Positions 1 through 64,000 of a DNA stretch of 64,000 nucleotides are shown here, piece after piece. A program made the translations under genes and the position numbers. This DNA comes from Isoetes taiwanensis (Eukaryota > Streptophyta > Lycopodiopsida > Isoetales > Isoetaceae): positions 94,191 through 158,190 of the forward strand of contig JAJEKV010000529.1 of assembly GCA_021234155.1 (NCBI GenBank), read 5' to 3'. Within the stretch, counting starts at the first letter, position 1, and every line of letters begins with the position of its first letter. Below the pieces are notes generated by a model. The model did no database searches. It worked only from the letters and a program-made list of their open reading frames with translations, and had not been told where the DNA came from.

Positions 1-3000
1 TTATATCATGGTGCATGCAGTATTACAATTAGTCAAGAAGTTCTTGTTCTATCAATTTTGTTGAGATTCTCCTATTAAAATAGCGAAGCTATTAATATTA
101 AGATACTACTTTCGAAAAGAATTGGAAAATCTAGTCACCTTTACCTGCTTAAACTCCTATGCTTTCTCACCATAAGCTACGTGCAGCCCAAGAATTAGCA
201 CATGTGCACTTGCAACAATGAAAGAGTAATAAAGATTGGAATTAGATCCATCATGGGGTGTTTTCAAATGGGCATTGTGGGCTTTGAATAATTCAGTAAA
301 GAAAAGAATCTTCTCTATTTCATGATTTTCCCAGTTGCTGCTACCTGCAACTAGTTTTCCAAAAGAATCCCAACAAAGTTGCTAATAGTCAGCATTTTAT
401 AAGCCAGCAGCATAAAAAAGGATATCATAGCTATAGTTTTGAATACGATTAAGCATGGCTACACTCCAATGTATTTACCCTTAAGCCACCTGCATATTTC
501 AAAACACCGTTCAAATCTAGTCAGGCTTGATTTTCAATCAATAAGATAAAATATTACAGTAATTAACTGATAAAGTTAATGTTTTGATTATAACTATGAA
601 TAATTGAAAATATATTGAATATCAATGGCTTCAGGATGATTGACTACATTTGAGAGATCTGCCCATCGTGTACGAGTAAGTAGCAAGGGGGAGCCTCCTC
701 TTTGTTCCACTCTTCCATTGTGATCTCAACAGCATTTTGAGGAAGGGATCTTCCGCTTTGCTCCACCCTCTCCATTTATGTGAAGATTGTGGTAAGGGAG
801 AGCCTCCTCTCTGCTCTGGCCTCCCAGGTATACCTTTGCTCCTGATAAGGGAATGAAGGCCTCGTCCGTGTCCTTCCATGATCATCTTCATTATGATGTA
901 GCACATGAAAGGTCGATTAAGCAAACTACGTGCAGATAACTTTTGTCCAACCATCTAAAGCTCTTTTTCGTCATTCCTTGCTCTTAATTTTTTGCAGACT
1001 GCACATTAGAGGCAAAAAGCATATTGGAATTCTTTAAGCAATATGGACTGAAGAGGATTTTAATCTGGAAGAAGCAGAAGTGAAAGGCGAAGATGTAGCA
1101 CAAAATCTCTAGTCCATTGCAAATGACCAACTCAAAGATGTCATGCAACAGATGCAGATGCTTGCCATAGTGCATGACCTGGTGGGATCTGTCATCGGAT
1201 ACCTGTGGCAAGCCAAGTATGCAGGGTGTAGCTGTAACGCTTCCACTTCCAAGGGTCAAATTTTGTTAATTGTTTTATCTCTGATTGAAATCTTCAAGCA
1301 ACACAACCATGTCCAATTGTTTGTGTCACTGTATATTATCATATAGATCGATATGCGGATCTAGTCTATCCACGTCTGAGTGAAAGTGATAGAAGTTACT
1401 ATCCGCATGTGAAAAGTAGCATGCTGCCACAAAGAGGGGGTGGCCACTACAATTCTGCACGTGGGTTATTTAGAATCTACAACCATCTCCAAGATAGAAT
1501 TTAGCTACATAAGAAATTACAATAACAAGCTATTTGATCTTTAATACATTAATACATGAAATTTCTATTATTCCAGCTTCGAGCTCCCAAATAAATGGAG
1601 TTGTCGTCACTAACTCCATTGTGACGATGACGACCCCTCAAGATGTTGGTGGGAGAGAAAAATGTTTCTCCTCAAAATATTTTGCTACTTCATCTTTACT
1701 ATTGGTCCTTCATATCTTCATTTTATCTTCTTTGACCTCTTAGTCTCAACCTTATATTACCATGACTTAATTTAGATTATTAAGAATTGACCCTAGCAAA
1801 ATCTATATATCTTTTTCTTCGTGATAAAATGTGATGTTTCAGGCAATAATCTAAAAAAAACTTTATTATCTTATAAGCTGCAATAGACTCTATTTATACC
1901 TAACTGAATGAAGAAAGAATGTGCTTACGAGAAAAGAAAACATGCTTACAAAATCAGGGCTACCTCAAATTATAGTGTAAAATGTTGGATTTGGATCCCG
2001 CCATAATTTAGAGGCTGAGGATTTGATCGACCCAACGTTGAAGATGACCCCTCGAATTTAGAGCCCAGATTAGTTCCACCACATAAAAAAGGGCACAAAA
2101 GGGCACAAAAGGCACACAATTTAGACTAAAAAAAAGAGATGACATGCTTCATAAAAAAAGGCACATCCTTTAACAAGGCATATCCTTTAAACTTTTGCCT
2201 CTTTGGACGTGCCCAACCTAGCTTCCAAAGCAAGGATGCTGGCCACCATAAGGAACAAGCACTCATCTATGACAAGCTTGAAGAAGACGAATAATTGGAG
2301 ATTGAAGAGCAACAAGCACAAAACCAAGAGAGCGAAGGCTAACATATGTAGGACTAGCAACTTGGGCTCGATCATGACTTGGTGAAGGATGCATTGTGGG
2401 AGGCGACTTGGATTGACAACATCTTCAGCAATGTGCACCTGCTATATGACAAGGGCATCTTGGCACCAAATTCCTGGCGTCTCCATGGTCTTCGAAGTGG
2501 TCGAAGCCGCGCTCACTCCAAGATCGTGCACAAGACAAGTGAAAAATCAACAACAAGACCTTCAAAGGTTCAAGGACAACTCTTTGCATACTCGAGCATA
2601 GATGCCATCACTGCAACCAACCAACAAGAACTTGGGAACTTAACAGTCTTGATGGAACTTTAAAACATATAAAAGACCTTATACCCATAAGCAACAAGAT
2701 GCTCCTCACCACCTCACAGAAAGTTGACTTTGACTACAACCTCACCACTCAAAACTGTATGAACAAGCATCGGCTGTTCTACTTACCTATCTAACACGAA
2801 AGAGCTAAGTTCAGCTTAAATGATATTAAATCTTTGAAAAACGTTAAATTATTACTGCATGCTTTTCTCATTTCTCATTGTGGCCCACTTTAGTCAGTGT
2901 TACTAGTAATTATATGTTTTCTCAATATTCTTTTTTGGGAGGAAAAAAAATTAAAAGCAGTGATTTATGCTTGACACAATTGATATATTCTTTTGCTTCC

Positions 3001-3147
3001 AAAAACCGGTTTATTGGTGACCTCTCTTATTTCAAAAAACATTTTTCTGTCTAACAGAAAAAACATAACTGCCGTAGCAGCTACTTTTGAATTTGCATGG
3101 AGTGTAAGTTCCAACATCGCATTTTGCATTTGCATGGAGTCTATGCT
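1..3147. other. Left flank, no recognisable gene
   Basis: AT-rich sequence downstream of the phytochelatin synthase gene. I see only short open frames with no family I recognise and no convincing splice structure. A minus-strand stretch at 1087-1101 reads VLHLR, which resembles the start of the last block of plant phytochelatin synthases. It has no acceptor site in a fitting phase, so I do not annotate it as an exon. A short GGGCACAAAA repetition lies near 2090-2115. Confidence 0.5.
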
Positions 3148-6100
3148 TCAACATCGCAATTGCTCACACGTTGAAATTGTCTTTTTACATGTTGAATCTG
3201 GCCAAAACATAGAGCACCCAAAATTCAGCATGGAAACCAAATGCCCAAAACGACATACTATACACTTAAAAGTTTGACTAGTGAAGGCAGCAAACATCTC
3301 TTCAAAAAAAACAGACTGTAATTCTCTTGGAAACCCTGAATTTAGAGTGTTTACCTCTTCCCGCAATTCACTTGGCAGCCCCTTCCATGAGACTAACTTG
3401 TACAGAGTCATCACATCTGAGAACTTTATCCCCTCCCATGTATGAAAAGGTATAGCCAGTAGAATCACAGAGAGTAAATCTGCTGATGCGGGATACAAAT
3501 GGCAGAGTATCCCACACATTGTATGGCCAGTTGGGGCAGTTGGCATAAGTATGTCAAAGTGGACATCTGATGCATTGATTGGCTCATCTAGAGCAACAGT
3601 AGATCCTAGCTTACCCATATTAGTCTTCGTGGTATATTTACAGTTCATATTAGAGATATTATGACATCCAGATAGCCATGCCGCTCCATCACAGCAGGCT
3701 TTAGAAACACGCTCAGACAAAGTAAGTGAGCATGGACAACCTATTGATTTCATCCATTTGCTGATCAACATATGCAACTTCGTTGCCCTCAGTTGCTGAA
3801 GAATCCTTACCTGCAAAACAATCATGTCTCCAACTTTATTTAAGTATTAGTACCTAGCAATCGTAAAGTGTGCTTTGCTTTTTATCTGCAAATACACAAA
3901 TGAGGATGAAGTGATTGGATTATGATGCCTTTACACAAGCTTTCATCTTAAAAGAAGGTTATAAGATTGTCCTACAAAGTACTGCAAAATGGAGATAAAT
4001 TGTTGTAAACTTGCACCTTACATTCCAGACGCAGGGCTTCATCATCTTTTAAGTTTGTGCTTGGTCCCTTTACTTCAGCTATCCAGTTGATAAAACTCCG
4101 TACGTCTCCCGGAACAGAGTCCAGGAGTATAGAAAACACGTCTTCAACAGCTTTAATTTCCTTTTTTTGCATAAGTTGGGGCGCTTGTTGGAGAAGATAC
4201 TTAGACATTGCTTTCCACTCCGTACACCTGTAAGACTGAGCAAACTGTTTCATCATTTATGTTATGCAGCACACAGAACAACGAAATGCAATCTAACAAA
4301 GTTCAAACCGCGGTAAACAAGGAGTACCTCGCTAAAGTGAACAAAATAGAAGGACCTTGCTCGCCCTTAGAAATCAGCATATATCTGCAAAAACGAAGTG
4401 TAAAAGAATGATGAGAACTAAAGCCATACACACCCATGCAATATGTAATATGAGTAGCAACTTCTTTCCCAATCAAAATGCTCATCCACTGGGTGTCAAC
4501 AACAATCTAATGTTTTTCTCTGCGCGTGTGTGCAAATGCATGTGCAAAATGGTGCACAACTTCACATGTCGGACCTGCCATAGGCGAGCATGTGGCCAAA
4601 CGAAGTGGAGCATATTTTACATATTCAATAACATTGCAAAAGCAACTTGATGAGCATAAATCTGGACGGGTTTCCCTCCTTTTCAATATGATCTCACTGC
4701 ACACTGCCAATTAGCCTGGCTAAACAGGAAATAAATCCGGTGGTTCATCCCACTCCCAAAAGCCTCCACAAAATGATACAATTTCTACAAAAATCGCTTG
4801 TCTTAGCATTACTGAGGATGGATCTGAGGAAGGATCCAGAGCAGACGTACAATGATGTGCAGTGCGGCAGTTACTTTCTTGAAATTGGGACAGATCAAAA
4901 AGCGAGGCACAAGATTTACCATTTCTAAATCATAACAGGCTAAGGCAAAAAAACACCTTAGTTTTACATGATAATATACGATTAGAATGCTGCACGGCAC
5001 TATAAATCGAAAAAATGACCTGGCATCAGAGGCCTTTGCAGAAAACACAAAGTTGAGATGCGTTGGCAACTAAGTAGATTTCTTCAAATTCAGAAAATGT
5101 GCTTTCTTTATTAATGATGAGGTCATAATTCTAAAATAATGATTTCTAGGATCGCAATGAGCTCATGATATTTTACTAATATCTGCAGACATATTCTATA
5201 ACATAATATTTTGCCTAGTTATGAATTCTATTTGATCCTAACGCGCTGTCACATTTCCATCATATACACCAGAGCAGTATCCTACAGATGTTGATAGAAT
5301 CTTTCTTTTTATCCACATCCAGTACCGGTTTGTGTAATGATTCTTATAGCAAAGAAAAATTGCATAAATTGGACAGGTTAATGGTTAGCACTAACTCTAT
5401 TGTCCTCTAACTTATTATTCTATACTTGGTCATTGCTTACCCTCTTAACTTCCCCGTAGAAGAATCAATTGTGTTTATTGCTTCCCAAAGAAGTGATACA
5501 GGCACCCAATGTGGAGGATACTTGAAGCGCGCAACATCAAGTATCAAAACCATATCCCTACCCGAATGATGACCCCCAAGAGGAGAGAAATGTCCTAAGC
5601 CAGTCTGAGAAGCAATGCAAACGAAATAAATACCAGATTTTTATAACAAAAGCAAATATGTGAAAAATAGATAAACAAAAGAATGCCAGAACAATGCTTA
5701 ATTGAACTTGGTAGTTTCTTCATTAAGAATTTAGCCAGGTTTCTAGGCATGTCAAGTTTGCTGCCCAATCTGTTGACTTCATGAGACAGACTCAACTGAC
5801 TAACATCATATTATTCTAAATATTTAAATCATGTCTCATTGCCATTCTATGGTCTTGTATTGATGATCTGAAATGCACAAGAGCTAAGTTCTGATGCCAC
5901 CAAAAAAAAGATAGGCTGACTCTCACCTAAAAATGATTACAAACCTGCTGGAAAGTTTTCCTGCTGTAGGATGCCAATAAGTGAGAATTCTCAGAAGATG
6001 TACATGTCTGAATATGCTGCCGAAATGTGTCCAACGAACTTTTGTCTGCCCTGAATGCCTGAACTGATGCTCCCGCACATTCAGCTAAGCAAGCCACCTT

Positions 6101-6716
6101 TCCAAACGTAATACCTACATCTTTGACTCTTTCAAGAGGTTCGCAACAAATCTAACATAGACTCGTCAAACCACCTCCATGGTCCTGTAAGTAGTTTGAA
6201 GAGTAAGCATGTAAAGCTGGAGGATATGCATTTGACTCAACTCTATCAAATCGTAGGTAACAACAGTACTAGCCCATACACTTCAGAACTGAAAAATGAG
6301 TATTCATCCAATTTTACTTTGTTAATTCAACAGCTTCAGATTGAAAGGAAATCTCGTGACTCTAGAAATAAAGTTGACATACCTTTCCATTTGCGGCCTG
6401 GATCAATAGAAAGTGCATTAAGCACAACCGACAATGAGGTCAGTCCACAAAACGCAGGCTCAGCTTGAGTCTGAAAATGGGCAATTAAGTTGAAGAATCC
6501 TTCCATCGTTCCCTCTAGAATTGCCTCTCTAAAAATGTTCTGTCACATATTAAGAATGCATTATAGTCTCCAATACTTCTGTAAAAATGTTTATTAAGAA
6601 TGCATTTTAGTCTCCAGTACTTAACTTATATGAAAGGAAATCGGTTAACTCACCTTGCCATCAGGGGAGGTGAAATCAGAAGGAAGCACACGCTTGTAAA
6701 ATCCGGCTACTGCCAT
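3148..6716 (-). CDS. PCS: Phytochelatin synthase (gamma-glutamylcysteine dipeptidyltranspeptidase), 7 exons, one frameshift
   Basis: The enzyme makes phytochelatins from glutathione in the cytosol and is used in heavy-metal detoxification. Exons read from the sequence: 6716-6654, 6539-6383, 6184-5945, 5604-5441, 4384-4328, 4227-4017 and 3810-3148, all with GT/AG junctions and compatible phases. The start [15 protein letters not shown] fits family N-termini. The papain-like catalytic domain is clear: [20 protein letters not shown] (nucleophile Cys), [20 protein letters not shown] (catalytic His) and [15 protein letters not shown] (catalytic Asp). The C-terminal Cys-bearing domain follows ([35 protein letters not shown]). 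Joined length is about 517 residues, normal for plants. Exon 3 has one extra A in the run at 6148-6150, which shifts the frame right after SMLD; without it the frame runs cleanly to the exon end. The 3' end is uncertain: a good donor (GAG|GTAAAC) at 3355 suggests one more exon may exist. Confidence 0.93.
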
Positions 6717-7939
6717 GGCCGATGTGGCGAAGGGAAGAGTGATGGAATTTGGTAAAAACTGATTCTTAAAACTTGATGTGCAACCATCTTCGGTGAGGCG
6801 CGGGTAAACTTGAAAAAAATCTGCAAACTAGTTTAAAAATTCTACAACAGTAGCACTGCGATGTAGGGCTTTAGAAACGACGTACATAGTAGCCACGACG
6901 TGTGTTATGTGTGCATGTGATTGTTGGAGTGTGTATTTGCGCATGTCGTCCTTTGGCCCAATATATCTTCACATTCCTAATGGCTCATTCTGGATCATTG
7001 GATCCAGGAATATTGGACTCTAATGGGTCTTGGACTCTATTGGGTTTTTAAAAAAGATTAGAAAAGATGTGCGCCTTGGTTTTGGCTTGCTCCTCTATGG
7101 TTTTATGCAGGGGTCTAGATGCCGTACAGGTGGCATGATCTCTCATCCACATGGCAATGGAGAGAATGGGGTGCAGTCCATTGAAGCAAGAAAGCCATGG
7201 CATCGAAGCAAGAAAGCTTCAGATTCGAAGCAAGCACGATGGAGCCAAGCTTGACGCCGAATTAAACTTTCAACGGATTTATTCTGGCTGCCCTGCTTTA
7301 GAATACAAGCTTTGAATCCTGCTTCGAGTCCTGCTACAAGGAGAAGGAAGAATCGTTTAACTACAAAAGAGCGCACAGTCTCCAAACCCAGTTCTATTCG
7401 ATCCGCTATGCTGTCTCACCTTTCCAACCAAGCTAGACGGCCGAATGCGCCAAATTTACCCTCTAACATTGCTACCCATCATCGCGTGTGCAAATTCAGC
7501 ACTACGTCCTGTTTGTGCAAAATCCAGGGACAATTCAAGACCTTCAGGCAAACAAACCTATCTGTCCTATCTCTGTCAAGCGCTCCATCTTCAAATCTTA
7601 CCCAATTGGCCATCCTTGCAGCTGGAGCAATCTATTCTTTGCAAAACAATCGTACCTCTCCTGTTTCCCTCAAGCGCCCATTTCTTTCTGTTCCATAACT
7701 AGGATCGAAGAAGAGACACTTGGTTTTCATGCTGCACAACCCAAAATAGAAATATTATGATCTTCAGCCACACAAAAAGCACCATTGAAGCAACAAGCTA
7801 TCCAATGACTATCATGTTTTCCAACAAAAAAAAAAATTAAAACCTGAGAGTAAAAATGATTGCAGAACTCTAATTGTTATGGAAATAAGAAATCAGTCAA
7901 CGAGAAATCTGCACCCCATCGCTGGAAATGTTGGAAGTG

Positions 7940-8078
7940 GGCATGTTATAGCTAGCCTTAAATGGCAAAAAATCTATTGTCCACAAAAACGTCGTGTATT
8001 TATTTATTTTTTTGGCGTGGCTATAACATGTCAAAGACATGGATATACCACGGATATGCACGTGGCTATAACATGACA
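7940..8078. repeat. Imperfect inverted repeat with an extra direct copy
   Basis: GGCATGTTATAGCTAGCC at 7940-7957 is mirrored by GGCGTGGCTATAACATGTCA at 8014-8033. A further copy of the right arm, GTGGCTATAACATGACA, lies at about 8062. The arms share the core CATGTTATAGC. The size (about 95 bp) would suit a tiny fold-back element, but I see no clear target-site duplication. Confidence 0.35.
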
Positions 8079-9245
8079 GCATCCGATATATACAGTGCTC
8101 GATCTGCACCTCACACCCCATACGAGAGAGTGCTCTCCACCGTATATATGTACGTAGACATATACGAACTAAGCTAACAAATATGGTGGGGTTAACCATT
8201 GGAAATGAATTAAATTTAAACCATTAGAACCAATTTAAACCACAATGAATTAAAATAAGTGAAGAGACAATGAAGAGGAAGGCTGCAATAATAGTCTTCC
8301 CACACACAAACGTAATGCATACTTAGGGCAGAATTATTGCATTTTTCTGCTGATTTTATCACGTGCAATTCTCTCTCCGCCTGTGTATAGCGGCGCCACC
8401 AGTATTTTGTGGCTATGGCAGACTATGGCGGATCAGCTCTTCTGGTGACCCACCCTTCAAATCTCTCATTTTGAAGCCAGCATAGCTAAGGAGAGCAAAC
8501 TAAAGTGATGCACTGCTGCCGGATGTTTGAAGTAGAGTAGCCTGAATAGCAGAGAGCCAGAGAGCAGTCGGAATAGCAGAGAGCCAGAGAGCAGCCGGAG
8601 AGCTTCTTCATTTAGAAAAGCCAGAGCTTTCTTCTGCGAATCTATTTCTCAACTTTTGTTTCTTTTCTGTGACATTTCATGCTTTCGATTCCATGTTCCT
8701 GCATTTTTTTCCTGTTACATGCATTAGAAGCTCCGATTGTGATGATAGAAGCATTTTGGCAATGATAAAAGCATAGATCTAGGGTGGCGATGGCGTTTCT
8801 GAAGCGCTCCGGCTATTCATGGGAAAAGTTTCTGCCATAGCCGTTCTCGTCCTCTGCTCAGCAGATTTTTTCTGTTCGTAATTCTGCCTTGGTGTGCATT
8901 GCGTAAAGGAAAAGTTCTTGTCTCAGAACATTCCCTCGGAAATATATTCTCGGTGGGCCGCCAGACTCGGCGGTGCTGCGGCTTTGTCGCTTGGGCGCCA
9001 CCTCGTCTGGCGGCTCCGCCTCAAGAAATTCCCTCGTGGAACTTCCTCAACTAGAACTTTCCCTAGTACATAAAACACAGCTACAACAATAGCCAATTCC
9101 TTATAGCAAATCATCATTGAGGACAAAGCCCCCACATGCAGAGGAGTTTCTTTAAGAAACCTTCGCTAAAGAAAGCCCTTTCAACAGCAGGAAGACAAAG
9201 GACGAAGCAAAACAAATCCCTGTATGCCTTCCACTAATCGAGCTG

Positions 9246-9515
9246 CTACTGCATCTGCATGCCTTCCACAAATACAAGTTGCCATGGCACTCCTCTCTGC
9301 GGGCTTCCCTCAGCATCCAAGCATCCCTTCCCAACAACCCTTCCTAATTTATGAAAACATGTTGCACTGAAAAAGAGCTCCTGCAGTTCCATGAGAAACC
9401 GCTCTTGCCATCGCTTACTTAGGTGACCAATTCCTACAAGACGACCCAGCAATTCATCTTCCTTGTCCACCGTGGTCGGCTTGATTATAACAGTCTCTAT
9501 GAAACTAAATCTGCA
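9246..9515 (-). CDS. Unidentified exon-like open frame
   Basis: An open minus-strand frame of about 75-90 codons, with charged and leucine-rich composition that looks coding (for example DKEDELLGRLVGIGHLSKRW and FLMELQELFFSATC). I do not recognise the family and cannot define splice sites. It lies directly beside the 5' end of the large CACTA element, so it could be a remnant of a host gene truncated or displaced there. It could equally be a chance open frame. Confidence 0.25.
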   Translation of the reverse strand, partial: CRFSFIETVIIKPTTVDKEDELLGRLVGIGHLSKRWQERFLMELQELFFSATCFHKLGRVVGKGCLDAEGSPQRGVPWQLVFVEGMQMQ

Positions 9516-9789
9516 CTATTCCTGGACCATGTAAGAAACATTGCTAATAAAAAAGATACCTATGGTAAATGCCCCAACCTTTAATTTTCGCTAAACCATT
9601 GGCAAGATCATATATTCCAGTCAATCGTGGGACGTTATACCTTCACATATGGAGGATTTTGTTTTTGCTCAATGTGACTTACAAGTTTAAGTGATAATTT
9701 TTTGTCATTGTGATGGGTTCCTACACACCAATCCTAGAACATTATATACGAGGCTGCTCGGAGTCATACACTACAAGGGTTAATGGGGG

Positions 9790-10080
9790 TTTGTAACGTA
9801 TGGGTTTGTAACGCATATTGATTTGCAACGCAATTTTTGATTTGTCACACGTGATAGATAACATTGTAATTTTGTAACGTGTGGCACATTTTGTATACTT
9901 GTAACGTGTTACTAAAATTTGTATAAGCTTGTTTGTAACGTGTGACAAATATTAAATTGTGTAATGGGTTACAAATTAAAACTGTAACGTGCGACAAACA
10001 TTAAAATTTGTAACGCGTTACAAGTTTCAATTGTAACGTGTAACAAATATAACTATTTTGTAACACGTTACACAAGGCCC
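9790..10080. repeat. 5' subterminal repeats of the large CACTA element
   Basis: About a dozen copies of a motif close to TTTGTAACGYGTKACAAA occur in 290 bp, in both orientations; many copies are near-palindromic (GTAACGCGTTAC). Such dense subterminal repeats are where the TNPA-type protein binds in En/Spm elements. Mirror copies lie at the right end. Confidence 0.8.
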
Positions 10081-12733
10081 CCAAAAAAAGATAGTTATTA
10101 GTTTTATGGCTTACTTTTTGTATTAAACCACTAAAATAAACTAATGTTACTAAGTGGGTTAATGTGTTGAATAACCATAGGCAGTTAAATAGTGTAGTTT
10201 GCATTTAAAGTTTTTGAACGTGGTATATCCATATTGTAAATGTCTAGAGCTTTTCATTGTGGTTTGTTACTATAGTTTTTCACTATGGTTCTTTCTTAGT
10301 TTGTTGCCATGTGACATGTGGGTCAATTAATAGTTTTAGTTTTTAGTTTTTTATAGTATATGTTATAAATCACTAATGGCTTTAGCCTTAAAAAACTGTG
10401 CAACTTGTAATGGTAATTTAATCAGCTCATGAATGTCTTGCCACATGAACCATTGTTGTCGCATAGAATAAAGGCTTCAAGTTTCACATTATAAGAATTA
10501 ACAATTTATACATTAAACTATTGGTGGCTTTGTATCTTCGTAGTACTATGTAATACAAACAAACTAATCATATTTTGGATTAAACAATTGATATTAGTTT
10601 TGTAACGAAATTAAGATATATCATTTGTAAAGTAATAATAGCTTTAGCTTTAAGGAATGTGCAATTCATGGTGGTTGTCCAATGAAACCATTGTTGTTTC
10701 AAGGATCAATGGTTCAAGTTTGTTACAAAAAAAGTAAAGACGCTTTCCATCAAAACAAGTGTGGCTTTGTTATGTCAAACATGTCATGTGTTAGACGCAA
10801 ACCAATATCCTATACCATAGGATATAGTGGCGGGTTTGTGTCTTTAAAGTACTTTCCGTTGGAGACAACTCAATTATATTTTGGATAAAAAATTGATCTT
10901 ATTTTATAGAGAAATTAAGACAACTCTTTTGTTAGCAATAATAGCCCAATAATAGCTTTATCTTTAAGGAATTTGCAGGTGATTGCCTTGTTGGTTTTTC
11001 ATGCCACACACAATAACCCTAATACTAGGTCCGCATATTATTTCTCAATGTCGTTTTTGTGAAAAAAAAAAGTTCAAAAATTCAACGTTGTTTTTAGTAT
11101 TTTTTTTTCTCCAAGAAAGAATTGTGAGTTTTGCATAAAAACCTCGTGCAATTTTATAAAAATAACTAATGTTTTTTTCAAACAATAAATGATGTGGTTT
11201 TAAAAACAACATAATGTTGAAATTTTAAAAGGCACTTATATCCAAAACAAAGATAAGGCACTTATATCCAAAGCAAATAGCTGTGGCAAATGCATCACTA
11301 TTCACAATTCACAACATGGTTACAAATGTTCAGAGCATGTAAGAAAATTAAGAATTAAAAAGTTGGCCACGTATATGTTGTTTTACTGTATCTTTGGCAT
11401 TTTTGAGAGCTCTAAAACAACAATATATAAGAGCAATAAAATCGACAAATTAGATTGTTACAAAAATTAGAGTTGTAACTGTCATTGTTCCACTGTTTTA
11501 TTCATGGAGAAAGGGGGGAAATGTTGTGCTCTCGCCTAAGCTTCTCCATTACGAATCCAAGCTAAATCTGAATCCAGGGTCAAGAAATTTGACCCAATAC
11601 AGGGGTTCCGAATTTTCCCTCATCAGATCGAAAAGAGAACCTTCCAGATCGGGTCTGCATCAAAAAGCATAAATTGGGATGTGGGTCTTCACAGAACAGG
11701 GGCGGCAAGAGGCTTGGCAGGGCTCTATTCTGATAATATGTGTCTGTGCTTAAGCAAGAGCGCTACAACAAAATCGATTTGCACCACACAGCAAGTAATT
11801 TGCACTAGATATCTTCCAGGTTTAAAACCCAGAGAAAACAATTCAAGATCAACCGCAGACTTCAAAATCTGGCTAGAAAAGATACTGCAACACTCAGCAC
11901 TGTATTCCGGCTGCATGCATCCAATCGCGACCTCCTTAACTGATTCCATTTTGCTATCAACAGCTGATTCACAGCATGATGAACTGCTCAAGGCCCTTGT
12001 TAATGTCGGTCTGTGTAACCATCGCTGCCACATGCCAAGAACCATGCATTTGTGTGACATGATATATTTAACACATTAAGCAAGCGCAGACAACTGCGAT
12101 TCATTTTCCACAGATCCAAGCCATGTTCTTGGCACCAAGACACCTTCTTGAAAATATTTGGAGCAAATCCAGGACTAAGGGGTCTCTTGGCCCTGCTAAT
12201 TTGAAACTCAGAACTCTGTTCCACCATAAAGCACATAAAACAACAACGAAAAACAGAGGGTGGCATCACGCATGGTTTGGGTATGGTGGAAGACTCCAGG
12301 GATGAATTCGACAAAAAAGGCAGATCCAGGAAAAAACTCAGATATGTTTGGAAACACTCAAGGACCAAAGCTTGAGCAAAGTTTGATCTTTGAAGAGAAG
12401 AAGAGAAGGAGGCCCAACAGTTAATGATCAGAAACGGAGAGAAGGCCAGAGAAAGGCCAAGAATCAACATTTAGAAAAGAATAAGAGGATTTGAGCCCGC
12501 CAAAAAAGCCCAGCATCCACCACCAAAAGTGCAACCAATGAGATATGAAGGCTGGGATCGAGATCTAAGCCCTTGGTTTATCTTTGATCTGACAGTTACG
12601 ATATCCAAATCAGCACATAATATTATTAGAATCATTTTCAATACAAACTTATCAATAAACCCCTTTTCCAATTCGAATTTGAAATCGTGGGGTGTGTATT
12701 AGAAATTTTCGTGGCCAATCACATTATGGGACA

Positions 12734-12850
12734 TCTTGCGAAATATTCCATGAGCATCCATATGGTCTGTCCCTTTGAAGTCAAGATGGGGTCTTGCGAA
12801 ATATTCCACGAGCATCCATATGGTCCGTCCCTTTGAAGTCAAGATGGGAT
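12734..12850. repeat. 58-bp tandem duplication
   Basis: Two adjacent copies with a 58-base period, starting at 12734 and 12792. Each begins TCTTGCGAAATATTCCA and ends GAAGTCAAGATGGG, and they differ at only a few positions. Confidence 0.85.
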
Positions 12851-15755
12851 CGCCCCATGTTGACCCAATTTATAAGGGTCCATTTAAAAAATCCAATCCA
12901 AAGGTTACCTCATACAACACAAAAAGATGTAACCTGATACAACATTCAAGCTTCCAACTAAACAGAGCTTGGGGAATCCAACCCCAACGAGATGCCAATG
13001 CCTCCAAAACAAACCAAAACGAAGCCCGGAGGTATTGAGCCCCCGTGTTTCACTAGAAGCTTGTTATACAATAAAGGCCTAGAAATAATGACCTTGCCCA
13101 ACTTTTTCTGTGATAAGTAAGTATTGGCGTAATTTCCGCCTGTGGCAAAGAAACTTGTGCAAGAAAGAAACAAGTTGCAACACTGATGAATGCGTTTACC
13201 TAAAAATTGCGTCTGTAATCTATTTCGTAGCCATATATTTTCTTACTAGAAACAGCTCAAACCTAGCATTGTCTTATTCCTAGAAGTTGAAAGAAAGTAG
13301 CCTTGGCTGCAAATTGAAGCAAACAAGCCTCTGTGACTGCCGATCCAGCAGAAGCCTAGCCACCGTCATCAAAAGCTTCCCAGCAAGAACAAAAAATAAA
13401 TTGAAAACAACGTGAAGCTGAAGCTATGACTTCCGGCCCAAGCAACAGGCAATCCAACACCTGCACATACCGAGAATAGAAAAAAAAAAACTGAGCGCCA
13501 TACCAAACATCCCTAAACCCACGAAAAAAAATAGGGCATGGTTAAAGGGCTAATTCGAGGGGTATGCCTCGAGGCTTCGTGATCAATGGTTGAAACTTTC
13601 GATTCAATAGAGGTAGGGAGAGCATCAAGAGTACCTTCATTCTTGAACCCTTATGACTCTTGTAATTATGTATTCATGGTGGTATGAATCCCCTCATCTG
13701 ATGATTCTTATGGTGGTTATGGTTGTGTTCCGAGGGGTATGCCCCAAGGACACATGGTGTATAGGGTTTAGGGCTTATGTATTGAGTGTGTGATAGAGGT
13801 ATGAGTCCCCCATGTATTGGTTGGACTAATCAGGGTGGAACAAGTTGATCATATAGAGTACCTTAGGACACTTGTGTTTTTTCATGGTTTATGAGTTTAC
13901 TTATGGATGAAATACTTAGCTATGATTTTTATTATTATTTTTCCATATGGCATGGTGCCCAACTGTCTTGGTTGTGGCATGTAATCAAGCGGCATTCCCA
14001 AGGAAAGATGGTCTAGAGTTTAAAACTTGGGCATATATTATACTCTTGATGGTGGAACGACCCATGTACGTGATGGTTGTTTCCATTGCAGGTCTCCCCA
14101 ATTGTATGAGCCCTCCCATGCTTATCTGCTCCTAGTTTTGTCTGCTCACTGCCAGTTCACCCTGCCAGCCAATCCCATGGTGCCAAGTTACCCTTATATC
14201 TGTTGAGGTGGAAGCATGAGTTCACTCGCCCGTGAAACTGATTCTCTAAGTGCAGGTTGCCCATGAAATCGAATCTCTAAGCGCAGTCTGTCTTTCCAGA
14301 CTCCTCTTCACAAGAAAGGGTGTTTTTATGGTGCATGCCTAGATAGCTCAAAACCCAAATTCACCGTTGAATAGTCAATACCTGTGGAAAAAAAAACATA
14401 TCCACAAAATTTTTGAAAGATCCAACGGTTGAAGTGCTACAAATGCACATCAGCCTTGCCGCTGGGGCAAAATCATCCCGATGTCTCCGATGACCTGGCT
14501 GCTCCAAAGCCGCTTGACCGCCAATACTACCCTAGAGATCAAGTTTTATGGTCATCTGATATATCGACACCTCGACGTGTTCAACTCTCAGTTGATGTGG
14601 TAAGTGGAGTCATAAATGAACCCAAAAGAACTAGCTTGGACCTGAGAAGCCGAACTGACTCTGAATGCTCTACTCAGAACTCTAGTCTACAAACACAAAC
14701 ATGCTAAGGACTGAGTGATCTGCTATCAACTGAAAGCATGAAGATCAAGCAGAATCTATCAATCTACTCTTTTAATCCTAAACATCCATCCTAAGCAAGT
14801 CTAGCCTAGGCTACTAAGACTAGGGATCTAGGACCTGAGAAATGCAAGAAGGGGAGATGACCAACACTCTAGGGAGGGTTACAACTATCTCTCCAAATGT
14901 ATGCTCTAGACCTGGACTATTGGGGAATGCATGAAGCTGAAAACGACCAGGACTAGACTTCTCAGGGGCTACATGGGTGTGTTTCTAATCATATCCCTTG
15001 CAACACCGTACCCTAATGGTCCCATAGATTCCCTCCTGAGGGCAGGGAGGTCAGAGGAAGTGGGACCTTCCTCCACTGAAAATTGCAAAATCCGTGAGTC
15101 ACCACCATGAGGGAGGGAGGGAGAGGGGGAAAAGGAAGAAAACACAAGATGAATGCACAACAACCCCATGGAACCCAACCCCACCCGACCCCAACCCCAA
15201 ACAAACAAAAACATCTCGAGACACCTCCCCCGCCAAGCCCGGGGACCAACCAAAACAACGAAAACGACAATGAGGACCTTGCCGTGTGGGAACCCACCGT
15301 GTCTAAAACTTCCTAATCTCACCAACTCTAGATAAGGGCTAGCTCAATCCTACCATTCTCGGCCCACTAACTCTTAAGGGAGGAGAGATCTTGCTTTGGG
15401 AAGGAGGGGAGGGACGCTTCTTAACCCTATCGTCCATGGAACCACTATGCGAGTTTTTACTTCTCCCTTGTGGGGGCCATGGGGAAGCCCTAAGTGTGCA
15501 AGCCCTAAGGTATTCAACGTCACCAACAATGAACCCCTTCTATTTCTAGCACAATAACTTTGAAGGCTAGCTTATATGAGATGAAAAGGTTACGAGCAAA
15601 TGTAGACAAGAAGCTCTAGGCTTTTTACAGATTTTTCTTTCTTTTTCTTTTTCCCCAAGATGCAGCCAAAACTCCAAAGGAGAGCAAGAAGAGAAGAAAC
15701 CCTCTAGCCCAAAACCAGGTCTCTCCTAGATTTAAGTAAGGGGGACTAGCTATGC

Positions 15756-15792
15756 AAGTCCCATGTTCAACTCTCAGTTGAACATGGGACTT
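15756..15792. repeat. Perfect 16-bp inverted repeat (hairpin)
   Basis: AAGTCCCATGTTCAAC at 15756-15771 is followed by a TCTCA loop and the exact complement GTTGAACATGGGACTT at 15777-15792. It lies inside the CACTA element, about 1 kb upstream of its first ORF. The role is unknown. Confidence 0.9.
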
Positions 15793-16745
15793 GATGCATT
15801 ATTGTGGCTGTTCTAGACTTTGGGCCCTTCCCATAAAACTTGGTCCCTAGGGTAATAATGACAGTCTGAATGCCATGGTGCAATCGGTATGGCAGAGTGT
15901 TCTTTTATTGCAAAAATATACAATTTGCATAACTATCTTGTGAAAATTAATGGATTTTCATTATAAATGCTCGCTTTAATAGCATGCACGATTTTCCCAA
16001 AAATGATTTGTTGGATGATGAAAAAGCATGTTTTTTGTTTAATGATGTTGTAAACGTATTAAAGTAGAAACATATATGGTTTGTTTGATGTTTATAAAAT
16101 ATGTTACATGTTGATGAGTGCAGCAAAACAAATTTGTATTGTCAAATAACAACATCTCTTTAATCATGCAAGTAGGCAACTAAGTTCTCAATTATTGAGC
16201 CAAATGGTTGTTGATACACCATGGCATAAGATATAATAACGTTAAATAAATAATTTGTGATTGCAAGGACCATATTGTCATCCGTGTTTCTTGAAGACAA
16301 TGAATCTATCTTCAAACTATTCCACTATTCATTTAGAGGTCTTAAAAAGACATTACTAGTTATAATAAACCACTAATAATTCTAGTTTGTATTTGAAATG
16401 GTCCCATAAACTACAACTAGTTTTAGCAAACCAGTAACTTGTTAGTAACTGACATAAATAACCATGTTATAAACCACTATTCATTTTGACAAACCACTAT
16501 AGCATGTGGTTTTCTACTATCAAATAAATTGTTGTATGAAAAACCATGTCTATCATGGTTTTTAGATTATCTGATACCATTTTTGTATGGTAGTTTATTT
16601 TTGGGCGCCTTGTGTTACAAAGATATTTCGTAAATATAGCCGTTTGAAACTTGCAATTTGAGTTCTTGTAGGCACCCATTTGAGCTTCCATGCGCCCATT
16701 TGAGCTTACAGGCGCTTGAGGCATTGAGCTTCTCTTCTAGGCGCC

Positions 16746-17036
16746 ATGGATGATCTATTTGCAGATTTGCCTGCAACCACTAGGAGAAGAAGGTTGAAAG
16801 AGCTTGTTGACGCAGGTATGCTAGATCCTAGTGCAATATCACGAGCTCCTAGAGGACATTGTGCTGATGAGTTTGAAGTATGTTGGTGTGCATCTTGTGT
16901 GGGCCAACATAATCGATTGCCTACGACGATTGAGAGGCATCTTAAGTCATTTGGTGCCTATTGGAAAGCTCCTGAGAACTTTTGTACTCGTTTTGGTATA
17001 CCTTACAACTTTCGGCTCCACCGTAGGTACGGGTTA
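16746..17036 (+). CDS. CACTA N-terminal Cys-rich ORF (transposase-associated-domain-like)
   Basis: The frame opens MDDLFADLPATTRRRRLKEL and contains a CWCASC cluster followed by an IERHLKSFG stretch. The Transpos_assoc domain at the N-terminus of TNP2-family proteins has the same order: Cys-rich C-x-C-x2-C, then a helix ending in HL..GF. The coding frame runs to about 17036; a splice donor is likely near the TACGGGTTAG/GTAAAC region, with the next exon near 17170. It lies directly upstream of the SET ORF and 3' of dense AAACCACTA motifs. It could be an N-terminal exon of the transposase or a separate small DNA-binding protein. Confidence 0.6.
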
Positions 17037-17345
17037 GTAAACCCCCTTGTTTGGTTTATTTGCTAGTGTGTGCATGTTCTGCATGCATGTCCATTATGCA
17101 TCAACCATTAGAATATGCATATTACTTCTTGTTTGTATTATAAAACACATCTATTGGTATTCTAACAGACTTCAACACAACAAGCTACAATTAGTTTTTC
17201 GAGGGGAGTTTGGAGGCACATAGAGGTTGATGATGAGATGGATTACGCATGTAGTAATTCGTTATAGGACCCATAAGAAGTTGCGTGTGGATGTTATTAG
17301 TGGAAGTAGAAATTATGCTATAGGTTGTGATATACCGATCTAGTT

Positions 17346-17930
17346 ATGCCTCATGACATTGAGAAATTAATAAGGCATGTTGACCGTAGAAGATTGGGTC
17401 TTTATATTGGTCCATTACCAAGTTTAGGTGAGGAATTCAGTTATTGGGGTCGTCGATATATAATAAAACAGTCAACGATCCCTGGTGCCGGAAGAGGGTT
17501 ATTCATTGCCCAAGATGTTCAAGTTCGCTTTGGTACAGTTATTCCTTTGATGATCTATGGAGGCCCAGAATATAATGCATTAGAGTGGGAGGCACTAACT
17601 TATTACTCGTTCCGCATGATGGTTTATGGCTGCAATAGCAATGCATGCACCATGGAGATGAGGTTGGACCGTAGCGAGGATAAGAGAACCTTCATTGATG
17701 GTCGTGTTGAAGAACATGGCAATATAGCAGGGTTGATAAATAGTTGTGGTAGTAATAAAGACTCAATCAATTGTATATTTGAGGAAAGAAGTAATGATCG
17801 TGAGGAGTTCATGGCAAAGGCATCTAAGCATTTTGTCATGGTAATGGCCATAAGAACACTCAAAGCGGGTGATGAGTTGATTTTGGACTATGAATTGCCA
17901 TCCAATGTACCAGATCATTTTCGATATTAA
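17346..17930 (+). CDS. SET-domain protein encoded inside a CACTA transposon
   Basis: An intact 194-residue frame with a TGA in frame just upstream, so this ATG or a spliced-in upstream exon is the start. SET-like landmarks occur in the right order. STIPGAGRGLFIAQDV (about 43-58) matches the G-x-G motif of SET I. EHGNIAGLINSCGSN (about 121-135) matches the N-(V/I)-x-R-F-I-N-H-S-C region. FVMVMAIRTLKAGDELILDY (about 160-179) matches the final A-x-R-x-I-x-x-GEELT-x-DY block. The His of the canonical NHSC is absent (INSC), so methyltransferase activity is uncertain. SET proteins normally methylate histone or other lysines. It lies between the Cys-rich ORF and the TNP2 transposase, and a second diverged copy has the same neighbours at 51.5-52.1 kb, so it looks like a resident transposon gene. 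A missed intron joining it to adjacent exons is possible. Confidence 0.8.
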   Translation: MPHDIEKLIRHVDRRRLGLYIGPLPSLGEEFSYWGRRYIIKQSTIPGAGRGLFIAQDVQVRFGTVIPLMIYGGPEYNALEWEALTYYSFRMMVYGCNSNACTMEMRLDRSEDKRTFIDGRVEEHGNIAGLINSCGSNKDSINCIFEERSNDREEFMAKASKHFVMVMAIRTLKAGDELILDYELPSNVPDHFRY

Positions 17931-18228
17931 TCAATGTCCATTATTTCAAAATATGTTGAAATGCATATTATGTTTGTTCCACCATTATTGTTTATCTTCT
18001 TTCGCCTCTCCTTTGATTTTCAATTCAGTAAGGTGCATTTGTCCTAAACTTGTACGATTTACAATAAGAAAATGATACTTTAATAAGTTGCAAGTTCCAC
18101 TTTAAGCACTTTTTTTTTTTTTTTTGTAATAAATGGTTTTGGTAAAATGTTTAGCTTATAATTGTTATTTATCTTTGGTTTGTATTTCACATATTATTAT
18201 TATGACGTAGGTTGAAGGAGCTCCTCGG

Positions 18229-20412
18229 ATGTCAAGGTTCCATCTTCAAGATATGGAAAAGCTAGCACGAGAAAATCCGGTAATCAATGGGAATGTGGAG
18301 CAAATAAACAACCATGTTTATGATGAGATGACTCGCAATTTGCTATATGAGCATGCACAATTTGAATGTCTTATGGAAGATATTGATAATGAGGTAGGTG
18401 CACAACATATGAATGACTCAGAAGATGATGGAGTAGCTTTTGAGGTAGATCCGACTCAGTACTTTGATGAGCATATAATCCATGATGCTAAAACAAAATT
18501 ATATGAGGGTTGCAAGATATCGAGATTGACATTCAATCTATGTATTCTCAACTTACAAGGACAATATAAGATATCAAATGTGGCAATCGATGCAATATTG
18601 AGGTTTGTCTCTCCCTCCATAACTCCTAATTTTGTTTGCAATCTATATGATCTCTTACTTTGTACATCAATCTTAACTTTATCTCAATTTTTTGTAAGCA
18701 GGCTTATCAACAAAATATTGCCCTCGGCAACAGCGAGGTTCCTTCTAGTCGTGATGAAGCCACGAAAACTCATAAAGGCACTTGGTTTTGAGTATGAAAG
18801 TATTCATGTATGTCCAAATGAGTGTACCTTGTACTATAAGGACACTAAAGACATGGTAAAATGCCCTAAATGCAATGAATCAAGATATCGTAGTGATGTC
18901 CAAGGCTCGCCATCCCACCCAAAGGTATTGCGCTATTTTCCTATAATTCCTAGACTTTCTCACATCTTTTCGAACAAAGGAAAATGCTGCCTTAATGGGA
19001 TGGCATGCAAGTAAACGTGGATTCGGATGGAGTTATCGCGCATTCCTGGCGATTCCGAGGCTTGGAGATTTATTCATGAAAGATGGCGAGAATTTGAAAA
19101 GGAACCTAGACATGTTCACTTTGGTCTTGCAACGGATGGTTTTAACCCCTTTTCTAGCAACGGGTTGCCTCATGGTCTACTTGGCGGTCATGCTTGTAAA
19201 TTACAATATACCTCGGAGGAATCTATTAAAGCGGGGACATATCATGTTGAGCATGATTATTCCAGTGTTTTCACTTTTTCCACTTATTAGTAAATTTCTC
19301 ATATATATGATGAAATGTTTCAATGATTGACTTATGAATGTTGGTAATGCAGGTCCATCTCAACCAAAACAGTTTGATGTCTATCTTTTGCCCCTAGTTG
19401 ATGAATTGCAACAATTATGGAAGGGGATCCCCATGGTTGATATCTCTAAAACCAAATCTAAGGAGCAAAAGTTTTTATTAAAGGCTATCTTAATGTGGAC
19501 CATGCATGACTATCCTGGCCTTAGCATATGTACAGGTACGATTTTTTTTTTGTTTCCTTGTAAAATGGTTTGTAATTATATTGTTATATTTGTAGGCTTG
19601 CAAACAAAAGGGGAATATGCTTGTGTGCGTTGTGGTGGTCAAATCACCTCAAGATATTCCAAATCTATGAAAAAAACGGTATATGAGGGCCATGAGAAGT
19701 TTTTACCTATGGATCATCCACTTCGAAAAGGGGCACACCGAGAAACTTGTATCCCAAAGTGCATGACCACAAAAGATTGGCACAATGAATGGGAACGTGC
19801 AGAGGACAAGGCATGGCAAGAGGCCAAAAGATGCTTGTGATTTATCACGAAGACCCGATGACATCAAGATCAAGCCTCTAATGGTATGAAACGTCTTTCC
19901 ATATTATATGAGCTACCATATTGGTGGGAGTTGAAGTACACATCTCTATTGGATCCTATGCACATCATAAAAATGTTTGGATTCGATATGGAAGCATATA
20001 GTGGGTGAGAAGGATACAATTGGTTCTCGAGATGATTGTTTCTGGTGTACCCCCGCAATGCTATCTTGAAGGACCCAAAATCTAGATCCACCATGGGTTA
20101 TGAGTAGTCGGGACATACAGATTGTGCGAGAATCTATTAAGAAAGTGAGGATGCCCATTTGGGTATTGCTTTCGTCATTTCAAAGGTGTTGGACAAAGGA
20201 TGGTAAGTTAGCAGGACTCAAGTCCCATGACTACCACAAATTGTTGGCGGTAAGTTATTGTATTGCAATTTTATGCCCTAGTGCTTCTTATTCATGTCAA
20301 GCATGTTTGTCCATTTACATAGGAAGTATATTGTATTACTTATGCAATTATGCTCATTCTTGTAGGAGATTTTGCCCATGGTTCTCAGGAGAGGTTGCCT
20401 CCCAAAATTTGT
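18229..20412 (+). pseudogene. TNP2-type CACTA transposase (Transposase_21), degenerate copy 1
   Basis: This is the catalytic transposase of CACTA elements, which acts on the terminal repeats in the nucleus. Family blocks occur in order: YEGCKISRLTFNLCILNLQ (18.5 kb); then after an intron KALGFEYESIHVCPNECTLY, KCPKCNESRY and KVLRYFPIIPRL; then MGWHASKR; then DSEAW, HFGLATDGFNPF and VNYNIP; then FDVYLLPLVDELQQLW; then LMWTMHDYPG; then KGEYACVRCGG; then ELPYWWELKY and LLDPMHIIK; then GLKSHDYHKLL near 20.22 kb. Consecutive blocks lie in different frames around 18980-19330 and 19840-20100, where stops also occur, so the copy is frameshifted. Introns (for example about 18603-18701) account for some jumps. 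Direction and spacing match the neighbouring SET and DUF4218 blocks. Confidence 0.92.
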
Positions 20413-20534
20413 GAGCCTATTTTTTAAATTGGCCAAGCTATCTGAGTAAATCCAAATATATCATTGGTCACCCTTGGTGTATTGTTTTATTCCATATTAA
20501 ATAGTTTTTTATGCATTCTGAGATGGATATCATT

Positions 20535-21243
20535 GAAGGAGATAAACAAAAGTGACATCGAAAAAATGAAAGAGTTATCTATTGAAGTCTTATGCTTATT
20601 TGAGAAGGTGTTTCCAACGAGTTTCTTTGATATACAGGTCAGTCTTCCAAAATCTTGATATACTAGAACTATCGTTATACAAACATCTTAATTAGTTTCT
20701 TGGGTTTCAATCATATTTGTAATATATGTTTTGTGGCCCTCATACAGGTTCACCTACTCGTACATTTAGTCGATGACATCGATTGGGCAGGACCAGTTTC
20801 TTATCGTTGGATGTTTTTTCTTGAACGATTTATGAAAGTTCTTAAAGACTTTGTGAGACAATTTGCCAAACCGAGGGAGCATGTGTGGGGGTGGCTTCTT
20901 TGAAGATTGCAAGTTTGCTGTATCAACATATCTTAATAATGTTGATAAAGAGGCAATGATGTTTCTGCAACCTGAACAAGGCTTGGATAGGTTACATAGC
21001 AAAGGGCGCACTTACAAACTAAAACCCCATGAGCTTAGTGCGATCAAATTGTATATAGTACAGAATGAGCAATGCATGTCCAAATGGGTGCAAAAGTACA
21101 ATGACTTGAAGCAAGCGAGGGAATTAGATCGGCAATTATTTGGCAACACTCCACGAGCCCCATATCCTCGAGCTAGAAAGACTACCAGATCAGGTAGCCG
21201 AAGATTGGCTATTAAACACAATATTGGCTTCAGCAGAAGATGA
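20535..21243 (+). pseudogene. DUF4218-like C-terminal block of the CACTA transposase, copy 1
   Basis: The stretch reads KMKELSIEVLCLFEKVFPTS (about 20564-20625). After an intron ending near 20747 it continues VHLLVHLVDDIDWAGPVSYR and then WMFFLERFMKVLKDFVRQ. This is the classic DUF4218 pattern (EKIFPPAFFD, VHLLVHL, GPVQYRWMYPFER, LK..VRN). The frame then shifts near 20880 into a segment with IKLYIVQNEQCMSKWVQKYN. DUF4218 usually follows Transposase_21 in the same CACTA polypeptide, and it does so here. Confidence 0.88.
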
Positions 21244-21363
21244 AGTTGGTTCAGTGACCGACGAGGAAAGGCAGATTGCATATGGGCCTTCAGCATGGGT
21301 AAGATAGTAATATTGTTAAGATACTTTTTTAAAAATGACTTAACATGGTTGTGCAATATGTAG

Positions 21364-21864
21364 GTTTCACTATATAATGGATACATTTGCAATGGGCGAC
21401 ATTTTCGTGTGCAGAAAAAGGATGAAGTTTGTGTTACCTTTGACTGTGGAGTTATGTCTACTTTCATAGTTGAAAGTCGTGCAAGTGCAAAAGACAAAAA
21501 TATGATTGAGGCTGACATTGAGTATGTCGGAAAGATACAACAAATATTAGAGCTTGACTTTAGAAATTTTACTAAAGTCTTGTTTCGAATTAGATGGTAT
21601 GATGCACAACTACGAGGCAAAGGTGCCACATTTCGTCAAGGTCCCAATGGTTTAGTGCTCATCAATTCGAAGCGGTTGATTCCAGAAGACAATGAACCTT
21701 ATATTTTTCCAGAGAAGTGTGAACAAGTATATCTACATCCAGCACCTAATGATCGAGATTGGCTATATGTGATGCAGGTCAATCCTCGACAACGAAGAGA
21801 TTATGAAGCAGTTATCGAACCTCCTCCTCTTGCATTGCATGATCATACTCGGTATAGAGGATGA
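21364..21864 (+). CDS. DUF4216-like C-terminal domain of the CACTA transposon protein, copy 1
   Basis: Probably the last exon: an acceptor (TATGTAG) precedes GTTTCACTATATAATGG at about 21364. The frame then stays open to 21864, and an initiator ATG inside it lies at 21409. Recognisable parts are YVGKIQQILELDF and VLFRIRWYDAQLRG, which match the V.Y.G.+..I.ELDY...+V+F+C.WYD signature of DUF4216, followed by an acidic, proline-rich tail. The short distance to the DUF4218 block supports one multi-exon transposon gene from about 18.2 to 21.9 kb. Confidence 0.75.
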   Translation, partial: VSLYNGYICNGRHFRVQKKDEVCVTFDCGVMSTFIVESRASAKDKNMIEADIEYVGKIQQILELDFRNFTKVLFRIRWYDAQLRGKGATFRQGPNGLVLINSKRLIPEDNEPYIFPEKCEQVYLHPAPNDRDWLYVMQVNPRQRRDYEAVIEPPPLALHDHTRYRG

Positions 21865-22329
21865 GAGTGAAGACACCATCATGAGGAAGAAGTGGTACCT
21901 TTGGTGGCTGAGGTAGAAGGCATTGATATGGAAGAAGCATGTGGTACCCTTGGTAGAAGGCATTAGTATGGAAGAAACATTGACAAATGAAGAGGACGGA
22001 CGGGGGCAAGGACACAAATAATGGTGGAGTGTTTGTTTTCCTTGATATTGATGGGGATGATGGCACTCTAGAGCAAGAAATTTGTATTGGTCAAGATTTA
22101 TATGTAAACCGAGGAAGAATGCGGGCAATATTGCATGAAAATGATAATGTAGAAGGCGATGATTGAACTCATAGGAACGGATGGCAAATAGACAATATTC
22201 GATAATATTCTTCTTAATATGTTTTTCAAATATTAATGCCTTGACAATGATTGTTGGCTCAAAATTTAGATTAATGTAGATGTAGGGGTAACATTTAGGA
22301 TTCATATCTAACTCACTACAAAAATGTTC

Positions 22330-25300
22330 CCAAAGACCAAAACTTCGGCACCCAAAATGCACTTATGGGGTTTCGCTGGGACCTTCTATTCACGGCGTCA
22401 TGGGGTTTCGTTTGAACGCGCGGTTTGATATGTTCTCCGGACGGATGTCGAACTTGAACAAAGGATTCAATGGTGGGATATAGAGCACGCCAAAAAGTCG
22501 AGGCTGCTGCCTCGAAGGGAGCTTTTAAGCGCCGCCTATCTAATGAGGACGCCTTGCAAGGTCTGGCCTTGTTTGCTTGGGCAAGTTTATGACGCGGACG
22601 TATTATAATTAATCTAAACCTTTCCAAAATTTTTAAGTCCTGTATGTTGGCGATGACTACTATGCATTAATTTAAGTCCATTACTATGCATTAATTACAA
22701 TTCGAATGTCTTGCTCTGCGCAAATGCGGCCCTTGACTTCTAAGCTGCCACAACGGGAGAGTACAGGTCCAAACTCCATTCCGTCGGGTTCCCCTTGCTT
22801 CGGCGTACTCAAGCGCATGTGATTGGCCATGTCCCAAGTGCAAAAGACCAAAACTTCGGCACCCAAAGCGCAAAACACGCTGGCTAGAACACGGCAACTC
22901 ATAGGGTTTACGTCGAGGGGCTCTATCCTTGTCGGTCGACTAGGACCTTTGTAGTGTCTTGGCGTAGAGGGGGGGTGTTGGCCTTGAGCCACGGACCCTA
23001 AAACCACCGGGCGGCTTGCCCCAAAAGTCCTCTCAGAAGGCCACGGCGGCGGACGGGCAACTTCCCCTCTCGGGAACCGTGATCTGTCTCGCCCAATGGA
23101 CTCGAAGCGTCTACATTGCCCTAGTGACCAAGTTTTTGTGGGCGAAGCCCACCCCTTCTCGAAGAAGCCAAACTATCTCATGTGCAACAACTTTCGTAGT
23201 CAATTGGCCTAGGAGGTGGCTGGCGAATCTTTGCAATGTAGGGCATAAGTGTTTCTTTCTTTTACCAAAGCCAGCCGTATAACTTGGTCCCTAGGGTAAG
23301 TTTGGCATTCCGGACGATGTGGCAAAGTCGAATCGCCATTTCGGAGCCTCCACAATGTCCGAACGACAAAACACTTTGGTTTTACACTTTTCGCCCGCCC
23401 GGGGCGCTTGGCGGTTTGATATGTTCTCTGGGACGGATGTTGGATTTTTTGGACCTTCTCGAACCAGGTTCCTTGAACAAAGGATTCAATGGTGGGATCA
23501 CGGGGCAGAGATGGGAAGTGTGGTCTTTAGCGTCGCCCGTGGGCTTTTTTGCGCCGAGAAAGGCTGCCTCGGGAAGCTTTTGGGGCTCGCCTCACGGGGT
23601 TGGACTCTCCCCTCTAATGAGGAGGCCTTGCAAGGTCCTGGCCTTGTTTGACTTGGGCAAGTGTGCCAGCTCGGCTGCCCAACAACAGGCTGCCCGGACC
23701 GTTCTAATGCAAACTATTTGATCTAAATCTTATCCAAAATTTTTGAAAGTTGGCATGTATGTTGGCGATGACTTAGGAAGCTAGCTGACAAAAAATCAGA
23801 ATTTAAGTCCGTACTATGCATTAATTACGAATTTACGAATGTCTTGCTCTTTGCAAAAGCGACCCTTGACTTCTAAGCGCCACAGCGGGAGGATTCTGAG
23901 GTCCAAAGCGTATTCCGTCAGTTCCCCTTGCTTCCGTTCTCAACTGCATGTGATCGGCCACGTCCCAAGTGCAAAAGACCAAAACTCGGCACCCAAAACG
24001 CAAACCCTGCTAGAACCTGGCAACTCATAGGGTTTACGTTTCGGAGGCTCTATCCTTGTCGGTCGACTAGGACCTTGCGCCGTGTCTTGGCGTAGGGGGG
24101 TGTTGATGCGAGCCACGGACCCTAAAACCACCGAGGCGGCTTGCCCCAAAAACTCCTCTCGAAGGCCACGGCGACGGACGCAACTTCCCTCTCGGGCTGT
24201 GATACGTCTACGCCAATGGACTCGAGCGTCGACATTGCCCGAGGGACCAAGTTTTGTGGCGAAGCCCACCCTTCTCGAAGAAGCGCCAAACTATCTCATG
24301 TGCAACACACTCGTAGTCAATTGGCCTTGGAGGTGGGCTCTTTGAATCTTTGCAGGTGTTTCTTTCTTTTGCAAAGCCCGGCCAGGTGTAACTTGGTCCC
24401 TAGGGTATTTTGGCATTAGGACGATGTGGCGAAGTCGAATCGCCATTTGAACCTCTAATGTCCGAACGATAAAACACTTTGGATTCTACATGCGTCGCTG
24501 AGGGCCTTGGCGGTTTGATATGTTCTCCGGACGGATGTTGGATTTTTTGGACCTTCGAACCAGGTTCCTTGAACAAAGGATTCAAGCGGTTGGGATCACG
24601 GAACCAAGATCCGGGAGTGTGGTCTTTAGCGTCGCCCCGTGAGGAGCTGCCCGAGGAAAGGCTGCCTCGGGGAAGCTTTTGGGGCTCGCCTCACGGGGTT
24701 GGACTCTCCCCTCTAATGAGGAGGCCATGCAAGGTCACGGCCTTGTTTGACTTGGGCAAGTGTGCGGCTTTCATTTGCCCAACAACATTTGGCCCGGACG
24801 TTCTAATGCAAACTATTTGATCTAAACCTTATCAAAAATTTTGAAAGTTGGCACTGTATGTTGGCGATGACTTAGGAAGCTAGTGACAAAAATCAGAATT
24901 TAAGTCCGTACTATGCATTAATTACAAATTTACGAATGTCTTGCTACAGCAAAAGCGGCCCTTGACTTCTAACTGCCACAATGGGAGGAGTACAGGTCCA
25001 AACTCCATTCCGTCAGTTCCCCTTGCTTCGCGTTCTCAACTGCATGTGATCGGCCACGTCCCAAGTGCAACAGACCAAAACTCGGCACCCAAAACGCAAA
25101 CCCTGCTAGAACTTGGCAACTCATAGGGTTTACGTTTCGGAGGCTCTATTCTTGTCAGATTCGACTAGGACCTTGCGCCGTGTCTTGGCGTAGGGGGTGT
25201 TGATGCGAGGAGCGGACCTAAAAACCACCGGGCGGCTTGCCCCAAAGTCCTCTCCGAAGGCCACGGCGGACGGACGGGCAACTTCCCTCTCGGGAACCGT

Positions 25301-26640
25301 GATCATCTCGCCAATGGACTCGAGCGTCGACATTGCCCTAGGGACCAAGTTTTGTGGCGAAACCCACCCTTCTCGAAGAAGCGCCAAACTATCTCATGTG
25401 CAACACACTTTGTAGTCAATTGGCCTAGGAGGTGGGTTCTTGAATCTTTTGCAATGTAGGGCGTAAGTGTTTCTTTCTTTTGCAAACGGACCGTGTAACT
25501 TGGTCTCTAGGGTATTTTGGCATTCGGACGATGTGGCGAAGTCGAATCGCCATTTCGAACCTCGCAATGTCAGAACGACAAAACACTTTGGTTTCTACAT
25601 TGTCGCCCGCAGGGCGCCGTGGTTTGATATGTTCCCGGACCCGGATGTTGGATTTTTTTGGACCTTCTCGAACCAGGTTCCTTGAACAAAGGATTCAGCG
25701 GTCGGATACGGAGGCCGAGATCGGGAGTGTGGTCTTTAGCGTCGCCCCCGGGGGCTGCGAGGAAAGGCTGCCTCGGGGAAGCTTTTGGGGCTCGCCTCAC
25801 GGGGTTGGGACTCTTCCCTCTAATGAGGAGGCCTTGCAAGGTCTGGCCTTGTTTGACTTGGGCAAGTGTGCGGCTCATTTTGCCCAACAACGGCTGCGGG
25901 ACCGTTCTAATGCAAACTATTTGATCTAAACCTTATCAAAATTTTTGAAAGTTGGCATGTATGTTGGCGATGACTTAGGAAGCTAGCTGACAAAAATCAG
26001 AATTTAAGTCCATACTATGCATTAATTACGAATTTACGAATGTCTTGCTATTGCAAAAGAGCCCTTGACTTCTAAGCGCCACAACGGGAGGAGTACTGAG
26101 TCCAAACTCCATTCCGTCGGTTCCCCTTGCAGCGTTCTCAGCTGCATGTGATCGGGCCACGTCCCAAGTGCATAAGACCAAAACTTCGGCACCCAAAACA
26201 CAAACCACGCTAGAACACGGCAACTCATACGGTTTACGTTTGGGCTCTATCCTTGTCGATTCGACTAAGACCTTGCGCCGTGTCTTGGCGTAGGGGGGTG
26301 TTGAGGCGAGCCACGGACCCTAAAACCACCGGGCGGCTTGCCCCAAAAGTCCTCTCGAAGGCCACGGCGGCGGGCGGGCAACTTCCCCTCGCCGGGCCGT
26401 GATGCTACGTCGCCAATGGACTCAGAATGTCGACATTGCCCTAGGGACCAAGTTTTGTGGCCAGAAGCCCACCCCTTCTCGAAGAAGCGCCAAACTATCT
26501 CATGTGCAACACACTCGTAGTCAATTGGCCTAGGAGGTGGGCTGCGAATCTTGCAATGTAGGGCGTAAGTGTGTCGTTTTTTTGCAAAATTGACTGTGTA
26601 ACTTGGTCCCTAGAGTAATTTTGACTTTCCAAACGATAAG
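22330..26640. repeat. Tandem array 1 of a ~1.1 kb unit (about four copies, first one shortened)
   Basis: Using the marker TGTATGTTGGCGATGAC, copies lie at about 22641, 23755, 24853 and 25957, a period of 1.10-1.11 kb. The units are moderately GC-rich with one AT-rich stretch (ATGCATTAATTAC). The long open frames in the units shift between copies through many small indels, so I regard them as non-coding. The unit is homologous, in reverse complement, to the array at 56.7-64 kb. Confidence 0.9.
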
Positions 26641-26890
26641 CGACGTCAGATCCGCGGGCGGCGTTAAGCGGCGTTTTTGTGCGTGTACGACACGCCGCGC
26701 TTGCTGGCGTGGCGCCCGGCACCATGTCCGCGGGCATGGTGGACCGCGTCGGCTGTTTATGTGGCGTCGTTGAGCGATGTCGTGATGCGTTGAGCGGCGT
26801 CCGCGGTCGTCAAGCGGCGTTTGTCGTCGTTCCTCGACGACTTGAAGTCGTTCAACGACCTTTAGACGTCGTTGAAGGTCGACTATCCCT
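26640..26890. repeat. CG-rich subterminal repeats of the nested element
   Basis: Repeated GGCGT, GCGGCG and CGTCGTT words, ending in near-palindromic runs such as CGACGACTTGAAGTCGTTC, lie directly inside the CTTGTAGTG terminus. Composition differs sharply from the adjacent array. The same style of CG-rich repeat occurs at 45.9-46.4, 49.75-50.29 and 56.57-56.66 kb. Confidence 0.75.
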
Positions 26891-27014
26891 TGTAGTGACT
26901 CTTGTATGCATATGGGTAAAAATAGTAAACTTTGTATATGTAGATGTACAAGAAGATGAGCACACTTAAATTAGGGGTGCCACCTATCTCATTATGCACT
27001 CTACTTGGCAAGTT

Positions 27015-27242
27015 CAATCGATGAGCTTGGGGTACAACGCGACCAATAATTATAAATGGTTCAACAAACCATGGAGCTCATTTCTTAGCTTTAGGAATGT
27101 TAAAGAACTATGGTTTATCCTAAAAAAATACCTAATCCCCTACAACAAATTTGCATGGATAACATGGAACTTGGGTCGGGATTATCGTTGGACCGTAAAT
27201 CAAGAAATTTATATTAAGTGGTCCATTTGGTGGTACGTGACT
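27015..27242 (+). CDS. Unidentified aromatic-rich open frame
   Basis: About 76 codons rich in Trp, Tyr and Lys (KWFNKPWSSFLSF, FAWITWNLGRDYRW, IYIKWSIWWYVT). The composition looks coding, perhaps an exon of a transposon-associated protein, but I cannot assign a family. It lies between the nested array element and an AT-rich stretch inside the large CACTA element. Confidence 0.3.
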
Positions 27243-27895
27243 TAGTCCCTTGTGAGTTGATTGCACTTGCCATGCAATAAATACTATTATATATCTCATG
27301 GGCAATATTGTTACTTCAACATCTCTAAGCTAGTATGTCATAAACCACCCTCAATAGATCCAGCTTATTGGTTTGTGGCATATCCACATTTGAACTTTTT
27401 TAAGCTAAAGAGTCTTTTGTAACAAATAGCATTCCCTAGCCCTATACAAGATACATGCATAAGTTGCGAATGTGAAAAATATTAATTAGATATTTGCATA
27501 GATATCTAACCTAGGTCATAGATAAGATTTAAGTGCAGGGATTTATCATATGGTATTCTCGCAGAAAGAAATGGTCGATGGTTTGATTTTTAGTGACATT
27601 GATGCATAATGCAATGGTCAATTAATATGACCATATATGCATAGAGATCTTGCAAAAAACTTGGTTAAATAAAGACGGCGAAGTGGGAAACGTGACTAAT
27701 TCAGTGGCCACATGTTTTTGAGATTATTGTGCTGGAGAACCAACTCATTAGTAAATTTACTAGCACAACCTTAAAATTTGCAATGGTTATATCATGACGA
27801 TGATTTAATGAGTTATATGGCTTATATATATATGTAACACTTATGCTTACATATATGGCTTATAAGGGACAAATAAATTCAAAAGAGAAATTATC

Positions 27896-28015
27896 AAATG
27901 CAATCTTGTAACAGTTGTAACGAGTCACAGGTGGTGGCGAATCGTCACAAATTTTTTCATCTTCTTCATTGTAACGAGTCACAGTTGGCGGGGATGCGTC
28001 ACAAACTTATTCCCA
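27896..28015. promoter_or_regulatory. Internal cluster of CACTA subterminal-type motifs
   Basis: Two TTGTAACGAGTCACAG boxes and two TCGTCACAAA/GCGTCACAAA boxes occur within 120 bp. They match the motif found at both ends of the large element, but lie in its interior. A purine/pyrimidine-mixed leader and a possible splice donor (CCAGGTATTT) follow at about 28130, so this may be the promoter region of the element's second transcription unit. The role is inferred. Confidence 0.45.
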
Positions 28016-28689
28016 AATTCCCAAATTCTTCCGTGATTTCTTGATTCCCGCCAATCTTGCTAATCGATCTTGTTTGCGGTGCTTGCGGTGCTGAAGGTTG
28101 ATCTGTAGACGCTACTCATCATCCTTCCAGGTATTTTTTTATCCCTCACTTTCAATCTAAAATCCCTCACTTTCAATTTAAAATTTATGCATAGGTAGCA
28201 AGAATGCTCAAACATTGTGTTTTAATTGTTCACCGATGTAGAGAGGCAAATTCAAACGGGCAAAATTCCGAGGGAAGCAAAGGGCTATTTTCAAGGAATT
28301 GAGTAAGAAGGCAAAACCAGGTCAGAAATTAGATACGTTTATTTGTAATAGAGTATGCAAGCTTTGATGTGCAAGAATAGAGTTGGCTCATATATGCAAG
28401 CTTTGATGTGGAAGCCTCGTATATTAAGCTACACTCAAACAGAATGGTGAATTTTATTGTAATGAGTGCATCTTCTTCATATGACGGCAATCTAAGAACC
28501 TAGAAGGCACAAGCTTTGTGTGGAATCCTCTTTGAGCATAGGTGCTAACTGTATGCGCTAGTTTCTTCTCATCAAGTGTTTACATTATTTAACATTGAAC
28601 CCCCACTTAACACTCCATGTACAAGTGAAAAATCGATGCAAGCAGGGAAAGATGTTTTTTTGCCAAAGAATTGACATATAGTACAGACC

Positions 28690-28920
28690 TCATCTAGCAG
28701 CTATTGTTGATAGAAGTTCATCAAGTAGTGCTTTTAACTTTGCTTTAGTGATGGCTCCTTCTCTGCGGCTTCCAGGTACTTCTTCTCCGTCTTTAAAAAG
28801 AATAATAGTTGGCAGCTATAGGGTTTGTATTTGTCAACCAGCTGTGGATTAGGATCTGTTTTAATCTTGTAAACTTTTAATTGCCCAGCATAATTCTGCA
28901 TAAAATTCAAAAGAGTATCT
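28690..28920 (-). pseudogene. Captured thioredoxin C-terminal fragment (plastid x/z-type-like), frameshifted
   Basis: The minus strand reads AGQLKVYKIKTDPNPQLVDK and then YKPYS. After a one-base frame change near 28815 it continues [20 protein letters not shown] and [20 protein letters not shown] before a stop. This is the second half of a chloroplast-type thioredoxin, including the cis-Pro loop (LPT) region; the WCGPC active-site half is missing. Its antisense orientation, truncation and position inside the CACTA element indicate capture of a host gene fragment. Confidence 0.8.
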
Positions 28921-29008
28921 CCATCAAAATTCCGCTATGAATTCAGCGTTATCAGTTTTCAATTGTTTCCAATAATGGAATATATTTCACGACAAACCAT
29001 TACCATAG

Positions 29009-29100
29009 TGGCCAGTATAGACTAAAGCATAAAATGGCCTATATTAATGCATGGTGGCCAGTATAGACTAAAGCATAAAATGGCCTATATTACCTATTTT
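29009..29100. repeat. 46-bp tandem duplication
   Basis: TGGCCAGTATAGACTAAAGC, followed by ATAAAATGGCCTATATTA, occurs at 29009 and again at 29055, identical over about 38 bases. Confidence 0.9.
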
Positions 29101-29699
29101 GCCATGTTTTTGTCCATTTCTAATTTATCACTTTGCTTAGGGCAGTTGACAGTAAGTTCTTGCATATTGCTGCAACTGTCAAAACACAACAAGGAGTTAC
29201 ATGGAGTTGTATTCGTGTTTAGAATGTGCTGGCAGAGCCCGGACTTAAGGCAACTGGTCATATGAATAAGGCACGCATATACACAGTTGATGGAACTCCT
29301 CATGCACAAGGAGTTGCTTGTCTAACAGCAGACTTCACTGCTGAATATTTGTGGCATGCCAGATATGGTCATGTAGGAGCATGAGCTTTTGGTGAGTATT
29401 GGAGCATTAGCTTATGGTGCTATTCCTATGGAAAAAGCAAAACAGCCTTTGCTAATGTCCAAAAGGATGCAATCCTCAAATGAAGCAGGTCTTTCCAGAA
29501 TTGCAGATTTTGTGGAAGATGGCACTTATAAACAAGAGTTTAGGGTTGAACTTCTTAAAATTTGTTTCAGCAAATTCCTTGCGTACAAACACCATCTTCA
29601 CAACACGAGCCTGTTTCATTCTTCAGTTGATAAGGATGTCTCTAATTCTCATCTATAGAGGCTCTTCAGGTTGAAGATGTCGCTCCTTGAAATGCAATG

Positions 29700-31204
29700 A
29701 TTAAAGGGCATGGCCTTAATTTTGCAGGGAGCATGGCTGTCCAATTTTTTGAAGACATGCAAGAACATGGTGTAAATCCTAACATTCACATGTCTGCTTG
29801 CTGCCTGTGGCCGCGCAAGTTTGGTGGTCAAGGGTCATGAGTATTTCAAAGTAATGCAGGAGGTATGGCATTATGCCCACAGAAGATCACTATACTTGAT
29901 TATGCACGACCAGGATACTTGATTAAGGCAGAGAAATTGGCTGGCTGTACCACGCCTCTTATCAAAAGTGTGGCTCATTAATTGACATGTATTTTAAGCG
30001 TGGCGAAGAATCCATTCAACTCTGTTACCGGATCTTTGCAGGAGAATATACCCCAAACAAGGTTACTTTTGTTAGCATTGTTGATGCACGTACTAGGCTT
30101 GAATCTCGACCAATGGGATTTCGATACATTGGGATATTGTTAGACATGGCGACTCGGATGTCATTGTAAAGGCGCACTACTTAATATGTATGGCAAATGT
30201 GGGCTATTGGGAGATGCCGTCAAATGTTTGATGAGCTTCCTAAAAGGAATGTTGTATCTTTTACTTTGCCATGATTGCAGCATATGCTTCGGCATGGTCT
30301 TGCCAAGGAAGCCTTGGAACTCTTCTATGAAATCGGCAGGATGGCACAAAGCCTAATGAAATCACTTTCCTTAGCATTCGCTCTGCATGCGACCATTACG
30401 GACTATGGGACAATGGTGACCTTTGGTTTGTTTCCATGTGTGCAGATTATGGCATCTTACCTTTGGTGGATCACTACTATAGCCTATTAAATCTTATTAG
30501 TCATGTTTGGATGGTTCAATGAAGCGAGAGGATTTTTGTTAGTGAAATGCTATTTCAAGCTACATTACATTTAGCGATATTATGGTTGCATGCGACCATG
30601 AGGGATTTGGTTGATGATGGCTGTCATTGTTATGTCTCCATGAGTATAGATTATTTCATCTCACCGGTGTTGCAACACTTCAGCTCCATGGTTGATCTTC
30701 TTAGCCATACGGGATTTCTAGGCATTCTTTGAATCACTCATCAATAACATGCCTCTTGAGGCGATGCGGTATCATGGGCGACATTATTACGCTCCCACAA
30801 ACTTTTGCGGATCACGGGTCCACTACTAACTACTAATATTTTTCCATATATTCGCAAGAATTGATCCCTTGTGGCCTTGGCAATTTATATTTCAAAACAC
30901 AATCCTTTCTGTATTATGCTTGCAGAATTGGCAACTAAAGAGAAACTTATCTGCCTGTATCTCTAGTAATCAGTATTTTAATCTAATGCTACCAGATTAA
31001 CTGCAGATGTTTGCTGGTCCACCAATTGGACAATGTTATGATGCAGCTGGGCATATGGTGAACTTGAATCCTTTAGATACCACAGCATATGTCTTGCTTT
31101 CAAATATTTATGCTAAAGATTTTAGTTGGGCTGACCAATTAGGGTTGCAATGGGAGAGTATGCTTCATGAGATGTCCACTGGGGAAGTTGCGACTAGCAT
31201 GTAA
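29700..31204 (+). pseudogene. Captured PPR-protein gene fragments, multiply frameshifted
   Basis: Pentatricopeptide-repeat proteins bind organelle RNA. Segments of typical repeats are readable in shifting frames: MAVQFFEDMQEHGVNPN near 29.74 kb; AACGRASLV; YTPNKVTFVSIVDA near 30.05; LLNMYGKCGLLGDAVKCFDE near 30.18-30.23; NVVSFT and MIAAYAS near 30.27; GLAKEALELFYEIG; KPNEITFLSI near 30.35; then DYGILPLVDHYYSLLNLI near 30.44-30.50. An E-domain-like stretch (NLNPLDTTAYVLLSNIYAK) lies at 31.05-31.12. At least six frame changes and internal stops make it a pseudogene. Inside the CACTA element it is best explained as captured host sequence; it may combine two gene pieces. Confidence 0.82.
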
Positions 31205-32767
31205 AGATCGTAGCAAAAGTATGACGAGATAGTTAATACATGATGGATTTGTGAAACACAAGAGATATTAGTGGGAAAATGGTATGCATGCTTGGCCACA
31301 TGGTAGAAATGATCAACTAGGAGAGTTTTCGGTTCTAAACAAAAATCACGAGTTGATCTCTTTATTGTTTGCAACAGGTATATGGACACGGTTTTTATGC
31401 GCTGCGGAGACATATACCGATGCTTAAGATTGAGATCCTTTGAGAACCATGAGGGTGCATATGTTTAGGCTTATGCGAGATCGGATAATTGAAGCATCAA
31501 ATTGCGATGCGGTTTTTGAGTTCTTGATACCGGGACACACCTTTCTATTATTGTAATATGAGTATGTTAAAGATAGGTCTGACCTAAGCAATCACAAAAA
31601 AGTAGATCTCTTTATTGTTGTGCAATTCAAGAATCGAACCATACTTCAAATATACATAGCTTATCGGCTTGCTTTAAATTGATGTCCTTTGGGACAACGT
31701 GACCAGCATTGCTTTAGCTTTATCCATTGTTGGATAATCGAGGCATCAATTTCAGACTGGCTTTGGTGTTGGCGCACACTTACTACTTTGTGCCATCGTT
31801 GATTGACGAATGAGTAATATCGTTTCTGAATAACTATCATTTCTGACACACATGGGTGTTCTAAAGACAGTGCCTACCTAAAAAAGCGGATGGGCAAAAG
31901 ATTAGAGATATGAAGCCACGAATCTTTGCCAGAGGAGAAAGTAATCAACAACCATTACTGTGTCTAGAGTGAGACACACATATAGGGGATTCCGAACTGA
32001 CAGCTTGAGGTAGGTATTTCAAAAGATTGAGAAATCTGCAATATGGAAGAGGATGCACAATGGATAGTGGCAAATATGAATCTAGATGCGAGAACACATA
32101 TTACACTCAATTGTTCAGGAAGGAATTTTTACCAAGATGTGAACAAAGCAAGTTCCAAGGAAATAATGTAATATTTGAGTTTGCCCCTGTGTTAATGCTA
32201 GAAATCTCACTCTTTCTCCATATTAATTGTTATGTTCAAAACATGAGTAAGTTATAATAAAATATTTGAGTTTGTCCGTGAGCTTGAATAAGTATTGTAA
32301 AGCGTTTTTAATTTTAAAAGAGTACTTGAAGTAAGGATTTCTATTAATTTTGCATATGCTAACATGTGTTCAAATATAGATGGATGATTTTTTGGGACCC
32401 ATTTAATGTTGCGGTCTTGCGGATACTCTCGAGAGATATACAAAGCATTTGGGGGGATAGAGGAAGCGGAGTTAATGGGTGGATACAGGGACTTTGTTGG
32501 TACTATCCAACTTGCAAGGAGGTTGAACCCAAGGTTTGACGGATCATGAGGATCGGGGAGCAGCCCGGGAGGCGGCTTGGCGGCATGGAGATGATCACAC
32601 ATGTTGCCCATCGGACACCATTGCCGTCCCAGGGGCATGGCGCCACCCCTCAGTAGGTCCTACATCGCCGGATCCTATAAATATATCTCGCCTATGACTT
32701 CCCACGGGTTCTAGAGGTAGAGGGAGGCCACGGCGCCCTCCACCTTCATCAGAGGCTGACATTGTTG
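31205..32767. other. CACTA interior without recognised gene
   Basis: I see no family resemblance here. Two related stretches containing GGATAAT(T/C)GA(A/G)GCATCAA occur near 31483 and 31735, a sign of a small duplication. Near 32640-32760 the sequence becomes GC-rich and reads like a promoter plus leader (CCTATAAATATATC at about 32675-32690). Confidence 0.4.
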
Positions 32768-32845
32768 GGGTTTGTATAATTATTATACTTTTTGTATTCT
32801 TGTTCAGGTTTGTATAATTATTATACTTTTTGTATTCTTTGTATT
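32768..32845. repeat. 38-bp tandem duplication, AT-rich
   Basis: GGTTTGTATAATTATTATAC, followed by TTTTTGTATTC, occurs twice with a short CTTGTTCA spacer. A further degenerate ATTATTATACTTT copy follows. Confidence 0.8.
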
Positions 32846-32914
32846 CTTATTATTATAATTATTATACTTTATTTCTTGTTCCTTTCTTATGATATTGCAT
32901 GTTGGTTGCTTTCT

Positions 32915-34256
32915 AGATTGGAATCTTCAAGTATGAACCGGGCACAAAGGTGATACAAGGTACAACGGGTCTTCCTCCAATGGCTATAAGCAATTTGGGA
33001 AGCCAAAACTTAGGCAAGGGTCAAGGATTTTGCAAAATCCATAAAGAGGGGTGACGATTTGTTTTATTGGAAAGAACCACATAAGCACATGAACCAACAA
33101 AATAGATCGCATATTGAAGAAGTAAGTTTCTACCTAGATTTTTTAGTGTTATTTAGTGATATTCAAAAGTTCAGTAACTAGATGTTTTTATTGTTATTTA
33201 TTAGTGATATTAAAGAAGTTTGTAACTAGATTTTTTTTGTTATTATTATTTAATGATGATAAATTAAGTTTCAATGACTTAGGTATTGAACACCCTAGAG
33301 ACTCGGCATGGTGTTGGATTTGATAAATCTGAAGTGAAAGCGCAAGATGTGCGGCGTTTGAGGTAATCATATACAAAATAGAATAGATGCATTATGCTTT
33401 AGATGATTTGATTTTTGGAAGTGTTTATCGTTGTTAGAGTTGAAACTCACATTTCAATTCTATGGTTTTGTAGGACACGACGTTATAGAATGAAAAAAAA
33501 AGCTATGGTGTCTTTGGAGAAGAATACTCAAAAGCCTAAACGAGCAAGTGATGAGTTTTGGGGTGGGCTATTAAAAAAAGCCCAGTTGGATAAGGCGGAG
33601 ATCGAGACATGCACAACAAAAATTTCTTTTGCGTAAGTCCTACAATTCCTTGATGTATCTTGTCTATTATTAAAACTTTATTGAAATGGTTATGCTCTGA
33701 GTGCTAGAAAAGGAAGATCTTTGAGTGCGGGCCATCGACTTGGTAGCGGTGGTGAACTTACGTTTGCCCACGAAATTTGTAAGTTTCCTAACTTCTCTTC
33801 TTTTTATTTTATTTTTTGCTTTTTTTGGGGAGGGGTTCTATTATTTGAGTATAAATAAAAGCTAACAAATTTTTAATATTGTTTCATTTTAGTACCAAAA
33901 ATATGGGAAAGAGCCAACATTTGACCAAGCCCAATTCGCTAAAAGAATGTCTTTTCTTGAGTTGGAGCTTTATCTTACTTCGCCATAACACATGGCCCTT
34001 TGCACCATCTTTGATCAAGAAGTAAGTTCATATGATATTATTTATGCAATGACATTGGTCCTCGATGTTTATTAATCATAATTCTTTTTGCAGAGAATTA
34101 TGGCGACTAGGGCGATGAAGGAGGGGCGATATTGATGCTCTAATGTGGATTACGCATAGCGATAGCATTCCCCTTGGCGTAGAGGGTGACGAGATACGTA
34201 TGCGTCGGGATTATTTTGATGGAGATGACGACAGGAGCAGTAGCTATGCTGCATAA
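32915..34256 (+). pseudogene. Second CACTA ORF near the 3' end (Transposase_24/TNPA-like), low similarity
   Basis: Several short exon-like blocks occur before the right terminus. VLNTLETRHGVGFDKSEVKA is followed by a donor (33283-33362). Next comes RRYRMKKKAMVSLEKNTQK to DEFWGGLLKKAQLDKAEIE (33473-33632). SARKGRSLSAGHRLGSGGEL to TFAHEI follows near 33.7 kb, and YGKEPTFDQAQFAKRM near 33.9. The last exon is DALMWITHSDSIPLGVEGDE to SSSYAA with a stop at 34254. The order of a basic block, an S-G-S-x-SFA-like block and an acidic C-terminus resembles the Transposase_24 ORF of plant CACTA elements, which supplies the subterminal-repeat-binding role. In-frame stops occur in the upstream block (32.93-33.1 kb). 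The family call is tentative. Confidence 0.45.
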
Positions 34257-34389
34257 ACTTGTTTAAACAGTTTAAACCATATTTTTTTGTATACATTATT
34301 TTCTATCATGTAATCAATTTTTCAGTGTATTCTTTTACTCTTGGATACTCATTCCCCTTCCCTCCCCCCTTTTTTTTTAATTCAATACG

Positions 34390-34680
34390 TTTGCAATTGA
34401 CACCCGTGACAACGAACTATGGTTACAATTACGAGTCACTCGTGATGCGTGACAAATGTAAATACACGTGGTATAAAAATTAATTAGTGACGCGCGACAA
34501 TTACGATTAGAATTTGTTACACGTCACAAATATTATTATAGTAGCGCGTTACAGAATAATATTTTGTAACGCGTTACAAGTGGTTCTTCGTTGGTAACGC
34601 GTCACAAATCACCTTTTGTGACGCAAATAAAAAAATACTAATTAATGTATTTTCTGTTACAAAAAACGTTACAAACTATA
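34390..34680. repeat. 3' subterminal repeats of the large CACTA element
   Basis: Repeated GTAACGCGTTAC, GTGACGCGCGACAA and GTTACACGTCACAAA words occur in both orientations. They mirror the 5' end at 9790-10080 and stop next to the CTATTAGTG terminus. Confidence 0.8.
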
Positions 34681-34699
34681 TTATATTCTATTAGTGATA

Positions 34700-35884
34700 T
34701 TCAATGCAAAATTGTTGGCAATGACCCAACACAGCAACATTGATATAGTATTATGTCATAAACATCCTTCTTTGTTGTGGCAATAGTTACAGGATCATAA
34801 AATGCTGGCTCTGATTAGTTGTCTGCATTCTACATTGAATTATGAAGATGAAGCTCAAAAACCCTTCTCCTCTCTTTATTTGCGATGAAAGATTTTGTGA
34901 ACCAGCTAGAAGGAATGGATGATTGTGTTTTCACAATCATGCTAATAAGGCATCTAGATGATGGAGTACCTTTGTTCTCGGGTGCAAGACCAAGCATTTA
35001 CCTTTTGTAGAAGAATGAAGGGAGCTTCAAAAATGGCGAGCCTTCCTGGCCTACCTATCCAGTTCCTCTTCTTACTACACGATCTGTACAAACCCCAATC
35101 CACCCATATAAGAAAATCTTATGTTTGTTAATCGTGCAGCATCCATGAACTACGCTAGAGTGAAATAGATGGATCAAAATTTAGCCGTAGTAGACTACAC
35201 ACAAGCAACCCAACAAAATGTTGGATTTAAAGCAAAAGCAAAGCACTGAAAAGGCCATGTGAATGGGGAGTGGTTTAACTGGACAAATTCCCAGTGGTTT
35301 TTTCGGACATCCGGAATCAACCAACCCCGTCCCATCCGACCCCATGGCATGCAGGATCCTCAATCCATGCCCCCATCCGACATCGCTGCATCGCATCCCT
35401 CGCATGGATCCATGACCCATCCATGCCAACCCTCCATCCATGCCGTACCTAGCATTCCTTTATTCCTGCGACAAAGGTACATGGAGGTAACTGCCTCACG
35501 CCACTCGAACTAGGTCATTAAAGACAAAAATAGAATTTTTCATGCCGGATTCGATCCATTTCAACAGGGAATATGTACAATTTCCCTTTGGATGATACCC
35601 TGTTCAAACGCCCTTTACTAAATGTTCACCCTCCAAGTTCGATGGCAATAGAGGCGGACTGCGTGGATCCGGATGTGTTGCAAGTGAGTAGATCACTCCA
35701 GTGTTTTATAGTTTTTAAAGAGTTCAAGCTTCCTCATCCTCGCAATTAACTAGTATCCCCAACTCTGGCCGTTTTGACTCGAAATTTATATCCATTTTTA
35801 CTAAGGCCTTTCTTACTTCAGAGGTTGCAGCTTGGATGCATGTCCTGATTAACCATACAAGAAACTTATCGCGGCGGCCTATCG
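34700..35884. other. Flank of the CACTA element, no recognised gene
   Basis: Host-like sequence between the CACTA right end and the tRNA-like repeats. A CCATCC/CATCCATG-rich low-complexity tract lies at 35320-35450. I see no gene. Confidence 0.45.
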
Positions 35885-36056
35885 GCCGCCACGAACGTTT
35901 CTCTTCACCAACTTATCTATACGTTGTATAACTCATCTATACGTGGTAGAACATGCAGGACTTGAACCTGCACCTTTTTTTTTCGCGAACGTTTCTCTTC
36001 ACTAACTCATCTATACGTGGTAGAACATGCAGGATTTGAACCTGCACTTTTTTTTT
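35885..36056. repeat. Tandem duplication carrying a tRNA T-arm-like hairpin
   Basis: Two copies of GAACGTTTCTCTTCAC, then AACTCATCTATACGTGGTAG, then AACATGCAGGACTTGAACCT and a T-run, start at about 35892 and 35987. On the minus strand TGCAGGTTCAAGTCCTGCA forms a 5-bp stem with a 7-base loop, exactly a tRNA T-arm containing a perfect B box. No D-arm or anticodon arm precedes it, so it is not a full tRNA gene. Confidence 0.65.
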
Positions 36057-36144
36057 TGCCTTGTGTCCAGCGCCTGCGCGATATAAGGATGCTGACCATA
36101 ACGACTATAGGATGCCCTTTTTTTTTTACAATCATGTCATGCAA

Positions 36145-36690
36145 CAATAGCCAGTGGGTTTTGAACCTGGACAGGGGAACACCCATATCCATTGGTCTAA
36201 CCACCAGGCTATGATCGCCATGACATAGATCATCCGTGCCACCCAATAATGGTCAGTGGGATTTGAGCCTGGACAGGGGACACCCATATCCAACAGCCTA
36301 ACCACTAGACCACTACTGCGATAAGCACTTTTCATAGATCAATCACGCCACCCATTGATAGCAAGTGGGGTTTGAGCCTGGGCGGGGAATACCCGTAACC
36401 AGTAGCCTAACCACTATACTGCCAATGCGATAAGCATTTCTGCCACGTAAGCAAAGGGAATCCCATAGTAAGTATGTAGCACGTCGTAGCACGTCGTCTA
36501 TTGAACAGGCTATATATGTATAGGTATGCACATGTACTTTATTGTTTTGAGATGGATATCTCATTTCCTCTCTTTTTTTTCCTTTTTGTTAACCACCCGA
36601 TGATAGTCAGTGGGTTTTGATCCTGGCTAGGGGCGACCTATAACCAAGGGATTTACCACTAGGCCATCACCGCGATGGATGGTTTTGGTT
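36145..36690 (-). repeat. Cluster of four tRNA-like (SINE-like) units with pol III box A and box B
   Basis: On the minus strand each unit has a box-A-like word (TGGCCTAGTGG, TGGTCTAGTGG, TAGCCTGGTGG or a variant), then about 35-40 bases later a box-B word (GGTTCAAAACC, GGCTCAAATCC, GGCTCAAACCC or GGATCAAAACC), then CCCACTGACTATC and GGGTGG. Box-B positions are about 36162, 36262, 36372 and 36617, so spacing is about 101, 110 and 245 bases. The T-stems do not pair well, so these are tRNA-related repeats, probably derived from a SINE head, not functional tRNAs. Confidence 0.6.
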
Positions 36691-36716
36691 GTTCACTTTT
36701 ATCAAACTTGGTCGAG

Positions 36717-36965
36717 GGAAATCCCGTTATAATCAAACAGCACGTCATGCATCACACAGGCGGGTAATAGTACCCGTTAAAGTATAGGAAGAATACCTTA
36801 TTTGAGTCCGGTTGACGATATGGCATTACGCTTAACCTACAACTGAAAAGGGAAATCCCGTTATAATCAAACAACACGTCATCTATCACACGAACAGACA
36901 ATAGTTCCTGTTAAAGTATAGGGGGAGTACCTTATTGGAAGTCCAGTTGACTTATAACGTACCTG
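36717..36965. repeat. 133-bp direct repeat
   Basis: GGGAAATCCCGTTATAATCA starts at about 36717 and again at about 36850. Each copy continues through a CACGTCAT, CATCACAC, GTTAAAGTATAGG and ACCTTATT series to a GTCC(G/A)GTTGAC end. Copies differ by scattered substitutions and small indels. The repeat lies about 260 bases beyond the 3' side of the Helitron ORF. Confidence 0.8.
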
Positions 36966-37228
36966 CTTAATTTGCAACTAAAATGCAAGGAAACATGTTT
37001 GTGATACCGCCGAGAGGGGGGTCCGCTTTACTTGAACTCCAGATCTCTATCACATTCCTGTGGAAGGGTATTGAGGGAGTTATATGCAACTACCACTTAC
37101 TGCGGTGGTGGAAATTCCTTCAAATTTGTTAGCAAGGTAACACGATCAATGATAGACGATGATATGCTAGAGGAAATGTACCTTTTGTTAGAGTAGCTCC
37201 TTGTAGATGACGTTCCACGGTTTACGGG

Positions 37229-38562
37229 TTATGTTATCCGGGAGAGGAGTATTAAGGTGTCCCGTCTGCTTTTCATTGTTACGGGTAAAGGCCGTATATA
37301 ATCGGCCATGTGCAAAGACATTCGTATGCGCAGATCAATGACCACTCGATCCAATGTTAAACCCCGGACGCCTGTTAAACGTGGTTGAATACGATAGTCT
37401 GAGTGGTAATTGTCGCCGATGAATAGTCCATGGGCGGTTTTCTGGTTGATAGAAGAAATCTGTTCTGGAAATCGGGTACACGTTCCCTTCTGGATCACCT
37501 AAAACCCTCACCATTACAAACTTCTCATGCATCGATTCAATCACAACCCTAGCATTCTTCACAAGTCCCTTCTCCATGTCTAATCGTTTCATCACATGAC
37601 ATATCGCCCCCACCTTAAGTGTGAGTTCATGATTGGGAATCCCAGAGTGTGTGAAATTATTCAAGAAATCCGATGTTGCATAGGGATGGTCATGAATAAG
37701 TTGGTCTTGTTCGGTTATATGATCATGGCTGTAATACAACTTATCCTGGTTAGGAACCCTGCTTAAGACCCGACCATTGAAATCGTCAACGTGCCTATTG
37801 ATTGGAGCGAGGGAAACTCGTTTGTCGGATTCGACTGGATCGTCGAGGATATTTGTTGGATAGAGGAATTCAACTGTATCCGCAATGTTTGTAGTTATAT
37901 TGAATAAATCCAACGATACCGTAGTTTGTTCCCAGTTCTCCCCGATATTGTCAACAAAACGCATGAGCTCTGGATCTCCTGCATTTCGTATTGGTTGATG
38001 CAACCTCAACACGCGAAAGACTTTCCATAACTACGATGATTTTATAGATGCACTGAATGCTGCAATTCTTCCCCCACCCTTTACTACAGGTGCGACTTGC
38101 CTAAAATCACCGGCAGACTATGAAGTGTTTTCCACCAAAAGGAAGATGTTTCCACGGTCGTTGCAACACATGATTTCGCTTTCTATTACGGCCTTATTGG
38201 CCATTGGAAACTCATCGGATAATGACCTTAGCGGTGATGAGTTGTCTTTGCTCCCGATTCGGGGTCCAACATCTAATGTAGCCAAACATTATTTTCAATT
38301 CTGAGGGGATCACGAAATAGGGAATCTGGATTTAAGCCCTTGCATATAGTCTGGCTGCCAGTGCCGTTGTACCACATGGAAGGACTATGCCTCTGTTGCT
38401 GCGTATGAGAAAGCATATGCATTTCAAAACAAATGTTTTCCCTGTGCCAGCTTTTCCATCTACAAATATAGGATCATTGCTTAGAGGTGATTCCAACCAT
38501 TGTTTTATGAAATGAAATATTTCTAGCTGATTATCATTCATCATACTTGACATTTGAAGCAT
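37229..38562 (-). pseudogene. Helitron PIF1-like helicase domain
   Basis: The domain unwinds DNA during rolling-circle transposition. The start reads NDNQLEIFHFIKQWL, then FVDGKAGTGKTF (Walker A, residues 36-43 of this frame). After a frame break comes DEFPMANKAVIES (Walker B region) and AGDFRQVAPVV (the GGDFRQ motif). A long frame at 38012-37335 follows with RVSLAPINRHVDDFNGRVL and GAICHVMKRLDMEKGLVKNA. The final motif, normally TINKSQGQT, is altered to TTFNRRPG, so motif VI is damaged. A tail frame lies at 37498-37229. Breaks at about 38330 and 38030 plus motif loss indicate no helicase activity. Confidence 0.92.
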
Positions 38563-38567
38563 AGATT

Positions 38568-41131
38568 CTAGGTAGATGCGTGGTCAGAAAATTTTGCTAG
38601 CTCGTGCATCACATCTCTGCCAATACGATGTTGCAATTGCAGCCCAAACGCCATGATGTTAGTCCCATGTTGAACGAGAATATTATTGACTAAGTGCAGA
38701 GATTCATTGAAAGCAATTACATCATCATTAGGGTATTCATCTAATAAGTCAAGACTCATAGGCACCTGAAACTTGGTCCATAAATCGACTGCTGGTCCCT
38801 GATCAAGTATTAACATGGCAAAAAGAAAACGTAGCTGTGTAGGACTCAACGATAGAGAAGTTGCCTCTTCCATAACTAGCATTGCTTCATTATGTGCCGC
38901 AAGCAAACCCCCCGCTTCTGCAGCCTGTTGATATGTCTCATAAGTTTGATCATTAACCCTCTTCAATTCATCCCACGTCCTGGCCGGACGGTGCAACAAA
39001 ATTTGTCTTAAGTAGAACGCCTCGCCGACCTTAGGTAATAATAAACGTATTCTACATACTAATGGTTGTCTAATCCTTTTCCTCACAATGCTTCGTGTAA
39101 TTCCTTCTTGCTCTTGTTCTACATATGATCCAGATTCAGATGCTAATGATGGGTTAAAGGGTGTTAACGTATATTGTTCGTAGTATTGAATATAAGTCAG
39201 CGTATCAAATACATGATCAGGCGGACGTAAGAACTATCGATCCAATAATGATCTTGTATTTGGTCGCAACAGATGCAAAGGCAGACATTTAACAGCAGGG
39301 GACTTGTTCGTTATGTCGTATGACATTATTCTCCAAGACGCCTCCATGGCCGAAAGGTATCGTGCCTTTAAGTACTCACGTATCTCATCTCTAGGAACCG
39401 ATGCACTAGTATGCGTCTGCGGAATGTTTTCAGAGCAATGACCTGTATTGAGATTTGTATGCGCATCATTCACTTGTGTACCTCGTGTGATCGGAACTCT
39501 CTGCTGATCAAGGCCCAATGACGTCCCCGTGTTTGTATGCCTCTCTTGAGTAATTTGAAATCTTGCAGTATCAAAGCCCTTATATATGTAACCATAGAGA
39601 TAAGAGAAGACATGCCCGATGGATGCGATGTCAACCATAATATGGCAATCGAGTTCATGAAGCAAGAATGCATTATATGGAACTACCAGCGTCATCTACA
39701 CTCCTCCTCCTATATTGCATTACCCTTTCGAGTCAAGGTGCATTGTTGGATTAACTAGCTTTGGATAGTTATAGCAGCAAGAAGCACCCGCGTGGGGAGC
39801 ATCTATTAGAATGTCTATGAATCATAAATTTTTTGGACCCTACGAATAATAATCGGATCACTTGGTAGTTCTGCGGATATAATTTCATCAACACATTCTA
39901 TTGGTATATCTGGTTCGGTACATAACACAAGATGCGAATGCGGTAATCCTCGCTTCTGAAACTCTACTACTGTTATTATATATGATACCCGCTGAAAGAA
40001 TTTATGTAACAATTCTTTTAGGCGTTGCAACCTTCCATGAAAACATCGAACAACAGTGATAGGTATATCAGAAGCATTTTGTCCAGGCCCAAGGGCAGCC
40101 CTTATTTCTGGCCAATCCGTGTTTAGTCGATCATCGTAACAAATAGAGTTGGCGGCCTTTTTTGACCTAGACAATGCCAAGCGCGACGGCAACTTTGACT
40201 GAGGCACCACCGTTGACAACCCAAGAACGACGAAGGAAGGATAACATCATTTTGATTGTCATTTTCTCGCTCAGAATAATCTTCATCGTATTGAATCCTC
40301 CTATTCCTGAAGGCGGAAGTCCTAAAGTAATTTAGTCGTGCGTCCTCAACCCTTGAATATATATCAACGAGATACTCCCCACATAAGCGGCCTAGGTGAA
40401 GGAACCTATCCTCATGCAATATTCTTGCTCTGTACCATTGTAGTTGCGTGAGACCATATTCATTCCTAAGACCCCACCCTATGGTGTACCATGCGGAAAT
40501 AGTAGTGGATATTGTAAAGGTTCATACATGGGATCAAGAATATTCAAAAGTCGGTTCACCCACATTTCGAGCCCAAAGCCGCGCCTTTCGGGGCCTTAAT
40601 ATCAGCCAGTATTGCTGACCTGCGCAATTCTTGCTATTTCGCCGCTCCCAATTATTCCCTCAATCGTAATATATGCCGAAGGCATAAGCACACTCCCCAT
40701 AGTTGAAGGTGTCTAATAAATGGATTTGCTCGATCGAGAATTGAACCAATGGTTGCAACCCCGAAAGGGCACACCGAAGTCCCGCTTTGCGCGAAGCGTT
40801 GCGAATCGTCATATATATACTAGTGTATGGGATTTCCAGTATCTCTTGTTGGAAGCAACCGATGATACGTACGACCCGTGATCGTCACTGATGAAGGGAA
40901 GTCCAAGTTGACGAACTCCCCATCAACCCCAAGCACGTTGAAGCAAAATAGTCTATTTATCTTTCTACATACTCCATTAAAACCCGGCATGTTGTATAGA
41001 TTAACCAATGCTTCAGGCAAGGAAGGTAACTGCAGGAGCAACCACTTTCCCTTATTACAACAAAACCCATTTTGTTCAACATTCAACAATGGAATATTGC
41101 AATACGTGCATCGTTTATTCCATGTGCACAT
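38568..41131 (-). pseudogene. Helitron Rep (HUH/Y2) region
   Basis: Rep nicks and joins DNA at Helitron ends. Blocks from 5' to 3' begin with CTYCNIPLLNVEQNGFCCNK and LPSLPEALVNLYNMPGF (41131-40820). WPEIRAALGPGQNASDIP and VEFQKRGLPHSHLVLC (40219-39815) carry the HUH-type His-x-His. VVPYNAFLLHELDCHIMVDI and YLYGYIYKGFDTARF (39695-39234) carry the catalytic tyrosine pair, followed by SAMEASWRIMSYDI and SPAVKCLPLHLL. Then come LLPKVGEAFYLRQILLHRP and LRFLFAMLILDQGPAVDLWT (39086-38568). The blocks lie in different frames and are partly separated by stops, so the gene is broken. Confidence 0.9.
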
Positions 41132-41689
41132 CGTGAACGTTCGATTAATTCTTTGTTCTCATATGTTGTTACGAGCACGCCAATAATGCAAGCACCCTTG
41201 ACGAAGTCGGTCCTCTATACTACCTGCTTGCATCTCGACATGGCTAGATGTCGTGCCTGCAGCAGATATATTTGTATGACGTCCTCTGCTTATTAGACGT
41301 ATACGGTCCCTTTCTTCCGAGGGCGGGGCAAGTTAGCGCTCTCTTAAGTCTATGGCGTACTTCATCTGCCCCCTCATTTAACCTTGCATACCATCCACGC
41401 TTTCATGCGTGTTACGATTGCTCGTGATTTGCCCGATGAGTCATTGACCAACTTCGTTTTCATTGGTTAGATTAACACGTTTAGAGTTGGAACCGATTCT
41501 TTGTTCCATCTCCATGTATGTTTACCATTTGTCTGCGCTCGATGCCCATTCCTACGCGAGATGCATCTCGAGCGGCTTCTCGTAAATTTCTATATCGCTC
41601 TGTTTTGCCTCGATAAGGTACCTCATCCTGCCTTCTTCCTCACTCAAACTAGCATACCATCCGGTCCATACGTACTCTGTTGGCCTTCA

Positions 41690-42520
41690 ACTCTTGGTGA
41701 CCTCTCGTGTAACTTCGGCTTTTCAAATGCGGGGTAGAACATCCAAATTTGAAAGCTATTCATTTATCCCAATTCCGACAAAGGAGGATTCAATGTAAAC
41801 TTGCAACGGTTCCTTAAGCCCTCACGACGCACTTCCTCCCGACCTTCCTCACTCAATCTAGCATACCAGTTCGAGTTACAGGTATTCTGCTCACCTGCAA
41901 CTACCGGTGACCCCTCGAGTAGTTCGCTTTCAGTAGTAGACGGAACATTTGCACTTGGAGCAAATTCGTTTGTCAATGAGACATTGACCAACTCGTTTGC
42001 AAGTAGGACATCCAAATTTGAAACAGATTCATTTATCCAAATTCCAGTGACAAAAGGAGGATTCCGTAAATTTGCATCAGGTTCCCTTAAGCCCTCTGAC
42101 GCACTTCCTCCCTACCTTCCTCACTCAACCCTAGCATACCGGTTAGGAGTTACGAACATGCGCTCACACCGCAACTACCGGTGACCCCTCGAGTAGTTCG
42201 CTTTCACTAGCAGACGGAACATTTGCACTTGGAGCAAATTCGTTTGTCGATGAGTCATTGACCAACTCGTTCGCAGGTAGGACATCCAAATTTGAAACAG
42301 ATTCATTTATCCTAATTCCAGCAGCAAAGGAGGATTCACGTAAATTTGCATACCGTTCCTTAGCCCTCTCGACGCACTTCATCCCAATCTTCCTCACTCA
42401 ATCTAGCATACCGGTTCGAGGTTCACGGTATTCTTTTCACCGCAGACCCGGTGACCCTCTCAGTAGTCGGCTTTCACTAGCGGGCGGAGCGTTTGCACTC
42501 TGACAACCGTTTACCGTAAG
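41690..42520 (-). repeat. In-frame ~272-bp tandem repeats at the Helitron ORF N-terminus
   Basis: The word GGTGACC(C)CTC followed by AGTAGTTCGCTTTCA-like sequence recurs at about 41906, 42180 and 42450, spacing 274 and 270 bases. A weaker copy lies near 41697. On the minus strand the repeats encode RYANLRESSFAA, NELVNDSSTNEFAPSANVPS and ESELLEGSPVV peptides. The basic RYANLR-type peptide is typical of the region before Helitron Rep, so this looks like expansion of a protein segment. Confidence 0.75.
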
Positions 42521-42640
42521 TCCATTTTGTATGTAAAGGGCTCCATCTAACTTCGTTAGTCCTCCCAGGTTGGCGTTGTTTTGGTTGTCGTCTAGCCCTC
42601 TCCTCATTACCACCTCTCGCGACATCGGTCAAGCTTGCAT

Positions 42641-43354
42641 GCCACTCTCACTCCCAGGCTCGACTCCTCTATAATAATCTATTTACGGTAGAGCGAGGGG
42701 TCTCTCCTATCTGCCCAGCTAGACGCCGTCTAGCACGATCTCTTGCCATTGCTCGCAAATTTACATATCGTTCTATCCTTCTAGATGAGTTATCATCCAT
42801 GTTCAATGCAAATTCTATTGCGACGCGCAATGATGTAGAAGAAGACTTACATGTCTGTCTACTCCGCGAACACCTTCCATTCGGATAGATCGCAATGAGA
42901 CTGGGAATCTGTAATTAGGATCAAAGGAATTGTATTATTAAGGTAGCTCATCATGCATTACATGACACAACCATCTAGTACATAGCATGGCATCTAGATA
43001 TCACATCCATCTAATACATAGCATGAGATACATGGCGTAATTCATAGGTCAGCTCACAACATATACCTTGTATAATGAGTTTATTGTGATGGAATTATAT
43101 TGATAGTATATTACGCTTAAATAAAAAAAAAAATACATATATCTAAATCCGCTTAAATACGCATGGTCACCTAATTATCATATTGGCATAATCCATAATC
43201 CAATTCCACAGTATATATCTTACGTAACATGTTTATTATAACGGAAATATATTCAGATCATATTACGACTCGCAAGGAAAAAGTATCATATAATATGTCC
43301 ACGGCAGTGGCATAATCATCTAGTTATCATAAGCACATAACATGATCAAGTCAT
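42641..43354. other. Helitron 5' side, no recognised gene
   Basis: AT-rich sequence between the Helitron coding remnant and two small minus-strand ORFs. A repeated CATCTAGTACATAGCATG-like word occurs near 42971-43027. I see no coding pattern. Confidence 0.4.
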
Positions 43355-43648
43355 CTAGAGATCTCCCTCTAATACTGCCGACATTACAGCATCCTTCGCC
43401 TCAACAATTTGCAACAATCGGTGGAGACGCGTCAATTGCGCAGTGAGCCTTTTAACACTGATCGTAAGAGTGATATAATCCTTAGATATTTTATCGAGCT
43501 CTTCAGAAAGCCTATCCACCTGTTTTTGAAATTTCCTTGTGATTACTGGAGGAGCACGTTTCCTATGCGATGCTATGTGCAAAGCAATTTGGTTTTCTGC
43601 GTACTTGTGAAGGATTCCCTTCACGGCGGTCACCACGGATACCTTCAT
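43355..43648 (-). CDS. Small coiled-coil-like ORF, unidentified
   Basis: A 97-codon frame with a heptad-like segment (VDRLSEELDKISKDYITLTI and SVKRLTAQLTRLHRLLQIVE) predicted to form a coiled coil. The N-terminus MKVSVVTAVKGILHKYAENQ is basic. No family is recognised. It lies upstream of the Helitron in the same direction and 3' of the 43924-44268 ORF. It could be a second exon of the same gene or a Helitron passenger. Confidence 0.4.
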   Translation of the reverse strand: MKVSVVTAVKGILHKYAENQIALHIASHRKRAPPVITRKFQKQVDRLSEELDKISKDYITLTISVKRLTAQLTRLHRLLQIVEAKDAVMSAVLEGDL

Positions 43649-43923
43649 TTGTTACGATTATTGTTCAAATGCACATTCATATCATGAATAGTTAGAGACT
43701 CGTCAGTACCATTATCCAGGTCAACTTTAGCCCTAGCGGTCTCCTCAACCAATTCTGCCATTTACTACAATGCAAGATACAACAAACAAAAATCAAAATA
43801 AATCCAAACATGAACATTCCAACCCCACAACACACATTAAGGTTATGTAAAGGTTAACATCGATATTAAATTAAACAAAAGTACATTTGATAATCCAAGC
43901 TTGTTCAATAACTAACTATAGGA

Positions 43924-44268
43924 TTAGATGGCACTGAATATCCCAACTTCAATCCTACCGTCCACCATTTCAGTCTCCACTCTAAAGATACCTGCAGGAC
44001 CAATGGAGCCACAACCCATGTACTTATCAAGATAATAGGATATGGCGCCTAAAGGGTAATTTGTTTCGATTACTTCTAGTTTGTTGAGTAAGGAGCTAGG
44101 TAGAAAACGTTCCACAGCTAAAGTATCAAAAAGAAACTCCGAGGATCCCTGTATCCAACCACATTCCACATGGTATAACTCATCTCCCTTTACTTTAATC
44201 GTTACATATAGAAATTTTTTAATCTTAGACGTCATCATAACTATGGCCTCCGGCAATGGCTTGCCCAT
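43924..44268 (-). CDS. Unidentified 114-residue ORF with upstream TATA box
   Basis: An intact frame, starting MGKPLPEAIVMMTSKIKKFL, with alternating hydrophobic segments (YVTIKVKGDELYHVECGW, GRIEVGIFSAI) suggesting a beta-rich small protein. No family is recognised. A TATAAATAG box lies on the minus strand at 44603-44610, about 335 bases upstream, with room for a leader or leader intron. It sits on the 5' side of the Helitron remnant in the same orientation and is not part of the normal RepHel protein. Confidence 0.45.
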   Translation of the reverse strand: MGKPLPEAIVMMTSKIKKFLYVTIKVKGDELYHVECGWIQGSSEFLFDTLAVERFLPSSLLNKLEVIETNYPLGAISYYLDKYMGCGSIGPAGIFRVETEMVDGRIEVGIFSAI

Positions 44269-44602
44269 CTAAAATTAGTAGACATTATTAACTCACAGAG
44301 CAAAGAAAATTCAAGCAAAATTGAACTTCATAAAGGGATCAAAATAAGTGTTAATAGCGTACATGGAATATTAGTGTAGATCTTGAGGGAGACATAATAC
44401 ATTTATAGAATGGTCGAGAGAAGGGAATGAGAAATATAGAATGCAAGAAGCAAGAAGAAAACTGCAAAGAATTACCTTAGAGGTAGGGCGATTACAAAAT
44501 AAGCCCACTTAGAAGTAGGGCGATTGCAAAAATAAAGCGAGGAAGAGATCGATTTGTGTTCAGAAGAGATCGATTTGTGTTCGACCCTTTCAAGATGCCA
44601 TC

Positions 44603-44610
44603 TATTTATA
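44603..44610 (-). promoter_or_regulatory. TATA box
   Basis: GCATATAAATAGATGG on the minus strand is a strong plant TATA context, followed by a direct duplication of the 22-base word GAAGAGATCGATTTGTGTTC (44545-44590) in the presumed leader of the small ORF at 43924-44268. Confidence 0.55.
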
Positions 44611-44965
44611 TGCCAATCTTAATATGCGCACGTTTTTGTAATGTAGACATGCAAAGATCAAGAATCTAATGAATCTAATATTTATATGATATGATACATA
44701 TATTATTTGATATCCACGTGATATATAAAGCGATTCTAATAATGTGGTATAATAATGGCCTTCACAATGGTACGATTAATTATAATGATATAATGATGGT
44801 GCAGTTATTGGCTCCAGCAATATCCCTGTCCCCCAAGGTGAGCCGGAGATCTTGAGAGTTTGAAAAAAAAAAATCATTTCTAACTAGATAGGCTAAAGGT
44901 TTCAGATCAATACTTGATCGCTATCAAGCTCAGATCAAGAACTTTGCCTTTGCCCATTCCTTCTA

Positions 44966-45172
44966 GGCACAGAGATTTGTTGTCGCTGCCGCCAAATCAG
45001 AAGTATTGCCGCTGTTTGTTGTGGGTCTAAAGATTGGGGAGGTCCTGAGGGCGGGACTTACATGGGTTGGGGTGTGCAATGCCTTCCTGCTTGGATTAGT
45101 ATTGCGGAGAGCATATGGACGGCAGGGTCTTCTTATAGCGGCACTCTATTTTGCCATGGTACGAAGACTGTG
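44966..45172 (+). pseudogene. Exon-like hydrophobic fragment, unidentified
   Basis: An open stretch without its own ATG begins after a possible acceptor (TTCTAG). It reads FVVAAAKSEVLPLFVVGLKI, GEVLRAGLTWVGVCNAFLLG and LVLRRAYGRQGLLIAALYFA, then MVRRL and a stop. It contains two hydrophobic segments that could be membrane spans. I cannot name the family. It may be a captured exon or the end of a host gene disrupted by the Helitron and CACTA insertions. Confidence 0.3.
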
Positions 45173-45174
45173 AA

Positions 45175-45878
45175 TTTGTAACCAAAATATTGGCTTACCT
45201 CGTTAGTGCAGGGAACGGCGGCGGCAAAAGCAAAAATAAAGCAGAAAGAAGCAGAAGGTATAGCCGAAAGAAGGAAGGGGAAAACAGGGATCGTATCAGA
45301 TACTTTTGTTCTGCATAACGTAGCATGCCATTGCCGTAGATACTAAATCTTCACGAAACAGGGCTTCAAGAAACAGAGCGGCGCGAACGAAGGCGAACTT
45401 TCCATGCTTTTTCTTTATTTCCTTACGTCCTATGGGTCCAGTAGACCTTTGGAATAGACTGAAATCAATTGAATATTATTCAAAACTAGATATGCTGTTC
45501 CGTAACTCTAAGTACCCCCAGACTACTTCAGCATCTACGTCCTTTTTCAACAACATTTCTTTTTTCTGTAACTCTATGGTGGGCTAAAATTTCTGCCATA
45601 GATCCTAAATATTCAAGAGACGGAGGCGGAGTGATGGGTTCCTTTTGGGCGTTTTGTGTTGGAAAAATACAGAGACACATCAGCATCAGCAAAACGACAG
45701 AGTTTGTTAGTCACGGTTCAGAGTTTTTGCTAGTCACGGTTCAGAGTTTGATAAGGCAATCATTGCAGTTCACAATGATGCTTGAATGGACCCCTGCATC
45801 TGTTCACATCTGTTTATGTTATTTAGGCATTCTAATCTTTGGCTTTATTTCCAGAATTGGCCTGTTGGGGTCTTGCAT
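45175..45878. other. Intergenic stretch before the second CACTA copy
   Basis: I see no recognisable coding or repeat structure apart from a 14-base duplication of TAGTCACGGTTCAG at 45709 and 45732. Confidence 0.4.
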
Positions 45879-45894
45879 CACAACAAGAGAATGG

Positions 45895-46375
45895 ACTTTT
45901 AGCGACGTGGGCTTGCGACGTCCGTGCGACGTGACGTCGCAAATAGCGCGTCACCATCACGGCGTCAATCGCGGCGTCATGTAAGCGAACCACGTCGCTG
46001 CGGCGTATGGTGCGGCGTCGACCGCGTATGGTGCGATGTTTGACAATGTGGCGTCGCCGGGCGGGCCGGTGTCACGCCGGCGGGACCCGGCGAACGCGCC
46101 CAGTCGCGTCGCATCACGGCGTATGGTGCGACGTCGACCGTGGCGTGGCGGTCTGTCACGCCAGTGGGCTTGCGCCCGGTGGGCGGACAGTGCGATGTTT
46201 CGGCGTGGCGTCATGCGGCGTCGTATATATGGTATGTGGCGTATGTGTCGTGAAAACCGTCGATGCGTATATGTGGCGGATGTGACGTCCATGCATTATA
46301 TGTGGCGTATATGACCGTCGGTATGTATATGTGGCGTATATGACCACGTCGATGCATTATATGTGGCGTAGGTGA
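45895..46375. repeat. CG-rich subterminal repeats (block A)
   Basis: Repeated GCGGCGT, GGCGTATGGTGCG, TGCGACGTC and later TATATGTGGCGTATATGACC words fill about 480 bases. Composition and words resemble the nested element's right end at 26640-26890. Confidence 0.75.
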
Positions 46376-47539
46376 ATTCGCATGGCGTATATTTTTATAC
46401 GACGAAGGTTTGGTTTTTAAGTTACAAATTCAAATACACGTTGATTGATCGAAAAAGACTCGGCGACCAACTGCGGCTTCATTTAAGCGTGTTGCACGCA
46501 TGCATCATCACGATAGATGTGCTTTCTGGCATGAGATTACCTCCTTCATCTAGACTTTGAGAAAAATGGTTTTGGGGCTTTGAGAGCTTGCAAATTTTGG
46601 AAAAATATTGTCTCGAACTATATCGACAAACCAAAGAAGCACATATGGATCGTCAATACGGGGGAAGAAGGTTATGATCTAAAATCTCATCTTTGGGTAT
46701 ACAAGTAATTCTAATGGCACTATGGAAGTTGAAGATCAACATCAAGGTTGGAATCGTGACAATGCTTGAACTTGCAACTTTACACACTTAAGCGTCCGGG
46801 ATGATTTTGTGATATATGATGGTGGAGGAATTTGCGTTTCAATTGCACAAGTTCCATATAAACCGACCCCATTGATGAGGATTTTGAAAAGCTTAGAGAT
46901 ACTATGTGGCTACACTGTTGATGGCCTTGTTTAGGAGATCCATACATGGAAAGTGGAATTGGAACATAGCTCATTTTGCTATGCCGATAAGAGTATCTAA
47001 AGCGCCAATTTGTTACCTTGGAAGTCTTCAAAGTAGAGCATGTCATGGTGCAAAGGAAAATGGGCTTCAGACTTTTGGAGCTTAGGGATCACAAAGGCGG
47101 TTGAGCTTGCCGACATTGTTGGGGTTCTTGAACACCCAATAGAAAAAGCAGACCTCTCTTACGCTCCCTACATGCCAAAATCAGATCCTTTGGTGCAGTT
47201 TTTTTAATGCCATGCTCAGTTGTTTTCGCTTCATGACTCATGAACTTGTTCCGTTTGGCGCCAAGATTTTTATGGGTTCTTCTTTGCATCGATTGTATGA
47301 TCAAACCGGTCACAACATCTGGCGACGAAAAAATCATCGCTTTTCGAAAATCTCTTCCTTTGTCTTTTTAATTTCTTCATTATGGCCATTTCGAGGGTTG
47401 TGGAGGTTGTTCCCTTCTTGGACAAGTTTGTTCATCGAAAATCAAGAGAATTGTGGAGTTGGTTGAACTAAAATATTTTAATTGGTCATCTAGCAAAATG
47501 CTTTGGGAAGAAAATAAGTGTATTCTCTAGCAACATTCA
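46376..47539. other. CACTA interior, no recognised gene
   Basis: No family resemblance that I trust. A minus-strand stretch near 47000 reads NWRFRYSYRHS, faintly like a B3 domain, but the surrounding residues do not follow. Confidence 0.35.
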
Positions 47540-47652
47540 TTCTAGAACTTTCTACAACATTACGGAATTTTCTAGAAGGATTCTTAGGCTCACCCAAGAT
47601 TCTCTTATATTTTAAAACTTTTTAAAACTTTCTAGAACATTCTAGAACTTTC
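47540..47652. promoter_or_regulatory. Cluster of perfect heat-shock-element motifs
   Basis: Three arrays of the alternating TTC/GAA pentamer occur in 113 bases. TTCTAGAACTTTC lies at 47540-47552 (three units), GAATTTTCTAGAA at 47565-47577 (three units) and TTCTAGAACATTCTAGAAC followed by TTTC at 47630-47652 (five perfect units). HSF trimers bind nTTCnnGAAnnTTCn. The cluster lies inside the second CACTA region, next to the SNF2 fragment. Binding is an inference; the spacing is exact. Confidence 0.6.
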
Positions 47653-47709
47653 GTGTATATGTGATATATGTGACATATGTGTGGTAGAAGGTCGCATGTT
47701 CGGAAAGGC

Positions 47710-48220
47710 ACCATCTTCATTGTGCCCTTAAGCCCCGGCAATACGTGAACTTTTAGTGTGAGCTTTTCTAATGGATTGAGCTTCATCGAATAATTCTAAA
47801 CCACCTAATGTTGACGGTGTGCCCTTAGCACTGGGGGGCTGCTTCTTTTCATCCTCTTGGATGGCTTACGTAATTGAGAACAAATGGTTCCCATATGTAG
47901 TAAGCACAATGTCGTTGCTTACAAAGTTCAACACAATTTATTCTTCTCGATCTTCATGGTATATGTACGGATAGCTTGGCCGGATGGTGCTACTTTTTCC
48001 TTCAATTCATGTTCCCATTGTTTTAAAAGCGATTTAGGGCAAACAATCAAGGTGCTCTGCATTCTTCTACATTGTATCTTTGGCGTTTTGGCGGTCTAGC
48101 CTTCAAAATCAAAGCAAAGGATTGTCTTTCCAAATCCACGATAATTTGATAATTATAAACATATAGGTTCCCAGACAATCTTACGAGTTCAGATTTCTCC
48201 ATCCAAGCAAGGGCAATCAG
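47710..48220 (-). pseudogene. Captured SNF2-family helicase/ATPase fragment (RAD5/RAD16/HLTF-like)
   Basis: SNF2 proteins remodel chromatin or repair DNA using ATP. The minus strand shows LIALAWMEKSEL (the HQ..ALAWM region), then GFGKTI (motif I, normally GLGKT), then STLIVCPKSLLKQWEHELKE (motif Ia). VLTTYGN follows, matching the DVVLTTYG stretch, and then FDEAQSIRKAHTKSSRIA, the DEAQ box. Frame changes and stops occur between blocks and the C-terminal helicase half is absent. It is antisense to the transposon genes, so it is probably captured host sequence. Confidence 0.78.
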
Positions 48221-48794
48221 CTATATTACATCCCAACCATGTCAATTGCAGCTATAAAATATGAAATAATAATATATCTAGTCATACACGGTGCTTGAGA
48301 AGTTCTATTGTTATCGGGGTCATTGTCTAGATTTTGCTTCTTCATCTTGCAATTGTATTCTAATATTCTAACCAATTTTCGAGGTCGGTTGCGAATGGCT
48401 AATATGGGATGTGCACAAATGAGTCTCGGCTTGTGGCTGCGGCCGAATGCATTCTTATCAAGTTCGACCACGCAAATAATCTCCGGTGTGGCGAAGATAT
48501 TCGTAGTTTTTCTGATGGGGGTTGGCAAAGGAGTATAGAAAATGATGCGGCGTCATCTTTTAGAGAGCTTGGATTCACGTTTGATCTTGAGCCATCGTGC
48601 CACAAAAGTTCAGCCTAGAGGATATTATGCTAGACACTCCACGGATATTTACGTGGTGGATCTAGTTGGCTCTCAAGATAGTGTGGATTGGTTAGATAAG
48701 AAAGTCCTTGAGGCGGCATTTCATTTAGTGCTTGTGCAACCAAGTGGGTGGCTTGATTTGATAAAGCGATTCTGCGTTGGATTTTTTGTTTATT

Positions 48795-49060
48795 TCGTCA
48801 TTCAAAAAATCAGCGAAGCACATTTGCCTGCGATGGAATTGTGGGAAAAAAAAAAGGTAAGATGCTTACGTTTATAGATGAAAATCAATGCATGTGGAAA
48901 TTTAGATCTTGTTATTGGGATAGTTAAGCAAAGTTATGTCTTATAAAGAAATTTGGGGCGGGTTTGTCAAGGCAAAAGAATTTGCGGTGAATGATGTGGT
49001 TTCGTTTGAGAGATATCAAGGTAAAAAAATTTACATCGGTGGCGAAGGGATCCTTCTGGC
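48795..49060 (+). pseudogene. Captured B3 DNA-binding domain fragment (RAV/NGA-type-like), frameshifted
   Basis: Reading through two small frame changes gives VIQKISEAHLP, then TFIDENQCMWKFRSCYWDS, then QSYVL, then WGGFVKAKEFAVNDVVSFER and KKIYIG. This follows the plant B3 domain closely: VIPK..AE..LP, the W+FRY.YW.SSQSYVLTKGW core, FVKEK.L..GDVV.F.R and the ending +I.I. A stop falls inside the SSQSYV core and a frame change after YVL. B3 proteins are plant transcription factors. Same-strand but unrelated to the transposase, this looks like a captured host exon. Confidence 0.75.
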
Positions 49061-49139
49061 TTTGGTCTTTGGAACAACGATGACCCTTCGAGGAAAGTTT
49101 GACCCTGTTTGGAGTTTCGATATTTGGTATTGAAGCAAC

Positions 49140-49740
49140 TTAAATTCTATCTTTTGATATAACTATAATATGGTAGTTTTGAGCTCAGATTAGCTCTGGT
49201 TGATCGAATTTTTGAGCTTCGAATTTAGCTTATGGTTGATCGAGAATTTTGAGGCCTTGCCTTATGTATATAAGCATGATGTAGAATACAAAAACTGGAT
49301 ATATGATATGATATAGATTTAAAATCAGTTTTTCAAAATGGAATTTGAAGATAAAAATATGAAGAAGATGAATATGATCGGGATGGATATCAAGAAGATG
49401 AATACCCACGATGAATAAGGATATGACAATAATATTGCTTGTTTTAATTTGTATAGGCCTATTTTTGCTATGGGTATTTTGAAAAAGCGGATGAATTTAG
49501 TGATGGACATGGAGTTGGAGATGGTTGATCCAAAATTTTTTGAGCTCATAATTTAGCTTACGGTTGATCGAGGAGAAAGAGAAAAAAAGAAGGAATTAGA
49601 AATGACATATGGATTTACCCTAGAATTTCTAGCGAGAATATTGGGTAGTCAAAAGTGGGACTCCCATATCCTCGGTCCAACATCTTTAGCGAAGCAACAA
49701 AATGCAATCTGAATGAGGAACTTGGTGTCGGCATAGTGGG
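49140..49740. other. AT-rich stretch, no recognised gene
   Basis: Contains three related words of the type GGTTGATCGA(G)AATTTTGAG / GCTTACGGTTGATCGAGG (about 49198, 49232 and 49560), pointing to an old local duplication. No gene is seen. Confidence 0.4.
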
Positions 49741-49744
49741 AGAA

Positions 49745-50290
49745 GCGCCCGGCGACTCCTTGCAAATCAAGGCATTAATGTCCCATGTGTCAGCGCGTCG
49801 ATCAAAATTTGCCTAAAAATGCCGCCCACCCAGGCTGGCATCGTCACGACAAATGTCACGGCAAATGTCCGGACACATCCGCAATTTGCTCGTGATGCGA
49901 CTAATCAAGCTATGTTCAAGTGTTTTGGGGTATGCAGTTTTTAGGTTGTTACACAAAACTTGCTTTCGGTTTTAGGTTGCTTTCCGAGCGGCATAGGTAT
50001 ACATAAATTTGCATACAGGCAAATGTCACGACAAATGTCACGACAAATGTCGGGCGTCATCGCGACGTCATGTGACGTCTGAGAACATAAGACACGTCGA
50101 TGCGTGCCTTGCGTGTCTTGCCGGTCGCGCATGTGACCTGGATTTTGACCCAGATTGACTATCGTCGCATGCGGCGTGGTCTGAGCGCATGATGCGTGCA
50201 TGCGTACTTGCGGTGTCTTGCCAAGTCGTAGGTGACGGCATGTGACCGATTGACCTCGTGGCCCGGCGGCGTCCGCGTCGCATGCGGCGT
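49745..50290. repeat. CG-rich subterminal-type repeats (block B) abutting a promoter
   Basis: GGCAAATGTC(A/C)CGACAAATGTC repetitions near 49850-50050 are followed by GCGTGC, GTCGCATGCGGCG and TGTCTTGCC(G/A)GTCG repetitions to 50290. The block ends at a TATA box (50301), so transposon-protein binding sites and the promoter are directly joined, as expected for En/Spm-type autoregulation. Confidence 0.65.
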
Positions 50291-50300
50291 TAAAGATTTC

Positions 50301-50307
50301 TATATAA
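50301..50307 (+). promoter_or_regulatory. TATA box of the second CACTA gene
   Basis: TTTCTATATAAACAAC lies about 110 bases upstream of an ATG at 50415 and directly after the CG-rich repeat block. It is the best core-promoter candidate of this transposon copy. Confidence 0.5.
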
Positions 50308-50414
50308 ACAACTTTTTTCTCGGCCTTCATTGTTATTTTCTTTCGCTCCTCTTCCAGCCTAGCGCCTTTGGTGTTCTTCTTTTTAACCATATCTTATACT
50401 TGTTGCTGCCCTAC

Positions 50415-50520
50415 ATGGATCGCCATGGTCATCGGCATGATCGGCGCTGGAGATGGCGGAGACAGATTGATCTTTGTCTTACCACCGGGGGAGATTTTGG
50501 ATATGCGGAACCGATCACAT
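50415..50520 (+). CDS. First exon of the second CACTA gene
   Basis: The frame reads MDRHGHRHDRRWRWRRQIDL and ends at a consensus donor (ACAT|GTAAGT) at 50521. The first 16 residues are dominated by His, Arg and Trp. It holds the same position as the Cys-rich ORF of the first element, upstream of the SET domain, but shares no clear sequence with it. The downstream intron contains the repeats at 50627-50939. Confidence 0.5.
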
Positions 50521-50626
50521 GTAAGTTACGATTCTTGTATTTAGTAGCCTAGACATATATAAACTAGGAAGGGCGTAATGCTGCGAGTAGTAAAAAAGCA
50601 GGTGTTTTGGTCAAGGACATCGCCTC

Positions 50627-50905
50627 CACCTTGAGTGGAGAGGACCCGGTGTGCAGGGCCCAAACTCACCTTCATACCTTACTAAGTACAATGTAGATTA
50701 CAAAATTGAGGTGTCGGCGTAGTCAAGGTCATATGTCGACTTCACCTTGAGTGGAGGGACTCTATGTATCGGGGCTAGCAGCGTCTCCAAAAAGATCTTT
50801 ATTGAAATTGAAACTTATATAAAAAGTGCGTTAATTTCGGGGAAAGGGCATGAGTTCGACTTCACCTTGAGTGGAAGGGACTCGATGTCGGGCCCAATTA
50901 CATCC
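50627..50905 (+). repeat. Three spaced copies of a ~30-bp motif
   Basis: CACCTTGAGTGGA followed by a GGGAC-(C/T)-CGATGT-CGGG-like tail begins at 50627, 50743 and 50873, spacing 116 and 130 bases. The copies are separated by unrelated sequence, so they are conserved islands and not a simple tandem repeat. They lie in the presumed first intron. Confidence 0.75.
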
Positions 50906-50906
50906 A

Positions 50907-50939
50907 TTTAGGATTTAGGGTTTAGGGTTTAGGGTTTAT
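50907..50939 (+). repeat. Interstitial telomere-type repeat (TTTAGGG)
   Basis: One TTTAGGA followed by three perfect TTTAGGG heptamers and a partial copy. This is the plant-type telomere repeat, here inside the transposon's presumed first intron. Confidence 0.85.
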
Positions 50940-51509
50940 ACTACCATATATTGTATCTATCCACAGCCGTTCAAACTATTATGCGGTATATAGTACTTAC
51001 CTTTTGTAATTGGCGGAGGGACAAAATAGTTTGTGATTGTAAAAGATGTATGGGGCTGAAGAGCGACTTAGAAACGGTTGTTGAAGACCATCGATAAGAT
51101 TTGGTACATTTGAACAACCCACCCGGATCGATGCTCGTCATGGATATCGGGTTGGTATACAATTATTATTTGTTTTTTTTTTTTTTTTTTAAGAGTATCT
51201 CTCCGGTTCAAGTATATATTCAAGATGTTTATGATATCTAAATATGTAGGTAGATGATCTTTGATGTCTCCTCAAACTAGATGTGGATTTTGGTTTAATG
51301 TTGTCCATAGAGGCATATGGCTGAAGCGGTAACCGATTCATCAATAATGTGGATGGGTGCAGCTCAGCGGCTGAGAGTGTTCCCCTGCGTGAAAAGAACA
51401 CGAAGGGCTACAATCATGAGAACATTGCATGTGTGCACATTTCCCAAGAGCAGCTTGGCCTCCTTTGCCCGGCGTGAAATTCAAAAGAATTGCAAAGATT
51501 AGTCCGACC

Positions 51510-52068
51510 CTTTGTTAGGCACCCAAGACATTTGGCTTGTGGCCAGTGAACTACCTATCCCTATGGATCAAGAATTTGCTTATTGGGGAAGAAGATACAT
51601 CATTATCTTGAGACGCATTTGTCAATTTGGATTGGCCTTATCTCGACACTTGGCGTATAGAAGTGGGCGAGATACCCACATTCCATTAATGCCATATCAC
51701 GGGTCAGAAGTACGATTGGAAAACTTGGCAAACTTTGACTAAATATGCTTGGCGTATGAGGATTTATGGAATGAATTCCAATCTTTGCGTCGATAGGCTG
51801 TGGGGGCATGTGATGAGGAGTTGAAGTTTATTGATGGTGCGTCGAGGGGGTTCATGGCAATATTGCGGGGTTCATCAACAGTTCTATTGACAACCGTGGC
51901 GATGCAATTGTGAATTTTTAGAGTGTCAAGGAGGGAGGAAGATTTTTTTACAAGATGCGTAAAAGCGGATATATCATGGTGTGTGCTATTAAAAGCATAA
52001 ACATTGGAGATGAGTTATTCATCAACTATCGCTATGATAGACCTCTCCCATTTGAGATGGAACAATAG
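51510..52068 (+). pseudogene. SET-domain ORF, degenerate copy 2
   Basis: Compared with the intact copy at 17346-17930, the same landmarks recur. ELPIPMDQEFAYWGRRYIII at 51.55-51.60 kb matches LPSLGEEFSYWGRRYIIK. FIDGASRG at 51.83 matches FIDGRVEE. NIAGFINSSIDNRGDAIVNF at 51.86-51.92 matches NIAGLINSCGSN. SGYIMVCAIKSINIGDELFI, then NYRYD, at 51.97-52.04 matches the final SET block. The G-x-G segment is rearranged, the frame shifts several times and a stop follows AIVNF. It lies upstream of the TNP2 remnant, as in copy 1. Confidence 0.82.
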
Positions 52069-52299
52069 TATTGTTGTACTAAAAAAGGAATAAAAAGTTT
52101 TTTTTTTTTAATATGTTTTTTGTCATTAATTTGAGTCTATACAAATGGTTGTATGTATTTTATACTTATTACATTATTTGACATGATGGTTATCGTTACT
52201 CTGTTTAATGAACTCATTGAGGCGGTCTCCATCCCAATCCATTAGTTCTAAGTTCTGAGGCAAAGGAAACCTATCGTCGTGAATTTCAAGCAGGCGCAC

Positions 52300-54125
52300 C
52301 AATATGAAGATATTGCATACGATCAATATGAAGAGGATGAAACTATTGCCGAACCGAGCGAAGTCTTTTCGTGACGACCCGATGCTTCGATATGTTGCGC
52401 TCTTCAAAATTACGATATTGATTTAGATGATGTGAGGATGGTGGTGGAAGGATATGGTAGAAGATGTGGGATACCCTTGAGGATTGGTCGTCTTGGCGAT
52501 GACCCTATTGTTATCGAAGCGAAGCTTGCGATTATTTCTGCGTCTCGAACCTCTCGTTTGTCGGCGTGCACGCTAATTCTCAATCTCAAACCAAGTTCAA
52601 GTGGAGCAATGCAAGTGTCTACTGCTCTATTGAGGTGACATACTTATCAAGTCTTTCTATCTTACCACCATCTCCATCTTTTATCTTACCACTCTTAGAT
52701 CGCATGGGAGGTTATTGCGAGAAGATCCTTCGAGAGAAGAACAATATGCCCTGAAAGCCGGATCTCAAGTTAAGAAAATGATTCAAGCGACCAGGCCTTG
52801 GTTATAAAGTCATACATGCATGTCCAAATGATTGTATGATCTTCTATCCCCTACTGTAGAGCATGAGAAGTCCACTCATTGTCTAGGTATGTAATGAGCA
52901 GAATACGGGGAATGACCTAAAGGGAAAAAGCGGTACCTCGAGAAGGTTATTGACACTTTCCAATAATCCCAAGGTATATGCATCACCACTTCTTACAAAT
53001 AGTTGTAAATTCACTTATTTTCGGTACTTATATGTTGCCTATAATTTATTCTATAGGTTAAAGTTGATGTTAGTTGCAAGACATTGGCTAGCCTAATGGA
53101 CTTCCGCGGCTACACATGCATCTAGTGATGATGTGATCGCGAGTCGGCGGCGGTCGCGGCTTGGAAGCATGTCGATCGCGACATGGCGACTTTGGAAAAA
53201 GAACCGCGTAGCGTGCGTTTGGGCTGGCCACCGATGGCGTAAACCCATATGGTACACAATCATTTGCATGGTCTACATGGCGATGATGATAGTGAACTAC
53301 AACATACCCCATGGTTGTTGATGAAGAGTGGGCACATTATGATGACTTTATTGATACGGGAAGAAAAACCAAGTAATTTAGATGTGTACCTAAGAATAAT
53401 TGTGGATGAGTTACTCCCTTTGTGGAACACGCGGTATTCAGGTCTCGATGCCCATAAAATGGCGTTTTTAATCTTAGAGGTATACTATTGTGGACTATGC
53501 ATGACTTTCACAGGTTTTGCTTAGAGTGTTACGGGTTTAAGACATCGGGGCACTTCCCTTGCATGATATGTGGGGAAAAGTTGCAGCACCGTCACTCTAA
53601 GCATCTGAAGAAAGTAGTATCTGAGGGTTTTAGGAAGTATTTGCAGCTCCGCCCCTTGAAGCGGCGTGCACAATTCGGTGTACTTGTAGACTATCTGAGA
53701 ACCACCAAGCGGAATTACCATCTGAGAATGGGGTGGCGTTGGGATAAGAAGGAAGAGGGGGAAAATCCGCAAGGAAATCCGGGGGGCACCTGCGGTGAGG
53801 AGGGTCGTAGCCGACCTGAGGCAGTGAGGATGAGGAATTATCACAGTGGTGGCGAGGAAGCGGCGGAGGAGGAAGTCTTTCTTTGCCAATATGAAAAGGA
53901 AGTACATTTTTTATAGACTACCATATTGGACCGACCTATTGATTCAACACCTTTTAGACCCGATGCATATCTTCAAGAGCGTGGGAAACTCTTTATGGAA
54001 GCATGTATTTGGTCAAAAGACACAACAAATGCCGGGATGGACCTTAAGGTAAGTAATACAAAGAAAGAGGCATGGATCAGGGTGAAGGGCAACCACTTCC
54101 TCGGCAAAATGGGTTATTGCTAGGG
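52300..54125 (+). pseudogene. TNP2-type CACTA transposase, degenerate copy 2
   Basis: Blocks in order: FKWSNASVYCSIE (52.58-52.62 kb); SAAVAAWKHVDRDMATLEKE with PRSVRLGLATDGVNPYG (53.14-53.25); VNYNIPHGC and WLLMKSGHIMMTLLIREE (53.29-53.36); NLDVYLRIIVDELLPLWNT (53.38-53.43); MWTMHDFHRF (53.49); FKTSGHFPCMICGEKLQHRH (53.54-53.60); FRKYLQLRPLKR (53.63); and IFYRLPYWTDLLIQHLLDPM with HIFKSVGN (53.91-53.99). They match the same blocks of copy 1 but with more frame changes and stops, and part of the N-terminal Cys-rich segment is missing. This copy cannot encode a working transposase. Confidence 0.88.
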
Positions 54126-54519
54126 CTGACCATCGAGCTATTTATGATGATTTAAGGGCCCTTAGAACACCAAGCTGGTTACATGCAATCATTGCGAACC
54201 GCATTCACAAGTAGTGGGGGCTGTTTGGTTTTTAAAGTCCATGGTGGCATAAGTTCTTGCATGTAAGCAATTGAAGTCCACATATATATGCACTACTATA
54301 AAATGTAACCCATAACTTATATTTGGTGTTTGGATCATGCGGTTCTTCATGCCCACGACCTTTAGGGGAGTTTTAGACAAAGGGACCATTGGAGGCAATA
54401 AGTGCCCTATCAAAGGTCATAAGGTTGTTACCCATGTTGATTTAGTGGTCCCGTCTATTTTATTTGTGGCTAAGTTTTTTTTTGTTTTGGACCTCATAGG
54501 TGGATGTGTAAAAACTATA

Positions 54520-54780
54520 CCGAAAGGCGAAATTGAAGAGATGAAAGTGAAAATGGAGGCATGTTGCTTGTTGGAGAAGGAGTTTCCTACGAGCTTTCTT
54601 GTGATCAAACCCATCTTTTGGTACATCTTATTGAGGAAGTGGAGCTTCATGAGGCTGTACATGCGGATGGATGTTTTTTCTTGGAAAGGTTTATGAAGGT
54701 ATTGAAGGATATGGTGCGTCAAAAGCCGTCTGAAGGTAGTATGGCGAGAGGGATGGCTTGCGAAAAGAGTCACTTTTCTA
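54520..54780 (+). pseudogene. DUF4218-like block, copy 2
   Basis: Reads IEEMKVKMEACCLLEKEFPT with SFLVIK. In another frame it continues THLLVHLIEEVELHEAVHAD with GCFFLERFMKVLKDMVRQ and KPSEGSMARG. The pattern equals the DUF4218 block at 20535-20900. A frame break lies near 54610. It follows the TNP2 remnant at the expected distance. Confidence 0.85.
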
Positions 54781-55435
54781 TATAATGAGAATATATTTCC
54801 GCCCGTACATCGGATGCACCTGGCGCTTATGGAGTGATGAAGGGGCGAGAAGATTGTGGGGGGTAGTGGCGAGAAGGCAATGGTATGCAGAAGTCATTTC
54901 CGCTGATATGATCATTAAAGGTTAATCAATTTCTTCTTTACAATTCGGCACCAATGGCAAAATGGATTGCTTTCGTTATGAGAAGCATAAAAGGAAGAAA
55001 TGGAAGAGAAAGAGGCATGAATGGAGGCGACATAATAGAAGCGAGCCCGTACCACGATGGATATGAACCCTTCTTGGGACAAGATGGAAAGAGAATGGGT
55101 ACTACAGGCTTTGACCGATGCATATCACAAGGGGGAGTATATTACAGCTACGGAATGGGCATACGCACAAGGTGTCATGAAAAAGGTAGTTGCAACAAAT
55201 TATGTTGATGTCGAAATCGAGTATTTTCTTTTGATGTTATTGTATCTATTGACATTAATGGTGCTTTTGGCCGGTATATATCTTACTCCTCGATATGGTG
55301 GCATGGGACCCACTATCGTGTGAGTTCTCTTGACATACGGGGAAGACTTGTGGCTGCAGTCATGGCATCATTCGATGGAGTTTCAATCAAGTGTTGCCGA
55401 TCGTGTCGTCGAGGGAAGCCACACTGTGATTGGGT
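54781..55435. other. Between DUF4218 and DUF4216 remnants
   Basis: Contains exon-like pieces such as PSWDKMEREWVLQALTDAYH and GEYITATEWAYAQGVMKKVV near 55.07-55.20 kb. These fit a degenerate continuation of the transposon protein, but I cannot match them to a named family. Confidence 0.35.
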
Positions 55436-55439
55436 GGGA

Positions 55440-55600
55440 GGTTAAAGACTATAATGGAGGTGGATGTTGGTGGCAATTTTAAGACCTTCATATTCGATGT
55501 CGATTGGTTTGACCTTCAATTAAGGGGGCGGGCCTACGGTAAAAGTATGATAGAACAAGTGGCTTTTTTTTGTCAACTCTAGCAAGATGTACCACGGTAG
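55440..55600 (+). pseudogene. DUF4216-like block, copy 2
   Basis: VGGNFKTFIFDVDWFDLQLR followed by GRAYGKSMIEQ corresponds to FTKVLFRIRWYDAQLRGKGA of copy 1 (the V+F.C.WYD...RG signature). It is short and stops soon after. Position after the DUF4218 block supports the call. Confidence 0.6.
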
Positions 55601-56551
55601 TGAGGCGCTTGTCCTTCGGACAAGCGTGAGCAGTACACACATACACATATCCACTTCAAAATTTAGACCATCAATATCAATCTCCGTCCGGCTTCTTTGA
55701 CCAGATTTTTTTTCTTTACCGTCGACAAGACCCAACATGGTGGTTTATCATACAAACTACAGAGGGGGCCCAATATTTCAAGGTGTTGTGCTAGAGAGTC
55801 AATAGCGTCGAAGAGCCCTGGCGGATCAAGGCATTCAAACTCAGGAAAAGCGAGCATCAGAGGTTGGACCACCGGCTCTCATGCGGCATCTTACACGAGC
55901 AATTCCACGAAATCTGGATGTACTTGGGCATTTTAATACAAATGTTGGCAATGCTAACAATGGCGACTCTAGTTAGCACCTAGAGGAGGCGATCATTAAA
56001 TTCTATATGTCAAATATTATGCACATCCTCGGTGCAATCCTTACGATAGGCTATGTCTATTGGTCTTAGGTGTGCAATAAAACCCATTCAATTCAATTCT
56101 TTTTCCCCTCCCCTCCCCCCTTTTGGTATACATTATATGAGGAGGAATAAAGAGCGAATTTGGAACATGGGCTCAAAGAAGCCACATAGGCTCAAGCATT
56201 GCCTCTAGACTAGAACATGCAAAGAGTCTTCAATGGTATCTTAGTTACTTAGATTTTCTCTAACCTTAAACCCGATTGCCACCACCAAGTTAACGATCAT
56301 TGCTTAATTTGATGCTATCCACTAGCTTTTACATTTGTGGATCAACTGCTCTACCTTTCAAGCGGATAATAATAATGGTATTTTGTAGGGTGAACAAGTC
56401 CAAATACATAGAGTGAACCATGAGGAGCCTGGGCGTTGAGCGTGTAGGCGTTGCATTTCCCTTAGGGTCGAACATGCTACCTAGGTTCAAACAAGCCTCT
56501 TAGGCTCAAGCATTGTCTAGGCTCAAACATGCCCCGATTATCAAACATGTA
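55601..56551. other. 3' part of the second transposon gene, no recognised domain
   Basis: Unassigned sequence with a GGCTCAA(G/A)CAT(T/G)G-type word repeated several times between 56170 and 56530 (about five copies, some CTAGGTTCAAAC). No gene is recognised. Confidence 0.4.
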
Positions 56552-59500
56552 CACAACAAAAATAAAAATAGTTTAAGCGGCGTCGCTATAACAAATAGCG
56601 TCGCATCGCGGCGTATTGGCGTCGCATCACGACATTACCGGCGACGTTTAAAACTCATTTCTTAGTTGGGTGAACATGAGTGGTCTTACAGTCCTGAGAA
56701 CTTGGTCCCAGAGGGCACGCGTCGGCGTTCGAGTCCATTGGCGAGAGTCAAATCGCAGCTCGGGAGGGGGAGTCGCCCGTCCGATCCCGGGGCCTTGGGG
56801 AGAGGAATTCGGGGCAAGCGGCTTCGGGGGATTTTAGGGTCCGTGCTCTGGCGTCAACACCCCCACTCCGTCAAGTCCGCGGCGCCAAGGTCCTTGCGAA
56901 TCGACAAGGAGAGGGCCTCAAAAGCGTAAACCACGTGGGTTGCGAGGTTCTAGAAGGGTTTGCGTTTTGGGGGCGAGGGCAGTCTGTTGCACTTGGGACT
57001 GGCGAAAAGGCTGCGTAGAGAATACTGAACAGGGAGGCCCGGCGGGCGGAGTTTGGGCCTGTCCTCCTCCCGATGTGGCAAGTAGAAGTCGAGCTTTTGC
57101 GATGGCAAGACATTCATAAATTCACCAATTAATGCATTTACGAAAATAAATTCGATTTTTTGCGGTGGAATCCTAATCCATTTCGGCACTGAGCCCAATT
57201 TTGAAATTTTTAGGAGAAGGTCTAGGTCAAAGGGTTAGCATTAGAGCGGTCGGGGCAGCGGGTTGCGGGAGAACAGAGGTTGGCACCCTTCCCCAAGTCA
57301 AGCGAGGCCGGGACCTTGCGGGGATCCCTCCAGAGGGGAGAGTCCGGGACCCCAGGGCGGGATCCAAAAAAAGTTCGAGGCAGACCCTTCTGGCGGCGCT
57401 CCCGGCTGCGCTAATGACCACCCTCCTGGGCCGGTTCCCCTATCGACCGTTGGATCCTCCGTTCAGGGGCCCCTCTTCCCGGGAAGGCCCAAAAGATTCA
57501 GATCGGTCAGGAGAACTTGTCAAACCAGCCAGGGGCGTCTGAGGTCGGCCTTGTAGAAACCATGATGTCTTGTCGTTCGGACGCAGGAGGCTCGGGGAAT
57601 GGCAAATCGACCACCGCCAAATCGTCAGGAATGGCGAAATTACCCTAGGGGGAGCAAGTTACAAGGTGGGTTTTGCAAAAGAAGAAAAACACTCCGCGCC
57701 CTCCCGCGGCCGGTATCCATCCCACATCCTAGGCCAATTGACTACGAGTGTGATGGAAGTGAGCTACTTTGGCTTCTTGGAGGCGGGGTGGTCTTCAGCC
57801 CGCGGAACTTGGTCCCGAGGGGCAATGTCGGCGTTCTGAGTCCATTGGCGAGAGTCAAAATGGCGATTCGGAGAGGGAGGTGCCCGTCCGTCCCGGGGCC
57901 TTGGGGAGAGAGAATTCGGGGCAGCGGCTTAGGGGATTTTAGGGTCCGTGCTGCGGCGTCAACACCCCACTCCCGCGTCAAGTCACGGCGCAAGGTCCCC
58001 CGAATCGACAAGGAGAGGGCCTCCAAAGCGTAAACCATGTGGGTTGCGGGTTCTAGAAGGGTTTGCGTTTTGGGGGCGAGACTTGTGCATTACACTGGGA
58101 CTGGCGAGGCTGCAGCCGAGAATCTGGAGCAAGGGCCAGCGGCGGGCCGGAGTTTGGGCCTGTCCTCCTCCCGATGTGGCAAGTAGAAGTCGAGGCTTTT
58201 GCGGTGGCAAGACATTCATAAATTAGCAATTAATGCATTGTATGCGAAAATAAATTCTGATTTTTTGCCGGCTGGAATCCTAATCCATTTCGGCCACACA
58301 CCCAATTTTGAAATTTTCGGAGAAGGTCTAGGTCAAAGGGTTAGCATTAGAGCGGTCGGGGGGCGGTTGCGGGGCAACCAGGTGGCACCCTTCCCCAAGT
58401 CAAGCGAGGCCGGGACCTTGCGGGGGATCCCTCACAAGAGGGGAGAGTGGGACCCCAAAGGCGGGATCAAAAAAGTTCCCGAGGCAGCCCTTCTGGCGGC
58501 TCCCGAGGGCTGCGCTAATGACCACCCTCCGGGGCCGGTTCCCCTATCCGACCCGTTGGATCCTCCGTTCGGGGGCCCCTCTTGGGGAAGGCCCAAAGAT
58601 TCCAGATCGGTCGGGAGAACTTGTCAAACCCTTGAGGCGTCTGAGGTCGGCCTTGTAGAAACGCTTGATGTCTTGTCGTTCGGGACGCGGGGAGGCTCGG
58701 AATGGCAAATCGACCCTGCCAAATCGTCAGGAATGGCGAAATTACCCTAGGGAGCAAGTTACAAGGTCGGTTTTGCAAAAGAAAACACTCCGCCCTCCCG
58801 CGGCGGTATCCATCCACATCCTAGGCCAATTGACTACGAGTGTGATGGAAGTGAGCTACTTTGGCGCTTCTTGGAGGTCGGGTGGTCTTACAGCCCGCGG
58901 AACTTGGTCCCCGAGGGCAATGTCGGCGTTTGGAGTCCATTGGCGAGTCAAATCAGCGATTCAGGAGAGGGAGGTGGCCCGTAGTCCCAGGGGCCTTGGG
59001 GAGAGAATGAGGGGCAAGCAGCTTAGGGGGATTTTAGGGTCCCGTGCTCTGGCGTCAACACCCCCACTCCCGCGTCAAGTCCATGGCGCAAGGTCCCCCG
59101 AATCGACAAGGGAGGGCCTCCAAAGCGTAAACCACGTGGGTTGCGAGGTTCTAGAAGGGTTTGCGTTTTTGGGGGCCGAGACTTGGTCTACATTTGCACT
59201 TGGGACACGGGCGGCTGCAGCCGAGAATCACACGCAACAAGGCCCGGCGGGCGAGTTTGGGCCTGTCCTCCTCCCGATGTGGCAAGTAGAAGTCGGTAGC
59301 TTTTTTGCGATGGCAAGACATTCATAAATTCGCAATTAATGCATTATGCGAAAATAAATTCTGATTTTTTTGCAATTTGGAATCCTAATCCATCTCGGCA
59401 CACGGCCCAATTTTGAAATTTTGAGGAGAAGGTCTAGGTCAAAGGGTTAGCATTAGAGCGGTCGGGGCAGCCGTTTGGGGGCAGCAGAGCTGGCACCCTT

Positions 59501-62500
59501 CCCCAAGTCAAGCGAGGCCAGGACCTTGCGGGGGGATCCCTCACAAGAGGGGAGAGTCCGGGGACCCCAAGAGGCGGGGATCAAAAAGTTCGAGGCAGCC
59601 CTTCCTGGCGCTCCCGGGGGCTAAATGACCACCCTCCGGGCGGTTCCCCTATCCGGCCGTTGGATCCTCCGTTCGGGGGCCCCTCTTGGGGGAAGGCCCA
59701 AAAGATTCAGATCGGTCAGGAGAACTTGTCAAAAGCGGGGCGGTTGAGGTCGGCCTTGTAGAAACCGCGGTGTCTTGTCGTTCGAGACCCTTCGGGGAGG
59801 CTCGGAATGGCAAATCGACCCTGCCAAATCGTCAGGAATGGCGAAATTACCCTAGGGAGCAAGTTACAAGGTGGGTTTTGCAAAGAAAAAAACACTCCGC
59901 CCTCCACGGCGGTATCCGCATCCACATCCCTAGGCCAATTGACTCTGAGTGTGATGGAAGTGAGCTACTTTGGCTTCTTGGAGGTCGGGTGGTCTTCGGC
60001 CCGCGGAACTTGGTCCCCGAGGGGGCAATGTCGGCGTTCGAGTCCATTGGCGAGAGTCAAATCAGCGATTCAGGAGAGGGGAGGTGGCCCGTCCGTCCCG
60101 GGGCCTTGGGGAGAGAAGTAGGAGACAGCGACTTAGGGGGATTTTAGGGTCCGTGCTCTGGCGTCAACACCCCACTCCCCCGTCAAGTCCGCGTATGCAA
60201 GGTCCCGCCCGAATCGACAAGGAGAGGGGCCTCCAAAAGCGTAAACCACGTGGGTTGCGGGTTCTAGAAGGGTTTGCGTTTTTGGGGGCGAGACTTGTCT
60301 ATTGCACTTGGGACCTGGCGGGAGGCTGCAGTAGAGAATACGGAGCAAGGGGCCCGGCCGGGCGGAGTTTGGGCCTGTCCTCCTCCCGATGTGGCAAGTA
60401 GAAGTCGAGGGCTTTTGCGGTGGCAAGACATTCATAAATTGCATAATTAATGCATTATGCGAAAATAAATTCTGATTTTTTGCCGGCTGGAATCCTAATC
60501 CATTTCCGCACACTGACCCAATTTTTGAAATTTTCGGAGGAGAAGGTCTAGGTCAAAGGGTTAGCATTAGAGCGGTCGGGGCAGCCGGGTTGCGGGAACA
60601 GCCAGAGCTGGCACCCTTCCCCAAGTCAAGCGAGGCCGGGGACCTTGCGGGGATCCCTCACAAGAGGGAGAGTCAGGACCCCAGAGGCGGGATCAAAAAG
60701 TTCGAAGGCAGCCCTTCTGGCGGCTCCCAGGGGGGCTGCAGCTAATGACCACCCTCCCGGGCCGGTTCCCCTATCCGGCCGTTGGATCCTCCGTTGGGGG
60801 CCCCTCTTCGGGGAAGGCCCAAAAGATTCCAGATCGGTGGGAGAACTTGTCAAACAGCGGGGCGTCGAGGAATTGACCTTGTAGAAACCTTGGTGTCTTG
60901 TCGTTGAACGAGGGAGGCTCAGGAATGGCAAATCGACCACCAAATCGTCAGGAATGGGGAAATTACCCTAGGGAGCAAGTTACAAGGTCGGTTTTGCAAA
61001 GAAAAACACTCCGCCCTCCGCGGCCGGTATCAGCATCCACATCCTAGGCCAATTGACTACGAGTTTGATGGAAGTGAGCTACTTTGAAGGGCTTCTTGGA
61101 GGTGGGGTGGTCTTCCCGGACGGAACTTGGTCCCCAGGGCAGCGTCGGCGTTCACGAGTCCATTGGGCGAGTCAAATCGCGATTCAGGGAGGGAGGTAAA
61201 GCCCGTCCCGTCCCAGGGCCTTGGGGGAGAGAGAAGTTCGGGGCAAGCGGCTTAGGGGGATTTTAGGGTCCGTGCTGCGGCGTCAACACCCCACTCCCAC
61301 GTCAAGTCCGCGGCGCAAAGGTCCCTTAGAATCGACAAGGAGAGGGCCTCAAAAGCGTAAACCACGTGGGTTGCAGGGTTCTAGAAGGGTTTGCGTTTTG
61401 GGGGCGAGACTTGATACATTGCACTTGGGACTGGCGAGAGGCTGCAGCCGAGAATCTACGAACAAGGGGCCCGGCGGGCGGAGTTTGGGCCTGTCCTCCT
61501 CCCGATGTGGCAAGTAGAAGTCGGCTTTTGCGATGGCAAGACATTCATAAATTACATAATTAATGCATTATGCGAAAATAAATTCTGATTTTTTGCCGGC
61601 TGGAATCCTAATCCATTTCCGGCCACACCCAATTTTTTCTAAATTTTGAGGAGAAGGTCTAGGTCAAAGGGTTAGCATTAGAGCGGTCGGGGCAGCCCGT
61701 TCTGGGGAACAGCAGAGCTGGCACCCTTCCCCAAGTCAAGCGAGGCCGAGGGACCTTGCGGGGATCCCTCACAAGAGGGGAGAGTCAGGACCCAAGAGGC
61801 GGGATCAAAAAGTTCCCGAGGCAGCCCTTCTGGCGGCTCCCAGGGGCTGAAGCTAATGACCACCCTCCGGGCCGGTTCCCCTATCCGGCCCCGTTGGATC
61901 CTCCGTTCGGGGGCCCCTCTTGGGAAGGCCCAAAAGATTCAGTCGGTCCGGAGAACTTGTCAAACCCATGGAGGGCATATGAAGCCTTCCGACCTTGTAG
62001 AAACCCATTGTTTTGTCGTTGGACAAAGTACCCGGGGAGGCTAGGAATGGCAAATCGACCTTGAGGGATTGTATGTGCCCATAAATGTGCGGAATGGCGA
62101 AATTACCCTAGGGAGCAAGTTACAAGGTCCGTTTTGCAAAAGTCAAAAAACACTCCGCCCTCCAAGGAACCCCGGTATCCAGCATCCACATCCTAGGCCA
62201 ATTGACTACGAGTGTGATGGAAGTGAGCTACTTTGAAGGGTTTTCTTGGAGAGTGGGGTGGTCTTCTGCCCACGGAACTTGGTCCCGGGGGCAATGTCGG
62301 CGTTCTGAGTCCATTGGGGGAGTCAAATCGCGATTCAGGAGGGAGTCGCCCGTCAGTCCCAGGGGCAGGGGAGAGAAGTCCGAGGCAAGCGGCTTAGGGG
62401 GATTTTAGGGTGGGTGCTCTGGCGTCAACACCCCACTCCCGTCAAGTCTTGGCGCAAGGTCCCCGAGAATCGACAAGGAGGGCCTCAAAAGCGTAAACCA

Positions 62501-64000
62501 CGTGGGTTGCCGGGTTCTAGAAGGGTTTGCGTTTTGGGGGCGAGACTGATCTGTTGCACTTGGGACTGGCCAGAAGCTGCAACCCGAGAATCTGGAGCAA
62601 GGGAACTGGCGGGCGGAGTTTGGGCCTGTCCTCCTCCCGATGTGGCAAGTAGAAGTGGGAGGCTTTTGCGGTGGCAAGACATTCATAAATTCGCAATTAA
62701 TGCATTGTCACGAAAATAAATTCTGATTTTTTGCCGGCTGGAATCCTAATCCATTTCGGCCACTGACCCAATTTTTGAAATTTTGGGAGAAGGTCTAGGT
62801 CAAAGGGTTAGCATTAGAGCGGTCGGGGCAGCCCGTTTGCGGGGGCAGAGGTGGCACCCTTCCCAAGTCAAAGCGAGGCCCGGGGACCTTGCGGGGATCC
62901 CTCACAAGAGGGAGAGTCCAGGACCCCCAACTATGGGATCCAAAAAAGTTCGAGGCAGCCCTTCTGGCGGCTCCCGGGGGCTGCGCTAAACCACCCTCGG
63001 TGCCGGTTCCCCTATCCGGCCAGTTGGATCCTCCGTTCGGGGGCCCCTCGCCGGGAAGGCCCAAAAGATTCAGGTCGGTCAGGAGAACTTGTCAAACCTG
63101 GGCGTCCGAGGTATGGCCTTGTAGAAACGCATGTGTCTTGTCGTTCGAGACGCGGGAGGCTCGGAATGGCAAATCGACCTGCCAAATCGTCAGGAATGGC
63201 GAAATTACCCTAGGGAGCAAGTTACAAGGTCGGTTTTGCAAAAAAAAAACACTCCCGCCCTCCACGGCGGTATCCCGCATCCCACATCCTAGGCCAATTG
63301 ACTACGAGTGTGATGGAAGTGAGCTACTTTGGCTTCTTGGAGGTCGGGTGGTCTTCGGCCCGCGGAACTTGGTCCCGGGCAATGTCGGCGTTCCGAGTCC
63401 ATTGGCGAGTCAAATGCTTCAGGAGGAGGGGAGGGAGGTCGCCCGTCCGTCCCCGGGGCCTTGGGGAGGGAAGGAGGGGCAAGCGACTTAGGGGGATTTT
63501 AGGGTCCGTGCTGGCGTCAACACCCCACTCCCACGTCAAGTCGGCGCAAAGGTCCCGCCGAATCGACAAGGAGAGGGCCTCCAAAAGCGTAAACCACGTG
63601 GGTTGCCGAGGTTCTAGAAAGGGTTTGCGTTTTGGGGGCGAGACTTGGTCTGTTGCACTTGGGACGGCGAAGGGCACCCGGCCGAGAATCTGAGACAAGG
63701 AGGCCCGGCGAGGCGGGTTTGGGCTGTCCTCCTCCCGATGTGGCAAGTAGAAGTCGGTAGCTTTTGCGATGGCAAGACATTCATAAATTCGCATAATTAA
63801 TGCATTGTGCGAAAATAAATTACGATTTTTTGCCGAAATTTGGATTCTAATCATCTCCATCCACCACGACCCAATTTTTGAAATTTTTAGGAGAAAGGTC
63901 TAGGTCAAAGGGTTAGCATTAGAGCGGTCGGGGCAGCGGGTTGCGGGCAGCCAGAGGCGGCACCCTCCCAAGTCAAGCGAGGCCCGAGGGACCTTGCGGG
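56552..64000 (-). mobile_element. Inverted relative of the array element; runs off the window
   Basis: The proposed terminus CACAACAAAAATAAAAATAG is followed by TTTAAGCGGCGTCGC and an 85-base CG-rich subterminal block to about 56655, then the array. This mirrors the right end of the element at 22314-26897 (terminus, CG-rich repeats, array) in the opposite orientation. The first five bases are CACAA, not CACTA. The other end lies outside the window. Confidence 0.45.
56690..64000 (-). repeat. Tandem array 2 of the ~1.1 kb unit, at least 6.5 copies, inverted relative to array 1
   Basis: The marker CAAGACATTCATAAATT occurs at 57106, 58208, 59314, 60424, 61537, 62675 and 63773, giving periods of 1102, 1106, 1110, 1113, 1138 and 1098 bases. 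Shared words in reverse complement to array 1 include TTTTAGGGTCCGTG, CCTAGGCCAATTGACTAC, GAGTCCATTGGCGAG and GGGTTTGCGTTTTGGG. Within this array the units are very similar and differ mainly by one- to six-base indels in G/C runs. Long open frames arise on both strands but are not conserved in frame between copies, so I treat the array as non-coding. It continues past the window end. Confidence 0.93.

Follow-up and report, generated by a model that had tools for sequence, protein, structure and literature searches.

SET genes are already known in DNA transposons, the closest described systems being the HarbingerS and MuDR families of Phytophthora for which they are cited (Kojima and Jurka 2014, through PMC12730594, a source available in part). 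By description, they share with the present elements a SET protein of the histone methyltransferase type encoded within a DNA transposon; they differ in that they are Harbinger or MuDR elements of oomycetes, whereas the elements reported here belong to the CACTA/TNP2 type of a land plant, appear to carry the SET inside the transposase gene and have a Transposase_21 as its neighbour rather than a Harbinger-type transposase. The original prediction had put forward the primate SET-mariner fusion SETMAR (PMC8704517, seen in part) as a precedent. This stands insofar as SETMAR also brings a SET domain and a transposase together, but it is not the closest case, the Phytophthora families being nearer (PMC12730594, same portion); in SETMAR the SET is fused to an inactive transposase within a single host gene, whereas here TNP2 is a separate coding region and the SET gene lies within mobile elements present in many copies. 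Other transposons carry different tools of this kind. For example, TET/JBP genes occur in many fungal transposons, including EnSpm and Plavaka, and have been proposed to act against silencing (available portion of PMC12730594); they are alike in that a modification enzyme travels aboard the element and differ in that it is a DNA 5mC dioxygenase, in fungi, and not a SET protein. Plant Vandal MuDR elements encode anti-silencing proteins (PMC12730594, same portion) and share with the present lineage the idea of a transposon controlling its own silencing, through another protein and with the role here being predicted only. In angiosperms, CACTA elements show the order TAD, Transposase_21, DUF4218 and DUF4216, and only Peptidase_C48 and Transposase_24 are described as added domains of the plant CACTA/EnSpm architecture types 1-4 in the part of PMC8978399 available, from whose text words starting with methyltransferase or histone are absent. 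The elements described here resemble types 1-4 in the order of a putative transposase-associated domain, Transposase_21 and a putative DUF4216, the first and the last scoring at best just under the Pfam cut-offs, and differ in the SET exon placed between the transposase-associated domain and Transposase_21. In agreement with the original prediction, which knew of no CACTA lineage with this arrangement, we found no report of a CACTA element with a SET in the literature searched (including PMC12730594, PMC12062965, PMC3145265 and PMC8978399, as far as these were available), a body of text that excludes Repbase and most subscription papers and is no proof of absence.

A large CACTA lineage in the genome of Isoetes taiwanensis carries its own SET gene ahead of the transposase. 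The genome also has a LEAFY-type domain (PF01698, 4 matches), as would suit a land plant or a near relative of land plants. In the window, by which we mean the whole stretch of 64,000 nucleotides analysed, an intact ORF at 17346-17930 encodes a true SET domain, matching the Pfam SET profile at E 7.3e-6 (26.8 bits against a curated cut-off of 22.4), and all 40 of its aligned genomic relatives match the same profile (PF00856) at E <=0.01. An AlphaFold model fed with the 40-member alignment reached a pLDDT of 90.5 and a pTM of 0.86, so that the objection that no SET fold would be predicted falls away. The best Foldseek rows for this model are MLL1, SET8 and SET7/9 (best E 2.6e-7), the best VIA match is SETD7 (4jds_B; Z 12.5, rmsd 3.1 A, 134 residues aligned), and the best 50 rows of each search are all SET/PR-domain proteins or complexes containing one, such as PRC2 and COMPASS; the ranking carries no information on the substrate. 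A single-sequence search of the PDB with the ORF gave 0 matches and a profile search gave 15 weak ones (best E 0.062), with LegAS4 among the nearest (E 0.076); relatives sought in IMG/VR and in GTDB genomes gave 56 and 26 pattern matches, respectively, of which 0 were confirmed in either. Within the same genome the transposon SET profile matched the host SETs weakly, at best with 11.8 bits, the host frames having been chosen by an NH-type pattern from 13 host loci fetched, of which 3 were without a frame and 2 gave short scraps only. The features of the SET-bearing element in the window are as follows.

9769-9779, plus strand: 5' terminus of the SET-bearing CACTA element (CACTACAAGGG), at the boundary of the homology between the window and its copy L001
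10073-16613, no strand: nested insertion of 6.5 kb, missing from L001
16746-17036, plus strand: Cys-rich exon (CxCxxC...HL), a degenerate Transpos_assoc-like domain
17331-17930, plus strand: SET coding exon or gene; the ORF given above runs from the ATG at 17346, and the stop codon is at 17928-17930
18211-19014, plus strand: TNP2 transposase, first coding piece (TNP2 profile E 2.9e-75)
19015-19840, plus strand: further TNP2 pieces (Transposase_21), with stops and frame changes in the window copy
21409-21864, plus strand: DUF4216-like C-terminal region of the transposase gene (PF13952 E 4.1e-6, 27.7 bits, just under the cut-off of 30.6)
22314-26897, no strand: probable second nested CACTA-type insertion, with repeats spaced by about 1.1 kb inside and ACT at each side

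The SET ORF thus lies between a Cys-rich ORF and TNP2, as had been claimed at the outset. The transposase is of the kind that defines CACTA/EnSpm elements, Transposase_21 (PF02992) being recognized at 19334-19840 with E 1.6e-23 and the profile pieces covering 19015-19287 and 19331-19837. The ATG at 17346 is probably not the true start of the SET ORF, because the 99% identical copy L001 is open for about 60 codons farther upstream and because the Cys-rich exon is probably part of the same protein; the SET frame is also open 5' of this ATG in L002, L003 and L005. Since stops occur upstream of the SET and inside TNP2, the window copy is a poor representative of the lineage.

The element can be delimited by comparison of copies. 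L001 968-1274 corresponds to window 9766-10072 and L001 1269-6979 to window 16614-22331, and the 6-base overlap at the nested insertion between them looks like a target-site duplication. The homology of the window with L001 opens with three common bases, ATA, followed by the 5' terminus, the sequences farther upstream being different, and the homology of L002 with L003 likewise opens exactly at CACTACAAGG. The 9-mer CACTACAAG also occurs 1.3-1.9 kb 5' of the SET in L005, L009 and L026. On the 3' side, the homology of L083 with L084 stops within one base of CTCTTGTAGTG, and 5' it starts at a non-CACTA point. CACTA and TAGTG termini are therefore both present, the 5' and 3' ends being seen in different elements and not in one. 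Among the copies extended, none was recovered as a complete SET element bounded by its two termini and flanked by matching 3-bp duplications: a second terminus was not found for L002, L003, L009 and L012, and L001 gave no 3' end, its 98% identity to the window running 4 kb beyond. The insertion at 22314-26897 carries CACTACAAAAA at 22314 and CTTGTAGTG at 26889-26897, which we infer to form a pair of ends with only CACTACAA in common, and it is also found in L001, with one repeat unit and the same 3' flank. Arrays of repeats spaced by about 1.1 kb lie in opposite orientations at 22666-26876 and 56699-63822, the first with four units in the window against one matching unit in L001. Past the CACTA end, window 26898-31083 keeps some 98% identity to contig C1018 over 4 kb or more, which could reflect a segmental duplication or an element of much greater length.

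A second element in the window repeats the arrangement in degraded form.

51478-52065, plus strand: degraded SET, profile pieces in several frames (E 9.4e-16, 2.1e-14, 3e-13 and weaker)
52375-53913, plus strand: degraded TNP2, profile pieces (best E 8.5e-28)

Its SET is broken, its PF02992 match is sub-threshold (E 6.6e-4, 19.4 bits, cut-off 28.6), and SET and TNP2 occupy the same slot and strand as in the first element, which bears out the diverged copy reported at 51.5 kb.

The arrangement recurs throughout the one genome of 1.66 Gb that was searched. With the window SET as query, at least 151 matches were obtained, the best 150 of 1,488 first-look candidates having been scored; the best match besides the window itself had E 2.0e-131 and the weakest among the matches listed 1.5e-33, values that chance would not produce. 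When a sequence from a clade of about 40% identity served as query, at least 154 matches were obtained (best 150 of 1,353 candidates scored), and merging 274 SET rows, with some second-fragment and duplicate rows left out, yielded at least 267 SET places. The objection that the ORF might be absent from the other members of the family therefore fails. For TNP2, 131 places from one list and 150 rows of a second (at least 167 matches) gave a union of at least 270. Of these, at least 67 have a listed SET no more than 6 kb upstream on the same strand, with gaps of 0.2-4.6 kb (median 1378 bp, mostly 0.9-1.9 kb), a proportion of 67/270 that is a lower bound because each list covers the best 150 candidates scored. 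Among the 68 close pairs listed, 67 have the SET upstream on the same strand, 1 is in opposite orientation and 0 have it downstream on the same strand, whereas controls in which the SET places were moved by 20-200 kb gave 1, 0, 0, 1 and 0 pairs. Starting from the SET side, TNP2 was found downstream of 11 of 12 SET loci picked across the diversity, the twelfth being L004.

Not all CACTA elements of this genome carry the SET. Twenty TNP2 loci were drawn at random from the 150 listed rows and 4 kb upstream of each was read; a SET profile of 13 copies and a broader profile found the same six loci, L016, L021, L026, L028 and L031 on the same strand and L024 on the opposite one. For a seventh locus, L014, a SET is listed some 4.4 kb upstream, and no SET was found in the remaining 13. 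In L024 (G000:C1055:3047014-3051414), where the SET pieces and the nearby TNP2 lie on opposite strands, a second element or a rearrangement is probably involved. In a TNP2 tree of 33 sequences (LG+G4, some rows partial), seven SET-free loci (L013, L015, L017, L019, L020, L023 and L032) form one clade with 100% support, and the other clades are made up of, or shared by, SET-bearing elements. The remaining six SET-free loci (L018, L022, L025, L027, L029 and L030) are nested within SET-bearing clades, where loss, truncation or displacement would explain them best, which suggests that the SET has been lost or displaced in many copies. Because the root is not fixed by an outgroup, one gain of the SET is the simplest reading only.

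Several gains, or the swapping of SET exons among CACTA lineages by recombination, would be another way to account for this distribution, and one that we hold to be distinctly improbable. It draws on the midpoint-rooted tree, in which the seven SET-free loci adjoin one SET-bearing clade (91% support) and the number of gains depends on the root, and on the reported movement of TET/JBP genes among fungal transposon lineages (in the available portion of PMC12730594). However, the slot and strand are the same in all but one of the listed close pairs, and SET and TNP2 distances are strongly correlated (Mantel r 0.92, 0/9999 permutations, n=15 elements including close relatives), a correlation that points to a single old acquisition. 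Most simply, the SET would have descended with the transposase from one such acquisition.

A further explanation takes the SET for a passenger, an exon of a host SET gene that was picked up a single time and has since been multiplied with the element to no advantage. Captured gene fragments are frequent in CACTA and MULE elements, gene capture by CACTA is well known, and many SET copies are broken, with stops in many of the listed rows. Substitution patterns were compared by the Nei-Gojobori method across 51 SET copies (1,275 pairs, 628 with finite dS), leaving out the 647 pairs with saturated dS and 12 more at dS >=3 that fall outside the bins; the copies were chosen mostly for having no internal stop, which favours intact ones and may lower the values somewhat. 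The median dN/dS is 0.67 at dS<0.1 (127 pairs, with 5 of dS 0 excluded from the median), as a passenger might also show, but it is 0.38 at dS 0.1-0.3 (63 pairs), 0.34 at 0.3-0.6 (71 pairs), 0.22 at 1.0-1.5 (81 pairs) and 0.33 at 1.5-3 (274 pairs, near saturation). High values among close copies and low ones deeper are the pattern that would be expected of a gene needed for transposition, and the SET appears to bear the mark of purifying selection. Against a passenger speak also the frames still open at about 40% identity in many copies and the equal mean distances of SET and TNP2 (0.519 and 0.520 over the 15 elements), so that we regard this explanation as already disfavoured and very improbable. 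Among recent copies, some element pairs are 94-98% identical across kilobases, and L075 and L076 have identical SETs in elements 96-98% identical in aligned blocks. Position, co-divergence, the TNP2 tree, open frames, dN/dS, the fold and the CACTA termini together support the vertical inheritance within the transposon lineage that had been argued from two copies.

The structure of the transposase gene suggests where the SET came to lie. A CxCxxC frame, sought by regular expression, is found 5' of the SET in 16 of the 17 sequences searched, which represent all four SET clades, starting 0.26-0.63 kb before it; it is not found in L006 and is cut short in L021. Its resemblance to the Transpos_assoc domain (PF13963) is strongest in L010 (E 1.3e-5, 25.7 bits against a cut-off of 27.7), followed by two others at 0.03 and 0.061, while a fourth version gave no match and the window version none at E up to 1, so that the curated cut-off is reached by none of the Cys-rich versions tested. 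In four SET-free loci (L015, L019, L023 and L032), on the other hand, a canonical-looking ECPCxKCNG...HL is found some 0.8 kb 5' of the TNP2 domain, and the Transpos_assoc-type frame meets or nearly meets the TNP2 frame, leaving no space for a SET; the pattern was not found in the remaining SET-free loci of the random sample. Because the Transpos_assoc exon directly precedes TNP2 in these four loci, as in the published domain order, the SET appears to be an extra exon that entered the transposase gene between its first unit and its second.

How this exon would be expressed is suggested by the donors and phases of four loci and by one continuous frame. A phase-0 donor (CAG^GTTAGT) lies 3' of the Cys-rich exon in L001, L002, L003 and L005, and in L012 the Cys-rich domain and the SET share one 431-codon frame. 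At the score used, no phase-0 donor was found in L009, L010, L031 and L028, other clades having weaker ones or none; the candidate donors of the window copy are out of phase, and a simple pyrimidine filter found no consistent acceptor. In 10 of 13 frames, the end of the SET lies no more than about a dozen residues from motif IV. From this we infer that the SET exon, with its own stop codon, may be spliced to the Transpos_assoc-like exon to give a Transpos_assoc-SET protein beside the transposase. A more tentative proposal, which we hold with more doubt than conviction, is that the SET serves as an alternative terminal exon, the choice of splice joining the Transpos_assoc-like domain either to the SET or to the TNP2 core; the shared domain would target both products, and a self-directed chromatin writer would have helped the lineage to grow large.

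Whether such a protein could act as an enzyme was judged from 51 near-full-length copies, the same set as for dN/dS, out of 59 SET frames (L008 is a duplicate of L016, and L024, L026 and L042-L046 are partial). The Asn of motif III and the Ser after it are present in 51/51, as is the Glu of motif IV (ELxxDY type), with its Leu and Tyr in 50/51 each; the Asp before the Tyr is found in 12/51 only, and motif I is degenerate, its first glycine being present in only 27/51. The histidine of the canonical motif III, N-H-S-C, is missing in 51/51, which have N-S-S/C/F instead, whereas host SETs of the same genome (L088-L094 and L099, picked by the NH-type pattern) carry NHS. No post-SET cysteine cluster was found in the extended SET frames examined. 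Because the His of NHSC is not universal among SET/PR domains, its absence weakens the case for a canonical enzyme and not that for a SET domain. The transposon SET is thus plausibly active in a non-canonical form, and its activity could be lost or altered, given the missing His and the lack of a post-SET cluster.

These features also bear on the main alternative, in which the SET fold has been kept without enzymatic function and the Transpos_assoc-SET protein is an accessory DNA- or protein-binding factor using the SET as a binding module, a job comparable to that of TnpA, the accessory factor of En/Spm. Such a role would fit the missing His, the degenerate motif I and the occurrence of the SET in one frame (L012), or probably one transcription unit, with the Cys-rich domain. 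However, the motif-IV Tyr and motif-III Asn, which serve catalysis and cofactor binding and not the fold alone, are nearly invariant, and LegAS4, the weak profile match mentioned above, also lacks the motif-III His in the profile alignment (N-F-S) and is reported to be an active methyltransferase. We consider a non-enzymatic SET rather unlikely. The explanation we favour, with somewhat more confidence than doubt, is an old CACTA (EnSpm) lineage with a SET exon between the Transpos_assoc-like and TNP2 exons, co-descended with the transposase and kept by selection, whose product is probably an AdoMet-dependent lysine methyltransferase acting at the copies of the element. The Transpos_assoc-SET protein would be made alongside the transposase and taken to the element copies by the same Cys-rich domain that the transposase uses; there it may modify chromatin, or a protein of transposition or silencing, and its predicted role would be to keep the copies expressed or mobile against host silencing. 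The anti-silencing protein of the Vandal elements is VANC, which is not known to be related to the SET protein.

From an evolutionary point of view, the finding suggests that jumping genes can carry their own chromatin-modifying tool, and transposons equipped with such enzymes give a direct view of the ways in which elements may respond to silencing by the host. Many related SET copies and SET-free CACTA relatives share this one genome, which makes it possible to compare within a single organism how the SET affects copy number, methylation and expression. The SET-bearing lineage may also have yielded a host gene. L004 (G000:C1042:13841592-13849592) contains, at 90-2585, an 831-codon frame without stops, whose N-terminal part of some 576 residues is that of a small gene family, presumed to be of the host (38 candidates gave 32 matches, often to exon pieces), with relatives at C907:23563493, C1033:947572, C1033:584513 and C921:2597546. 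The frame ends in a SET of transposon type that shares 66-69% identity with L005, L006, L040 and L041, with dN 0.27-0.30 and dS 2.3-2.9 (close to saturation) relative to its transposon relatives. No SET was found in the related loci L033-L036 within the 2.1-3.2 kb fetched, and the 6 kb downstream of the SET in L004 yielded no TNP2 piece. L004 may therefore be a candidate for a domesticated SET fusion gene comparable in kind to SETMAR, to which it is nearer than the SET-bearing CACTA elements are, in that it joins an ORF of a presumed host family to a transposon SET. Two further observations concern neighbouring sequences. In L086 with L084, the stretch 5' of the SET on the reverse strand includes a frame that we take to resemble an AMP-binding/4CL-type enzyme, perhaps a captured host fragment, and the ORFs on the minus strand of the window at 37335-40219 presumably represent a degraded Helitron, with pieces resembling a PIF1-type helicase and Rep.
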